Assembly: GCA_035771175.1 (NCBI GenBank)
Contig: CM069599.1
Span: 36,147,707 to 36,211,706 of the forward strand
Reading direction: 5' to 3'
Length of the DNA: 64,000 nucleotides
DNA from: Paratinospora sagittata
Taxonomy: Eukaryota; Streptophyta; Magnoliopsida; Ranunculales; Menispermaceae
Shown: in pieces, positions 1 through 64,000 of the stretch
How the letters are laid out: every line of letters starts with the position of its first letter
Numbering within the stretch: position 1 is the first letter of the stretch
Translations under genes and position numbers: made by a program
The notes under the pieces: generated by a model
Database searches by the model: none
What the model saw: only the letters and a program-made list of their open reading frames with translations
Told to the model about the DNA's origin: nothing

Positions 1-88
1 CACAACATCCAACAACCACCCAAGTTCCCAAGTCACCATCCCTCCTATCTCAACTACTCCTACTCCAAACCAAAGCCCCCAAACATAA

Positions 89-2029
89 ACAAATTCTGAT
101 TTGGAAAATTCTGAATCTGAACCTGAAAATCCTCCATCTTCAACTCCTGAAAATCCTCCACCTTCAAGTCCTGTCCAATGTCCGAAACCTGCAATCAATG
201 GTGAGTTTATTGTATATTCTCGGAAGAAGAAGATCCAAGAGGATGTTGAGCAACAAGCACCTCCCAAGCAAAGTCAAGAATCTGACCTGAGTGCAAGAAA
301 TCATGAAATTTCACCAGGTAACACTAGCTCTGAATTCATCACTAGTGAGTCTATTGCTAATGACCTTGACCGTCCCATTGCTTTAAGGAAAGGTAGGAGG
401 TCATGTACCAGTCATCCAATCTACAATTTTGTCTCTTATAAAGGGTTGTCACCTAGCTTCCAAACATTTGTGGCAAATTTGAACAAAGAGCAAATTCCTA
501 ACTCCATTCAAGAAGCCATTTCAATTCCGGAATGGAAGACTGTAGTATGGGAAGAAATGCAAGCACTAAAGAAGAATGGAACTTGGGAGATTTCAGACCT
601 ACCAAGTGGGAAACATCCAGTTGGATGTAAATGGATTTTCACTGTCAAATACAAGGCTGATGGAAGTGTGGACAGATTTAAAGCGCGGCTGGTTGCAAAA
701 GGGCTCACTCAATCCTATGACATTGACTACCAAGAGACGTTTGCTCCAGTAGCCAAATTAAACACCATTCGGGTACTACTATCATTAGCTGCCAATCTTG
801 ACTGGCCTCTCCACCAACTTGATGTGAAGAATGCATTCCTCAATGGAGACCTTACAGAAGAAGTTTATATGGATATTCTTCCCGGCTTTGAAACAAAGGC
901 AACTATGAATAAGGTGTGTAAGCTCAAGAAATCCCTTTATGGACTGAAGCAATCTCCAAGAGCTTGGTTTGACAGATTCAACAAAACAGTGAAGAAGTAT
1001 GGGTACTCTCAGTGTCAAACTGATCACACTTTGTTTATCAAACACTCAACCAAAGGAAAGTTGGCGATTCTCATTGTATATGTAGATGACATCATCTTAA
1101 CAGGTGATGATGAAGATGAATTGATCAAGCTCAAAACCCTACTTGCCAAAGAATTTGAAACCAAGGATCTTGGGAGCCTAAAATATTTCCTTGGAATGGA
1201 AGTAGCCCGGTCAAGCAAGGGAATCTCAGTGTCACAACGGAAGTACGTACTAGATCTACTTAAAGAGACGGGAATGCTTGGGTGCAAACTGGCTGAAACA
1301 CCCATGGATTCAAGCACTAAAATTGGAGCTAATAAGGACAATATTCCAGTGGACAAAGGAAGATATCAAAGACTTGTTGGGAAGCCGATTTATCTCTCAC
1401 ACACCAGACCTGATATTGGGTTCTCGGTTAGTGTAGTCAGTCAATTCATGAATGATCCAACCGAAGAACATATGGAAGCTGTCTATCGGATACTAAGGTA
1501 TCTTAAAATGACACCAGGTAAAGGCTTGTACTTCAAGAAAAACACAAGGAAAGATGTTGAAGTGTTTGTTGATGCTGACTGGGCCGGATCAATAATGGAC
1601 CGAAGGTCAACATCTGGTTATTGTACGTATGTGTGGGGAAACTTAGTAACATGGCGAAGTAAGAAACAACCAGTAGTTTCTCGAAGCAGTGCAGAAGCAG
1701 AGTTCAGAGCTATGGCACTCAGAATTTGTGAGGGAATATGGCTGGAAAGACTAATGAGGGAACTAGGAGTCATCACTTTTGAATCAATGAAGGTATTTTG
1801 TGACAATCAGTCAGCTATTAACATTGCAAAGAATCCAGTACATCATGACAGGACCAAGCATGTGGAGATAGATCGCCACTTCATAAAGGAGAAGATAGAA
1901 AATGGGACAGTTAGTCTGCTATACACACCGACAAGTCAGCAAATAGCAGCTATCCTCACTAAAGCTCTACCAAGGAAGAATTTTGAAGATTTGAGTATCA
2001 AGCTTGGCTTGATTAACATCTACGCCTAG
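89..2029 (+). CDS. copia pol, C-terminal part: reverse transcriptase and RNase H (5' partial)
   Basis: About 640 codons are open between a stop at 86-88 and the TAG at 2027-2029. A low-complexity Pro/Ser-rich linker (about the first 90 residues) is typical of the stretch after copia integrase. It is followed by the copia RT block: [53 protein letters not shown] and the catalytic YVDD motif near 1078-1089. The RNase H block contains VDADWAG, SRSSAEAEFRAM and CDNQSAINIAKNPVHHDRTKH, and the end has LTKALPRKNF. No frameshift is seen. The stop at 86-88 may be a mutation in the linker. There is no cellular role; it encodes the enzyme that copies the element's RNA. Confidence 0.93.
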   Translation, partial: TNSDLENSESEPENPPSSTPENPPPSSPVQCPKPAINGEFIVYSRKKKIQEDVEQQAPPKQSQESDLSARNHEISPGNTSSEFITSESIANDLDRPIALRKGRRSCTSHPIYNFVSYKGLSPSFQTFVANLNKEQIPNSIQEAISIPEWKTVVWEEMQALKKNGTWEISDLPSGKHPVGCKWIFTVKYKADGSVDRFKARLVAKGLTQSYDIDYQETFAPVAKLNTIRVLLSLAANLDWPLHQLDVKNAFLNGDLTEEVYMDILPGFETKATMNKVCKLKKSLYGLKQSPRAWFDRFNKTVKKYGYSQCQTDHTLFIKHSTKGKLAILIVYVDDIILTGDDEDELIKLKTLLAKEFETKDLGSLKYFLGMEVARSSKGISVSQRKYVLDLLKETGMLGCKLAETPMDSSTKIGANKDNIPVDKGRYQRLVGKPIYLSHTRPDIGFSVSVVSQFMNDPTEEHMEAVYRILRYLKMTPGKGLYFKKNTRKDVEVFVDADWAGSIMDRRSTSGYCTYVWGNLVTWRSKKQPVVSRSSAEAEFRAMALRICEGIWLERLMRELGVITFESMKVFCDNQSAINIAKNPVHHDRTKHVEIDRHFIKEKIENGTVSLLYTPTSQQIAAILTKALPRKNFEDLSIKLGLINIYA

Positions 2030-2041
2030 CTTGAGGGGGAG

Positions 2042-2336
2042 TGTTGAAATACCCTATCCCTGATTTTCAGGGATACAACTGCTGATTTTCAGGGATACAG
2101 CTGCAACAATCAGTTTCCTTTACTAGTTGTCTACATTAATTTAGGAATAAAGAGATTTTGGAAATTCCTGATATCTCTATTAGTTTGTTTCCTATTTTAC
2201 TAGTTTCCTGATTTTTAGTACTTAGTATCTTGTTACCAAATATAGTGAAAGGAATGTTTCTTCCTTCCATTATATATTCAGACTGTACAGTGATCATGAA
2301 AATATATGAGAATTATTTTCTTCTCTAAAATCAACA
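2042..2336 (+). repeat. 3' LTR of the copia element at the left edge
   Basis: It starts with TGTTG directly after the polypurine tract GAGGGGGAG and ends with CAACA, a perfect 5-bp inverted terminal repeat. The length is 295 bp, normal for copia. No second copy is in the window, because the 5' LTR lies upstream. Confidence 0.85.
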
Positions 2337-2803
2337 AGAAGTGTGTGGCGTTCTGCTATAAAAGTGGGAGACAGGTTTGTCTTGACTTGTAGAAATGAAA
2401 AAGAGGGATGGGTATGACGTAACTTGAGTTGGTTTCCACACCATATATCTTTGATGTTGTGACTATTCTTAATTTGAGGTGATTGTGACGAAGAATATCT
2501 TGCATTGAAGATGAGATGCTCTTCTAAGGATACTAAAGGTTGATTATTGATCCAATCCAACATCCCACATGTTGCCTTTAAGCCCATGAATGCTCTCGAT
2601 GACCTCAACCACCAGTAATTGTTTTTGTTGTTATTTATTTTGTTTCTGGCAAAAAGGAATGTATTCTTCCTCTTACAAAAACAAAGGAGCCCTACAATGT
2701 TTCCTGGCACTGAAGATATAACCTTTTTGCTTGCTGTTTTTTTTTGCCATGTTGCTTCATGTTTCTTTACTACACATTTTATCCAGTTTAGTGATGCATT
2801 CAG
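2337..2803 (+). other. Intron sequence between copia LTR and first visible Ca2+-ATPase exon
   Basis: No exon of the ATPase (for example the segment with the TGES motif) was found here, so the preceding exon must lie upstream of the retrotransposon, outside the window. A 138-codon open frame on the - strand runs into the LTR and shows no family resemblance. The stretch ends in a pyrimidine-rich acceptor, TTCAG, at 2803. Confidence 0.6.
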
Positions 2804-5800
2804 GTAACTAGTGTCGGAATCAATACCGAATGGGGATTGTTGATGGCCTCTATTACAGTTGATGCTGGCGAAGAGACCCCTTTACAGGTTTAGCATTATG
2901 AGAAACTCTGCTTTCTATGTGCTTATAATGAATGTGACTGATCCTAGGTTGCCATTCATGCATGATCTATAGATTCGCTTGAATGGTTTTGCTGCTCTTG
3001 TCGGCATAATTGGACTTTTAGTAGCTGTTACTGTGCTGGTTTTGCATTTAATCAGGTAACATGATGCTGAACAGATGAATTCTTGGCTAATGTTTATCAT
3101 CTTAGTCCATTTTAGATTTTTATACTACTTTTTTTTCCCTTTGGAATCCTCCTAGGTACTTTACTGGCAATACAATAGATCAAAATGGACAAGTTCAGTT
3201 TCAGAAGGGAAGGACTGGTGTCATCGATGCAGTAGTTGGAGTCATTCAAATTGTCACTGTTGCGGTTTGTACAATTGTCTTTCGTATCTGTTATACACCT
3301 TATATTTCACAAACTATGATAAGCAATAGATGTTGGTGATGACTGGCATATATGAACTATTTAGGTTAGTATGGTGATTGTTGCCGTTCCTGAAGAGCTT
3401 CCTTTGGCAGTTACCTTGATGTATGTATATTTTCATCTAATTCACTTTCCCTGGATGGCTAATGGACACATTCTGCCTCTTTATTATTTCTAAATGTTAT
3501 TTCCACTTGTACCAATCTGATACAGCCTTGCATGCTCAATGCAAAAGATGATGGCTGACAAGGCATTGGTATGCATCTTATCAAGTCATTTTGCTACTTT
3601 GTTGTAAGTTAGTACAATTTATGGTGGTTTAACATAGTGGATGTACAGCTGCGTAGGCTCTCAGCCTGTGAAGCTATGGGATCTACTACAACAATTTGCG
3701 GTGATAAGACTGGAACATTGACCTTGAATCAGGTGGGTTGGTGTCAGATACAGCACTACAATATGTGCTCCATTGGATGAATCCGGTGTCTGGTCTATTA
3801 GTTGATAAGGATAAACTTCCATGGTTTCTCGAGAGGTGTGCAATATTGATCTGAACAGAACTTTCGTGTGTGTGTTGGGGGGGGGGGGGGGGGGGGGGGG
3901 GGTTGGGTTAAATGCTAATAGGATGGTTAAAGCAAATACACTGTATGGATGGAGTAGAGCAAAGGTAGTTGAGGAAGCACCTGAATAAAAGTTAAATGGA
4001 GGGCTTTACTTTCTGTGGCCATAGCACTCTTATTGCTGGTTAATCATTGTAAACCCTACCAATCACCTTCTTACACTGAATGCCCTAGAACTGCTTAGTG
4101 CTAAACAACAGGAAAAAAAAAAAAAACCTGTCAAAAAAAACAGAAAAAAATTAACTGAAACCAAAGAAGTCGAATAAACTGTGTAATTTTGGATTAATAT
4201 ACGTAAATGAAGTTTCTTTGCTACTTCGGTAGATCATATCTGAGTTTTTCTTGGTTCAGTGGTTTAATTAGTTAAATTTACTCCCCATTGCATGCAGATG
4301 ACTGTAGTTGAGGCATATATTGGTGGAAACAAGATAGATCAAGTGGATAAGGCCAAGTCATTTTCACCTGCTGTGTGCTCTTTGCTTGTTGAAGGCATCG
4401 CACAGAACACCACTGGAAGTGTTTTCACACCTAATGTAAGTTGAACTTGAATTTTACACGATTAGATGAATGAATGAGAAAGAGCTTTATCTCATCTATC
4501 ATGCCATTTGACAACAGTACCATAATTAATTTTTTTTTGTCCTGAGACTACAAATATCGGTCACTCTTCATGCATTTTGTCAACACTCTTGTTCATAGTA
4601 TTGTATGGTCCTCAAACTGTAATCATTGGTCAAGATAAAGGTTTGTTGGTCACTTTACTATTGTTCAGATATGGGGATTCAAACCAGATGGAACTTTTAG
4701 ATCCAAAATCAACCCGGGATTAAGTGAAGTGATTCAAATAGGCATAGGTCAACCAAAAGGTATTCCCATAGCAATTGGGATTTTGGATTTTTTTTTTAAA
4801 AGGAAACTAAAAGATAATATATATAAATATGGGTAAAAAGAGATACAATGCAGTACACCGAGATACATACATCAACACAACCAAATCTTAATCTGATACA
4901 AAAAGAGCATAGTTAGTTCATAGAATCAGTTATTAGATATAAAAAAGAGCATCCCATACTACTCAACTCAACTAAGCCTTTTCTGAACTACATGGAACCG
5001 GCTACATGAATCCGCTTCCTCCACTCCACTCTATCATAAAAAATGAAGTGTGTAGCACTAGAATCATGTTTTATGGTTCATTTTCATTGCCTTAATGATA
5101 TACCTGATACTTTCATTATTTGAGTTGATCCAGACCTGAAAATGTGAAAATTAATTTCAGTTTCATGAATTGTAGAATAATTTTCATTTACCTTGTTTTT
5201 CATTTTCCCATTTTTAATTTACCCGCACATGGTTGTGGTAAGATGTTAATGTTGAGAAAGGAAGCCTCCTATCACATGCCCAATCAGCTGATAGTTTATA
5301 CAGAATTTTCTTGATTTCTGGAAAATTTGCCTTCCAAAGACTTCAATTCACATGTATATTTCATGACAAAAACTTGTTCATTGAAATTTCATCCTTAGGT
5401 CAAATGAAAAACCAAATTTTGGAAATCATGACCCCTAAACAACAAACAATTCACTCAATTACTCGGAGTTGGTTAATGGATCTTGTTTGATCATTCTTTT
5501 CTATGTAGGGCTTACATTTTGTTACTAATAAACATGTCTTTCGCTGCCTCATCTAGTGATATTCTTTTTTTTTTGGGTCCTTGAACCAACTTTAATTTGC
5601 GCTACCTCACTGATTCTCATTGTTGCAGTGACCAGTTTCATTTTTCATGGCCAAACAACTTCAACTTTCCCTTAATTTATCACAATTGATGGTATACTTG
5701 GGCTAATATAAATACCCAAGTTAACTCAACAAAGCCTTTTCCCAACTACATGAATTTGCTTCTTCCACCCCACTCTCTCAAGGGCTAAGTTGACATTTAC

Positions 5801-8800
5801 ATTATAAGTGCTTATATCTTTCTTCATTAACTTTATTCATATTGTTTCTGGCCTTTGTCAGCCTTATCACTACCATGAATTGTTAATAAAGCACTCTTCC
5901 TAACTACCCATACAATTGGGGCACTCCTACCATTTCTCAAATATATTCATTTCTAATTTTATGTTTTCAATGTTTTACCATATATCCATCTTAACATTTA
6001 ATTTTCCATTAAATTTAATTTGTTTATGTGTTCTTTCTTTATTTCCCAACATTCTATCTTGTAAAGCATGGTTAGCTTAATAGCAATCTTGTAAAATTTT
6101 CTTCTCAACTTCAACAAGATTCCATCAATTAGAGGCACTCATTGACTTAACCCATCAAGCTTTAATTGTAGTTCACATCCTCTTTTTTTTTCCTCCTCTT
6201 GATAAATAATTGATCCCAAATACCTAAAGTCTTCCCTCCTTCTTATCTCCCAGCTTTCATTCTTCACTATCTCTTCATTTGCATTTCTACTTCCACTAAA
6301 GTTGTATATAATGTATTCAATCTTACTCTTAATAATCATGAATTTTTTAGATTCTAAAGTCTCTCTCAAAAACTCTAATTTAGTCTTTACTCATGATTTT
6401 AGTTTTATCAATTAGTACTACATGATCAATAAATAATATACATCATAGAATATCTTCTTAAATGTTCAATCTTGAACCCTTTAGATTCAAGATTTCAATC
6501 TTAATCATTTTCTTCATCTATATTTCTACTTCTAAAATTATATTTATTATTTAATGAATTCAAACTTGGTCCTTGTAATTTTGAACCCTTTAGATTTCTA
6601 AATTCTCTCTCCAAATCTTTGATTTAGCATTTCCTCATTTAGTTTCATCAATTAATATAGCACTCTATCATCAACAAATAGCATACATGATGGGATATTT
6701 TCTTAAATATGCTTAATTAACTCATAACTAGTGGAAAAAGATAAAGATAAGGACTTAAGGTCAATTGTTGGTGTAAGATTGCTATAATTGGGAACTCATT
6801 AGTTTCTCTTAGTATTATTTTCACTATGGTTATCACTCCATCATACATATCCTTTATCAAGTCATATATCTATATGTAATTTTTTTTTCTCAAAATCTAC
6901 CATATTATTTCTCTATGTACCCTATCAATTGGTTTAAATGAGTTTTGGTCTGCGTGCGTACGTGCGTGCGCACGTGTGTTTCATTATTTCTTATAATTGC
7001 CTTCATCTATTGTATGTTTATAATTTGAAATATTTGGAACTTAAATGTAGTCTAGATTGTTAGTTTCATGCAAGGTAATTAAAGGCGTACTTAAGGCGAT
7101 GAAGAGCCCTAGCGCCTGAGGGCAATGTGAGGCGCATGCCCGAGTAAAGTAAGACACAAAATTCTTAAAAAACTTTATTATATATAATTTTTTGGTAAAA
7201 AAATTTAAAGAAGATAAAGATCAATAAAAAGTTTTAAAATTTTCTAATCATACATCATAATAGCACTAATGTTTCTATTTTATAGTTGTTATTAATATTA
7301 TGTTTATTTCTTTTGATATTTAAAATTGAATTGAAGAAAGAATCACAAAAGCAAAGAAGAACAAGTAGCAACTTTGACGTCTTTGTAACAACTATTTCTT
7401 ACTGTTGCTATAAAAGTGTAACACAAGTTTCCTTTAATGTTTTATATTTTATATTGTGTATTATGTATATTCATTCAAAAAAAGAGAAAAAACTATATAA
7501 TACAATATTTATTTCATAATTAAATATATATTTTTTTTAAATGAGGAGCAAGAAAGTGAGGCGCATGGTTGAGGCACACTAAGACGTACCTGAGGCACCC
7601 TAAGGTGCACACCTAAGTTATGCATCCTACCTATCAGTATTGAGACACAACATGTGCACGTAGCCTCAAGGCGAGCCAGAGGTGCACTAAGGCATACACC
7701 TTGATAACACAAACATGAAACCTATTTGTAAACAAATACTATCAAGGAATTTTCACATTGCAAAAGCTCTTCTTTTTTCAGAACCATAGCAAATGTTTCC
7801 TTTAGTCCAGAAAAGACTCTTCACTGAAGTGCACAAAGCCATGGTATTTAGATGCCCACTTAGTTACTCATCTTCACTAGATATTCTCTAATTAAATAAT
7901 TGTAACACGTTTTTATAGGCCAACTTATTTGATGTTGAGCATTGTACATATAGTGGCTAATTGGTGCAATGTTTTGCTGTTCCTATTTAATATCCAAGTC
8001 CAATCAACAAATATATTGTGCTTTGTTTTTTCTTGTTATTTCTAATGTTTTAAGCTTGTACGTTATGGTTGCCTCTGTTACCAAGTTATGAAGTGGGATT
8101 TTAATGCCACGTGGACAGGAAGGTGGTGTAGAGGTTTCTGGATCACCAACAGAGAAGGCCATCCTCTCTTTGGGGGTGAAGGTGTATTTTTTGACTTTAC
8201 ACAAGTAGACAATTTCTATACATGCTCATGTTTTAGAGCTTACTTCAGTTATATGGATGATTTTGCAGCTTGGAATGAGGTTTAACAATGTAAGATCGCA
8301 ATCTAAAGTTCTTCACTTTTTCCCTTTCAACTCAGAGAAAAAACGAGGTGGTGTAGCACTGCAATTGGTAAGTGAATTGGTTTTGAATAACAAATAAACT
8401 TGCCCCTTAACTACATGATATTTATGTCATCATTAATATTAAATCTAGTTACTAATTGTTAAAATTGAAGAGTGGATCCTAGCACAACAATGTGTTGCTC
8501 CACTTTGACTAGAAGGTAATGGATTTGAATCTAAAAACATTGTCAACAAAGTTAGGGTAAGGTTGTCTATACTGACCATGCCCAAACTCTGCAGTCTGCA
8601 GTTGTGGGAGACTTGTACATTGGATTGCCCTGCACTCTGCCCTTTTTTTCACTAATCAATAACCTTAAGCCAGTGGTCTTATTATTATAGTCTAGCAATC
8701 AAAAAAATTATGGGCTGCACTTGTCATTAACTAAATTATAAGATATTGGGAGTAAGCTATGAAGTGGCCAAAATTTTGGATTTTTTCATTTTTCAAGTTC

Positions 8801-11800
8801 CAATAAATTCAAAGTTTGATTTTTGGAGATAAAAAGCCCAAAGAATAGGAAACTAAATAGAAAAAATTGATGAGGGGATAAATAGTTCTTATTTTTTTTT
8901 GAGAGGAAACAAAGGATATATTGGATTATATATAAGAAAAATTTACATACTATGTTCACCAGAGGTGATGTCTAAATTAACTCCTCTAACCCACTTTCGA
9001 GTTCCCACTATCTAAATATTTGCATACATCTCACAATGTCAAATCATCTTAAACATACACATCTCTACCCACATACATACAATTTTTCCAGTTCAGTAAC
9101 CAATCTGATATCGAAAAACCCCTGCCCAACTTTGAAGCGAAAACCCATGTACTAACAATGAGTTTGATATCTTGCCAAATCTGGCTCACAGAATTAGCTC
9201 CATCATGAAAAACCCTATTATTACGTTCAATCCATAATAACCATATTGTTGCATAGAATGCAATCATACCAATCCCCCTTTCCTCAGCCAACAGGGACGG
9301 GATATGGTTCAAGGATAGAGCATCCTCCACCTGACTAGGGGGGGTTAACTTAAAACCTAAAAAGGAGCACCATTCCCCCAAAATTTTACCAGAATACTCA
9401 CAATGGAAGATGTGATCAATGCTTTCACCGTGACGATGACAGAGCATACAACAATGTGGGGACAAACATATATTGGGGAGCTGACGTTGCATCATCTTTG
9501 TCGTATTAATTCACCTATGAGCCAAGGCCCACACAAATACTTTTACCATGGAAGGTATATGTGCCTGCCTAATGTGAGTATAGCAAGTAGATACGGTCAG
9601 CTTTCTTTTGTTGGTGGGAGAAGGAGGGTGCGATCCACTTATAGATGCCCGTGGAAGTTTATTTCATCTCTGGTGCAGCAATTTTCATCACACCTAGCAT
9701 ATTGTGTTGCTAATGGACGCGTGTTCATGTTCTGGGAGGACAGGTGGCTGGACAACTCTCCACTGGCGACCACATTTCCACATCTCTACCGACTCTCCTC
9801 TCTTCATAACCAACCTATATCCTCCTTTGTTGACCAAACCGTTTCCCTACCCTCATCTAACTTGGCCTAGAACCTTCATTTCCCTAGATCATTATCGGAT
9901 CGAGAAACCTTGGAAGTAGGAGACCTACTTATAAAATCCAAAATGTCACCTTTACTTCTGAACAGGATAGGATAATCTGGACAATTGATCCGTCCAAGGC
10001 TTATTCATGTCAATCATTCTTTACTCGACTAATTGATGCACGACACTTCCCTCCTTTCCCTCCCTCTACTCACATTGGTCAGGCACATGGACCCTCTAAG
10101 GTAAAAGTATTTGTGGGCCTTGACTCATAAGAGAATTAATTCGGCTAATATGATGTAACATCGGCTACCCAATATGTGTTTATCCCCCCATTGCTGCATG
10201 TTCTGTCATCGCCAAGGAGAAAACATTGATCACATATTCTTCCAATGTGAGTTTTCTAGTAAAATTTGGAGGGTATGGTGCACTTTATCTGGTAATAGGT
10301 TCATCCCCCCCAGTCAGGTGGAGGAAGCTCTATCCTTAAACCATATCTCGTCCTTGTCGATTGAGGAACGGGGAATAGGTATGATTGTTGTCTATGCAAC
10401 ATTATGGTTGTTGTGGCTTGAACGCAATAACAGGGTATTTCATGATCGGGCTAAATCTGCAAGTCATATTTGGGAGGATATCAAGCTAAATGCGAGTACA
10501 TGGGTCTTTGCTTCGAAGTTTGGAAAAGGGTTTTCAATCTCGAATTGGTTATTGAACTAGAACAATTGTATGTGTGTGGGTAGGGATGTCTAAGATTTAA
10601 TTTTCTTTGACTTTGTAAACTTTTTGCAACTGTTTCGATAGTATTGAAGCTAGCTTAGGGAGTAGTTATTTTAGATATCACCTCTGGTGAACATAGTTTG
10701 TACAGTCTTCTTATATTAAATAAATATATCCTTTGTTTCCTCAAAAAAATAAAATAAAAATGAGTATAGCAAGGAAATGGGGGAAGATGAGGTGCATCAA
10801 TAAGTCGTGAAAAGAATGACTTACATGAGTAGGCTTTAGATGAATCAGTGAACCAGATTATCCTATCATGTTCATGGGAAATAGAGACATTTTGGATTTT
10901 ATTCAGAAGGGAGTCAATTTCCAAAATTTCTCGCCCCGATAAGGCGTAGGGAAATGAAGGTTCCAGGTCAAGTTAGATGAGGATGAGGGTAAGGTTTGGT
11001 CAAAGAATGAGGCTATGGGTCGGCTGTGAAGGGAGGACAATCGATAAAGATGTGGAAAAGTGGTCGCCAGTGGAGAATTATCTAGCCACCTGTCCTCCCA
11101 GAATCGAAATGCCTGCCCATTTCCGACACAAAATGCTAAATGTGGTGAAAATTGTTGTACCAGAGAAGAAATAAACTTCCATGGACATCTGTAGGTGGAT
11201 CTCACCCTCCTCCTCGTACCATCAAAATATAGCTGCCCATAACGACTAGGAATCACCTTTGCCCAAAAGGAGTTTGGTTCCTGTATCATCCTCCACAACC
11301 ATTTGCTACAAAGAACAACAATGCATAGATTCAAGTTCCCAATTTCTAGCCTTCCTTTCTCTACTGGTCTTTGCACCACCTCCCATTTAATCAACCGAGA
11401 CGTCCCACTCTTGAGGTTGCCACCCCAAAAGAAATTTTTAATTATTTTCTCAATCCAGACTGCTACTGATGCTCGAAGCTTAAAAATAGACATGTAATAC
11501 GAGGGGAGAGCCATTAAGACAGATCAAACTAAAGCAAGTCTACCTCCTTTGGATAGGAAGGCACATTTCCTCCCATCCAATCTTTTAGATATCTTAGCCA
11601 TAATCGATTCCCAAAACCTTTGAGATAATGGATTGCCACCAAGTGGCAGTCCTAAGTATTTTATAGGACACAATCGCACTGAGCATCCCACCCTATTTGC
11701 AAGGTGATTGAGCACCTCTGAGTTCATGTTAATACCCACCATCTGACTTTTAAACAAGTTTACCCTCAAACCAGACAACGAACTAAAGCAGTGGAGAATC

Positions 11801-14800
11801 CCAATGGCATTAAGCATGTTTTCTTCCTCCCCCTCCCCCTCCAAGAGAAACAAAGTGTCATCTACATACTGCATATGGGAAATCTCAATCTTATCCTTGC
11901 CAATGGCAAAGCCATGCACCATGGAACATTGTCTCGCCCGAGACATCAACCGACTTAAGCCATCGGCAACAAGAGTAAACAGGAATGGAGACAATGGGTC
12001 CCCTTGTCTCAGACCCCTTCCAGCATTGAACTTTCCCCTTGGCCTACCATTAATGACAACATAATTGGATACAAAGGCAATGCACCCATATATCCAAGAG
12101 ATCCATCTACTACCGAAGCCTTTCTTCCTTAACACAAAAGTCAAGAAGCCCCAATCCACAGAGTCATATGCTTTCTCAAAATCCACCTTGAAGACCACCC
12201 CCTTCTTTCCTTTTGATCTATATTCCTCTACTGCCTTGTTGGCGATAAGGACTGCATCTAAGATATGTCTTCCTTCAATAAATGCGGACTAGTAGGGACT
12301 AATTATTTTTTGGAGAACTGATGTCAACCTCGTAGCCAAGACCTTGGATATGATCTTATATAGGCTAGTGGTTAAGCTAATAGGACGAAAGTCCTTTAGA
12401 CTCCACGAGTTAGACTTCTTGGGGACAAGACAAATATATGTCTCGTTGGTTTGAATATTGACAGCACAGTTCTGATAAAACTCTTCAAAAACCTTCAATA
12501 GATCATCCTTCACTAATGCCCATGAATGTTGATAAAAGGCCATAGAAAAACCATCTGGGTTAGGCGCCTTGTTCCCATCACAACTAAAAACCGCCCATTT
12601 TATCTCCTCCATATCAAAGGGGCTCTCCAACCATCGTCTATCCGTCTCTACCAATGCATCCCATTCCAAGCCTTCGATCCCCCATGAGAAGCTGTTTTCA
12701 GCTGAGAATATATTCTTGAAATATTTGACTACTTCATCAATAACCCCATTATCATTCTCTACCGAGCTGCCATCTTCTAGTTTAACATCTACAAGTGGAC
12801 CACACATGATGTTTAACCGGTCAGGTTCTTTTGTTTTTGTATGGTTAGTCTTGCAATGACATATTGCTTTTCCTTAATATTTTTCTATATATTGTTTTAA
12901 TTTATAAGCAGCAGCTTCTTGAATTCATCGACAGTTAGTTACTTGTAATATAGCTATAGACATAATCCTTATAGCGACGTTGTGTAGTTGGAAAAAATGT
13001 GTTATTAAGTTGAGTTGAGTTTTCTTCATATATTTTTTGTTTACCAAATCCATTGTCCATTCATGCACATCCATTTTAATCTTATTAATGCTGACTATTT
13101 CTTTTCCTGTTTTGCCTAGCAATGTATGCTGATGCATAATTGTGACATGTTGCTGCAGCCAAATTCTGCAGTTCATGTACATTGGAAAGGCGCTGCTGAA
13201 ATAGTTCTAGCCTCATGTACAAAGTACATTGATGTGGATGGTAGCATCAAATCAATGGATGAAGTTAAGGTAAATATTGTGAGCTTTTAAACTGCAAAAA
13301 TGAAGTTTGAACAGTTGGATTGGGTTACTGATCCAGGAAAAAAAAAAAAAAAGACAGCTGGTTTTAAATCTTTTCCCCGTATTGTGTGGTGGAAATTGAA
13401 TATTGATAGGAAGAAGTTTTAAAATTCTTGATAGAATGTAAAATTTGAAGTCTTGAAGTCTCTGATGAAGTCAAATATTTTGCCAATGCTAGGGTGCAAG
13501 TGCACTTACCCTGAAAGTCTCGAGTTTGAGACACCTCCTACCACTTGTTGGCCAACAGTGTCCTTGAGTGTTTGGTGTTTGTGGCCGTGCTCTAGAGGGA
13601 TTGGGGGGATGTAAGTCCCCAATACCCGCTGACCTAAAAAAAGAATGCCAATTTTATGGCAATCAGAAATTATTCGAATTGTAATTCTCTGTAACTTAAA
13701 TTATTCTCTGCAGTCTGTACTTAATAATATTTCTGGAGTTTTAGTAAAAAATTGGTGAAGCAGAAAGAAAATTACTTCCACAATAATTGAAATTGGAGAC
13801 TTTTGTTGCAGGAATTATATTTCAAGAAGGCTATAGAGGATATGGCTGCAGGTAGTTTGAGCTGTATTGCCATTGCATACAGATTATTTGAGAAAGAGAA
13901 AGTTCCAAATGATGAAGTGCAATTGGCACAATGGTTGCTACCTGAGGATGATTTAGTTTTACTTGCTATTGTGGGGATAAAGGTATGCTGCCTAATGTTG
14001 ATAGATATATTGTTAAGTTCCTACTTTAAAGTGTTGGAAATGAGGGTGTTCATCTGTTGTATACTCTTCTTGAATTTCTGGATGACGTTTCTTGCACTAG
14101 AACTGAATCAACAAGCTGCTTAATATACTGAATATAGGTGTGTAGTGTACCTTGTAATTCTTATATGTTTCTATGAAAAGGATCCAAGAGTGCTGACTTA
14201 GGTAGTTTTTCTTATGGGCTCTGCTGCATTGTAGCATAATCTCCAGTATTTCCACTTATATTAGCTTGTTAGTTTGACTTTTTAAAGGTTGTAGTCATGC
14301 TTGGGGTGCTGAATTTTCAATACAAGCTTCCATAGATGCCATGGAGCCATTTGTGGCTGGTAGGTCTCAATCATGTTGTCTCATAGCAGTTTTAATCATC
14401 ATTAGTGAGGGTAATATTTTGTCACTTGAAAATCTTATTGGAATTTCAATTTTGAGGCATGTTTGGATTTATTACAAGGTAGTGTGCAAATGAGAGTTGC
14501 AAACCGATCCTGTTAACATTCTTAGGGTACTTTAACTATAATTTCTTTAAAGTCCAAGCATTTCTATGATCAATATGTAGGATCCATATAAAATCTAGAA
14601 TGGTTCAAATTTAAAACTTTGTGGAGATCCTCTTAAATACCATTAGGCAAACTCTGTATGTGTGGTTTGCTCTAGCAAACCTCAGTTGGTTGTGACTTCA
14701 ATTGCTGCTTATGTTTCATGTAATTGGTTGTATACTTCTGCATTGCTTCTTCTATTGCTATTATGATAATATTTCAGAATATTAAGAACTTTCCGGATCT

Positions 14801-17800
14801 TGAAAATCTTTGTACTTTGTTCTTCTACTTAACTGTTTTTGACTATATTAGTATGCTTTCCATTTTATTCTGTAGTTGAATGTTTAACAGGTGTTGTATT
14901 GTCATCTTTGGAGATTGTTTTCCTGTATGTTAGTTGCTTTTGGTTATAGCCACTTCAAATTTATATTCCACCAATTAGGTGAATTACAATAGTGTTTTAT
15001 TGGTTTATATATTAATGACTTGTTCACATCCAAGGTCGTAATATCTAGGAATTTGTGTGGTTGTGGGAATTATTGTCACCATTTTCTACTTGAAATATTT
15101 TATTATTTCAGTTAGTGTTTCTATGAGAGAATGTTATTCAGGCATGTAAACTATTTGATTAGAGAGGTCTCAATGTTTATCTACTTCATTGGCTTCTTCT
15201 AACCTCACACTTTCTATGTTTACATGGAAATTTTGAATTATCATCCTCCAATTATAGTTTACGGAAATTACCGAAAGATCGGTTGCCAGAGTGGCTCGGG
15301 GCTCTCGTCTCAAGAAACGTGGTCACGAGTTCGACTCTCCACTTGCGTTGGCCACTGGGGGCGTCTCACGCTTGAGCAACCAGGGGCCTAAGGGATTAGT
15401 TGGGCGAAGCATGGATACCCTTGGTTATCAAAAAACAAAAAAAAAAATTAATTTTTATGAAAATTAAAAGTGTTTTGTTAAGAAGTAATACATTCTACAT
15501 CGTACTTGTTGAAGTACTTATTGAAGTGGACTACTCCTTGACTTTAATTTTATTTCCATTTGGTTTATGGCCCTTGTGAATAAGCCCTCTCACAAGTCAC
15601 AAGCATGTTTTATTTACACAATTTGAGATAGGATGGTGTGCTTGAAAGAGACTGAGTTTAATAGGCTTCTAAATCGTTAGATGCTCCCTTTTTTTTATCC
15701 TTAAATAATTTGACTTTGCAGTATAACTTCCATTGCTGATATTTGTTTTCTTGTCTAGGACCCATGCCGACCAGGTGTTAAAGACGCCATACAACTATGT
15801 AGAGAGGCTGGTATTAAGGTAACGCTTCCTCATAGGAGTAGTTGCTAAGCTACACATGCATTATTTAAACAATGGATTTGTATGGCTGCAAGCATTTCAC
15901 TCCTGACCAGGTTTTTAAAATTTTTTTGTGGCCATGTTTAGCCATGAAACTTATCTGTTAATATCAGCCAATGAGGCTTGGCTTACACCTTATAGACATG
16001 ATGGATATACTTTAGAGCTTGCACCTTGAGGGGCAATGAAATATCAATTATGCCTCACTGCCACTTTCATGATTTTTTTTTTTTTTCCCAAAATATCATT
16101 ACTTCTATTTGTTAGAAAAACATCCAGTCATTGTTAGTTTTGAATGTTTAGATCGCAAAAGACCAAATTTTTTCTACTTATGGCCCTTCGGCCTTTAGCC
16201 ATTTGGAAGGGCATATTCTTGTTGAGACATTTTTAAATCCAAAAATAAATATAAAAACCTTGATCCTTTGTACTTGCATTTTTTTTTTTTTGACAAGAAA
16301 CAATGTATATTATATAACTATAAAATATAGAAGTAATACAATTTAAGATATTTACAAGTGGACAAGTTGTCCATCATCCCTCACTATGGGCATTCCAAAA
16401 TAGGACTCCACCCCCTCAACCACTCACCTAGACTTGGTCCTTTTCCAATTTTGCTAGTACTAACCTACAATGAAGCCATAAAAAGGAAGAGTCCCAAACC
16501 CCATCGACATCCCTTTCTTTATCCTCAAAAATACGAGTGTTTCTCTCCTTCCAAGTTGACCATAATACAGAAAATACAATAACCCTCCAGTAATCAAACA
16601 TGTAACGTGCCCACGAATTGCACTCCACAAAATCCCACAATTCATTGCCCATTGGGAGCACCTCCTTCTGAAGATGAATCCTCCATTTCTCCCATATAGG
16701 CCGTGTAAAGTGACATCTTATAAAGATGTGGTTACAGGATTCATTTACCTGTATGCATAAGCAACACCAGTTGGGTGAAAGCATTATGTTCTGAAATCAT
16801 CGCTGCAACATATCTGCACAATTAAGCTTGCCATGTGCAATTGTCCAACCCAAAAATTTAGCTTTAGAAGGTACATGAGCTTTCCAAATGAAATGATGTG
16901 GAAAACTTGTGATGGTAGGGGTCAAATTTAAATGTAGGAAGAAGGATTGGGAATTGAATGATCCAGCATTATCCAAGGTTCAAACTACCCTATCTTCCCC
17001 ACCTGGTAATTGGAAACCCTCAAGACATTCAAGCAACTGTGAAATTTCTTGTGTTTCCCTATCTGATAGGTTCCTACCTAAGGCGATTGCCCCCACCACT
17101 ACCTAAAGACTCAATGAAGGAGATAATACGCTGGTTATGTGTAGAAGATAGTCTATAGCAATAATGTTTGAAATTGGTAGTGCCTAGTGCCCCGCCAAAT
17201 GTCCTCCCAAAACCTAAAGATATTACTCGACCCACTTTTAGTCTAATTCGAGGAAGAAAAATAGGATATAGGGAGTGAATGAATTTCTATGGACTTCGGT
17301 AGGTAGCCTTGGGTGCCAAGCTAGCATCCCTTGAGTTTTCTTGCAGACCATGTCGACTTGCTATCACCTTAGCCCACAAGGACTCTTTTTCCTTGATGAA
17401 GCGCCGTAGCCACTTACTCACCAATGCCTTGTTCCTAAGCACTAGGTTACCAATCGCCAAACCCCCTTAGTCAACCTTCCTCCTTACAATCTCCTTTCAA
17501 TTAGTTTGGCCACCCTCACCGGAATCTTGAAGACTGAAAGGAAGTATGTTGGAATAGCTTCTAACACCGCCTTGAGTAATGTCAGTCTGCCCCCCTTTGA
17601 TAGGAAACTCCTCTTCCACCCCTCAAGTCTTCATGACACTGTTCTAAGAATAGGCTACCAAAACGTAGTTTTTAATGGTTTTCCACCCAATGGCATGCCA
17701 AGATACTGTAAAGGCCATTCACCAACCGCACATCTACACCTTGCTGCTAAACTCTCCTGATGAGTTTCACTCTTCATACTCCTGCGATTTGACTTTTTTC

Positions 17801-20800
17801 AAGGTTCAACTTGCATTTTTTTTTCACGGGCTTTAAATAGTATTGATATTGATTGTGATCGCATGAAAGAGTTGTATGCTATTTAGTGTACCGAACAGTT
17901 ACGCAGATTATCTTTTATATCAATTTCTTTATATATATTACTAATTACTTTTAAGGAACAGTTATGCAGAATCGAAACAAGGTAGTACAATTATTTTAAG
18001 TTTTTTACAACCTTTTCTTTCTTTTCTTTCATGAATTCCTTTTCCACATAATTTGCAGTTTGTTATGTCCCATGTCTTTCCTTTTATGCTTCAAAATATT
18101 TTTGAAGTCTTTTCTAGATGGTGGCAGTTTTTTAATTATTGAGGCCACTTGGAAACCTTCACTAATAATCATGCCTTCAGCATGAATTTCATGAATAAGA
18201 ACTTGGAGCTTTTCGGTTTGAGAGACCATAGATTCTGAATCTTCCATCTTAAAATCAAGAAAATGTCCCACAACAAATTTTCTTGTTCCAGTGTCTTCTG
18301 ATTTATATTTTTTTATCTAGAAGATCCCCACAATTTTCTAGCACTATCGGTAGAAGAATAAACGGTGTACAGAACACTGTCAAATCCATTTTGTATGTAG
18401 TTTCGGCACATGAAATTTGGAATGCTCCCATTTCCTGTATGCTTCCCTTTGAGTCTTTGAGTATGTGTGTCAAGCACAATGTTGTTTAGTAAAACGACAT
18501 TTTCTGTTGCCAAGTTGTGAAGTTTTGGCTGCTAAACTTCTTTGGTTTCTCATTGTGTACCGAATTGGATATTGGCACAGCCTTTGTCTTAACAAGATCA
18601 ACAAGGTCCAATGAAGACATAATTGAACGCAATATTTTGCTTTCGATTGTTAGTACCGAAGTGCAAAATAATGACGGTGCAGTCAATTAAGGCGTGCAGA
18701 AGCACTGTCCTAAAGTGAATTTTGCCTCTGTTCAATGCCACAATTCTGTAGGCATCCGCTCTCTAGGATTCAACAATCAATCGAATCCGAAGGGGCACTC
18801 CAATTGGGTTCCAATGGCGAACTTGATTAAATTGGGTTGCTCTCTTGAATGTGATTAATACAGAAGTAGGAGAGTAAGTGAGAAATCAGGAATAACCAAT
18901 TCTTAGAATGAAAGATTTGGTGGTTCTATATACAGTGCATCGCACCCCTGCGATAAGGTATGAAAAACCTTATTGCAGTGTTCTCAAACGGGAAAGAAAA
19001 CTGTAAAATAAAGTTTCAAAAATAAGATTTTTATGAAAATAGCAAAAACTTCCTTGTGCTTGGCTTGCCTGAGGATTTGTGAGGAGGAAATCTGAACCCT
19101 ATTCAGATTGTACTTATCATGGTTGGAAACTTTTGTTTTGGTAACAATTCTTCAAATTGAATCCCTAACATCATCCTATGATCCTGTCTGATAATGAGAA
19201 AATGAGATAGAAAATCAATGATACTTTGCTATTCATATTCCCAAGTTCTTAGGTCTTTTGATATTCTTTTTGTAGTTCCACTGTTATATTTTCCCTTTTT
19301 TTTTTCTTCTCTTTTTGTTCTAAATAAGGATACATAATATCATGTGCCAATTTATAATTTCAAACTGTATAATGGCCCATGCCACTTATGTTTGTGGTTT
19401 TGCTAGATATTCCTAACCACAATTATTCAAGGATCGAAAATTCGATTTCGACTTTGGTCACTTGAGAATTGGAATTAATTCGGAGAAGTGTAATTCGACA
19501 TGAAGAATTTTTGTAAAAATTCACTAAATTAGAGAAGTTTATAATTTTTTTGTATATATGCTTAAATATCTAAATTTATTGTAGTATAAGCTAAAAACTA
19601 ATATAAATAGATATTTTTAATACATAAAAATACCAATAAGTGACCTAACAAAGTCAATCTTGTTAAGTGGGTTGATGAATTCGTTATTTTACATCCACTT
19701 CGCACTTCGGTGGTAAAAAATTCGTGGAAGTTTGCCGAATTTCGGGGAATTTTTTAACTATGCAATTATTAGGGTAAGTAGGACCAACCCTATAGTTCTT
19801 GGTTTTTCAACTCCAGCTTTGCTTATAACTTGCTGTCAGCTTTGCATAATATTTTTATTGAAGTTATCTTATGCCAAAATGATAAAACGTTTACATTTTC
19901 TTGTAATAGGTAAGAATGATCACTGGAGACAATTTGCAAACAGCAAAAGCAATTGCTTTGGAATGTGGAATACTTCATTCAGATGCAGATGCTACTGAAC
20001 CAAATCTTATAGAAGGAAAGGTTTTTCGTGCCATGTCCGAAACTCAAAGAGAAGTAGTTGCCGCAGAAATATCGGTATGATTTGGTCATAATTTAGCTAT
20101 GGATTATGGACAATTATATCTTCCATCTTATACATAACTAAATCTAATTTTAAATGTTGAAAAGGAAAACTTTATAAGATTGCTATTAGGCCGGTCGTGC
20201 TTTTTGGAACAAAGTATTGTGTAATAAAAAAACAACACGCCAACAAATTAAGTGTAGTAGAAATGCAAATGTTAATAAATATATGCAGTAAGATATTGAA
20301 AGATAAAATTAGAAGCAAACATATTTGTGAAATGTTATAACTAGCCCTAATGATGACCATAGATGCACTAGTTAACAAGAATGACCTGTTGATAATTAAC
20401 AATAATGATAAAGGAGGAAGAAGACCTAATGTGGACAGAGATAATTAAGAAAGATATAACTATGTGTAGTATAATTGTTGACTTAGACATTTATAGAGCA
20501 TAGTGGAGGAAGGGGATTAATGTAGTTGACCCATAAAGTTGGGAAAGGCTTTGTTGGGTTGAATTGAGTATATCTGACTGCCAACTCTTTTGTGAGGTCT
20601 CAATTCAGTGGCATTTGTGTTTATTATTTTATTTGTGTTTCTTTTTTTTTTAGATATTTTTTTACTATAACTTTTATAAATAAAGAAATCTATGGTGTCT
20701 CATTGGAGATGATTGATTAGAATGAGGATGAGGTACCACTGTGCATAGATTATTTCATTTCTCTCATAAGGGACTGGAACCGACTTTATAATGCCTCTTC

Positions 20801-23800
20801 CTTCTGATTTATCTCTGAGGCTAGTGCAAATGGTTCATAAGAGAAGCTAACCTTTTGGATTCTTTATAGATATGAGGCAGGTTTTTTGGCCTCGATAATA
20901 GCTTTGATTTATTCAAATATTACTGCTAACAGCTAAGTCTAGTATATAGTCTGCACCACTTTCATAATCTGAGTAATATATCCTAACTTTTCTCACACTT
21001 GCCTATCCTGTCATTCAATGCTCGTGCACCTTTGTGTCTGTGGAATGAACTCTTGGTGATAAAAAAGGCATGGATGGCCATGCTGCTTTATTGTTGAGAG
21101 CATCTTGAAAGATCTGCTACATATGAAGTAACTTGAGATGGCAAGAAATCACTAATTGTATGTTTTGATATATAGGTAATGGGAAGGTCATCTCCTAACG
21201 ACAAACTTCTTCTTGTGAATGCACTAAAAAAGAGAGGGCATGTTGTTGCTGTTACAGGAGATGGACCTAATGATGCTCCTTCACTGTTTGAGGTTTGAAA
21301 AGTTTTTTTGGCATTGTTTATTGATGAAATAACTCTTTTATAAGGAAAGGCAGGAGAGAGAACTCTGTAACACTTGACAGCAATAAGTGCATTGTTGGAA
21401 TTTTTTTACTTGGGGATATGCTCTTTTTCCATTACGTTCTTTTTGGCCCAAAAAAGTCATTAGCATTGTCCACTAGTTTATGCCATCTCAATTCACTTGG
21501 AGTTCGTTCTCACTCCACTCATTTTAGATCTTCACCCTTCACCAAATTAGACCTAGCTAGTGCTTTTTTACATTACCAAATCATCTCAGTCGCTATTTTA
21601 TCTCACAAGGCTATTCTTATCTCCTGTATATATTCTCATTCTTCATTTGTCTTTCTTTCAGGCTTTCACCTTATTCGTCTCAACATTTTCATCTATGCTA
21701 AGCTCATCCAAATAAAATATTTTTTTGCCAGCCCAACAATCAGCTTTATATAGTAGAATTTAATCCCTCTTTCGGACATCTCTCTCTCATGCTATGTGCT
21801 ACAAATGCTGTAATTGATTGATTTCTACCATCATGAGCATTGAAAAATTGCCTCATCTTTGATATTTTCTAATGCTATCTGAAATACTCTGCAGATTGAG
21901 TGGCATTACATGATTATGCTTGCTATTTTGCTATTTTCTTCTCAGGCAGATATAGGTCTTGCAATGGGCATCCAAGGTACTGAAGTAGCAAAAGAAAGCT
22001 CAGACATCATTATCTTGGATGATAACTTTGCTTCAGTTGTAAAGGTGAGTCCATAATCTAGGAGCAGAAACTGCTCCTTGAAATGGAGAAGCAACTCCCC
22101 TATATCTTTTCTTCTTTCCATTCACATTATGCCTAATGCAAGTGACATTACAATATTTGTTATAATATCCTATTTGCACATCTTTGTTTATTAGACAAAT
22201 GAGTAGCTTTAAATCTTGAATGACTGATGGCATGGCATTATGTAGTTAGAGAATTTTACCTCTCATTATCCATATAAAATCCAGGTCTGTATTGTTATTT
22301 ATACTGAATTATCAATGCTCATGTAGCATACCTATGTGGTAGGGAAAAGACTTTGTTGATTTGAGTTCAGTAGATTAAATTATCAAACCAAGGCGTTGTG
22401 CGTGCTGGTTCATATAAAATCTTGAATGACTGATGGCATGGCATGTAGTTAAGAGAATTTTACCTCTCATTATCTATATAAAATCCAGGGTCTGTATTGT
22501 TATTTATAATGAATTATCAATGCTCATGTAGCATACCTATGTGGTAGGGAAGAGACTTTGTTGATTTGAGTTCAGCAGATTAAATTATCAATCCAAGGTG
22601 TTATGTATGCTGGTTCATATCTTATATTGGGAAAGCATTTGCTGTTTTGTAAAAAATCTAAAATTGTTGACATGTATGTGACAACTGTGACTATTGAAAA
22701 CCATCACCTATGGCATGTAGTAAAGCCTACATATCTTGATTAGTAAATTCCCAGTCTTTCACCTGTTCTGTTTAAATGTCAATATAGCTCTATAAATATT
22801 TAGGTCTTTAAAGGACCAACATTTGGTGGGTGTAGGTTCCAGATCTGAATTGTCAACTTTCCTTATTTGATATTATGATGTGTTCATCCCTTGAATTACT
22901 TTTGACTGCAAGATAAGTTCGATGAATGCATCATTTGCAGTTGAGATATGTATAGGTTGCCAAGACTCAATAGTAGTTGGGTGATGCAGAACTCATAATC
23001 CCATTTACCGAAGTTTACAAATGTTGTCCTTACAGAAATTACTCAGTATTTTATTTTCTTTCTTTATTTATTATTTTCTTTAATCAAGTTACCAAGAAAT
23101 CCATTGATAAGATTTTATTGTCTTTCCTTTTTATAGTTTTTTATTTATTTAGCAATTTTAGTTTTAGAAGTTTAGTGGACTCAATTAGGCAATTGATCAA
23201 GTTTTCCTTACTTTGATTAGAAATTTTGGTATAAATATGTGGACATCTTGTAATTTTATTTTTATAAGTTCTTATTCTTATTCTTATCTCTGCGTATGGC
23301 ACTCACTCACCCTCTCTCATTAGTTTCATCATCATCAAAACCCTTCTCCACTTATACGTCAGTCTTTGTTGCAAGACTAGCACAAGAGCATCAAAGATGA
23401 GAGTTGTGACCCACTCATTCCCTGATTAGAGTGTCGTAGTGCTTCACAAAGCAAAGGAAGAAGAGAGGCGAGATTGGTTGTGCCTTTAGATTCGTCAGCA
23501 TAGTATCAATACTGTTGCCGCCTTTTGGAGAGCTTAATTCAATTGAAAGATTCATGCCCTAGTGTTTGAAGCGTGGCTATCATAGTTGTTAGAATTGTGA
23601 TTTAAATTGGTGAATCATATTATTCACAATTTGAATCACCCCAAAATAATTCAAATCGGATTCCTAAATCGTTATATCTATGAATCATAAGTGAATAGGT
23701 CCAAACCATACGTGAATTTGTTTGAATTGGTGGTGGATTGTTAGTTAATCTGATCGAATTGCTAGTTGAATCGGTCCAAATTATTAATTAGCTAAAAATC

Positions 23801-26800
23801 CCTAATGTCTTTATAACTTTATGGATACTCAATATAAGCAAATATATGATTCAATTTGTATCATGAATATTACAATTCACCCATTTGAACCCTAGTTCAA
23901 TTCACCAAGTCTCTAAACTATTCTGATTCACGATTTTGACAACAACGGTGGCTAGTGCTTCTAATTTGTGCGTCGTTCCTAAATAGTTGCAGGCTTGCTA
24001 TGTCACCATCCTCGCATGACTTGCAACAAACCCATACTCTTGTAAAAAAGAATGAAACAATACAAATTTTGATCTCTTCGCCACTCACTCTCTCATTTTT
24101 TCCCCATCAATGGATTAAGTGTCACATTAATTGGTGGGTTCACCTTCCTGCAAAAGCTAATAAAGTGGCCTCTTTGTCATGGATATTATGTCCATTGTGG
24201 TCCCGGCAAAATAAGGAGGTAAAGGTAGTGAGTCTTTCATAAAATGCATGTGTGTGTCATTTGGCTAAGGAGGGAAACTAAATTTGTCAATTGCATCTTT
24301 GACAAGGTAAAGAAGGTTGTGTTAGGAAATAAGCCCAAGAAATCGCAAACACGCACAAAATAGAAAACAAAGAGACAATGATTTAACGTGGTTTGGGAAG
24401 AAATCCTTACGTCCACAGAGTGCACCAACACTCAATTCACTATCAATGAAGGTTTACAATGGGAAGTCGCTCTATGAGTTCTCTTGTACAACTTTCCGCA
24501 CACTACAATTGTCTCACCTCTCAACTCATCTCACATAAACCCTAATTATAATTGAGTTTATATACTAACTTCACCTGAGGGTACAATTGTAATTTTGTAC
24601 ATAAATAAATAAAATAATAATTTTGGCTTCATAATTTAACAATCTCCCACTTGAAGAACAAATAATTATTTTAGACTTCATACTCCAACATTCTCCCACT
24701 TGAAGACCAAAATATCTATAAACATTCATCTTCAATGGCTAGTGACATTGGTGCACGCAAAAGTCATGTCTTCAACCTTGAAGACCAACTGAAGTTGCGC
24801 ACAACTCTAGTTTCTCCGTAATAATTGCTTTGGTCAACACGTCAGTTGGATTCTTGCTACCTTGAATCTTCACCCTAAAATAATAAAGAAACACAGAGAT
24901 GTAACATGGTTCGGCTCTATGGCCTACGTCCACGGGAGAAGAGAGGAGAATTCTTCTTATTCGTGATGATTTCTCAATGGAGGAACATCAAATAAATAGA
25001 CTTACAGAGTTGTTCACTGTATAGTAACTTTTACAATTTCAATATCTTTTAGAGATGGCAACTCCTAAATTTAATTTTTCCTCTAAATGGCAACACCATA
25101 AATGGCAACGCAATCCCCCAGATTTCTCTCTTCTCTGCAACAAAAATGTCACATCTTTCCACAATTCCAGCATTCTAACATTTTTCTTGGTGCCATGGCA
25201 ATTTTTGGACTTAGACCTGTCATTCTTTGATTTCGATCTGCTATGTCAATTTCCTCTATTCTTATTTCTACCATTGCTCTCCACATTTAATGTCGACCCT
25301 AAACTGGATGAATCTTCACCATTTCTTCTGATCTCCTCAGTCATAATCTAGTCAGTAACTTCTGAAAATCCTAGTTTATTTTTCCCAAAAGAGCTGCTAA
25401 TTGACTGAACTATATTTTTTCAACTCTCAGGCAACTGTCCGAAAATGGCTAATGCAAGAATCTTATCATCAAAATGGATATCCACTGAATCCAACTAATC
25501 AGTGGTCTCTTTAAATAAATTCAAGTGATCCTTGAAATTTTCATTCTCTGACATCTTCAGAGTAAACAATTTCTTGATCAGAAGTACTTTGTGTTGCAAA
25601 GGGTTGCTCATACACTTTAGAATGGGCGACCATGAGAGATATTGTTGTCTTTTGCTTGACGGTGAAGGATATCTTCTTCGATATACGCATTCAAGTCGCA
25701 CCCTGAGCTTTACGATCTAGTATCTCCCATTCCTCTTCAATCTAATTTGCAGGTTTCCCCTTGAAAGGCAAATACAAATATTTTTGGTACAGGAAGTCCT
25801 CCATTTGCATCTTCCAGAAATTAAAATTCATACCATTGAATTTCTCCACTTTGAGTGATTCATCATCTGAACCCATTGCTCCTACTCAAACCGCGAGTAT
25901 TGACCAAATTTGAGGTAGCCGCAACTCATACACAACGATCCAATGAATAAATAACCCATGGTTTCAAATTAAGGTGTTCACAATTGATTTAATAATAATT
26001 AAAACAAATACCTTTTGAGCAATGCAATTAAAGCCCACAGCTATGGAGAATTGAAATGGTGAGGAAAACTAGTGAATTTGTCTTTTAGTGGTGTGACTAG
26101 GATAGTTTTTTTTAAAGGAGTGTGACTAGGATAGTTATTAATTTGTATAACGGGATTCTATTTGTTAAATCTCAATTGTATGAGTTAAGAATGTGGTGAT
26201 AATGAGTGCCTGGTTCTAAGAGGGGGTTGGTGGTACTTTAATTCTTTCTTTCTATTTATATTGTCATCTATATTGGCACTAGGTTGTTCGCTGGGGGCGA
26301 TCTGTATATGCAAACATTCAAAAGTTCATCCAGTTCCAGCTCACAGTCAATGTTGCAGCTCTTACAATAAATTTTGTGGCTATAGTTTCCTCTGGCAATG
26401 TTCCTTTGAATGCTGTGCAGGTTGGTTCTTTAGTTATCTTTTTTTCTAAAGATTGGTTTCTCTATTTCTTAATCTACCCTATTTTCTTTTATCTTTTGTA
26501 TAGCTTCTCTGGGTTAACCTCATTATGAATATTCTTGGAGTACTTGCATTGGCCACAGAACCACCGACAAATCACCTTATGCGTAGAGCTCCAGGCAGTC
26601 AAAGGTTAGAACTCTTTAGCAGAAGCAAATGCAATATTGTTACATGTAAAACAATGTTATCAAGGAGTTGCCTAACCATCAATTAGGTTATCACATAGGA
26701 GTTTTTAACTGAAAATGGGCTCGTATGTTTGCCAAGTAGATGGTCAGTCTTTTGTGGATTTTTGAAAATTTTAAGGTTCTTATAAATTTGTTAAAAAAAC

Positions 26801-28938
26801 ATCTTTAACATGAAATAGAAGGAAGACCTTGACCCTTTCTTACCCATTCATAGGCACACCCTTAGAACGCTAAATTTTCTTTACGGCCTTAATTTTCTTA
26901 AAGATTAGAAACTGGTATTCAATCTGCTGAATTATGAGATACCTTTGAAGTTGAAGTTGTCTTTCATTTAGATTTTCAAGTTCAGCATCTTAATGCTTAG
27001 AAGTCTTTATTACAACATTGTAGTTTGTAGAATTTTCAAAACTATAGTTAAAATGACAAGTAACTGTACGAGTAAATTAAGTCATTTGTTTAACTTTTAG
27101 GTAAGCTGCTTGGCTAGGCATGATAAACCATCTAGTTATCGCCTTAAGAGCTTTATACTGCTGATAGAAATAAATTTTCATCTATCTTAGATGAATAGAC
27201 TGACACACTCTCAATGGATAGTTTTATCCTTATATTTGAAGATGTTTGCTCCCCAAGTCTTTCACCTTCCACATTAAATTGAGAGGCCCATGTGGTTTTT
27301 TTAAAGTTCTTTGAGGCAGTCAGTCAAACTTGTAGTCCTACTCTGTTGCTTTCCTTTTTTTTTTCTTTTTTTTTCTCTCTCTTTGGCTTTGTTGCTTTCA
27401 TAGTGGATGTCTAGTCTTATTTATTTCCCACTTGGTTATTTCCTCAGTGAGCGGCTTATTACAAATGCCATGTGGAGAAACATAGTCATACAGGTTTTAA
27501 CATTTTTCTCATGTCATAAACTATTAGGCAATCCAGCTAATTGCCCGTTGCATTGTCAATGACATTTTCTGGGTGGTTACAGGCTCTGTATCAAGTATCA
27601 GTCCTCCTTGTGCTTAACTTCTGGGGTGGAGGTATTCTGCATTTGATGCATGACCATATTGACCATCCTAACAAAGTGAAGAACACCTTGATATTCAACA
27701 CATTTATCCTTTGTCAAGTAAGTCTTTCAACCGACAATTAGAAGTGGAAAAGAATAAAAAGTATAAAAAGAAAAAATTGATTCACTTGTTACTTTTAGAT
27801 TGCAAGGGGGGTTGTGCTTCTCCTACCTGATTAATAGTATTAAGGGTATTCAACTCAATAAAGCCTTTTTCCAATTACATGGGGTAGGCTATTTGAATTT
27901 GCTTCTTTCCCTCCACTATATCAAGAGCTAAGTTGATGATTATATTGCAATTATTTGTATCTTTCTTAATTATCTCTATCAAGTTATTTTAAGTCTTCCT
28001 CTATCTCTATCATTGCCGTTTATTGTCAATAACCAGCTTCTCTGATGGTCTTCATTGTATGTGTCTTACTATCTTAATCGGTTCTTTCTCATGTAATCTC
28101 CAACTGGGGCTACTCTTACCATTTCTTGAAAAAATATTCTCTTTTCTAGTTTTATTTTTCAAAGTTTCACCAGATGCTCAGCTTCACATTTGCATTTTTG
28201 TTACACTTAATTGTTTTTTTATTACATTTTGTTCTATTAAGCATGGTTGCTACTAATAGCATTAAGATATGATCCAAAAATAAAAATAAAAACAGTAAAT
28301 GGTAACTTAACTTGCAGAGCTTTCCTCGCAGCTTGCGCTAATACCGGTTGAAAATTCTGGCAAAGACCAGAAAGTTGTCACCTATGATAAAATTGACCAA
28401 TTTAATGTGCAGGTATTCAATGAATTCAATGCTCGAAAGCCAGATGAAATGAATGTCTTTCGTGGCATCACAAAGAACCACTTTTTCATAGGTATAGTTA
28501 TAATCACTCTAGTACTGCAGGTAAGAAAACATTTCAGTTAAGCAAATATTCAATGCTAGGCATTTCTTTTACAAAAAATATAAGATTGCTTCTTTTTTGT
28601 CTACAGTTCATTATCATTGAGTTTCTAGGAAAGTTTACTTCAACAGTACAACTCAACTGGAAACAGTGGCTTTTTTCCATTTGTATCAGTTTTCTCAGGT
28701 TTTGTTCTATTACTTGTGTCAGTTTATAAATTTCACTTTCATCCTTTGTTATGATGTTGTTTTTTTTAATTACTATCTTTCCTTTGAATGATATAGCTGG
28801 CCACTGGCTGCTCTTGGAAAGCTCATACCTGTCCCTGAGACTCCCTTTGGTGAATATGTCAAGTATTTAGTTCACTTGTATCGGACTCATCACAGTCAGC
28901 GGCATTCAGGTCCCATCCTCCCAGTTCAGTCACACTAA
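2804..28938 (+). CDS. ACA: Autoinhibited (P2B-type) Ca2+-transporting ATPase, ACA8/9/10-like, 5' partial, 22 exons
   Basis: Exons: 2804-2887, 2973-3055, 3156-3264, 3365-3420, 3526-3568, 3649-3732, 4298-4435, 8119-8181, 8269-8367, 13159-13269, 13812-13982, 15759-15818, 19910-20074, 21176-21292, 21946-22044, 26283-26420, 26504-26604, 27448-27493, 27583-27717, 28413-28520, 28607-28698, 28797-28938. Together they give 2244 nt, 747 codons plus TAA, with all phases matching and GT/AG borders. Known role of the family: calmodulin-activated Ca2+ export at plasma membrane or endomembranes. The product begins at [10 protein letters not shown] near the end of the actuator domain. It continues through TM3-TM4, the phosphorylation site [19 protein letters not shown], the nucleotide-binding KGAAE, DPCRPG, MITGDN, the hinge GDGPNDAP and TM5-TM10, ending [11 protein letters not shown] plus a short tail. 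N-terminal exons are upstream of the window. Oddities: PEGLP reads PEELP, CSDKTGT reads CGDKTGT, GDGTNDAP reads GDGPNDAP, and LIMDTLGAL reads LIMNILGVL. Family identity is certain; pump activity is doubtful. Confidence 0.94.
3877..3902 (+). repeat. Run of 26 G in a Ca2+-ATPase intron
   Basis: An uninterrupted G26 tract follows a short GT repeat in the intron between the exons ending at 3732 and starting at 4298. It could form G-quadruplex structures in DNA or nascent RNA. Exact length in a homopolymer may be an assembly artefact. Confidence 0.9.
5690..6960 (-). mobile_element. RTE-type LINE fragment (reverse transcriptase remnants)
   Basis: On the - strand, a 76-codon frame at 6139-6369 reads [15 protein letters not shown], then [11 protein letters not shown] and FRYLGSII, which is the RTE reverse transcriptase C-terminal signature. 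Further right, decayed pieces read like KDMYDGV and an FADD-type catalytic motif followed by LIDET (about 6650-6700 and 6400-6430). The active-site stretch seems to occur twice, so part may be tandemly duplicated. The left end (about 5715) has the sequence CTCAACAAAGCCTTTTCCCA, the complement of the usual RTE 3' end. The fragment is heavily mutated and inactive. Confidence 0.75.
7070..7712. repeat. Dispersed repeat with GGCG-rich ends in Ca2+-ATPase intron
   Basis: Both ends are unusually rich in AGGCG and GGCGCA words (7082-7145 and 7555-7705), while the middle is AT-rich. A middle segment (about 7306-7370) recurs near 44305-44370 in the intron of the ubiquitin-like gene A, so this is a dispersed repeat. 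The ends may form an imperfect inverted repeat (CAAGGT). A non-autonomous DNA transposon is possible but not proven. Confidence 0.4.
8465..8650 (+). mobile_element. Au-like SINE
   Basis: The sequence follows the plant Au SINE. The tRNA-like head is TAGCACAACAATGTGTTGCT, then a degenerate B box (GGATTTGAATC), the conserved body GGGTAAGGTTGTCTATACTG and ACCATGCCCAAACTCTGCAG, and an end in GCCC plus a T run. It lies in a Ca2+-ATPase intron. It is diverged from the consensus as I remember it; no search was run. Confidence 0.75.
8891..9574 (-). mobile_element. LINE (L1-type), 3' segment of the outer nested element
   Basis: Read on the - strand this is the 3' end of a [13 protein letters not shown] leads into the zinc-knuckle-like region [17 protein letters not shown], then [19 protein letters not shown] and SISDWLLN, and finally an A-rich tail (T run at 8892-8900 on +). 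It is separated from the rest of the same element (10761 to about 12850) by a second LINE inserted at 9588-10760. Joining across the insertion restores the LINE reading order. Confidence 0.85.
9588..10760 (+). mobile_element. LINE (L1-type), 5'-truncated copy nested in another LINE
   Basis: This + strand LINE 3' piece carries SRYGQL, then [16 protein letters not shown] and [14 protein letters not shown], then the zinc-knuckle end [20 protein letters not shown] and SISNWLLN with stop at 10558-10560. A 3' UTR of about 180 bp and an A-rich tail (10741-10760) follow. It is flanked by a perfect 13-bp target duplication TGAGTATAGCAAG at 9575-9587 and 10761-10773. One copy of this 13-mer belongs to the outer LINE on the opposite strand. 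Frames are broken, so it is inactive. Confidence 0.9.
10761..12850 (-). mobile_element. LINE (L1-type), 5' segment of the outer nested element (reverse transcriptase)
   Basis: On the - strand, reading right to left, this holds the LINE reverse transcriptase. At 12289-12807: [20 protein letters not shown] and LKDFRPISL. At 11524-12198: [34 protein letters not shown], the catalytic MQYVDD motif and KYLGLPLGG. At 10903-11514: [18 protein letters not shown] and [15 protein letters not shown]. Frames are broken near 11515 and 12200-12290. The element then continues at 9574 beyond the nested LINE. The 5' end near 12850 is a truncation; no flanking target duplication was identified. Confidence 0.88.
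13487..13643 (+). mobile_element. Probable tRNA-derived SINE
   Basis: A short unit has a tRNA-like head (GGGTGCAAGTGCACTTACCC), a B-box-like GAGTTTGAGACAC, a body with TGGGGGGATGTAAGTCCCCA and an A-rich 3' end. It lies in the intron after the exon ending at 13269. Its architecture resembles the unit at 15277-15445, but the family is not recognised. Confidence 0.5.
15277..15445 (+). mobile_element. tRNA-derived SINE
   Basis: The head GGTTGCCAGAGTGGCTCGGG matches a tRNA A-box region. CACGAGTTCGACTCTCC carries a good RNA polymerase III B box. A body of about 80 bp follows and then an A-rich tail (CAAAAAACAAAAAAAAAA). It could be transcribed by RNA polymerase III. It is not an intact tRNA gene because the acceptor stem halves do not close. 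It lies in the Ca2+-ATPase intron between 13982 and 15759. Confidence 0.65.
16288..17808 (-). mobile_element. LINE (L1-type), 5'-truncated, with 16-bp target duplication
   Basis: The - strand reads the LINE C-terminus. At 16428-16784 it has [20 protein letters not shown] and [20 protein letters not shown]. Upstream pieces around 17500-17760 match the [22 protein letters not shown] region. The 3' tail is the T run at 16279-16291. The flanks ACTTGCATTTTTTTTT at 16272-16287 and 17809-17824 form a 16-bp target duplication. The frame is broken between 16784 and 17500. It sits in the large intron between exons ending 15818 and starting 19910. Confidence 0.82.
18001..19160 (-). mobile_element. Decayed copia fragment: gag and 5' flank
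   Basis: On the - strand, 18486-18686 reads [17 protein letters not shown]. 18029-18271 reads [40 protein letters not shown] and [20 protein letters not shown], a copia gag (UBN2-type) signature, with the in-between part in another frame at 18313-18513. The region 18690-19160 would be the leader and LTR side of the element but has no second copy to confirm it. No pol is seen. Confidence 0.7.
20160..20605 (+). mobile_element. RTE-type LINE 3' fragment
   Basis: Read on +, it has decayed RTE C-terminal sequence: a piece like [20 protein letters not shown], then [20 protein letters not shown], followed by the typical RTE 3' end GGGAAAGGCTTTGTTGGGTT near 20538-20557. There are many stops. It lies in the intron after the exon ending at 20074. 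Confidence 0.72.
22211..22625 (+). repeat. Tandem duplication, unit about 206 bp, in a Ca2+-ATPase intron
   Basis: Two adjacent copies start with AAATCTTGAATGACTGATGG at 22211 (first copy) and 22417 (second copy) and differ by a few substitutions and small indels. No coding content is seen. Confidence 0.85.
23583..23945. mobile_element. Possible MITE with imperfect terminal inverted repeats
   Basis: The left end GTTGTTAGAATTGTGAT and the right end ATCACG-like GATTCACGATTTTGACAACA are imperfect inverted complements. The interior is AT-rich with many GAATC and GATTC words and no coding potential. The target duplication was not determined. Confidence 0.4.
24315..24870 (-). mobile_element. Copia fragment: 3' LTR and end of pol
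   Basis: 24315-24643 looks like a 3' LTR on the - strand, with TGTTAG at the left end and TTAACA at the right. The adjacent polypurine tract complement CTCCCACTTGAAG follows, then decayed RNase H end sequence ([15 protein letters not shown] on -, about 24835-24870). It is joined directly to a foreign LTR at about 24876, so most of the element was deleted. Confidence 0.65.
24876..25142 (-). repeat. Isolated LTR of the 29335-40798 copia family
   Basis: This about 267-bp stretch is closely similar to the LTRs at 29335-29600 and 40525-40798. Shared stretches include GAATTCTTCTTATTCGTGAT and GTTCACTGTATAGTAACTTT. It lies between the pol end and the gag of another copia element. The flanks do not form a target duplication, which indicates a deletion at the junction. 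Confidence 0.8.
25143..25885 (-). pseudogene. Copia gag remnant
   Basis: The - strand reads, starting at about 25880, [20 protein letters not shown] and [20 protein letters not shown], then [13 protein letters not shown], then an RSKSKN-rich stretch and a truncated zinc knuckle CWNCGK next to the LTR. Several stops interrupt it. It probably belongs to the same element as the pol end at 24645-24870, with a large internal deletion. Confidence 0.72.
27840..28270 (-). mobile_element. RTE-type LINE 3' fragment
   Basis: It starts with CAACTCAATAAAGCCTTTTT and continues with ACATGGGGTAGGCTATTTGA, the complement of the RTE 3' end. It is similar over about 400 bp to the left part of the fragment at 5690-6960. 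There is no open coding. It sits in the intron before the exon starting at 28413. Confidence 0.65.
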
Positions 28939-29062
28939 TTGTGTTCTTTGACAAGAACGTGAATCCGTTAGGCTATAAATCAGGTCCCATCAGCCAGTTC
29001 GGGTGCTGTTTGTGTTCTTCAATGAGCAGGTGATTCAGTTTTGCTACAAATCACTGAATTCT
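28914..29062 (+). repeat. Imperfect tandem duplication across the Ca2+-ATPase stop codon
   Basis: The segment beginning TTCAGGTCCCATC (about 28914) recurs as ATCAGGTCCCATC (about 28980), each followed by CAGTTC and GTGTTCTT words. The first copy contains the end of the reading frame and the TAA at 28936-28938. A possible splice donor (CAG/GTCCCA) lies in it, so the C-terminus could vary. Confidence 0.6.
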
Positions 29063-29334
29063 ATGGCTGGTTGAACAGAGAACATTAACAGTTTTTTTTT
29101 TTTTCTTTTTTTTTTTTTGCTTCTGCAGGTTATTCTGACCATGTAAAGCCTCATCATTTCTAAACTATCAAGTTAGAGAAAACAAACCACGTGCTACTTC
29201 ATCATCCGAAGATCTCTCTGCAATTAACCTGATGTGTTTTAATTTTAGTTTTTTTTTTTTTTTTTAACTATGTATGTCAACGTAATTATTGATTCACCAT
29301 GTTATAGTTATTGATGTTGTAAACATGTAAGTGT
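28939..29334 (+). other. 3' untranslated region of the Ca2+-ATPase gene and intergenic sequence
   Basis: It contains T-rich tracts (29092-29120, 29248-29265) and the duplicated segment after the stop. The 3' end of the transcript cannot be placed exactly. The copia LTR starts at 29335. Confidence 0.5.
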
Positions 29335-29600
29335 TGTAAAATAAAATAATAAAGAGACAGATATAACATGATTCGGCTCTATGGCCTACGTCCACGAGAG
29401 AAAAGAGGAGAATTTTTTTTATTCGTGATGATACTTCAATGGAGGAATACTAAATAGACTTACAGAATTGTTTACTGTATAGTGACTTTTACAATTTCAG
29501 TATCTTTTAGATATGGTAACTCCTAAAAATAATTTTTTTCTCTAAATAGTAACACCATAAATGGCAACGCAATCTTCCAGATTTTTTTTCCTCCGTAACA
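29335..29600 (-). repeat. 3' LTR of the - strand copia element
   Basis: Bounded by TGTAAAAT (left) and CCGTAACA (right) on +, that is TGTTACGG...ATTTTACA on -. It is 266 bp long and similar to the LTR starting at 40525. Confidence 0.88.
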
Positions 29601-29609
29601 CTCCCCGTC

Positions 29610-31560
29610 AAGCTGGTGAATAAATATTTATTATTTTCAGCTTGGTCATATTTGCTTGGAATGCAATATGGCTTAATTCTTTAGTGAGCACATCAGCAAG
29701 TTAATTATTGGTAGACACATGTAGAGTACAGATTAACCTATTATCAAGTTTTTCTTTAATGAAGTGTATCAATTTCGATATGCTTGGTTCGATTATGTTG
29801 AACTGGGTTATGAGCAATGTTTATTGTAGACTTATTGTTACAATAGAGTCTCATAGGGTCATCCTAGTGTATTTTCAAATTTGTCAAAATTATATGCAAT
29901 CATAATAGCTCACAAACCACTTGTGTCATTGCTCGAAATTTTGCTTCAGTACTAGATCTGGCCATAACATTCTATTTTTTACTTCGTCACGTCACAAAAT
30001 TTTTACCAAGAAACATACAATATACAGTAGTTGATCTTCTATCAACTACTGAACCAGCATAGTCAGTGTCCGTATATGCTTCAAGAACTATTCTTGGGTG
30101 TCGTTTAAATAAGATGTCCTGTCCTGGAGTCCTTTTAAGATATTGTAAGACACGGTTAATTGCTTACAAATGAATATCTTTAGGGTTGTGCATGAATTGA
30201 CTGATTACACTTACTGCATATGCATTATCAGGTCTCGTGTGAGAGAGATAAATGAGTGTCCCTACTAGTCTTTGACACATTTCCTTATTGACAGTAGGTG
30301 CTTCTTCATCTTCTCCAAGCTTATGATTGAGATCCATAGGTGTGGTTACTGGTTTGCATGCTAACTTTTTTGTTTCTTTAAGGAGATTTGTGATGTACTT
30401 CTGTTGAGAAATAAAGATCCCTTATTTGAAATGTGCTACTTTAATTCCAAGAAAGTACTTCAACCATCTTAGATCCTTGATCTCGAATTTTTTGGCCAAA
30501 GATTGTTTCAGGCGTTGTTTCTCATGCTCATCATTTTCAGTTATAATAATGTCATCTACATATACTAAGAACGTTGTAACTACCCTTGATGTTGAGTGCT
30601 TAATGAATAATGTCTGATCTCCTTGGCTCTGCTTATATCCCTTCTTTTTTATTACTCTGGCGAAGCAACTAAACCATGCTCTTGGAGATTGTTTAAGTCC
30701 GTACAAGGCCTTTTTCAGTTTGCACACTTTACCAGTGGTTATCATCTTTCAAATCCAAAAGCAACCTCCATATAGATATCTTCTTCTAGTTCTCTGTGAA
30801 GAAAAGTATTTTTCACATCAAATTGTTGTAAATCTCAGTCGTAGTTGGCAACTAAAGAGAGCAATACTCGAACCATGTTCATCTTGACAACAGGTGCAAA
30901 TGTCTCCAAATAGTCCACACCATATGTCTGAGTGTACCTTTTCGCTACTAATCTTGCCTTGTATCTCTCTAGTGACCCATCTGTCCTGTACTTAACAGTA
31001 TAAACCCATTTTCACCCCACATGTTTCTTTCCGGCAGGTAAATCAACTAACTCTCATGTTGCATTTTTTTCTAGGGCCTCCATTTTCACATTCATAGCTT
31101 GTTTCCAATCTTTATTAGATAAAGCCTCGGATACTGATGTAGGAGTTTTGATATTGTTCAAACTGGTAAGAAAACTCTTATGGGTTGGTAAAAACTTCTC
31201 AAAGGAAACAACATGAGATAGTGGATACAAAGGATGCTTGGTGCATTCCCTAGTTCCCTTTCTAATGGCAATGGGTAAATCACTGTCAGGTTTAGAGGCT
31301 AAAAGATCATTGTTAGTTTCAGTGATTAATGGAATTTGTAAGGAGGGTTCAAAACATGTTATCTCATTTGCAGGACTTGGTTTAGATTCTTGAACTTGCA
31401 TCGGTTTAGGGACTGCAGCTTTCTTCCTTGAGTACGTTTGTCCAGTCATTCGATCCATAGGTTCATCATTTTGGTTATCAATGGGTTCAAAGAGGATAGG
31501 AGAAGGGTCAAAAAATCAAACAGACTCTGATCCTTGTCTTCTATAATGACGCTCTGTCCC
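29610..31560 (-). pseudogene. copia pol remnant: reverse transcriptase and RNase H
   Basis: On -: the linker and start of RT (31054-31458) reads DLPIAIRKGTRECTKHPLYP and EALSNKDWKQAMNVKMEALE. The RT core (30422-30745) reads KVCKLKKALYGLKQSPRAWF, QTLFIKHST, the catalytic VYVDD motif and KYFLGIKV. A decayed RNase H end near 29640-29700 still reads LADVLTKEL. Stops and frameshifts separate these blocks. The RT resembles that of the element at 1-2336, so they are probably related lineages. Confidence 0.88.
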
Positions 31561-31611
31561 TGAAGAGAATGAGCAGAAAAATATGGCTCATGTTCACAAA
31601 AAGTGACATCG

Positions 31612-33725
31612 TATAACACCCCGTAAATTTAATTAAATACATACGTTGACGTACACGTATATCGAGATGTATAATACACGTATTTGATACATATGAGCTA
31701 AATATACGCTTGTATGAAATACATGCTATACTTAAGGAACGTGAGCAAATAAATATGTTGATTGAGTGTATGAAGAAGAAGAACGAATAAAAAGATAAAA
31801 TAAAATAAAATAATAAACAGTATTTGAATAGTAAGTTTACTGTTCATCAAATAGTATCGTGAATAGTACTCAGAAGAAGACAAAAAAAAATAAAAAAATA
31901 AAATAAAAATGAAATAAAAAAAATAAAAAGGAAAGAAGTTGCTAGAATGCAACGAAAAAAGAAGAGAAGAAGCAGAGAGAGAAGAAGGAATCGCCGGTTT
32001 TGCGGCCAAATTTGACGTGTCGGTAAGTTATTTTTGTTATTTTTCGTCTTAAAATTACTATCTAAGCTAGATGTAATCTTTCTAGCGGACTAATTTTAGC
32101 TATGAGAGCCGTTTTACGGCGTTTTGACAAATTGGAGTTTTGACCCCAACGTGAATGAAAACTCGCTAGGAAGGTAGAAAAACACTCCCTGGATTGTCGG
32201 GACTCCGAATCTGTGGTTAGATTCTATTTCATGCGTTTTGGAGACCGTTTGACACTTTTAATACAATTTACATCTTTCGGATGAATAGTAATAAATAGTG
32301 AACAGTGCACAGTGAATAGTGAAGAGCGTATAGTGAAACGGTGCATAGTGAATAGTGAACATTGATCAGTGATGTGAATAGTACTGTGCACAGTGATGTG
32401 ACCAGTGACGTGAACCCAATGAAACCCCAGTTTGGGATCATAGAATCGTGAAGTACTGAATTCCGGACGTTAGAACATGATATTTGGATATGCTTTGATT
32501 GTTTTAGTAACTAAGTAGATGGTGTCGTGAATTGGACATCTATTTTCACTATATTTTCTTGTGGAAATATCTAGATTGACCACAGAAACGATTTAGTAGG
32601 TCTTCAACGCGGCTTATGAGTCCTAAATGGATTTATTATTCGTGTTTTGAAGTGAGTTGAGACATTAAAAATGTAAATAAATATGAATACAAGAAATTGA
32701 ATTATGGAGTAATTGTGACAGATTAAATTAGTTGGATTTAACTTGGAGCTGGACTCGAAAGCGACGATGATTGGGTTTAAGTTGAACGTGTTGTACTGTG
32801 AGTATAGTTTTCTTGATTTGGTTCTTGGATGACATTGTACACATATAAAATGTTTGATTGTATGCTTGGTATATTTATATATAATGCATTGAGTTTTATG
32901 GATCACGCAAACTGATTTTAGCAATTGGAGTTTGTAATGATGAGGTTTTGCGAGTCCTCATTGTCATTTCGTTAGGCGCTAGACCCGGATGAGGTTTTGC
33001 GAGTCCTCATTGTAAGTAGGTCTGTCCTAACAAGGGTTGGGATCCTTGAAATGACTGTTAATTGGGTAATGAGAGGTTGTGGCTACCTTGTAACGGCCAT
33101 ACAAGGGTTAGACCCGCTCTTTTGCCTTGCGGAGGAGGGAGATTGTGCATTGTGTTATTGAAAATCATGCAATTTATGTTGTTGACATGTATAATATATT
33201 CGTTGAACGATGCATGTGTTGCATAAGTGTTTGAAATGATTTTAAATGTCATATTTCTTTAAATGTATATAATTGTCATCTCAAGAACTATATTCACTGA
33301 GCTGTTGTTTGCTCACCCCATTTCCTCCAATATTTCAGGTATTGAGTCGAAGGGAAAAGGCACATCCGTGAGTGATAATCACGTGAGCCTTCGTCTGGTA
33401 TGTGCATGTATGCTTGGAGGAAATAACTTTTGTTATTTTGATATGTATACTTATCACACATTATATATATCTATGTATTATCATCTAGATGGGATGTGTG
33501 GGCATATATAGCTTAATATAGTGGATGATGAATGAATGAGAGGAGTATAGAGATCTATGTTGGATTTGATTTGTGGTATATTAGGAAAAAAATTATGTAC
33601 ATGTTGGAAAAGATTGTGAGACTACGTGAAGGCTGACAGTGTATTATATACTATATATGGGTATGTACAGTGTATCGTACACTGTGCCGGTCATGACGTC
33701 AGCCTACGTCAGGGGCGTCGTGACA
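31612..33725 (+). mobile_element. Solo LTR 1 (long LTR family, Ty3/gypsy-like ends)
   Basis: 2114 bp, starting TATAACACCCCGTAA (first G mutated to A compared with its relatives' TGTAAC) and ending GGGGCGTCGTGACA. The perfect 5-bp target duplication CATCG is at 31607-31611 and 33726-33730. It interrupts the copia pol between integrase and RT. Inside are runs of GTGAATAGT-like short repeats (about 32283-32405), an 8-bp hairpin near 33666-33684 and TGACGTCA near the end. No coding region is seen. The gypsy assignment rests only on the type of ends. Confidence 0.88.
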
Positions 33726-33730
33726 CATCG

Positions 33731-34821
33731 GCAGAGACGAAGAATTTCTTTGATGGCGGACGATAACATTTATATCCCTTTTGAGTGGAAGAGTATCCTA
33801 CAAAGACACTTGAGAGCTCTGGGGTCCAACTTCCCCCTGTTAGGTTGGTGAACATGGACAAATGATACACACTCAAATATTTTAGGTATAAAATTATTGG
33901 AGATTTTGAGCTTAGGGTAAAATTTTCAAAGCTTTTCCATAGAACTTTTGAAACCAAGGGTCCGGGATGGTATGCGGTTAATAAGGTGTGTTGCAGTAAG
34001 GACAACTTTCCCCCAATATGACTTAGGCATATTATTCTGAAATAAAAAGGCTCGGGTTGTATCAAGTAGGTAGCCGTTTTCTTTCAGCAACTCCATTTTG
34101 TTGTGGGGTGTGAACACAGGATGATTCATAAGGATCCCCTCGTTTTGGAAGTAATTAGTCAAGGCTAGATTAAAATAGTCTCTTGATTGTCAGATCGAAA
34201 ATCTCTTGATTTTTGCAACAAATTGTGTGTGTATCATGTTATGAAAGGTAGGAAGAACAAAGCTCACATCGGATTTTTGTTTCAGTAAGAATATCCACGA
34301 GACTCTAGTACAGTCATCAATGAAAGACACAAACCATCGTGCTCTAGAAATATTAGGTATTGGAGAGGGACCCCAAATATCACTATGAATGAGATCAAAA
34401 GAATCTAAACTTCTTTCATTACTAAGTGGAAAAGATATACGTTTGTATTTTGCTAGTTCACACACGTAACAATGAAAATCTTTAACATCTAGAGATTTAA
34501 ACAAAACAGGAAACATGATTTTAAGGGTTTGAAAAGAAGGATGGCCAAGGCGGCGATGATGAATCCATAACTTTTTTTTATTGAAAAAATTGTGCTCGGA
34601 GAGAAATGAAGTGTTACTCTTGATAGGATGTACTGGTGTCTCGAGGTAATACAACCTGTCCTGTTCCTTAGCACATCCAATCATCGTCCCCAAGTCTTGA
34701 TCCTGAAGTACACAGTAAGTTGGGAAAAAGGTTATATTACAACTCCGATCATGGGTTCTTTTTTAATAGAGATAACATTGGTAGATAGTTTAGGTACATG
34801 AACAACATTTTTGAATGTAAG
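33731..34821 (-). pseudogene. copia integrase remnant
   Basis: On -: 34190-34693 reads KKLWIHHRRLGHPSFQTLK (gag-pre-integrase HH), CYVCELAKYKR (CC of the zinc finger), DLIHSDIWGPSP (first catalytic Asp) and FVSFIDDCTRVSWIFLL. The block 33926-34162 reads AFLFQNNMPKSYWGKVVLTA and THLINRIPSRTL. The stretch 33709-34065 holds the integrase C-terminal part in another frame. It is cut on both sides by solo LTRs and frameshifted. Confidence 0.85.
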
Positions 34822-36756
34822 TGTAACACCCCGTAATTTTCATTAAATACATGCGTTGAAGGACACGTATATCGGAATGTAAAATACACATATTTTATAC
34901 GTAAGAGCTAAATATACATGTGTGTGATTGAGGGTATGAAGAAAAACGAATAAAAAGATAAAATAAAAGAAAATAATGAACAGTAAGTTTACTGTTCATT
35001 ACATAGTATCACGAATATTATTGAATAGTAAGTTTACTGTTTATCAAATAGTATATGAATAAAATACCAATAATAAAAAAATAAAAAAAAATAAAATACT
35101 ATCTAAATTAACCGACGTTTCCAGAGAGGGAAAGAGAAGAAGCAGAGACGAGAAGAAGAAGAAAAAAAAGAGGAACGCTGATTTTCGTCAAATTCGGCTT
35201 CGCGGTAAGTGATTTTCACTCTTTTTTTTCGTGAAATTACTATCTAAGCTAGATGTAAACTTTCTAGCGGAGTAATTTTGACTGTAGGAGCCGTTTTACG
35301 GCGTTTTGACAAATTGGGGTTTTGACCCCAACATGAATCAAAACCGGCTAGGAAGGTAGAAAAACACTCCCCGGACTGTCGGGACTCCGAATCTGTGGTT
35401 AGATTCGATTTCATGAGTTTTGGCGACCGTTTGACAATTTTAATACAATTTACATCTTTCGGATGAATAGTGAATAGTATACAGTGTGCAGTAAATATGG
35501 CACAGTGAATAGTGAATAGTTACGTAAATAGTGAATAATGCACAGTGCACAGTGCACTGTGAATAGTGAACATTGATCAGTGATGTGAATAGTACCGTGC
35601 ACAGTGATGTGAACCCAATGAAACCCCAGTTTGAGATCATAGAATCGTGAAGAACTGAATTCCGGACGTTAGAACATGATATGTAGATATGCTTTGATAG
35701 TGTTAGTAACTACGTAGATGGTGTCGTGAAAAGATGATTTGGACATTTTTCACTATTCTTTCTCGTGGAAATATCTAGATTGACCACAGAAACGAGATAA
35801 CTACTTCTGAGTCCTAAATGAATTTATTATTCGTGATTTGAAGTGAGTTGAGAAATATAAATATGAAGACATGAAATTGAATTATGGAGTGATTGTGCCA
35901 GGTTAAATTAGTTGGATTTAACTTGGAACTGGACTCGAAAGCGACGATGATTGAGTTTAAGTGGAACGTGTTGTATCGTGAGTATAGTTTTCTTGATTTG
36001 GTTCTTGTATGACATTGTACGCATATAAAATGTTTGATTGTATGCATGTTATATTTATATATAATGCATTGAGTTTTATGGAACATGCAAACTGATTTTA
36101 GCAATTGGAGTTTGTAATGATGAGGTTTTGCGAGTCCTCATTGTCATTTTGTTAGGCACTAGACCCGGATGAGGTTTTGCGAGTCCTAATTGTCAGTAGG
36201 TCTGTCCTAACAAGGGTTGGGATCTTTGAAATAATTTTAAATGTCATATTTCTCTAAATGTATATAATTGTCATCTCAAGAACTATATTCACTGAGCTGT
36301 TGTTTGCTCATCCTATTTCCTCCAATCTTTCAGGTATTGATTCGAAGGGAAAAAGAACTTGTCTGGTATGTGTATGTATGCTTAGAGGAAATAGATTATA
36401 TTTATGTTATTTTGATATGTATAATTATCACACATTATATATATGTAATATCATCTAGATGGGTTGTGTGGTAATATTATATGCGGAAATGAGATGATCA
36501 TAGATATTTATCAAGTGAGAATTTAATTTGTGGAATGACTGGAATGAATGTGAGTGGAATGATCATCTATATATATATATATTTGATTTGATTTGATTTG
36601 TGGTATATATTAATGAAAAAAAAATTTGTACATTTTTGGGAGTTTTGTGAGAGTACGTGAAGGCTTACAGTGTATTATATATTGTATATGGGTATGTACA
36701 GTGTATAGTACGCTGTGCCGGTCATGACGTCAGCCTACGTCAGGGGCGTCGTGACA
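34822..36756 (+). mobile_element. Solo LTR 2 (same family as solo LTR 1)
   Basis: 1935 bp, TGTAACACCCCGTAA to GGGGCGTCGTGACA, with the perfect target duplication GTAAG at 34817-34821 and 36757-36761. It is collinear with solo LTR 1, with a deletion relative to it near 36235, where the GAGGTTTTGCGAGTCCT region is followed early by the downstream part. It contains the palindrome CACAGTGCACTGTG near 35545. It interrupts copia between protease and integrase. Confidence 0.9.
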
Positions 36757-37900
36757 GTAAGGGTGAGGCTGATGTGAACATCACCTATACCAACAACTGT
36801 GGTTAAGGAACCATCAGTTGTGGCTTTTTTTCGACTACTAGGATATGGATTGTAGGTATGAGACATAGTGGGGGAATTGGTCGTGTGATCAGTGGCACCC
36901 GAATCTATAACCCAAGAGTTAGCAAAAGACTTATCTAAGACTTTAAATCTAATAGAAATAGGAAATTTACCTGAATGTGCAAATGAATAAGTACTTGAGG
37001 GTTTGTCCAGTGTGCCAAGCAAAGATTTCAATCTTTCAATGTCGTCTTGACTGAATCCTACTGGCACTGGGGAGTCTGCAACTGTTTGTTCAGTAGACAA
37101 ATGTATGTGTCCACTGGTCTTCTGTTGTCCTCCTTTGTAGCCCCATTCTTTAGTAGAAGTTGAAGGTTTTCCATGAAGTTTCCAACACTTCTCCCTGGTA
37201 TGTCTAGCCTTCTGACAATAAGTACACCATAGATTGTCCCTATTGTCTCGATTTAGGACCTTTGATAATTCAGCTCACGGAGTGTTTGTCTTCTGATCAT
37301 TTCCCCGATTGGCAACCATAGCTGAGCCTTCCATCTTCTGCTTTCTTCAGTCCGGATAGCAGAGATAGTCTCATTCAGAGTTGGCAATTCTTTGGTGTGA
37401 GTCTGAACTCTCACTTGATCAAACTTTGCATTGAGTCTAGCCAAGAAGTTATAGACCCAATGCTTCTCAATGTAATTTTTTAGAACTACAGCATCGACAG
37501 GGCATTTAGTCTCAATACACCTATAATGATCAAGTTCCTGCCAGAGATTCTTCAATACATTGACATATTTTGTGACCGTCATGTTACCTTATTTTGTTGT
37601 TCCAACTTTCACTTTGATCTCATACACTTGGGCTGCATCATGTGCCTTAGAGCATGTCTGATGAATGGCATCCCAAATATTTTTGGCGATAGTTAGAAAC
37701 ATGCATGTATCACTAATATTTGGCGTCATTGAATTTCATAGCAATGCCATTATAAAAGCATCTTCGTTATCCCACGCTATAAACTTAGGATCTCCAGGTG
37801 TAGGTCTAGTGCCCAAAAGATGACGCCATTTCCCTTTGCCTTTTATAAAGGTACGCACCAGCTGAGACCACTTCAAATAATTCTTTCCATCAAGTCTGTA
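36757..37900 (-). pseudogene. copia gag and protease remnant
   Basis: On -: gag (37253-37582 and decayed sequence up to about 37900) reads VLKNLWQELDHYRCIE, then LARLNAKFDQVRVQ. A CCHC knuckle is around 37150-37215 (CTYCQKARHTREKC). The protease block 36735-37100 reads WVIDSGATDHTTN with the catalytic DSG. Frames are disrupted. Between 37900 and 38507 the expected gag start is replaced by low-complexity sequence. Confidence 0.85.
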
Positions 37901-37954
37901 TGCTGCCTGAATGTTTGGTAGTTCCCCTTTCTCCAGTTTGCACAGTTTCGGAAG

Positions 37955-38125
37955 TAACCGACATTATTTTTTTCATTTCCTTTTTTTTTTCTCTTTTTTT
38001 CTTTCTTACTTTCTTTCTCGTTTTTTTTTTTTTCTAAAAAGGGAAACAGAGAGATACGAAGATCTGAAAGAAGAAATAAGAAGAAGACGCAAGATGAGAG
38101 AAGAAGAAGAAAGAAGGAAAGGAAG
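37955..38125 (+). repeat. Pyrimidine-rich to purine-rich low-complexity block
   Basis: About 75 bases of almost pure T/C (37964-38034) switch directly to about 90 bases of almost pure A/G (38035-38125). This produces long Ser/Phe- or Lys/Glu-rich open frames on both strands that are not genes. It lies in the gag leader region of the copia element. Confidence 0.8.
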
Positions 38126-38507
38126 ACGACCTGAAATAGGAAATTGCAGGCAACAATACAAGCACGAAGAAGACGTAAGTACATGTGCGAAAGGGTTCCG
38201 CGATATGTGAGCAGCAACATAGCAACTGACAAATCAAAGCAGCTGTCGTGATACGATAACGTTGATGGTGCGACAATGATAATGGTAGGGTTCCGGGACT
38301 GCGACGGTGAGACAACAGCGAGATCAGTCACACGAACCAAAGACAACACAAACGATTCGTGCGAACGAGCAACAACAGATGAGGGCAAAGGGTGTGAACA
38401 AGTCACATGAACCAGAGAGCAACGGTGTCGGTGTGTAGCAACGATGGCGAGATGGCGTGCAACGACGTAGTTGGAAACAATAGGTTCCGACGAGATGATG
38501 TATGCAC

Positions 38508-40328
38508 TGTAACACCCCGTAACTTTAAGTACATACATACGTTGACGTACACGTATATCGAGATGTATACTACATGTATTTGAGCTCCATATACGTTTGA
38601 TAATACACGTATTTTATACGTAGGAGTGATACTACACGTATTTTATACGTATGAGCCAAATATACGTGTGTGTGGATTGAGTGTATGAAGAAAAACGAAT
38701 AAAAAGATAAAATAAAAGAAAATAATAAACAGTACTTGCATAGTAAGTATTGTTCATTAAATAGTATTACTAATAGTATTAAATAGTAAATTTACTGTTC
38801 ATCAAATAGTATTATGCATAGTACTCATAAGAAGACAAAAAAAAAATAATAAAAAAAAAAAATTAAAAGATAAGAAAGGAGGAGCAGAAGTTTCGGGAAA
38901 GAAAGAAGCAGAGAGGAAGACGGAGAAGAAGGAGAAGAAGAAAAAGGGGAAGCGCGATTCGAACGAAATTCGGACTGCCGGTAAGTAATTTTCACGCTTT
39001 TTCTTCGTAAAATTGATATCTAAGCTAGAAGTAAACTTTCTAGCGGAGTAATTTTGACTGTGGGAGCCGTTTTACAGCGTTTTGACAGATTGAGGTTTTG
39101 ACCCCAATGTGAATGAAAATTCACTTAGAAGGTATAAAAACGCTCCCTAGACCGTCGGGACTCCGAATCTGTGGTTAGATTCGATTTCATGCGTTTTGAG
39201 ACCGTTTGACAATTGTAATACAATATACATCTTTCGGATGAATAGTAATGAATAGTGAATAGTGCACAGTGAATAGTGAATAGTGTACAGTGAATAGTGC
39301 ACAGTGAATAGTGTATAGTGACATTGATCAGTGATGTGAATCGTACTGTGCACAGTGATGTGAACCCAATGAAACCCCGGTTTGAGTTTATAGAAACGAG
39401 ATAACTGCTTTTGAGTCCTAAATGGAGTTATTATTCGTGATTTGAAGTGAGTTGAGAAATATAAATATGAAGACATGACATTGAATTATGGAGTGATTGT
39501 GCACAGTGAATAGTCACAGTGAATAGTGTATAGTGACATTGATCAGTAATGTGAATCGTACTGTGCACAGTGATGTGAACCCAATGAAACCCCGGTTTGA
39601 GTTTATAGAAACGAGATAACTGCTTTTGAGTCCTAAATGGAGTTATTATTCGTGATTTGAAGTGAGTTGAGAAATATAAATATGAAGACATGACATTGAA
39701 TTATGGAGTGATTGTGACAGGTTAAATTAGTTGGATTTAACTTGGAGCTGGACTCGAAAGCGACGCTGATTGAGTTTTCGTGGAACGTGTTGTACTGTGA
39801 GTATAGTTTTCTTGATTTGGTTCTTGTATGGCATTGTACGTATATAAAATGGTTGATGGTATGCATGTTTAGGGTTGTTTGCTCACCCCATTTCCTCCAA
39901 TCTTTCAGGTATTGAGTCGAAGGGAAAAGGAACTTGTCTGGTATGTGTATGTATGCTTGGAGGAAATAAATTCTATTTACGTTATTTTGATAAGTATAAT
40001 TATCACACACTACATATATGTAATATCACCTAGTTGTGTGGTAAGATTATATAATGCTTGGGATGATGAAATAAGATGATCATAGATATTTAGTTGGTGA
40101 GAATTTAATTTGTGGAATGAATGGAATCAATGTGAATGGAATGATCATCTATATATATGGGAGGTGATTTGATGTGTGGTATAGAAAAAAAAATATTCCC
40201 TACATTTTGGGAAGGTTTGTGAGAGTACGTGAAGGTTGACAGTGTATTATATACTGTATATGGGCTTGTACAGTGTATAGTACGCTGTGCCGGTCAGGAC
40301 GTCAGCCTACGTCAGGGGCGTCGTGACA
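38508..40328 (+). mobile_element. Solo LTR 3 (same family), with internal duplication
   Basis: 1821 bp, TGTAACACCCCGTAA to GGGGCGTCGTGACA, perfect target duplication TGCAC at 38503-38507 and 40329-40333. It inserted into the gag leader region of the copia element. It carries an internal tandem duplication of about 215 bp (about 39290-39718) and lacks a segment present in solo LTR 1 between about 39870 and 39880. It has the same orientation as LTRs 1 and 2. Confidence 0.9.
39290..39718 (+). repeat. Tandem duplication of about 215 bp inside solo LTR 3
   Basis: ACATTGATCAGT is at 39321 and again at 39536, with the following about 180 bases nearly identical, including CCCAATGAAACCCCGGTTTG. The junction lies at short CACAGTGAATAGT repeats, which probably mediated the duplication. 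The same motif repeats in all three LTRs. Confidence 0.88.
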
Positions 40329-40524
40329 TGCACGATGAAGGCAACGACAGTCAGAGATTTCACAGCGATAAACAATACCAGCGGCAAAAAAAAAAAAAAA
40401 ATTGGTCGTGAAGATGATGAAACAGTGACGGTGATGAAGGCCGACCACAAAGATTCAGCGATGAAGGCCGACACAAAAGATTTCGGCGATGAAATTTTAT
40501 GATCCTAACGCTATGATACCATGC

Positions 40525-40798
40525 TGTAAAATAAAATAATAAAGAGGCACAGAGATGTAATGTGATTCGACTCTATGACCTACGCCCACGAAAGAAGAGA
40601 GGAGAATTCTTCTTATTCGTGATGATACCTCAATGGAGGAACACTAAAGAAATAGACTTACAGAGTTGTTCACTGTATATTAACTTTTACAATTTCAATA
40701 TATTTTAGATATGACAACTCCTAAAAATAATTTTTCCTCTAAAGGATAACATCATAAATGGCAACGTAATTCCCCAAATTTCTCTCTTCTCCGCAAAA
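40525..40798 (-). repeat. 5' LTR of the - strand copia element
   Basis: Starts TGTAAAATAAAATAATAAAG on + next to the primer binding site and matches the 3' LTR over its length with numerous substitutions. The outer end is mutated (CCGCAAAA instead of CCGTAACA). Confidence 0.82.
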
Positions 40799-42573
40799 GT
40801 TAAAAGCAAATCTTTTATTATATATGAATAAAAGATAATAATAAAATAAATTAAAATTTACACTAATTCCTATAAAAACATTTTTAAGAATGATCTTCAT
40901 GAACAATTATATTTCTATATTATTATTATTATTATTATTTTAGAAGAAACAATAATAGTACATTAATAATATAATTCAATTTAAAATACCTGACCAACAT
41001 TTTAAGGTTTTCCACGTAATGTTTGAGATTTGAGTTTGAACTTTTTAAGAATATTTCTACGGATATGAGAACCATGTATAACATTAATGTGATTTTTTTT
41101 TTCTAGGTATAATACACTTTACAAGACTTATATATATAAAAACGACGGTGTCTCATTTTTTGTCACTTAACTGTTTAAAATTTTCTTCTTTAATCTTTAA
41201 TTATCAGAATATAAATAATGATAAATAAGTAATTTAATTATATTAAATCAGTTAAAAAACTGCCTACAGTTTTATTCACAATCGACTTACGTACATGTAG
41301 ACTAGTATATATATATATTAGTGTTTGTACCATCCAACTTTTTGAACTAACGACGAGGTACTTTAACTTTTATAAGTGAGAGTACGTATTCCTATCTTGT
41401 CTTGCCGAAAAATAAAAGATAAATTTGTCTTTTAACATGTTTGTAACACTAGACAAATCATCAGATTAAAAACTAATAAATGAAAAGTGACTAGGGACAT
41501 TGGATTGTGGCTACTTACAATTATAAAATAGGTAAGTAATAAATTTTTGGTCTTCACCGAGTAGTATATAATGTACAAAAATAGACAAACACAAATAAAA
41601 TCGAATTGCTTGATTTTATATAAAAACGAATGAAAGGTTAGGTTATTGTCAGATCCCAAATCTGGCCAAAAGTGCTATATGTCTCTACTTTTGCTGTTTT
41701 AAGTTCCGGATTTTTAGAGTTTAGGTACACCTATTTGCAAATAGAGGAAAGGTCCTACAGTTATCTAATTAGAAAACAGGTTCAGGATTCAAAATTTCAC
41801 ACAAAAATAACAAGTTTACCTTTTTACACACATTTAACATTTAAACAGCCACGGGACCTGGTAACCAATGATCCGAAGCTGGCTGGATGTATATGATTTT
41901 GTAGGTTTTTTTATTATTTTTTCAATCTATTTTAAATCACTAAATTCAGAGTTAAAACAAAAAAATTATGATTATTTAAAATTATAAATTACTTAAGTAG
42001 ATAAAATCATTTACCAATAAGGTAAAACAAGTCGATGGATGGTTTACAGTTTACCGATTAGGTAAAAAAGTTTATTGATTGGTTAAAAAAATTATGGATT
42101 GGTGAAATTGACTTCTTGATTTTAAATTATTACAACTTTTTCGTTTAAACTTTAATTTTAGTGATAGAAGGTATTGCATTATATTGATCTTTTTCTTCTT
42201 CTTTTTTCTATCGCATTTAAGTCGTTCAAATCAGAGTTAGAATGATAATCTGAAATTAAGAGGTAAGTTCACTGATTCGTAAACATTTTTCCTTTATTAG
42301 GAGGGGTAGCAGCACGAGGGATGATTGTAACAATTGCACGGAGATTGCACCAAAACCAAACCCTAAAGACACACTGACCGGCTCAGTTCAATTAAGGGTG
42401 GCAAAAAATCAGTTACGGATGGGTATGCTACTTACAATTATAAAATAGGTAAGTAATCAACTTGGTTTGTGGACATTTAATTTCTAATATCTTCTTCCGT
42501 AAAGCATGGTCAACGTCTGCTTTAACTCAAAAAAACAGAAGCCGCCGTGAAGTGAACCTGCAAAAGCTGATAT

Positions 42574-42577
<4 letters not shown>
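40799..42577 (+). other. AT-rich intergenic region upstream of the ubiquitin-like gene A
   Basis: No coding region was recognised. It contains an ATT/TTA microsatellite near 40918-40940, a TA tract near 41305-41320, and a 31-bp exact direct repeat at 41510-41540 and 42427-42457. The promoter of gene A must be near the right end. Confidence 0.55.

Positions 42578-42612
<35 letters not shown>
42578..42612 (+). repeat. (GA)n tract in the probable 5' UTR or promoter of gene A
   Basis: About 17 GA units lie 24 bp before the ATG of the ubiquitin-like exon. GA/CT tracts in this position are common in plant core promoters and leaders; a regulatory role is inferred. Confidence 0.7.
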
Positions 42613-42614
<2 letters not shown>

Positions 42615-42635
42615 CGTTTGGTCTTCACCGGTGGG

Positions 42636-45600
42636 ATGCAAATCCTGGTGAAACCACCGGCTGCGGGAACGATTACGGTGGGAGTTGAGAGCTGCGACAC
42701 ACTCTACGACATTAAACGAAGAATCTGCGAGAAGATAGGGATTCCTACTGATGATCAGCGACTGCTGTATGGTGGAAAGCAGCTTGAGAATGGTTTGGTT
42801 CTTGATCAGATCAATTTGATCCAAAGTAGGTTACTTGATCAGCCTCACGATTCCCTTGAGGATCATGATCCAGCAAGTGCTTATCCCACTGTTTTTCTGT
42901 TGTTGCGTCTGAGAGGAGGAACAAACGTGATCTTTCATAGACTTCAGTTTGTGCACAGTTCATCTGAATCAGAATCGTCAGATCACGATGAGCCTCTGCT
43001 ATTTACTCAATCCATCTCAGGTATACACAATATATACCATTAGTATCCCAAAAAAAAAAGAAAAAGAAGGAAAAATCTGTGAAAAATATCGGTCATGCTT
43101 AGTTGCAGAATCATCGATATTGTTGAATTTCTTGAGATTGTATCAGCTTACTGTTGTCAATTTTATTGGAGAGTTCTTATAGTCATTAAGTTATTTTCAA
43201 ATAAATCTGATGTTCAGATATCAGGATTCAGTCCCCGAGGAAAACTGAAGACGATGATGATAAAATGTCTCCCTTTTGCATCATTGATACCAAAGCTGCG
43301 AGCATCGATCGACTCAGACGGTGGAGGGTAAGTTTCCATCAGTAACAGTATTTTGCTTCGTTCCCATATGATTCTGACATTTTCAATTTTTACATAATTA
43401 CTTTTTATCATGTAAGCTATAGCCTTATTGTGATTTTGATTGTTTCATTTATTTGACTATTGGCATCGTGAGATGCTTTAATTAGTTTTTCAAATGATGC
43501 TTTGTCAAACATTCTGTTCAAGGAACAAATGTTGTGCAATTGTTTCACATTTTAATTAGGTTCAAAATTCGTGAGATAAACTCTTAATATATTTTTATAT
43601 GGAATTTGGTGCTAAATTAGGCATATCAGTTGTTGTCAAACCATCTCTGAGAAAGCACCTTGACAAAAACAATGGTAATTATGTTACTGCATCTTTCAAA
43701 GTTAATTAGGAATTATAACTAAATTTAAACTAAGATAGCTTCAGTAAACAAGATCACAACAATTATTACTAAAAGGAGAAGTATCTAGAGTTATATATAT
43801 GTACGAAGGTCAGGATTTTCAGAGAAGAATTTAGAAAAGAAAAGAAGACAAAAAAAAGGGAACTTTGGAGCAATTTGAGTGCCTATTTTTTCTTACTTGT
43901 ATCATATTTATATTTGTGGAAGTTTAGCACATTCTTATGTTACTTTTTATGTCATACCATATCCAGTAAATAAGTGGAATTATTCCTCAAGCTGGCCTGT
44001 CTCCTCTGTGGGCTTCTCAACTAAGAGTTGGGGCATTTAATAGTCTTTTGCCTTTTTTCCTTTTGTTATACACCTATACGTTAGAGTATATAGGTATGTG
44101 TTTGAAGGAAGAGATGAGTTGTTTAAAGGTTTTTGAGGTATGCAGTGGCTTCTAGATGTTAAATGGGGTCTTATCATGGTATCTAACAAGAAGTTAATTG
44201 AGTATATTTTTTACTCATGCTCTTTTTTTCAAAGTTGTATCATCCGTGGTTTCCTTTTTTTTGTGATGTTTTTATTTCATGGTTGGTATTACTATTATGC
44301 TCATTTCTTTTGATATTTAAAATTAAATTGAAACAAGAAACATAAAAGCAAAGAAGAAAAAGTAGCAACTAGGAAATTGAGGCATTTTAATAGGTTTTTG
44401 ACTTTTTTCCTTTTGTTATAGGCTTATAGATTAGAGTATGATAGGTACACGTTTGAAGGAAGAGATGAGGGCACTGTAGGCCATCTGCTGAGTGTCAAAG
44501 CTTCAAGTTTAATTTGTTTCAAGGTTTTTGAGGTGTGCAGGGGTTTCTAGTTGGTAAATGGGGTGTGTGATTTTGTGATCATCCTAGTATCTTTCAAATG
44601 TTTATATTTCTTCGATATTGGCCATCTTGTTGGCTTCAAGTAAATCTATGTTCAGTTCCTTGTAAAATTATTTGAAATATCTGTTACCAAATTCAGTGTA
44701 ATTGATTGTCATTAAGTTCCATCACCTTAATTCCTTTAAGAAAAAAGATCTCTCTTATTTGCTTTAAATAGTTAGTTATTTATTCTTCCAGCTATTTTAC
44801 AATCATGTTGTAGTGGATTGTTTTAAAGGAGAGATATTGGAAGAAACTGTATTATGGGTGCATCTCAGCATCATTTAAGAACGAGTGACAACTTTTATAT
44901 TCCATATATATAAGTATCTATTGCTACAAAACTAGTTCTTGCAGTGATGTTACTATTATTATCGTGACGTGGCTCTATACGAACACATCAGAGTTTGATT
45001 AATGGATTATTTTCTATAATTTCAATCTAGATGTAGGATGGCTGGTATCTCCTGTGATTGCTTGGTTCCTGATTTCCCTTGTTCAGTTTTGCACCGAACT
45101 TTTTTTTTTTTTTTTCATGTGATAGGTTTATTGTAGGCTGCCCCAGGTAATGTTGTTACTGTTTGATGTAAGGCTGGAATATTTACTATTATATCATATC
45201 TTTAATTCTCAATTAATTAATTATGAAGGTCTCATGAATACTTTGTTTTTCTGAAAACAAATGATTGATGTCATTTTATTTGGACTAAATGATTTTCAGC
45301 AAGCTGCTCTTGTACTAAATTCCTCTCGTCGGTTTCGTTACACTTTGGACTTGAAAAAAATGGAAGAAAGAGAACAAATAAGAAGGAAGATCAGAGGCCA
45401 TGCACAGGCCATACGAGTAATTTTATATATTGTTCGATATTTCTTTACATAGTTCAGTTTTCCTTGTCTATTTCTAATTTATGTTATTTATTTTGTGTTA
45501 GTCGGCAATGCTTTTCAAACAGCGCGGGGAACGAGCAAATGGTATAATACTTTTCTTATAAATCTTCCGGAGTGTGTGTGTATGTGTGCTTTCTTGGTAA

Positions 45601-47828
45601 AACTGTCTTAGCTTAATTATTTCCTTTTTCGACTTTCAATTTGAGCTTTATATCATGTTATATCATGTTGCATAACGGTATTAAGACAAAAAAAAGTTCC
45701 CATGTTATTTGATTGCCTCCATTTTTCTTTTAATAAGAAGCAAGTACATGATGGCCTCCATGCTCTCTTGAGTCTTGATTTTATCACAATATTTGTATGT
45801 CCTGCACTTTTTGGTGGGCTAGTGGGACATTTATAGCTTTTACTTGTACCACACTCTCATTAAGAGAAAGTGACTTCATTGCCTTACAATCTTGATCCAT
45901 GTGAATTATGGACCTCTTCGTGTAAGGTACCAATGTCATGAAACTAGTTGCTTCTTCATCTAGCTAATCAGCCAACTCTGGTCAGCAGGTAATTGAATCA
46001 CAAAATTAGTTTAGCTAGTTCTCATAACTGCCAAGAGCCATTTAATTGTTAATTTTATAGGTTTGAGTGAAACCTTTGACAAGAAGGGAGCTCTTTATTT
46101 CTGATCACTCAACGATCCCATCAAGAATCAAAAAACTTTTTTTATTTTTTATTTTTTGAGAGGAAACAACAATGGTTTTATTAAAACTCAAATAAGATAT
46201 TACAAATGTTGGCACCAGTAGTGCAAACAACTGAAAGCAACAGCAGAACACACAACAGGCCAACCTGCAACACAACAGAAAGCAAGCTACTACCAACAAA
46301 CATCACTCACTCACCCCCCATCAGGATGTAAACAAGAATCCCAATATAACAACCAGTTGGAAACTGAAAATCCCTATTCCAAGAGGAGGCAACAACCCAC
46401 GAACTAGCTGAAAACCTGATTTCATCCCAAACAGTAGCAACATCTTTCCTTATGTCATGAAAAATTCTTCTATTACGCTCAAGCCAGATTGACCATATTG
46501 TCGCATAGGAGGCGATTAAGCCTATCTCCCTCTCCGCTCTATTAACATTCCTGTTATGATTGAAGGACAAGCCCTCAATGGCATTGCTCAGGGGCAGCAT
46601 CTTGAAACCCCTGTGAGCATGCCACTTTTGCCAAATCCTTGCAGCAAAAGAGCATCTGAAGAGAATGTGCTCAAGAGTTTCTGCCTCCTGCATACACAAA
46701 ATGCAATGGTGTGGCGAAAGACATATGGATGCGTATCGCCTTTGTAGCACGTCACAGGTGTTGAGCTTATTATGGGCAACAAGCCACCCAAACACCCTAA
46801 CTTTCGATGGGACCTGAACTTTCCAAATACAAGCTGCAAGAGGGAATGAAGGAAATGAGGGCCTATCAATAAGAATTGAACTACATGAAAATCCTACTGA
46901 TGGTGAGGGTAACCAGATAAATGTGTCAGGCTCATTACCTAGCCTAATTTGTTCAAGCCTAGGTAGAAGGAGTTCAATCTCATTTTGTTCTCCAATTGTA
47001 AGGTTTCAAAGGAAATGGAAATTCCAATTCATGGAAGATGATGGAGATGAAGAGGAATGATTCACAAAAGCCGAAATGGGCTGATCATGCAAGGATGAAC
47101 GGCGGAACAGGTTAGGATATGATTTTGAACTGTTCTCTACTAATCCTCCAAAGCCACTTAGCACACAGCACCACATTCCTCAAACAAATATTGCCAATTC
47201 CAAGGCCTCCCTTCTCCACCTGCCAACAATGCACTTAATGATGAGGAACTAGCTCTCATGTATTCTTGAGTAAATTAACATACATCACATCAACTAATGG
47301 CTTCTGCAATAGGAATCAAATTAGGTAATTGCAATTTCGAAATTGTCATTAAGTAGGATTTTAGTTTCCAAGTTGTAGTAGGAATCACATGAGATAATTT
47401 TCAAATTTCTTTATTGAGTAGGATTATAGTTTCCAAATTGCAATTGGAATCAAATTAGGTAATTTGGATTTCTATAAGCAAGGGGTTGTAATAGAGTTAA
47501 GAAAAAATGATTGATTGAATGGAAAAGATATTATTTATTGCTTCTATCTCCTCCTCCTCAAATCTTCTTCTTCTTTCTCTTCTGTTATCTTCTTCCTCAT
47601 TTTGTTTTATGAATAAACTAACATGACTGAATTCAAATTACTTGTCCTCTACTCCATGGTTTCTCTTTATTATACATGCAGTCGTTGTTGCTAATTAGTT
47701 TCCCTTTGTGTGAGCGTTCATTCAGCCTTCTGCAAGATTGTTTCTGCTGTAACTGCATTCTGCTTAATCTTTAATTCTATGTGGAATGATCTGTAACAGG
47801 ACAATCGAACGACGAGATTTCTGCATGA
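42636..47828 (+). CDS. Gene A: ubiquitin-like domain fused to the calmodulin-binding N-terminus of an ACA-type Ca2+-ATPase
   Basis: Exons: 42636-43020, 43218-43327, 45300-45416, 45502-45541, 47800-47828; phases match and the product is about 226 residues. Residues 1-95 are a divergent ubiquitin fold: MQILVK, GIPTDDQRLLYGGKQLENG, LLRLRGG, with about 19 extra residues before the last strand. Residues 96-128 are an acidic Ser-rich tail (SSSESESSDHDEP). Exon 2 ends in ASIDRLRRWR and exon 3 reads QAALVLNSSRRFRYTLDLKK then IRRKIRGHAQAIR. Exon 4 is LFKQRGERANG. This is the N-terminal autoinhibitory, calmodulin-binding region of ACA8/9/10 pumps. In a pump it would continue into the catalytic part; here exon 5 adds QSNDEISA and stops. 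The fold and ACA identity are clear from sequence. Expression, exon 5 use and cleavage after the di-glycine are inference. An upstream in-frame ATG at 42462 exists but MQILVK is the natural start. Confidence 0.75.
43328..45299 (+). other. Intron 2 of gene A
   Basis: AT-rich. It contains an imperfect duplication (about 44033-44170 against 44382-44550, shared words CTTTTTTCCTTTTGTTATA and GTTTGAAGGAAGAGATGAG). A segment at about 44305-44370 is shared with the repeat at 7070-7712. No coding sequence was recognised until the acceptor TTTTCAG at 45299. Confidence 0.6.
46137..47235 (-). mobile_element. LINE (L1-type) 3' fragment in an intron of gene A
   Basis: - strand, 46307-46795: MFGWLVAHNKLNTCDVLQRR, ICLSPHHCILCMQEAETLEH, RIWQKWHAHRG and GLIASYATIWSIWLERNRR, the LINE C-terminal zinc-knuckle region. 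Further upstream pieces extend to about 47235. The A-rich tail is the T-rich run at 46137-46158. It is 5'-truncated with broken frames; the target duplication was not found. Confidence 0.82.
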
Positions 47829-49999
47829 AGCTATTGTTGCAATTCATGTCTCTGCTTGCATTGTCCAGGTATCAGTTGTTGAGATCCAAAGAATGTTGCC
47901 TCTAAGTTCTTTGTCATAGTTTTCTGGTTTCTCATATTTTGCTGCTGTTGTGCTGCTCTTTCTTTTTTGTAGGTAAGGTGGAGTTTGAATCTTTGACATT
48001 ATGGGTTGCTTATCTGATATGTCAAAACATTGATTTGTATCCCACCTTCTGTTTGCTATTATTGGTATTAAGAGATGGTTTGCTGAACATTGAAAATTTG
48101 TGTGTTTTTTTATTTTTTTGTGTTACGAATGAAATATGAACAATTTGGTGTTTGTAAGAACAGAAAGCTTATGTTTAATTAGTCTAACGATCAAAGACCA
48201 ATTCCAACTATGTATAAAGCAAGGAATATATCTATGTATTTTAATTTGTGGCATTAGATTGTCTTGAATTTTTAACCAACAATGATTTGAGGTAATCAAA
48301 TGGTATGTAAAGGTGATGCTTCTATTGATGTACATTACGGATGTCAATGTAGCATTACTTCTTTTTGAATTAGATGATTTTTCTCAAGAATGCTAGAATA
48401 CCCTTGGCACTCAAAAGGAACATCAATGGAGGTGTTCCACAAACATTGGAGTCAAGGGCATAATGCCCTGAATGCCAATATTTGCTGTTGATGCTTTCAA
48501 TTTTTCTTATAATATTAAAATGTAATAAACTTAATTTTACCCTCCATTAGCTAAAAAAAGAATTAGTAAATGACTTGATATTTTAGTGAGGCATGTATTA
48601 GAAGTGAAATTATTTATAATTAGTATCACTTCTTATAGGATATCTTTATTATTAAGGATTTTTATTACATCCTTTTTTGGTTAAAATATGGGTTTTTAAA
48701 CAAATGCCCAAAGAGGGTAATGTGAAAATGACTTTACATTATCATATCTTGAGTTTTGGAAGTATTTAGTGTGTAAATCAAACAGATATTAATGCCATCA
48801 AGAATATTCTTTTTTGTCCCTAAGCAACTTGGATAACATATATATCAGAATGCTTTGTGCAGAATGGGGTTAAAAAAATGCAATTTAAATATTTATTTCA
48901 TGAGTTAGATATCCAGATATTTCTTTCTCGAGTTAACGTCGGCTTAACCCTCAATGGAACTAAGTGGAGAAAGTGGATTTATGTGTCCAACTTCATATAG
49001 TTAGTGAAAGGTTTAATTGAGTTAAGTTGAGTTATTTCTTTCATAGTTAAAAATCGAGAACTTGGATAATTTGGAACAGATAAATAATAATAATATTAAT
49101 AATAATAAGGCAATAGAATTCAATAAATAAATTTAGACCTAATGATGAGTTGATAGAGATTTGGGTTAGTGGAGATGTAGAAAGTAGAGTCTAATTGAAA
49201 AAGGGGAAGAGAAGGGAGAGGAAAATGAAATAAAAGAGGGATAGGTAGAGTCCAAATGAAAAAGGAGAGAAGAGGGTAGGAAAAATAGAGTTGAGAATGG
49301 GGTGCCACTTGTGGATTAATTAAGATGGGTACTTAGTTTTTATATATAGTATTGGATTATATAAGTGGAGCTAGTTTCTCTCTCTCTCTGAGATATGGAT
49401 CATGGTGTGGATTACATGTTCTTTTCTCCTGAATCTCACGTACCTCTCACTGATCCACTTACCTTCGAAGCTCTACAAGAGTGTCAATTACCCCTTACAT
49501 TGCTTGCAAAAATAAGTAAATAAATGTAGATTGATAGTTAACATAAAATATTTATAATCATGAATCTTCGACTGGGACGAATAAGTGATTGACCCAGCAA
49601 AAGTGAGTTCAATTCTTGAAGATGTTTCTATTTGGAGAAGTCTAATATTTTGTTTCCGTCTTAAACGAAAATTAGTCCATACCCGAAGGGTGCAATGACT
49701 AAATATTTGACCGGAACATGTCGTATCGTGTGTAGTTTTTTTTTTTTTTTTTTTAACTTTTAGAAAAGACCTTGACCGAAAAAAAAAAACAAAAAAAAAA
49801 CTAAATTATAACAAAACAAACCTGTTAGAAAAGAAAAAAAAAGGAAAAATATGATTTTTTTTTTTTTTTTTGTAAAAAGAAAAAGAACATGGCGTAGAAA
49901 GTAGGCAACCATGCTCATTCTGCTAGCTTCGGGACGAAGATAAAGACTAAAGAGGTCGTCGCTAGGTCTTCTTCCTAGGAACTAGGAATGTTCACACTT

Positions 50000-50005
<6 letters not shown>
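47829..50005 (+). other. Gene A 3' side and AT-rich intergenic region
   Basis: After the stop of gene A there is no recognisable gene. Long A and T runs occur at 49735-49760, 49780-49800 and 49855-49875. The region must contain the terminator of gene A and the promoter of gene B. Confidence 0.5.

Positions 50006-50032
<27 letters not shown>
50006..50032 (+). repeat. (AT)n microsatellite upstream of gene B
   Basis: About 13 AT units lie about 140 bp before the ATG of the second ubiquitin-like exon. TATA-like words are therefore present, but no specific TATA box can be chosen. Confidence 0.75.
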
Positions 50033-50173
50033 CAAGGCACATAGAAAGCTGTTTGATTTTCGTGGCTGACGAGTAAGACGAAGAAGAAGATTCAACTGGA
50101 AGCGAGACAAGGGTGGGTTGCATATATATATTTATATATATCTGAGAAACTAATCTTTCTAATTTGGTTTGCG

Positions 50174-53100
50174 ATGAGCGGAGATATCAAAATGCGGATA
50201 TTAGTAAAGACAGTAAAAGGAACAACAATTAAACTGAGAATTGGGAGGCAAGAGAAGGTCGAGGTTATCAAACAAAAGATTTGGGATAAGGAAGGAATCC
50301 CTCCTGATCAGCAGCGATTGGTACTTGATGGAAAGCAACTGGAAGATGACTCTGTTTTTTACGAAAGATTTGTGATCCAAAGCAGGCAATTATATGATCA
50401 TGGAAAAACCAGTGCCATTATTTGGCTGATATTACGGATGAGAGGAGGTGGAAATGAGGTGATTCATAGACCAGTTCGTCGGACTCAGCCCAGCCCATCT
50501 GATTCTGACGATGAATCATCTGATTCCGAGCCTGCTGAGCTTCCCCAAAATGGTAAATCTAAATTCGCATCATTGTTAATTATCTCACCACACACTCAAT
50601 CACTCACTATGCTCACAGCCTTTGAAACACATCACTGTAATACGTAGTTGTTCTATATTTATAGATTAGAGGGGTAGCTTACGCTCAAAATAACAAGTTA
50701 CTAGTTTGGATCAAATAGTTAAAAACCTTGAAAGTCACTCAAGTTACGATTTTTAGTTTATACAACTACATTATAGTTAGGATAGTTAAATCAATCCCTA
50801 CACCAACGGTTTAGAAATCTGTCCCGTCCATCTAACGCCTTCCTCCCAGAGGACCTACATCGTGTCCTGTGGCCCACAGGTGCACCCACAAACGTGTTTG
50901 TTAAACTGTGGATGATAAAAGCTGCCGCTCCCGTGACTGAACTCTCAATCCCTCTTAAGCCCCTCCAAGCGCCAACCATCGTGCCAACTCGTTGTTGGCT
51001 ATATTTAAATCAAACTTACAACAACATGAAATGGTATTTTGAGTCTCAGCCACATGCCCAACATTTTTCTGGTACTTCTTTTTTTTTTTTTTTCATTTTA
51101 TTAAAATAATTCCATTTTTTTTTTTCTTGTATAGCTAAGCTCACATGTTTAAGAACTTACATTTTCATGTGTGAATCCGTGATTATGTCATAAAAAAAGT
51201 TAGTACTTAAAAATTGTGAAGAATTCCACTGAAATTATATTGAATATAATCAATTTTAATTGTACTAATCTAGAACACTTCAAATTCTAGAGCCACAGAT
51301 AGAAAAATGGAGGTAATAAGCCCGTCAATAATTGAATTTGTTTTACGTAAATAATGTAAATGAATCAAAGTTACATTCAGAAATGACCCTGTTTTATTCA
51401 GTCAGAGTGCCCTTGTTTCCAGTATTAACGACACAGTTATATGCTTAAAATAAATCCTAAGTCGACAGACTTATGGTTATAGATACTTCAAATTTATTGA
51501 TATTGCATTCCTTTAAATTTTTCTATTTGCAGAATGTCTTGAAATGGTTGATTATGCCACACAGCTTTGCATAGTTATGTTGATATACATCTGTTTCATT
51601 TGGTGATAGGTTCTTCTCAATCTATTACTGCCAATGGTGTTTATGCAATTGCGCAAGAACAAGTTACTTCAGAAACAGGGAACTGCGACTTAGCTGCTCT
51701 GGATTGTAATAGCAGGGCAAGTTTATTTCAGACATGCTTTATTTTATTTTACTCTAGTCAATTCACACAATTTGTTCATAACTTCATAGATTTTTCAGAG
51801 TCAAAGGCTCTCAAGATCATTACAAACAAATTCAGATAAGAGAACTAATATATTTGGGAATCTTTGTCTTATAGTTCAGGCAACTCCAAAGTGTCATTTT
51901 ATCATTTCTTCCTATGTCGATATATCATTGAGTACTTAAGTTTAGGATCCGTTGGTTCTTAAGTTTAGAGTCCCCCCCCCCCCTCAAGGGTTTCTGTGTT
52001 GGTTCTTAAGTTTAGAGTCCCCCCCCTCAAGGGTTTCTGTGTAGGGTCCTTTTGGTTTCCTTTCTGAGGTTGGCTGAGGAGTTTTTATTTTATTTTATTT
52101 GGGGAGTCAGTGCCATGGTTTTGGCGCCTGTTGGGTGGTTACTGTGTTGTTTTTGTTGTTCTGTCGGCGTTGTGTGTTGCACTAATGGTGCATCTTTGTA
52201 TTATTTCTTTTGCTTGCATATCTATTATATATATTCAGTTTTTGTCTGCATGAGCTATATAGAATGTAATTGATTCTGTAAGTATAGAAACAAATATTAG
52301 ATTGATTCTGTAATTAATCCTAGAAATCTATATAGAATGTAATTGATTCTGTAAATATAGAAACAATTTGTTTCCCTAATTTAGGACCTAATTTTAGGAT
52401 GAAATTGTATCTATATATTGCCTCTGTTTTAGAGAAGAATACACATCTTTGAACTCTATCTGCAGAAACTCTATTGTCTAACAGTTTTTTCTGAAAAAAA
52501 AGATAAATCATTGAGTACTTTATGATCTTTATACCTTCTAGGTGTCATGTTATGTAAAATTATTTCATTGATTTTGGTAGTTCTCATTTTGTGCAATATT
52601 AATTTTTTACTTGTATCAGGTAGAACCTGCTCCTGTTCTAATCAAGGCAAAAGCGCTGTGGTCTGCTCGATGGGGCTGTATTTCTGAAAAAGAGCGCGTT
52701 TTGAGGAGAGTGCTAGGGTAATGGACCATGAATATTGGTCTTCTTCTGAGATGAGATCTGGCCCATTTTCTTTTCTTTTCTTTTCTTTTTTTTTCAATGA
52801 ATTACCATTAATCATCAAATGGTGATCATGAAGTTACATATGAGCAAATTTTTTTTTAAAAAAGTTTTTTTTAGTGTCTATGGTTTCCAATTTCTATTTC
52901 TTGTGTCTTGCAGTATACTGAACAAGTTGACACAAGAGAATTTTGCTGTTCTTAAGGGTCGACTGATTGATGCTGGGATCACCACACCAGAAATCTTGCA
53001 GGTTTTATACCTTAAATTATTCAAATCAACTCAACAAAGCTTTTTCCCAACCTGCTTCATCCACTCAGCTTGTCAAGTTTATTTCTTATAATTGGATTCA

Positions 53101-56100
53101 CTGGGTCTGCAAATAAAATGCAGGGTGTTGTCTCATTGATACATGAGAAGGCTGTGTTGGAGCCAATATTTTGTCCCATCTATGCTCTTCTTTGTCATGA
53201 TCTAAATAATGAGCTCCCACCATTCCCTCCTGATGAGCCTTGGGGAAGTAACATCACTGTCAAGCGCCTCCTCTTGAGTAATTGCCAATGTACATATGAA
53301 AGTGCTTCAAATTTGAGGGCAGAAGTTAGGCGACCGAGCACTGGCCCTGAACAAGAAATGGAACAAAGAAACAAAGAAAGAATGGTGAAGCTGCGCACTC
53401 TCGGAAACATTCAACTCATAGGAGAGCTTCTAAAGCTGAGGATGCTGACTCCGAGGATTGTTCACAGCATTGTTCAGGTTCTTGTGAAAACTCTATCCCT
53501 ATCCTACTAGGATGTCAATAGGTTGGTTCAATCTTCAAAGTGAGCCAAACTAATGCTTTGGTTCAGTTTGAATGAATTTGGTTTGGGTTAGGTTTGAAAA
53601 AATATATAAACCGATCCGTTTGGTTTGATTCACTGCTTGAGACTTTAAAAATTGATTTAAACCAAATCAAACTAAATTTAAAGTTAAAAGATGTTAATAT
53701 TTTGATCTTTAATGTTTAAGGTTCTTTTATAACATATATATTGCGAATTTACTATAAATATTTGCTTTTTCATTTTAATAAGAAATAATTTCTGATTTAT
53801 TAAATGTATTATTTGATAATTTTATATTTAAAATTTTAAACCGATTAATCTAAATTGAACCACACTGATTATGTTCGATTTTGGTTTGTGCTAGTTGATC
53901 GGTTTGATTTGATTTGACAAAATACCAAATTGATTACATTCGGTTTGAATTAGGTTTGAGCATAAAATCGTCCTAAACCGAATTATTGACACTCCAATAC
54001 ACATAAAAAAAAAAAGAATAAAGTTCTTGCTGTTCTGGAGATTTTATGATTTTACCTATTGTTAATTGCATGTACCAAACAGAAGCTATTGGGAACTGAT
54101 GCAGACACTTGCCCTGATGAGGATAATGTTGAAGCCTTTTGTCAGCTTTTCAATACCATAGGAAAAGAGCTGGATGAAAGCCCCGGGGGGTCCAAGCTTC
54201 TTAATGATGCTCATTTCAACCAACTGAAGAAACTGGCGATGCACCCACACTTGCCACCACGGTTAAGGTTCAAGGTGCTCGATGTTTTGGACCTGCGAGC
54301 TAACAGTTGGGTTCCAAGTGTAGAGGTATGTTTGATTGCCTAAAAATGCTCTATTAGAAATTTCTTCGTATGCAACACCCTTTCAAGATCTTATTTGATA
54401 ATGACAATGATGTAACATCACCACAAATGTGTCAAATGCAAAGAAGGAAACTAAAGAACACAAATTAAACAAGAATCAAACAACAAGAAAGAACAATCAA
54501 CCCACAACACCAAGAAATTATGTGGTTCACCTACGTCCACAGAGGTAGAGATTTCACTACTATTAGAGCAAATCAATACAAGAAATTAGTTCCACTTGTA
54601 GGTCTTAATCTTACCTCTTCTTCCTTTCTTAGGGTTTCTTTCTCTTTTCTTCTTTTCCTCTCTTCTTTCTTTTGTTTTCTCTCCTCTCCCAAAATAGAGA
54701 TGTAAAGATAAAACAATAAGAACTCTCACCACTCTCACTTTCTCTACAAAGAAAAAAGAGCTTAACTAGCCTTTATACATTAGGCTATTACATGGGCTCA
54801 AAAAAACAAACAAGAAATATAATATATTGGGTTAGGCCCACATACATTTGTTTGAAGCCATAAACCCAACACCATGGCATGAATTGTGATAAAAGATCTC
54901 AATCAACCACCACAAATCAAAGCAAATCTCAAGCATAGCCGTTGAGAAAATCAAGCAATCTCCAAAAGATATATACAATCTCGTCTTTGCTGAATAGTCT
55001 TTATAGCTGTTAATTATTATTTTATATATACACCTCTTGTATAGACATATAACTATTATCAAAGAGAATACCTTCTTCTTCAAATCTTCTTTTAATTTCT
55101 CTTGTTCTAAAATTCAAAATGGTATCAGAGCCATCTTCAAACACTTTGACGGTTGAAGAACCCAAGCTTGCTATTCAATCCTTCCACCAATGTTCTAGCT
55201 TGATTTCCATTCAATTATCTACTACAAATTTTCTCATTTGGAAATCACAAATTCTACCTCTTATTCAGAGCCTTGGTCTTGAACATCATATTTTAGATTC
55301 ACAAAAACCAGCTGATGAAATCATTGATTCAGCTGGAACCAAAACAAAAAATTCAAACAAACAACAATGGATTTTGAATGATGGATTACTTACGTCCTGG
55401 CTTCTTGCAAATATGAAGGAAGAGACTAGTAGCATGATCCACGGAGGCGAAACAACTTATTCAATATGACGTGTTGTTCACGACCAATTGTTGCCCGATA
55501 CCAAGGATAACGAGGCCCAACTCAAAGACAGTCTTTATTGCTTAACAAAAGGGACTCGTTCTTTAGATGAATATATCTGCAAATTTAAAGAAATTTGCGA
55601 CAAACTCGCTGCCATTGGAAAACCATTTTCTGATGTAGACAAAGTATTTCAACTCGCAAAAGGACTTCGAAATAAATACAAGGATTTTTGAGTTGCAATT
55701 TTATCGAAACCACCTTATCCTTCATTTAAGCAATTTGTCATGTCCTTTCAAAATTTTGAACAGGTTTATAATACTGAAGAGAAGTCCTCCATTGATCATA
55801 CCCAAGCGTTTTTCGGACAAAGAGGGAGAGGGAGAAACATGCGTGGAGGAAAAGGCAGAGGAAGTGGTCGTCATTTTAATTCTTTTACACAAAGACATCC
55901 AAACCGCAACAACATTAATCTGGCCTCGAACTCCATTACCTCTCTGAAATTCAATAATGATTGGAAAGGATCTCCTAAACAACAAAATCAAGGCAAGGAT
56001 GCTTGTCAAATATGTGGTAGAACAAATCATACCGCTGTCAAGTGCTACTATAGGTATGATTATACTACTGAAGATGAAAGTGCTCATGAAGCAATGGCAA

Positions 56101-59100
56101 CAATGAATCTCCATGGTAATAATGATCCCAATTTTTATGCCGACTCAGGAGCGACATCTCATATGACAAATCAAGAAGGTAATCTTAAATCCCTAAAACC
56201 TTATTTTGGTATTGATAATATTTTTGTTGGAAATGGTCAAGCCTTACCAATTACTCTTACCGGTAATGCTCTACTAAATACTTCACATGGTAAACTTACT
56301 CTTAAAAATGTCTTAGTTGTTCCAAATATCAAAAAGAATTTATTATTTGTTAGCCAACTCATTGATAATAATGCTTGCTCTTTTGAATTTAACTCTTTTG
56401 GTTTTGTTATCAAGGATTCCAAGCAACAGATAATAGCTAAAGGACATAGGCAAGGGAGATTATTTACTCTTAAAGATGGACATGTTGAAGCTTTAGCTGC
56501 AGTCAATAGTAAGGAAACTTCTTCTGACATTTGACATGCTTGTTTAGGGCATCCTAATCATGCCTTTTAGAAAAGTTTAGAAAACAAGAAAGTTATAAAT
56601 ATTTCCAAATGGTTAGCAAAGGATATTCTTTGTACTAGTTGTCAACATGAAAAACATTGCAAACTTTCTTTTAATAAATCAGAATCATTTTCAAATTTTC
56701 TCAAGAATTTTCCCCTTGAGAAAATTTATAGTGACTTATGGGGTGCTCTAATTATTTCATCTAAAAAATTTCAATACTATGTATTATTTGTTGATGATTT
56801 TACTCGATATACGTGGTTATATCCATTAAGGCATACATCTGATTTTTACTCTTGTTTTCTAAAGTTTCAAGCTTTTGTTAAGAATCATTTTGACAGGAAA
56901 ATCAAGAATTTTCAATGTGATGGAGGCGGTGAATTTACTTCAAATGATTTTAGGAATCATTTAAATCAATGTGGGATCAAACAACAAATTTCTTGCCCTC
57001 ATACACTTGAGCAAAATGGATTGGCCGAAAGAAAGCATCATAATATTGTTGAGACAGGCTTAACTCTCATTTTTCATGCTAATTTCCCTCTAATATATTG
57101 TGTAAACGCCTTTTTAAGTGCTACATGTCTTATAAATAGATTACCTCTTTCTACAACTAGTAAGGATACCCCTTATTTTAGTTTATTTGGTAATCATCCC
57201 GATTATTCTAGTTTACGCATTTTTGGATCATAGTGTTTTTCATATTTAAAAACTCCTAGCATGCATAAATTTTTTTAAAAAAAACTGCCCCTTGTGTTTT
57301 CTTGGGGTATAGCCCATTACATAAAGGCTATCGATGTCTTGACCCTTAATCTCATTGTGTATACATTTCTAGACATGTGGTTTTTAATGAAAATAATTTT
57401 TCTTTTATACATAAGGAATCTCCTCTTTCTCAAGATTTTTGTATTACAACCTTTCCTAACTTTGATGAGTGGTTTTCAAGGAAATCAAATGAGAATATTT
57501 CAACCCCTACTTTACCCATTTCTACTCCAAAAAAAAATCTCAATTATTTGACTTTGATATCACATCCCAAGATTATATTCCTCCAAATTCATCTCCACCA
57601 ACTCCTCCCAATAATTTATCTCCTCCTTTTATAGATGCATCTCCTTCCTTTCCACTTGCTAATAATAATTTTTCCATGTCTCCCACTATCACATCTCCTA
57701 CTACACCTGAACCAACTATTGATTCACCTATAACAGCTCCTACTCAACGACCTCAACGTGACAAACGTCCTCCCTGATGTGATGCCCCAAAAATTGTTTA
57801 ATGTAGCCCATTACTCAATTGCATTTTGCCCAAACTTTATGTGTTTGCCTTGATATGTTTAGTGTTTGTTTTATGGTTGTTTAATGTTTGTATATTTGAT
57901 GCTTAATAGTGTATATAAATAGGTGCATTATAAATTGTATATGGGTCATGTTAAATTAAAGTATAATGCATGTGTTATTATTTATGCATGGGCCCATTAA
58001 ACCATAAATTGATATGGGTTAGGAATGATTGAATAAAAGGATAAATGAGAATGAAAATTTGATGTATTAGATGGATTGAACATTTAAAATACATGAAAGC
58101 ATGAGATTGGTTAAAGTACATGTGGTTGGTATGGGTAGTATGAGACCAATACATGTCAAGTTGGTGCATGAGAATTGACAAGTGTCTCATGTCCCATTTC
58201 TCTTCTCCAACACATGTCAAGTTGGTGCATGAGAGTGGACAAGTGTCCCATGCCCTACTTTTCTTCTCCAAGGAAGTCCTAGAGAGTGAGATGAGTGGAG
58301 GGAAAGGAAAAAAAGAAGAGAAAGGAAATAAGAAGAGAAAGAAAGAGGAAGGTGTTTTGAGGGAAGTCTCAGCAATGTTTTCATCAACGAGCTGGATCTT
58401 GGTGATATATGGTTCGATTGAGCTTAAACTTTGTCAACCAGTTATTATCTCATGGTTATTCATTCTGATCGGTGGAGATCTTGATTGGAGTTTTAGTCTG
58501 AGAGATATAACTTCCCAAAAAAAGCTGGTTGGAAAGTCTGGATTTCTCGCACAGTTTAGATCAAACCAATAGATCTCCTAAATCTACCGTTGGATGGATA
58601 TGATATTTGAGAAGGAAGTTCAAAACTGATCTTTATGCATTATGAACGGTTGAGATGTTGATGGGTCAAGTATTTTGTGTGATATAGTCATCTTAGTTCA
58701 AGTATTTGCAGCAGGAAAGGAGAAATTGTCTGATTAGAGACTTGTTCATCAAAGTGGCTTATCTTTTCGGTCCATCGTTGGATTGAGTTGATATTTGGAC
58801 AGAAGGTTTGTTTTATAACATAATTCAATCTGTACGGTTGATTTTGTGATTAAATATTTCTGTTGGTATCTTGATACATTTGAACAGAATATTAAATGGA
58901 AAATTGGTAGGGTTGTTTGTATTAGACCTAAATTTATAATATGAACTGACCTTTTCAAATAGCTTGCATGTCAACTATGTTGACCTAGTTGCCATTTTTG
59001 ATGAATCCATGATGCAAAATCAGTGATATACATGGCTGAACATAGTAACCTAGTGTAAATCGGCAATATGGCCCAAGTATGGAAAATTTCATATTTTAGG

Positions 59101-62100
59101 GCTTTTGATGCCTTTGGCCTAGAATCATTGAATTTATGCAATTTATGTCTAATTGAGTATGATTAGGGTTGATTATGCTACTGATTTGGTGGTTGTGACC
59201 ATATCATGGGTTAGGCCTACTTGTGATAATGGCTCAATTTGGGCATGTTTATGCCTAAGGAATTGAAAATCAGTATTTTTGATTAAATTAAATGGTTTAT
59301 GAATGAGAACTATGCATTAGAGGCCTAAGTCATGTGATTTGAGTTGAATGATGGGATTAGATGGGATTTAGGCCTATTGTCTATATGTGAGCTGATTTAG
59401 GGTTGATGTATAATGTCTATGCGATTAAGCATAGAAATTGATGTATGGTTGGATATTGATGAATGTTTCAGGACCTTGATTGGATTGATTCGGTTTGGTG
59501 TCCATGTGTGGTTAGATAATTCTTGCGAGGCTTGGTTTATGAGTAGACTTCATTTATGATTATATCTTTTATGTCATCATATTACTTATATATATTGTAT
59601 GTTGAAAGCATGAATATGTTCTAATGTTTTGAATGATGCATTGATTTGAGAAAATCTTATGACTTTGGTTAGGCCCATCTATCTGGCTAATAGGGAGACT
59701 TAACTTTGTCATAGGAGGGTTTTAGAAAGGAAATATTTGGGGATGAGAACGGTACGGTGAAATAGACGTGCACTAGTAATCCCAATGCATGTGGAATGTG
59801 GATCCAAATTTATTGGCTTTTACTTGCATCGAACTTATTATAAATGTTTGATATCTATATGTTATGAGCTTTTAATCATGCTACACATTGACATGCATAC
59901 ATGATATTTATTGATGAGTATTGATAGCATATTTGAATTCTATTTACTGGGCATCGTTGGCTCACCCTCATTTTTCTCTTTCAGGTCCTTCTGTCCAGAA
60001 TAAGGGCAAAGGAGTAGTCATATCTTGATGGCCTTGCCCGCGAGAGAATCCAAGGCCTCGATGTGAGTTGAGAGGCATTTTGATTGAACTGTGTTTTAAA
60101 TTATGATATATTATATTTTGGATCATGTAATTATAACACTTACCACATTGTAGTATGGATGAATTGGGACTTGTTAGATAGACCATGTAGGCATATGACA
60201 ATTTTTTTGTACCTATAGTTTTGGACTTTATGTGTATGCTCATCTTGATGGACTATAGGGATTATGGTTTTATTAATGGTTCATTTTTATGGATCATCTC
60301 TTGTCTTGGATGATTAATACGGTTGATAGTTTTGTTTAGTACATTTTTATATTATGTCGTTGTTTGGGATAAGGCTCGTAGGGTTTCAACCACCTCACGG
60401 GGATTGAGGAGTGGTTGGAGATGCCTATGTCGGGGGTCCCGCCCCGGCATTCTGCACGTCATTCCTAGCGGGGTTGGTGGTCCAGGTTGCGGGGTCGTCA
60501 CACCTCATATCTCAAAGACTATGTTTGTCCTACCACTACCTCTCACAATGCCTCGCTTGTTTCCATTGAAGAACCCAAAACTCTTACGATTGCTCTCAAG
60601 TATGAAAATTGGAAAGATGCTATGCAAGATGAGATTGATGCTTTAAACCTTAATAACACTTGGACACTAGTACCTCGACCAAGTGATGCCAATGTCATTG
60701 GTAGCAAGTGGGTATACCGTACTAAATTCAAAGAAGATGGAACCATAGATCGTTTCAATGCTCGCCTAGTGGCTAAAGGGTACACTCAAATACCTGAATT
60801 TGATTTTGGTGAAACTTTTAGTCTCATTGTCAAGCCAACAACCATCTACGTCACTATGCACTTCAACTAGACTCTCAAGCAACTTGATGTTAAAAACGCC
60901 TTTCTAAATGGCGTTCTTCATGAACGGGTTTTCATGGAACAACTCCCTGGTTTTGTGAATCTAAACTTCCCCAATCATGTTTGTTTTTTACACAAATCTC
61001 TATGTGGTCTTAAACAAGCACCTCGTGCTTGGTTTGCCAAACTATCCTCTAGTCTCATTTGTCTTGATTTTCTTTGTAGTAAAGCTGATCAATCTTTATT
61101 TATTTATCGTTCTAAAACTATACTAATTCTTTTGCTTGTCTATGTAGATGATGTGGTTATCACTGACAACAACTATAAGTTTATCTCTCATTTCATTACT
61201 CGATTGAACAAGGAATTCTCCCTTAGAGATCTAGGCACCCTTCATTATTTTTTGGGTATTGAAGTCAAACACTTTTCACATGGTCTTCTACTTACCCAAA
61301 CAAAGTATGCTAGGAACCTTTTAGCAAAAGCGTGTATGCTTAATGCCACCAAAATTAGTACTCCTATTGCTAAAAACCAAATTTCCCTTCCAGATGATAC
61401 ACATCCCACTAACCCTACTACATATAGGCAACTATGTGGTTCCCTCCAATATTTAACTTTTACTGGACCAGATCTCACTCATGTTGTTAACTTAGTTTGC
61501 CAACATTTTCAAAATCCTACCATGAAGAACCTTCGGGCAGTTAAGCGTATCATGCAATATATAAAGGGACTCTTACTTATGGTGCGCGACTTTTATCACA
61601 AAGCTCACTTACTCTTAATATTTTTTGTGACACAGATTTGGTCGGTTGTCCAATTACTAGACAAAGTACAACTGGGTTCTGCATATTTATTGGCTCCAAC
61701 TGCATTTCATGGACATCAAAGAAGCAACCTGTCGTGTCCCGCTCAAGTGCGGAAGCTAAGTACCATGCCTTAGCCATTACTATTGCAGAAATCACACGGC
61801 TTCAGAATCTGCTACACGCTATTGGGATAAAACTTGAACGACGTCCATTGTTGTTGTGTGACAACAAGAGTGTCATTCACTTGTCTTACAGTCTGGTGTT
61901 TCATCCTCGCACAAAACAAATTGAGATCGACTGTCATTTTTTTCGAGAAAAGTCACTGTTGGAGCCCTTCATCTACGTTATTTTCATACATCGAAACAAA
62001 TTGCTGATGTACTCACTAAAGCCTTACCAAAAGATTTGTTTCAAGATTTCCGTCACAAGCTAGGCGTTCATTCACCTTTACTGCCAAGCTTGAAGGGGGT

Positions 62101-62655
62101 GATAAAAGATCTCAAACAACCACCACAAATCAAAGCAAATCTCAAGCATAGTCGTTGAGAAAATCAAGCAATCAAATTATCTCCAAAAGATATATACAAT
62201 CTTGTCTTTCCTAAATAGTCTTTATAGTCGTTAATTATTATTTTATATATACACCTCTTGTATAGACATATAACAATTATCAAAGAGAATACCTTCTTCT
62301 TCAAATCTTCTTTTAATTTCTCTTGTTCTAAAATTCAAAAAATTAAACAGGTAACTGTAGTTTTTATGACCATGTCATATGCATAGTCTATCCTTGTGTT
62401 AATTATATAACCCGTCTTAGAAGTTGCAACATTTTGTTGGGTTTCCTTTGTTTCTTGAGGACTCCTAGTTTTATCTTTTGTTTCTTTTATCATCAGGGTA
62501 ATGGACAACCTGCCAGTTTTTTTTGTGAGGATCCAATAGGAAAATTTCTCCGCAAAGAATTTGTACTGAAAGCAAAATATGTGAAGAAACTCTGCGAAAA
62601 CCTCAAAAGGATTAAGGGAAGTTTTTATGTTAGCAGCATAAGCCCAAGGTCATGA
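50174..62655 (+). CDS. Gene B: ubiquitin-like domain fused to an ACA fragment and an eIF(iso)4G-type MIF4G domain
   Basis: Exons: 50174-50552, 51610-51716, 52620-52717, 52914-53001, 53124-53477, 54083-54325, 62497-62655; all phases fit, about 475 residues. Residues 7-92 are ubiquitin-like ([34 protein letters not shown]), followed by an acidic Ser-rich tail. Exon 2 ([20 protein letters not shown]) resembles the ACA segment right after the one in gene A. It ends at an AG/GCAAGT donor. Exons 3-6 are eIF(iso)4[72 protein letters not shown] and [20 protein letters not shown], a full MIF4G domain. In the family MIF4G binds eIF4A. The eIF4E-binding site and MA3 domain are absent. The last exon ([20 protein letters not shown]) is not recognised. 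A 7.5-kb copia element lies in the last intron. The start could also be the ATG at 50192. Confidence 0.77.
51717..51722 (+). promoter_or_regulatory. GC-AG splice donor in gene B
   Basis: The exon ends AGCAGG and the intron starts GCAAGT, the strong consensus of the rare GC-AG intron class. No GT donor in the right phase (phase 0, to match the exon at 52620) fits as well. Found by phase matching; needs transcript support. Confidence 0.55.
51955..52045 (+). repeat. Short tandem duplication with poly-C tracts in an intron of gene B
   Basis: GGTTCTTAAGTTTAGAGTCC followed by a C run and CTCAAGGGTTTCTGTGT occurs twice in succession, with different C-run lengths. Confidence 0.85.
53020..53095 (-). 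mobile_element. RTE-type LINE 3'-end fragment in an intron of gene B
   Basis: CAACTCAACAAAGCTTTTTC plus CCAACCTGCTTCATCCACTC is the complement of the RTE 3' end also seen near 5717 and 27847. It sits between the MIF4G exons ending 53001 and starting 53124. Confidence 0.5.
53509..53993. mobile_element. Probable MITE in an intron of gene B
   Basis: The left end GATGTCAATAGGTTGGTTCA and the right end CCGAATTATTGACACTCC are roughly inverted (TGTCAATA shared). The interior is full of GGTTTG and AAACCGA words without coding potential, a common layout of plant hAT-like MITEs. The target duplication was not resolved. Confidence 0.5.
54887..55119 (+). repeat. 5' LTR of the copia element in gene B
   Basis: Starts TGATAAAAGATCTCAA and ends TTCAAAA (TTCA if a TG...CA end is demanded). 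It is nearly identical to 62100-62340 except for a few substitutions and an 8-bp insertion in the 3' copy. Confidence 0.88.
55119..56531 (+). pseudogene. copia gag and protease of the gene B element, broken
   Basis: The gag start ATG (55119-55121) overlaps the primer binding site. Gag blocks: 55119-55469 ([20 protein letters not shown]), a stop, then 55488-55691 ([20 protein letters not shown]) and 55740 onward. A CCHC knuckle [14 protein letters not shown] lies near 56007-56048. The protease DSG is in [13 protein letters not shown] near 56133. The stop at 56532-56534 precedes integrase. About 4 breaks in total. Confidence 0.88.
56535..57777 (+). pseudogene. copia integrase and linker of the gene B element, broken
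   Basis: The HHCC finger is visible as HACLGHPNH and [10 protein letters not shown]. The catalytic core shows [34 protein letters not shown] and [18 protein letters not shown]. The 57021-57233 part continues [14 protein letters not shown]. In-frame stops occur (near 56569, 57230). A Pro/Ser/Thr-rich linker runs up to the solo LTR insertion point at 57777. Confidence 0.86.
57778..60502 (+). mobile_element. Solo LTR 4 (long LTR, different family) inside the copia element
   Basis: 2725 bp, TGTGATGCCCCAAAA to GCGGGGTCGTCACA, ends typical of Ty3/gypsy-like long LTRs. Target duplication CCTCA on the right (60503-60507) and CCTGA on the left (57773-57777). Removing the LTR restores the copia linker reading [11 protein letters not shown], which shows that the left copy mutated. 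It contains a tandem repeat of about 61 bp (58151-58272) and a GC-rich last 150 bp. No coding region was recognised. Confidence 0.87.
60503..62080 (+). pseudogene. copia reverse transcriptase and RNase H of the gene B element, broken
   Basis: RT start: [40 protein letters not shown] and RLVAKGYTQ (60487-60870), stop at 60868-60870. The core 60934-61773 reads [16 protein letters not shown], the catalytic VYVDD motif, [17 protein letters not shown]. RNase H (61638-62063): [43 protein letters not shown], then frameshifted [17 protein letters not shown] end. At least two frameshifts. Confidence 0.88.
62100..62340 (+). repeat. 3' LTR of the copia element in gene B
   Basis: Follows the polypurine tract directly and matches the 5' LTR. 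The small LTR divergence suggests an insertion younger than the - strand copia at 29335-40798, whose LTRs differ much more. Confidence 0.88.
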
Positions 62656-64000
62656 AATTGTGGATCTTGTAGCGGTTGAAAATACCATGGATTTCATGTA
62701 AAGAAATATTTTTATTTTTTAAGAAGAAACAAATATTATTAAGTATAAAATTGTTGAAATAAATTACAAAGTATCAAGAGCAGCAGTTGCGCTCACCACC
62801 ACTTTACACAGACACCACCCAAATAGCAAACTACAGTAACTATTTGAGCCCCAATACAACACCACCGCCATTACGCCATACAAAGACATCCTACGAAACC
62901 AATCCAACATCGATGGCTAGAAAACTTTGACGCTGCAACCTGAGTAAAATATTAAATAGAATAGAAATTATTCATAATCATCGAGTTAGAATTGATCTAA
63001 ATCAGCCCATTTTGTATTGCCAACTATTAAACAACTTATTAGAAACACAAGACAACAAATAAAAAATGCCACAAACTCCCCCGCACTCAAGGATGCCTGC
63101 ATAATCGAGGAACATGTACTAGGGTGTATGCGTGACTCATTCAAATCATGAGTTGTTTAAACTTTTTATCTAAATGAATTTGTTTCTTTCGTATCAAAAG
63201 AAAATTATATAGCCCATTTCTATATTTGTACTTGTTCTGCAGTTTAAAGCCATGATCATTACTATTGAAGCTCATTTTGGCTCCCCTACAAGTTGCTAGG
63301 GCCCGTCAGCGCCTATGTAGAGCGTGCCCTAAAGGCAAGTCCTGAGGGATTTTGTTTTCTCCTTAGAAAAGACCTCTTGCTAGTGTAAGGGGATGAAACT
63401 TCTTATGCATCTTAGATTGGAATAACACAGTTAATGTGAGACTAATCTTTAGAGTTGAACTCACCAACAATTACCAATCAATATCTATTGTGAAGAGGCT
63501 GAAAAGAATCTTCATCTGGGGTTGCATCCTGGTGCCACTTCAAATATGAGAATGGGTTGTGGAAGTTTCTAAGGATTGATGCACATATTCAATTTTCTTC
63601 ACAGTTTTTTAACCACTGGAGCCATCTCAATTCTCCTAAATTATTACTCTGTTTATGTTGGTTGTGTTTCTTAGACTCCTATGGCACCAAAAACCATTTT
63701 TATCGCTAGTGGGAGGAATGGAAAATTTGACAAAATATCACATTAAAATTTCAAAAACTGAGGAATAGCATGTCCCATTATTTTCTTTATCAATAACACT
63801 TTTAAGCATATAAAAAGACTAAAATAATCTTCTTTTAAATAATACAACAACCAGTTAGTGAACTAACCAAATGCTATTCATTTTTCATCTTCTCCTCATT
63901 TAAGTTGTTTTCAACAACCTATCAGTTATATATTGTTTGAAAGAAACAACAAAGTTACCCACAGTATTTCCATTGTTTAGTCATTGTTGTCCTAAATCTT
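62656..64000 (+). other. Region after gene B, no gene recognised
   Basis: It starts with the 3' side of gene B. A T-rich stretch followed by AAGAAGAAACAAATATTATT (62707-62740) resembles the complement of LINE 3' ends in this window, so a short LINE remnant on - up to about 62940 is possible. The rest is AT-rich sequence with no supported feature. Confidence 0.45.

Follow-up and report, generated by a model that had tools for sequence, protein, structure and literature searches.

Open chimeric frames of ubiquitin-like, Ca2+-pump regulatory and eIF(iso)4G exons at a duplicated locus of Paratinospora sagittata

In a 64,000-nucleotide stretch of the Paratinospora sagittata genome (contig CM069599.1, hereafter the window), an exon encoding a ubiquitin-like (Ubl) domain stands in frame with exons of the regulatory N-terminus of an ACA Ca2+-ATPase, which raises the question of whether these exons form one gene and whether such a gene would work as a regulator. 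A first-pass annotation had proposed a gene ending at 47828, built from the following exons:

42636..43020, + strand: Ubl1 exon, a divergent ubiquitin-like domain with RLRGG, an acidic/serine tail and a phase-1 donor
43218..43327, + strand: 3' part of ACA exon 1 (...DTKAASIDRLRRWR), with an acceptor and a donor common to the five sequences compared
45300..45416, + strand: ACA exon 2 (QAALVLNSSRRFRYTLDLKK...), the core calmodulin-binding helix, with matches to PDB 8qmp, 4aqr and 2m73
45502..45541, + strand: ACA exon 3 (SAMLFKQRGERAN), with a phase-1 donor
47800..47828, + strand: last exon of the first-pass annotation (GQSNDEISA, then a stop), possible and not required

The Ubl1 exon is 385 nt long and ends, as annotated, in a phase-1 donor at 43020 (CAG/gtatac). 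Its domain is divergent, with about 19 residues inserted, and in the spliced reading it matched the Pfam ubiquitin profile PF00240 with an E-value of 5.2e-12 (45.8 bits against a cut-off of 25.4). The AF2 model of Ubl1 had a mean pLDDT of 60.4, with block means of 72-87 across residues 1-60, and its top-ranked PDB matches were ubiquitin or chains containing ubiquitin. The profile match and the modelled beta-grasp fold place Ubl1 in the ubiquitin family. Within the exon, a di-glycine follows RLR and is followed in turn by an in-frame extension (RLRGG-TNVIFH...).

The three ACA exons restore the frame, with AG/GT borders at all of them, and the spliced reading matched CaATP_NAI (PF12515, E 1e-17); they are predicted to encode the N-terminal autoinhibitory and calmodulin-binding domain of an ACA Ca2+-ATPase. 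The exon 1 part appears to be entered via an acceptor located in what was once the N-terminal region of the ACA gene. The ACA introns also look like the original ones, as had been claimed: 45160-45544 could be aligned across the exon borders to an ACA gene linked to the locus, at 69.5%, and because these introns are kept and can be aligned to the linked gene, a processed retrogene was ruled out. No credible exon of the P-type catalytic core was found downstream of 45541 within the window, in agreement with the absence reported earlier. Catalytic ACA exons lie upstream of the chimera, where they were located with an ACA8 probe sequence:

2804..28869, + strand: exons of a degenerate ACA gene, covering ACA8 residues ~339-1059

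An end of the gene at 47828 is not required, because the frame can continue into a relative of ACA exon 4, which fits the phase left by 45502-45541, and from there into eIF(iso)4G exons. The following features were identified beyond ACA exon 3, among them a second Ubl exon:

50192..50552, + strand: Ubl2 exon, inside ACA intron 3; a second divergent Ubl with an acidic tail and a phase-1 donor
51610..51716, + strand: ACA exon 4 relative, with a phase-1 acceptor and a phase-0 GC donor (AG/GCAAGT)
52620..52717, + strand: eIF(iso)4G exon
52914..53001, + strand: eIF(iso)4G MIF4G exon
53124..53477, + strand: eIF(iso)4G MIF4G exon
54083..54325, + strand: eIF(iso)4G MIF4G exon
63495..63566, + strand: further eIF(iso)4G exon piece (EAEKNL...PGATSNMR; E 1.25e-4)

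With its flanks, 51610-51716 aligned over 153 columns with exon 4 of the linked ACA gene (L017), with 64.7% identity and an E-value of 1e-11, and GCAAGT occupies the identical exon-end position there; this comparison led us to reject an assignment of the exon to eIF(iso)4G. The MIF4G domain is complete (PF02854; 149 bits, 202 of 203 positions). The C-terminal part of eIF(iso)4G is MA3. Searches of the window and L009-L024 at E 0.1 gave no match to this part (probe P0247) or to the protein's own N-terminus (probe P0250), only the piece at 63495 being found. Ubl2 could act as an alternative first exon. Both the Ubl2 exon and the degenerate ACA catalytic exons upstream had been missed by the first-pass annotation.

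Read jointly, nine exons (Ubl1, the ACA exon 1 part, ACA exons 2-4 and those of eIF(iso)4G) give 514 codons with no stop, and the frame leading from Ubl2 through ACA exon 4 to MIF4G runs for 417 codons. Three Pfam domains (ubiquitin, CaATP_NAI and MIF4G) exceed their curated cut-offs. All joints lie at intron borders and are phase-matched, in phase 1 at the Ubl exons and phase 0 between ACA exon 4 and eIF(iso)4G, from which we infer that recombination took place in introns.

The unit is present four times in the assembly, three times on the window's contig and once on another contig (copies W, C, D and E), each time with the nine exons in order and with agreeing dinucleotides at the exon borders. 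The in-frame joining of Ubl1 to the ACA segment that had been proposed is present in the DNA, with the same borders in the copies compared, but its frame is broken in two of the four, by a nonsense codon at position 41 in E and by an 11-nt deletion in D. Because the deletion falls beyond the calmodulin-binding core, Ubl1 and the core are still open in D; both lesions could be assembly errors. In W and C all nine exons read through without a stop. Copy C also carries five Ubl exons or remnants; its Ubl3 is followed by a closer relative of exon 51610-51716, in the same phase as read.

Across the Ubl1-ACA coding sequence, 13 of the 15 variable sites change the protein (one of them being the stop) and 2 are silent, and a dN/dS of 0.3 or less was rejected (p 0.0016). 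On this count, a comparison of the four copies of one assembly detected no purifying selection on the Ubl1-ACA protein. The window's ACA exons gave a dN/dS of 0.22 against the linked ACA gene, a mean that includes the time before truncation. Introns nevertheless diverge more than exons, in the comparison of recent copies (W vs C, 12/652 exon and 58/2245 intron differences) as well as in that of the eIF(iso)4G part with a tandem eIF copy (64/738 exon and 196/1022 intron differences), which runs counter to decay.

Taken together, we consider it probable that the locus is an exon-shuffled chimera within a tandem array, whose Ubl1-ACA part is decaying or selectively unconstrained and is not a maintained regulator, because purifying selection was not detected there and two sister copies carry a broken frame. 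A working regulator is less likely than a chimera that is very young or in decay. Divergent Ubl exons arranged in tandem would have been reassorted, one exon at a time, with an ACA Ca2+-pump gene next to them and with eIF(iso)4G by recombination within introns, and the entire unit would then have undergone segmental duplication. Exon shuffling of this kind, by local duplication together with recombination in introns, is a known source of chimeric genes. The locus resembles them in that exons from unrelated genes are joined in matching phase within a duplicated cluster; it differs from them in its three partners and in the repetition of Ubl first exons. If the locus is transcribed, splicing would give Ubl-ACA-MIF4G and Ubl2-MIF4G proteins.

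The exons might instead be neighbours that do not belong to one gene, each Ubl exon being a short gene that stops in its own intron, next to truncated ACA and eIF(iso)4G pseudogenes to which it is never spliced. In keeping with this, the unspliced reading of Ubl1 stops after SGIHNIYH and that of Ubl3 in copy C after CGKQ, and the DNA 5' of Ubl1 in W and E is unlike that in C and D. We nonetheless judge it unlikely, given that Ubl1, Ubl2 and (as read) Ubl3 each have a phase-1 donor ahead of a frame-compatible acceptor and that the frame stays open through foreign exons after the Ubl donors.

Less likely again is a working young chimera, in which Ubl2-ACA exon 4-MIF4G, and perhaps Ubl1-ACA-MIF4G too, would be translated and a protease may cut after the di-glycine, freeing a MIF4G protein with or without the calmodulin-binding helix. 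Selection signals in the Ubl2-eIF part are mixed. The 417-codon frame is open in all four copies, the MIF4G domain is whole, and C and D differ there by 6.5 silent and 3.5 replacement changes (dN/dS 0.16 on 10 changes), all of which would suit a translated protein; so would the 17 replacements and 0 silent changes separating W from C, D and E together, a silent share nominally below the neutral one of about 1/4 (the figure of the Ubl1-ACA exons). Against a working protein stand the dN/dS of the eIF part relative to the tandem eIF copy (0.96 for W, 0.76 for D), the five W replacements at positions conserved in the eIF(iso)4G of other plants, compared with two such changes common to C, D and E (as read), and the two broken Ubl1-ACA copies. 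Ubl2-ACA exon 4-MIF4G is nevertheless the likelier working piece. A fuller mechanism, which we regard as very doubtful, would have di-glycine cleavage of a lineage-specific Ubl precursor free the ACA regulatory domain fused to MIF4G; the product would be a translation-factor scaffold bound by calmodulin, or the regulatory domain, once free, would act in trans as an inhibitor of Ca2+ pumps, and the choice of Ubl1 or Ubl2 as first exon would set whether the calmodulin helix is present.

Unrelated intron-bearing gene pieces within a short stretch are typical of Pack-MULE or Helitron capture, and capture of the fragments by such a DNA transposon could replace recombination in an array; we hold this to be very improbable, as none of seven inverted-repeat pairs (minimum 40 nt) flanks 42-55 kb and Ubl and ACA sequences already occur repeatedly in the neighbourhood. 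Least credible is the original proposal that Ubl1, ACA exons 1-3 and 47800-47828 form a precursor cut by deubiquitinases to release a free calmodulin-binding peptide of 131 residues, which is not supported: the 47800 acceptor and stop do occur in W, C and D and after the second ACA set of E, and action in trans seems physically plausible from one report in which an isolated regulatory domain of ACA8 (residues 1-130) was found to bind the core of the pump (1.7 uM) and to be displaced by calmodulin (PMC6255812), but the ACA exon 4 relative carries the frame on, and the lesions and the undetected purifying selection both weigh against it.

Ubiquitin fusion precursors are familiar as ubiquitin-ribosomal protein fusions and polyubiquitin. 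Ubiquitin fusions are also reported in algae (PMC6332867). Like these precursors, the chimera has an N-terminal ubiquitin-fold domain with RLRGG before a C-terminal extension; unlike them, its divergent Ubl1 contains an insertion and continues in a tail beyond the GG, the extension consists of an ACA regulatory region and MIF4G, and half of the copies are broken. With the plant ACA8/9/10 group it shares exons 1 (in part) to 4, the introns, the calmodulin-binding helix and CaATP_NAI, whereas the ATPase part was not found in the chimera. It resembles eIF(iso)4G in its complete MIF4G domain and recognisable exon set, but carries Ubl and ACA exons where that protein's own N-terminus was not found (window and L009-L024). 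No public protein with two of the three domains was present among the matches listed (113 of 113, the best 120 of 919 and the best 120 of 241), no literature joining eIFiso4G with a ubiquitin domain was found, and the literature titles among the matches listed describe no gene of such architecture.

If expressed, the locus would be a three-partner exon-shuffled gene in which a module of ubiquitin type, a regulatory domain that binds calmodulin and a translation scaffold are linked, at an age young enough for its four copies and their lesions to be compared. If decaying, it would clearly illustrate how introns of matching phase in a duplicated cluster can yield chimeric frames that stay open over a long distance, and would warn against equating an in-frame fusion in raw sequence alone with a gene.

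Two retroelements lie within introns of the chimera:

46307..47250 (approximate borders), - strand: remnant in ACA intron 3 with an ORF at 46307-47005 (-), presumably of a non-LTR retrotransposon, judging from the ORF sequence
54949..62340, + strand: LTR retrotransposon with a 171-nt direct repeat pair (95% identical), which we take to be of Copia type from its ORFs; it interrupts the intron after 54083..54325

DNA resembling the 46307..47250 remnant is also present at 9.0-10.8 kb of the window.

The first-pass annotation of this window (C11 36147707-36211706, in a source genome of 1.29 Gb and 4049 contigs) had described a ubiquitin-like (Ubl) exon with a phase-1 donor, followed by frame-restoring exons of an autoinhibited Ca2+-ATPase (ACA), and the 385-nt Ubl exon, the AG and GT borders of the ACA exons and the frame were all verified. 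Pfam detects both proposed parts in the spliced reading, namely a ubiquitin domain (residues 10-61) and the N-terminal autoinhibitory domain of Ca2+-ATPases (residues 146-188), and three ACA8 chains of known structure (8qmp, 4aqr and 2m73) are sequence matches of the ACA part. An AlphaFold2 model of the Ubl exon has a ubiquitin-like core, with block means of 72-87 over residues 1-60, and an insert and tail of low confidence (mean pLDDT 60.4); ubiquitins are the top solved-structure matches listed for this model. The gene extent first proposed was sound for Ubl1 and ACA exons 1-3, and overlooked ACA exon 4, a set of eIF exons and a second Ubl exon, Ubl2.

Features of the unit and its neighbourhood in the window
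2804-28869, + strand, degenerate ACA gene
42636-43020, Ubl1 exon, 385 nt, ATG start, phase-1 donor at its end
43218-43327, ACA exon 1 (part), AG and GT borders, in frame
45300-45416, ACA exon 2, AG and GT borders, in frame
45502-45541, ACA exon 3, AG and GT borders, in frame
50192-50552, Ubl2 exon, inside ACA intron 3, phase-1 donor
51610-51716, ACA exon 4, same strand as the other ACA exons
52620-52717, 52914-53001, 53124-53477 and 54083-54325, eIF exons, assigned from plant eIF(iso)4G-type relatives among the matches listed
63495-63566, further eIF(iso)4G piece, beyond a retrotransposon

The segment at 51610-51716, with its flanks, aligns over 153 columns with the fourth exon of L017, a linked ACA gene (64.7%, E 1e-11), is compatible with the phase that ACA exon 3 leaves, and ends, as does L017 exon 4, with the rare GC donor motif GCAAGT. 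Joined with Ubl1, ACA exons 1 (part)-3 and the four eIF exons, it gives a nine-exon reading of 1542 nt (514 codons) with no stop, in which 202 of the 203 MIF4G profile positions are covered. As the frame runs from ACA exon 4 into the eIF exons, the chimera comprises most of the regulatory region of the pump but not the pump core, and continues with a different gene, in agreement with the earlier statement that no catalytic part follows. Ubl2 could also join ACA exon 4 in frame, and the resulting Ubl2-ACAe4-eIF reading (50192-54325) has 417 codons. Comparisons requiring exact shared words yielded no public protein combining any two of these three domains among the matches listed (113 of 113, the best 120 of 919 and the best 120 of 241), and a limited check of open-licence papers by title or count found no such gene.

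A search of the ACA segment against its own genome, in which 25 candidates were scored, yielded 14 matches. They are confined to C11 (35.62-36.52 Mb) and contig C23 (31.82-31.88 Mb). C11 carries three copies of the unit, namely the window copy (W), D at 36.46 Mb and the inverted C at 35.67 Mb, and C23 carries one, E, in which ACA exons 1-3 are doubled; some of this triplication on C11 might stem from the assembly. C, D and E each carry all nine exons in order, with exon-border dinucleotides identical in the four copies, and at a distance of about 53-61 kb every unit has, in opposite orientation, the start of another ACA gene. The nine-exon frame is uninterrupted in W and in C (515 codons, one of them extra). 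In D it is interrupted by an 11-nt deletion close to the end of ACA exon 2, past the calmodulin-binding core; in E the interruption is a nonsense codon at Ubl1 residue 41. The Ubl2-ACAe4-eIF frame is open in all four.

Selection on Ubl1 and ACA exons 1-3 was assessed in five sequences (W, C, D and both ACA sets of E), with sites assumed independent. The 15 variable coding sites comprise 2 silent, 12 replacement and 1 nonsense, where neutrality predicts a silent share of 26%; these counts reject dN/dS values up to 0.3 (p 0.0016), speak against 0.5 (p 0.023) and agree with 1 (p 0.22). Exons are somewhat less divergent than introns between W and C (12/652 vs 58/2245 differences) and between W and one ACA set of E (7/652 vs 47/2211). 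Compared with the linked ACA gene, the window exons give a dN/dS of 0.22 (dS 0.74, 72 codons), an average that includes time spent as part of a whole pump, and pairwise values among Ubl1, Ubl2 and a third Ubl exon, Ubl3, are 0.48-0.66. With two broken copies and no purifying selection detected, we regard Ubl1-ACA as decaying or unconstrained.

The Ubl2-ACAe4-eIF part has 27 variable sites among the four copies, 5 of them silent. All 17 sites separating W from the other three together are replacements (0 silent), C differs from D/E by 5 silent and 5 replacement changes (pairwise estimates, 6.5 and 3.5), and D and E show 0 exon differences in 1251 nt and 15 differences in 3163 nt outside exons. 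Relative to a tandem eIF copy upstream of Ubl1 in D, dN/dS of the eIF part is 0.96 in W and 0.76 in D, with exons less divergent than introns in both (64/738 vs 196/1022 and 58/738 vs 182/948 differences, respectively). We regard Ubl2-ACAe4-MIF4G as the piece that shows some hint of upkeep.

Farther along the C copy lies Ubl3, next to a relative of ACA exon 4 that, in our reading of the sequence, it would join in phase 1; two more Ubl exons or remnants are also present there, and no eIF exons were found behind Ubl3 in this copy. Ubl3 of D is frameshifted. The C copy contains a tandem series of five divergent Ubl exons or exon remnants (loci L012, L024 and L025, C11 35.653-35.680 Mb, and L023:8900-9001), four of which share a tail GxxNxxxHx... 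and then a serine/acidic run.

The joints fall at phase-matched introns (Ubl/ACA phase 1, ACA exon 4/eIF phase 0), and a retrocopy origin of the ACA part was rejected because its introns are retained and alignable. The simplest route would be intron recombination inside a tandem cluster, with segmental duplication afterwards. If the unit is transcribed, the Ubl1 and Ubl2 exons could serve as alternative starts, and a cut after the di-glycine would release ACA-MIF4G or MIF4G. The ACA8 regulatory domain on its own (residues 1-130) binds to the core of the pump at 1.7 uM, and calmodulin displaces it (PMC6255812), so that action in trans would be physically possible for the hypothetical freed domain.

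Just upstream of Ubl1, homology of W to C and D stops near a GA repeat (42559-42611), and W and E stay homologous past it, so that the presumptive promoter differs among copies. The degenerate ACA gene reads PEELP instead of PEGLP and 12 other residues instead of GDGTNDAPALHE. A polyubiquitin-like remnant is present upstream of the window (locus L022:7935-8219), and in 31600-40800 blocks recur at intervals of roughly 3.0-3.8 kb, with stretches in which AGTGAATAGTG-like motifs abound.
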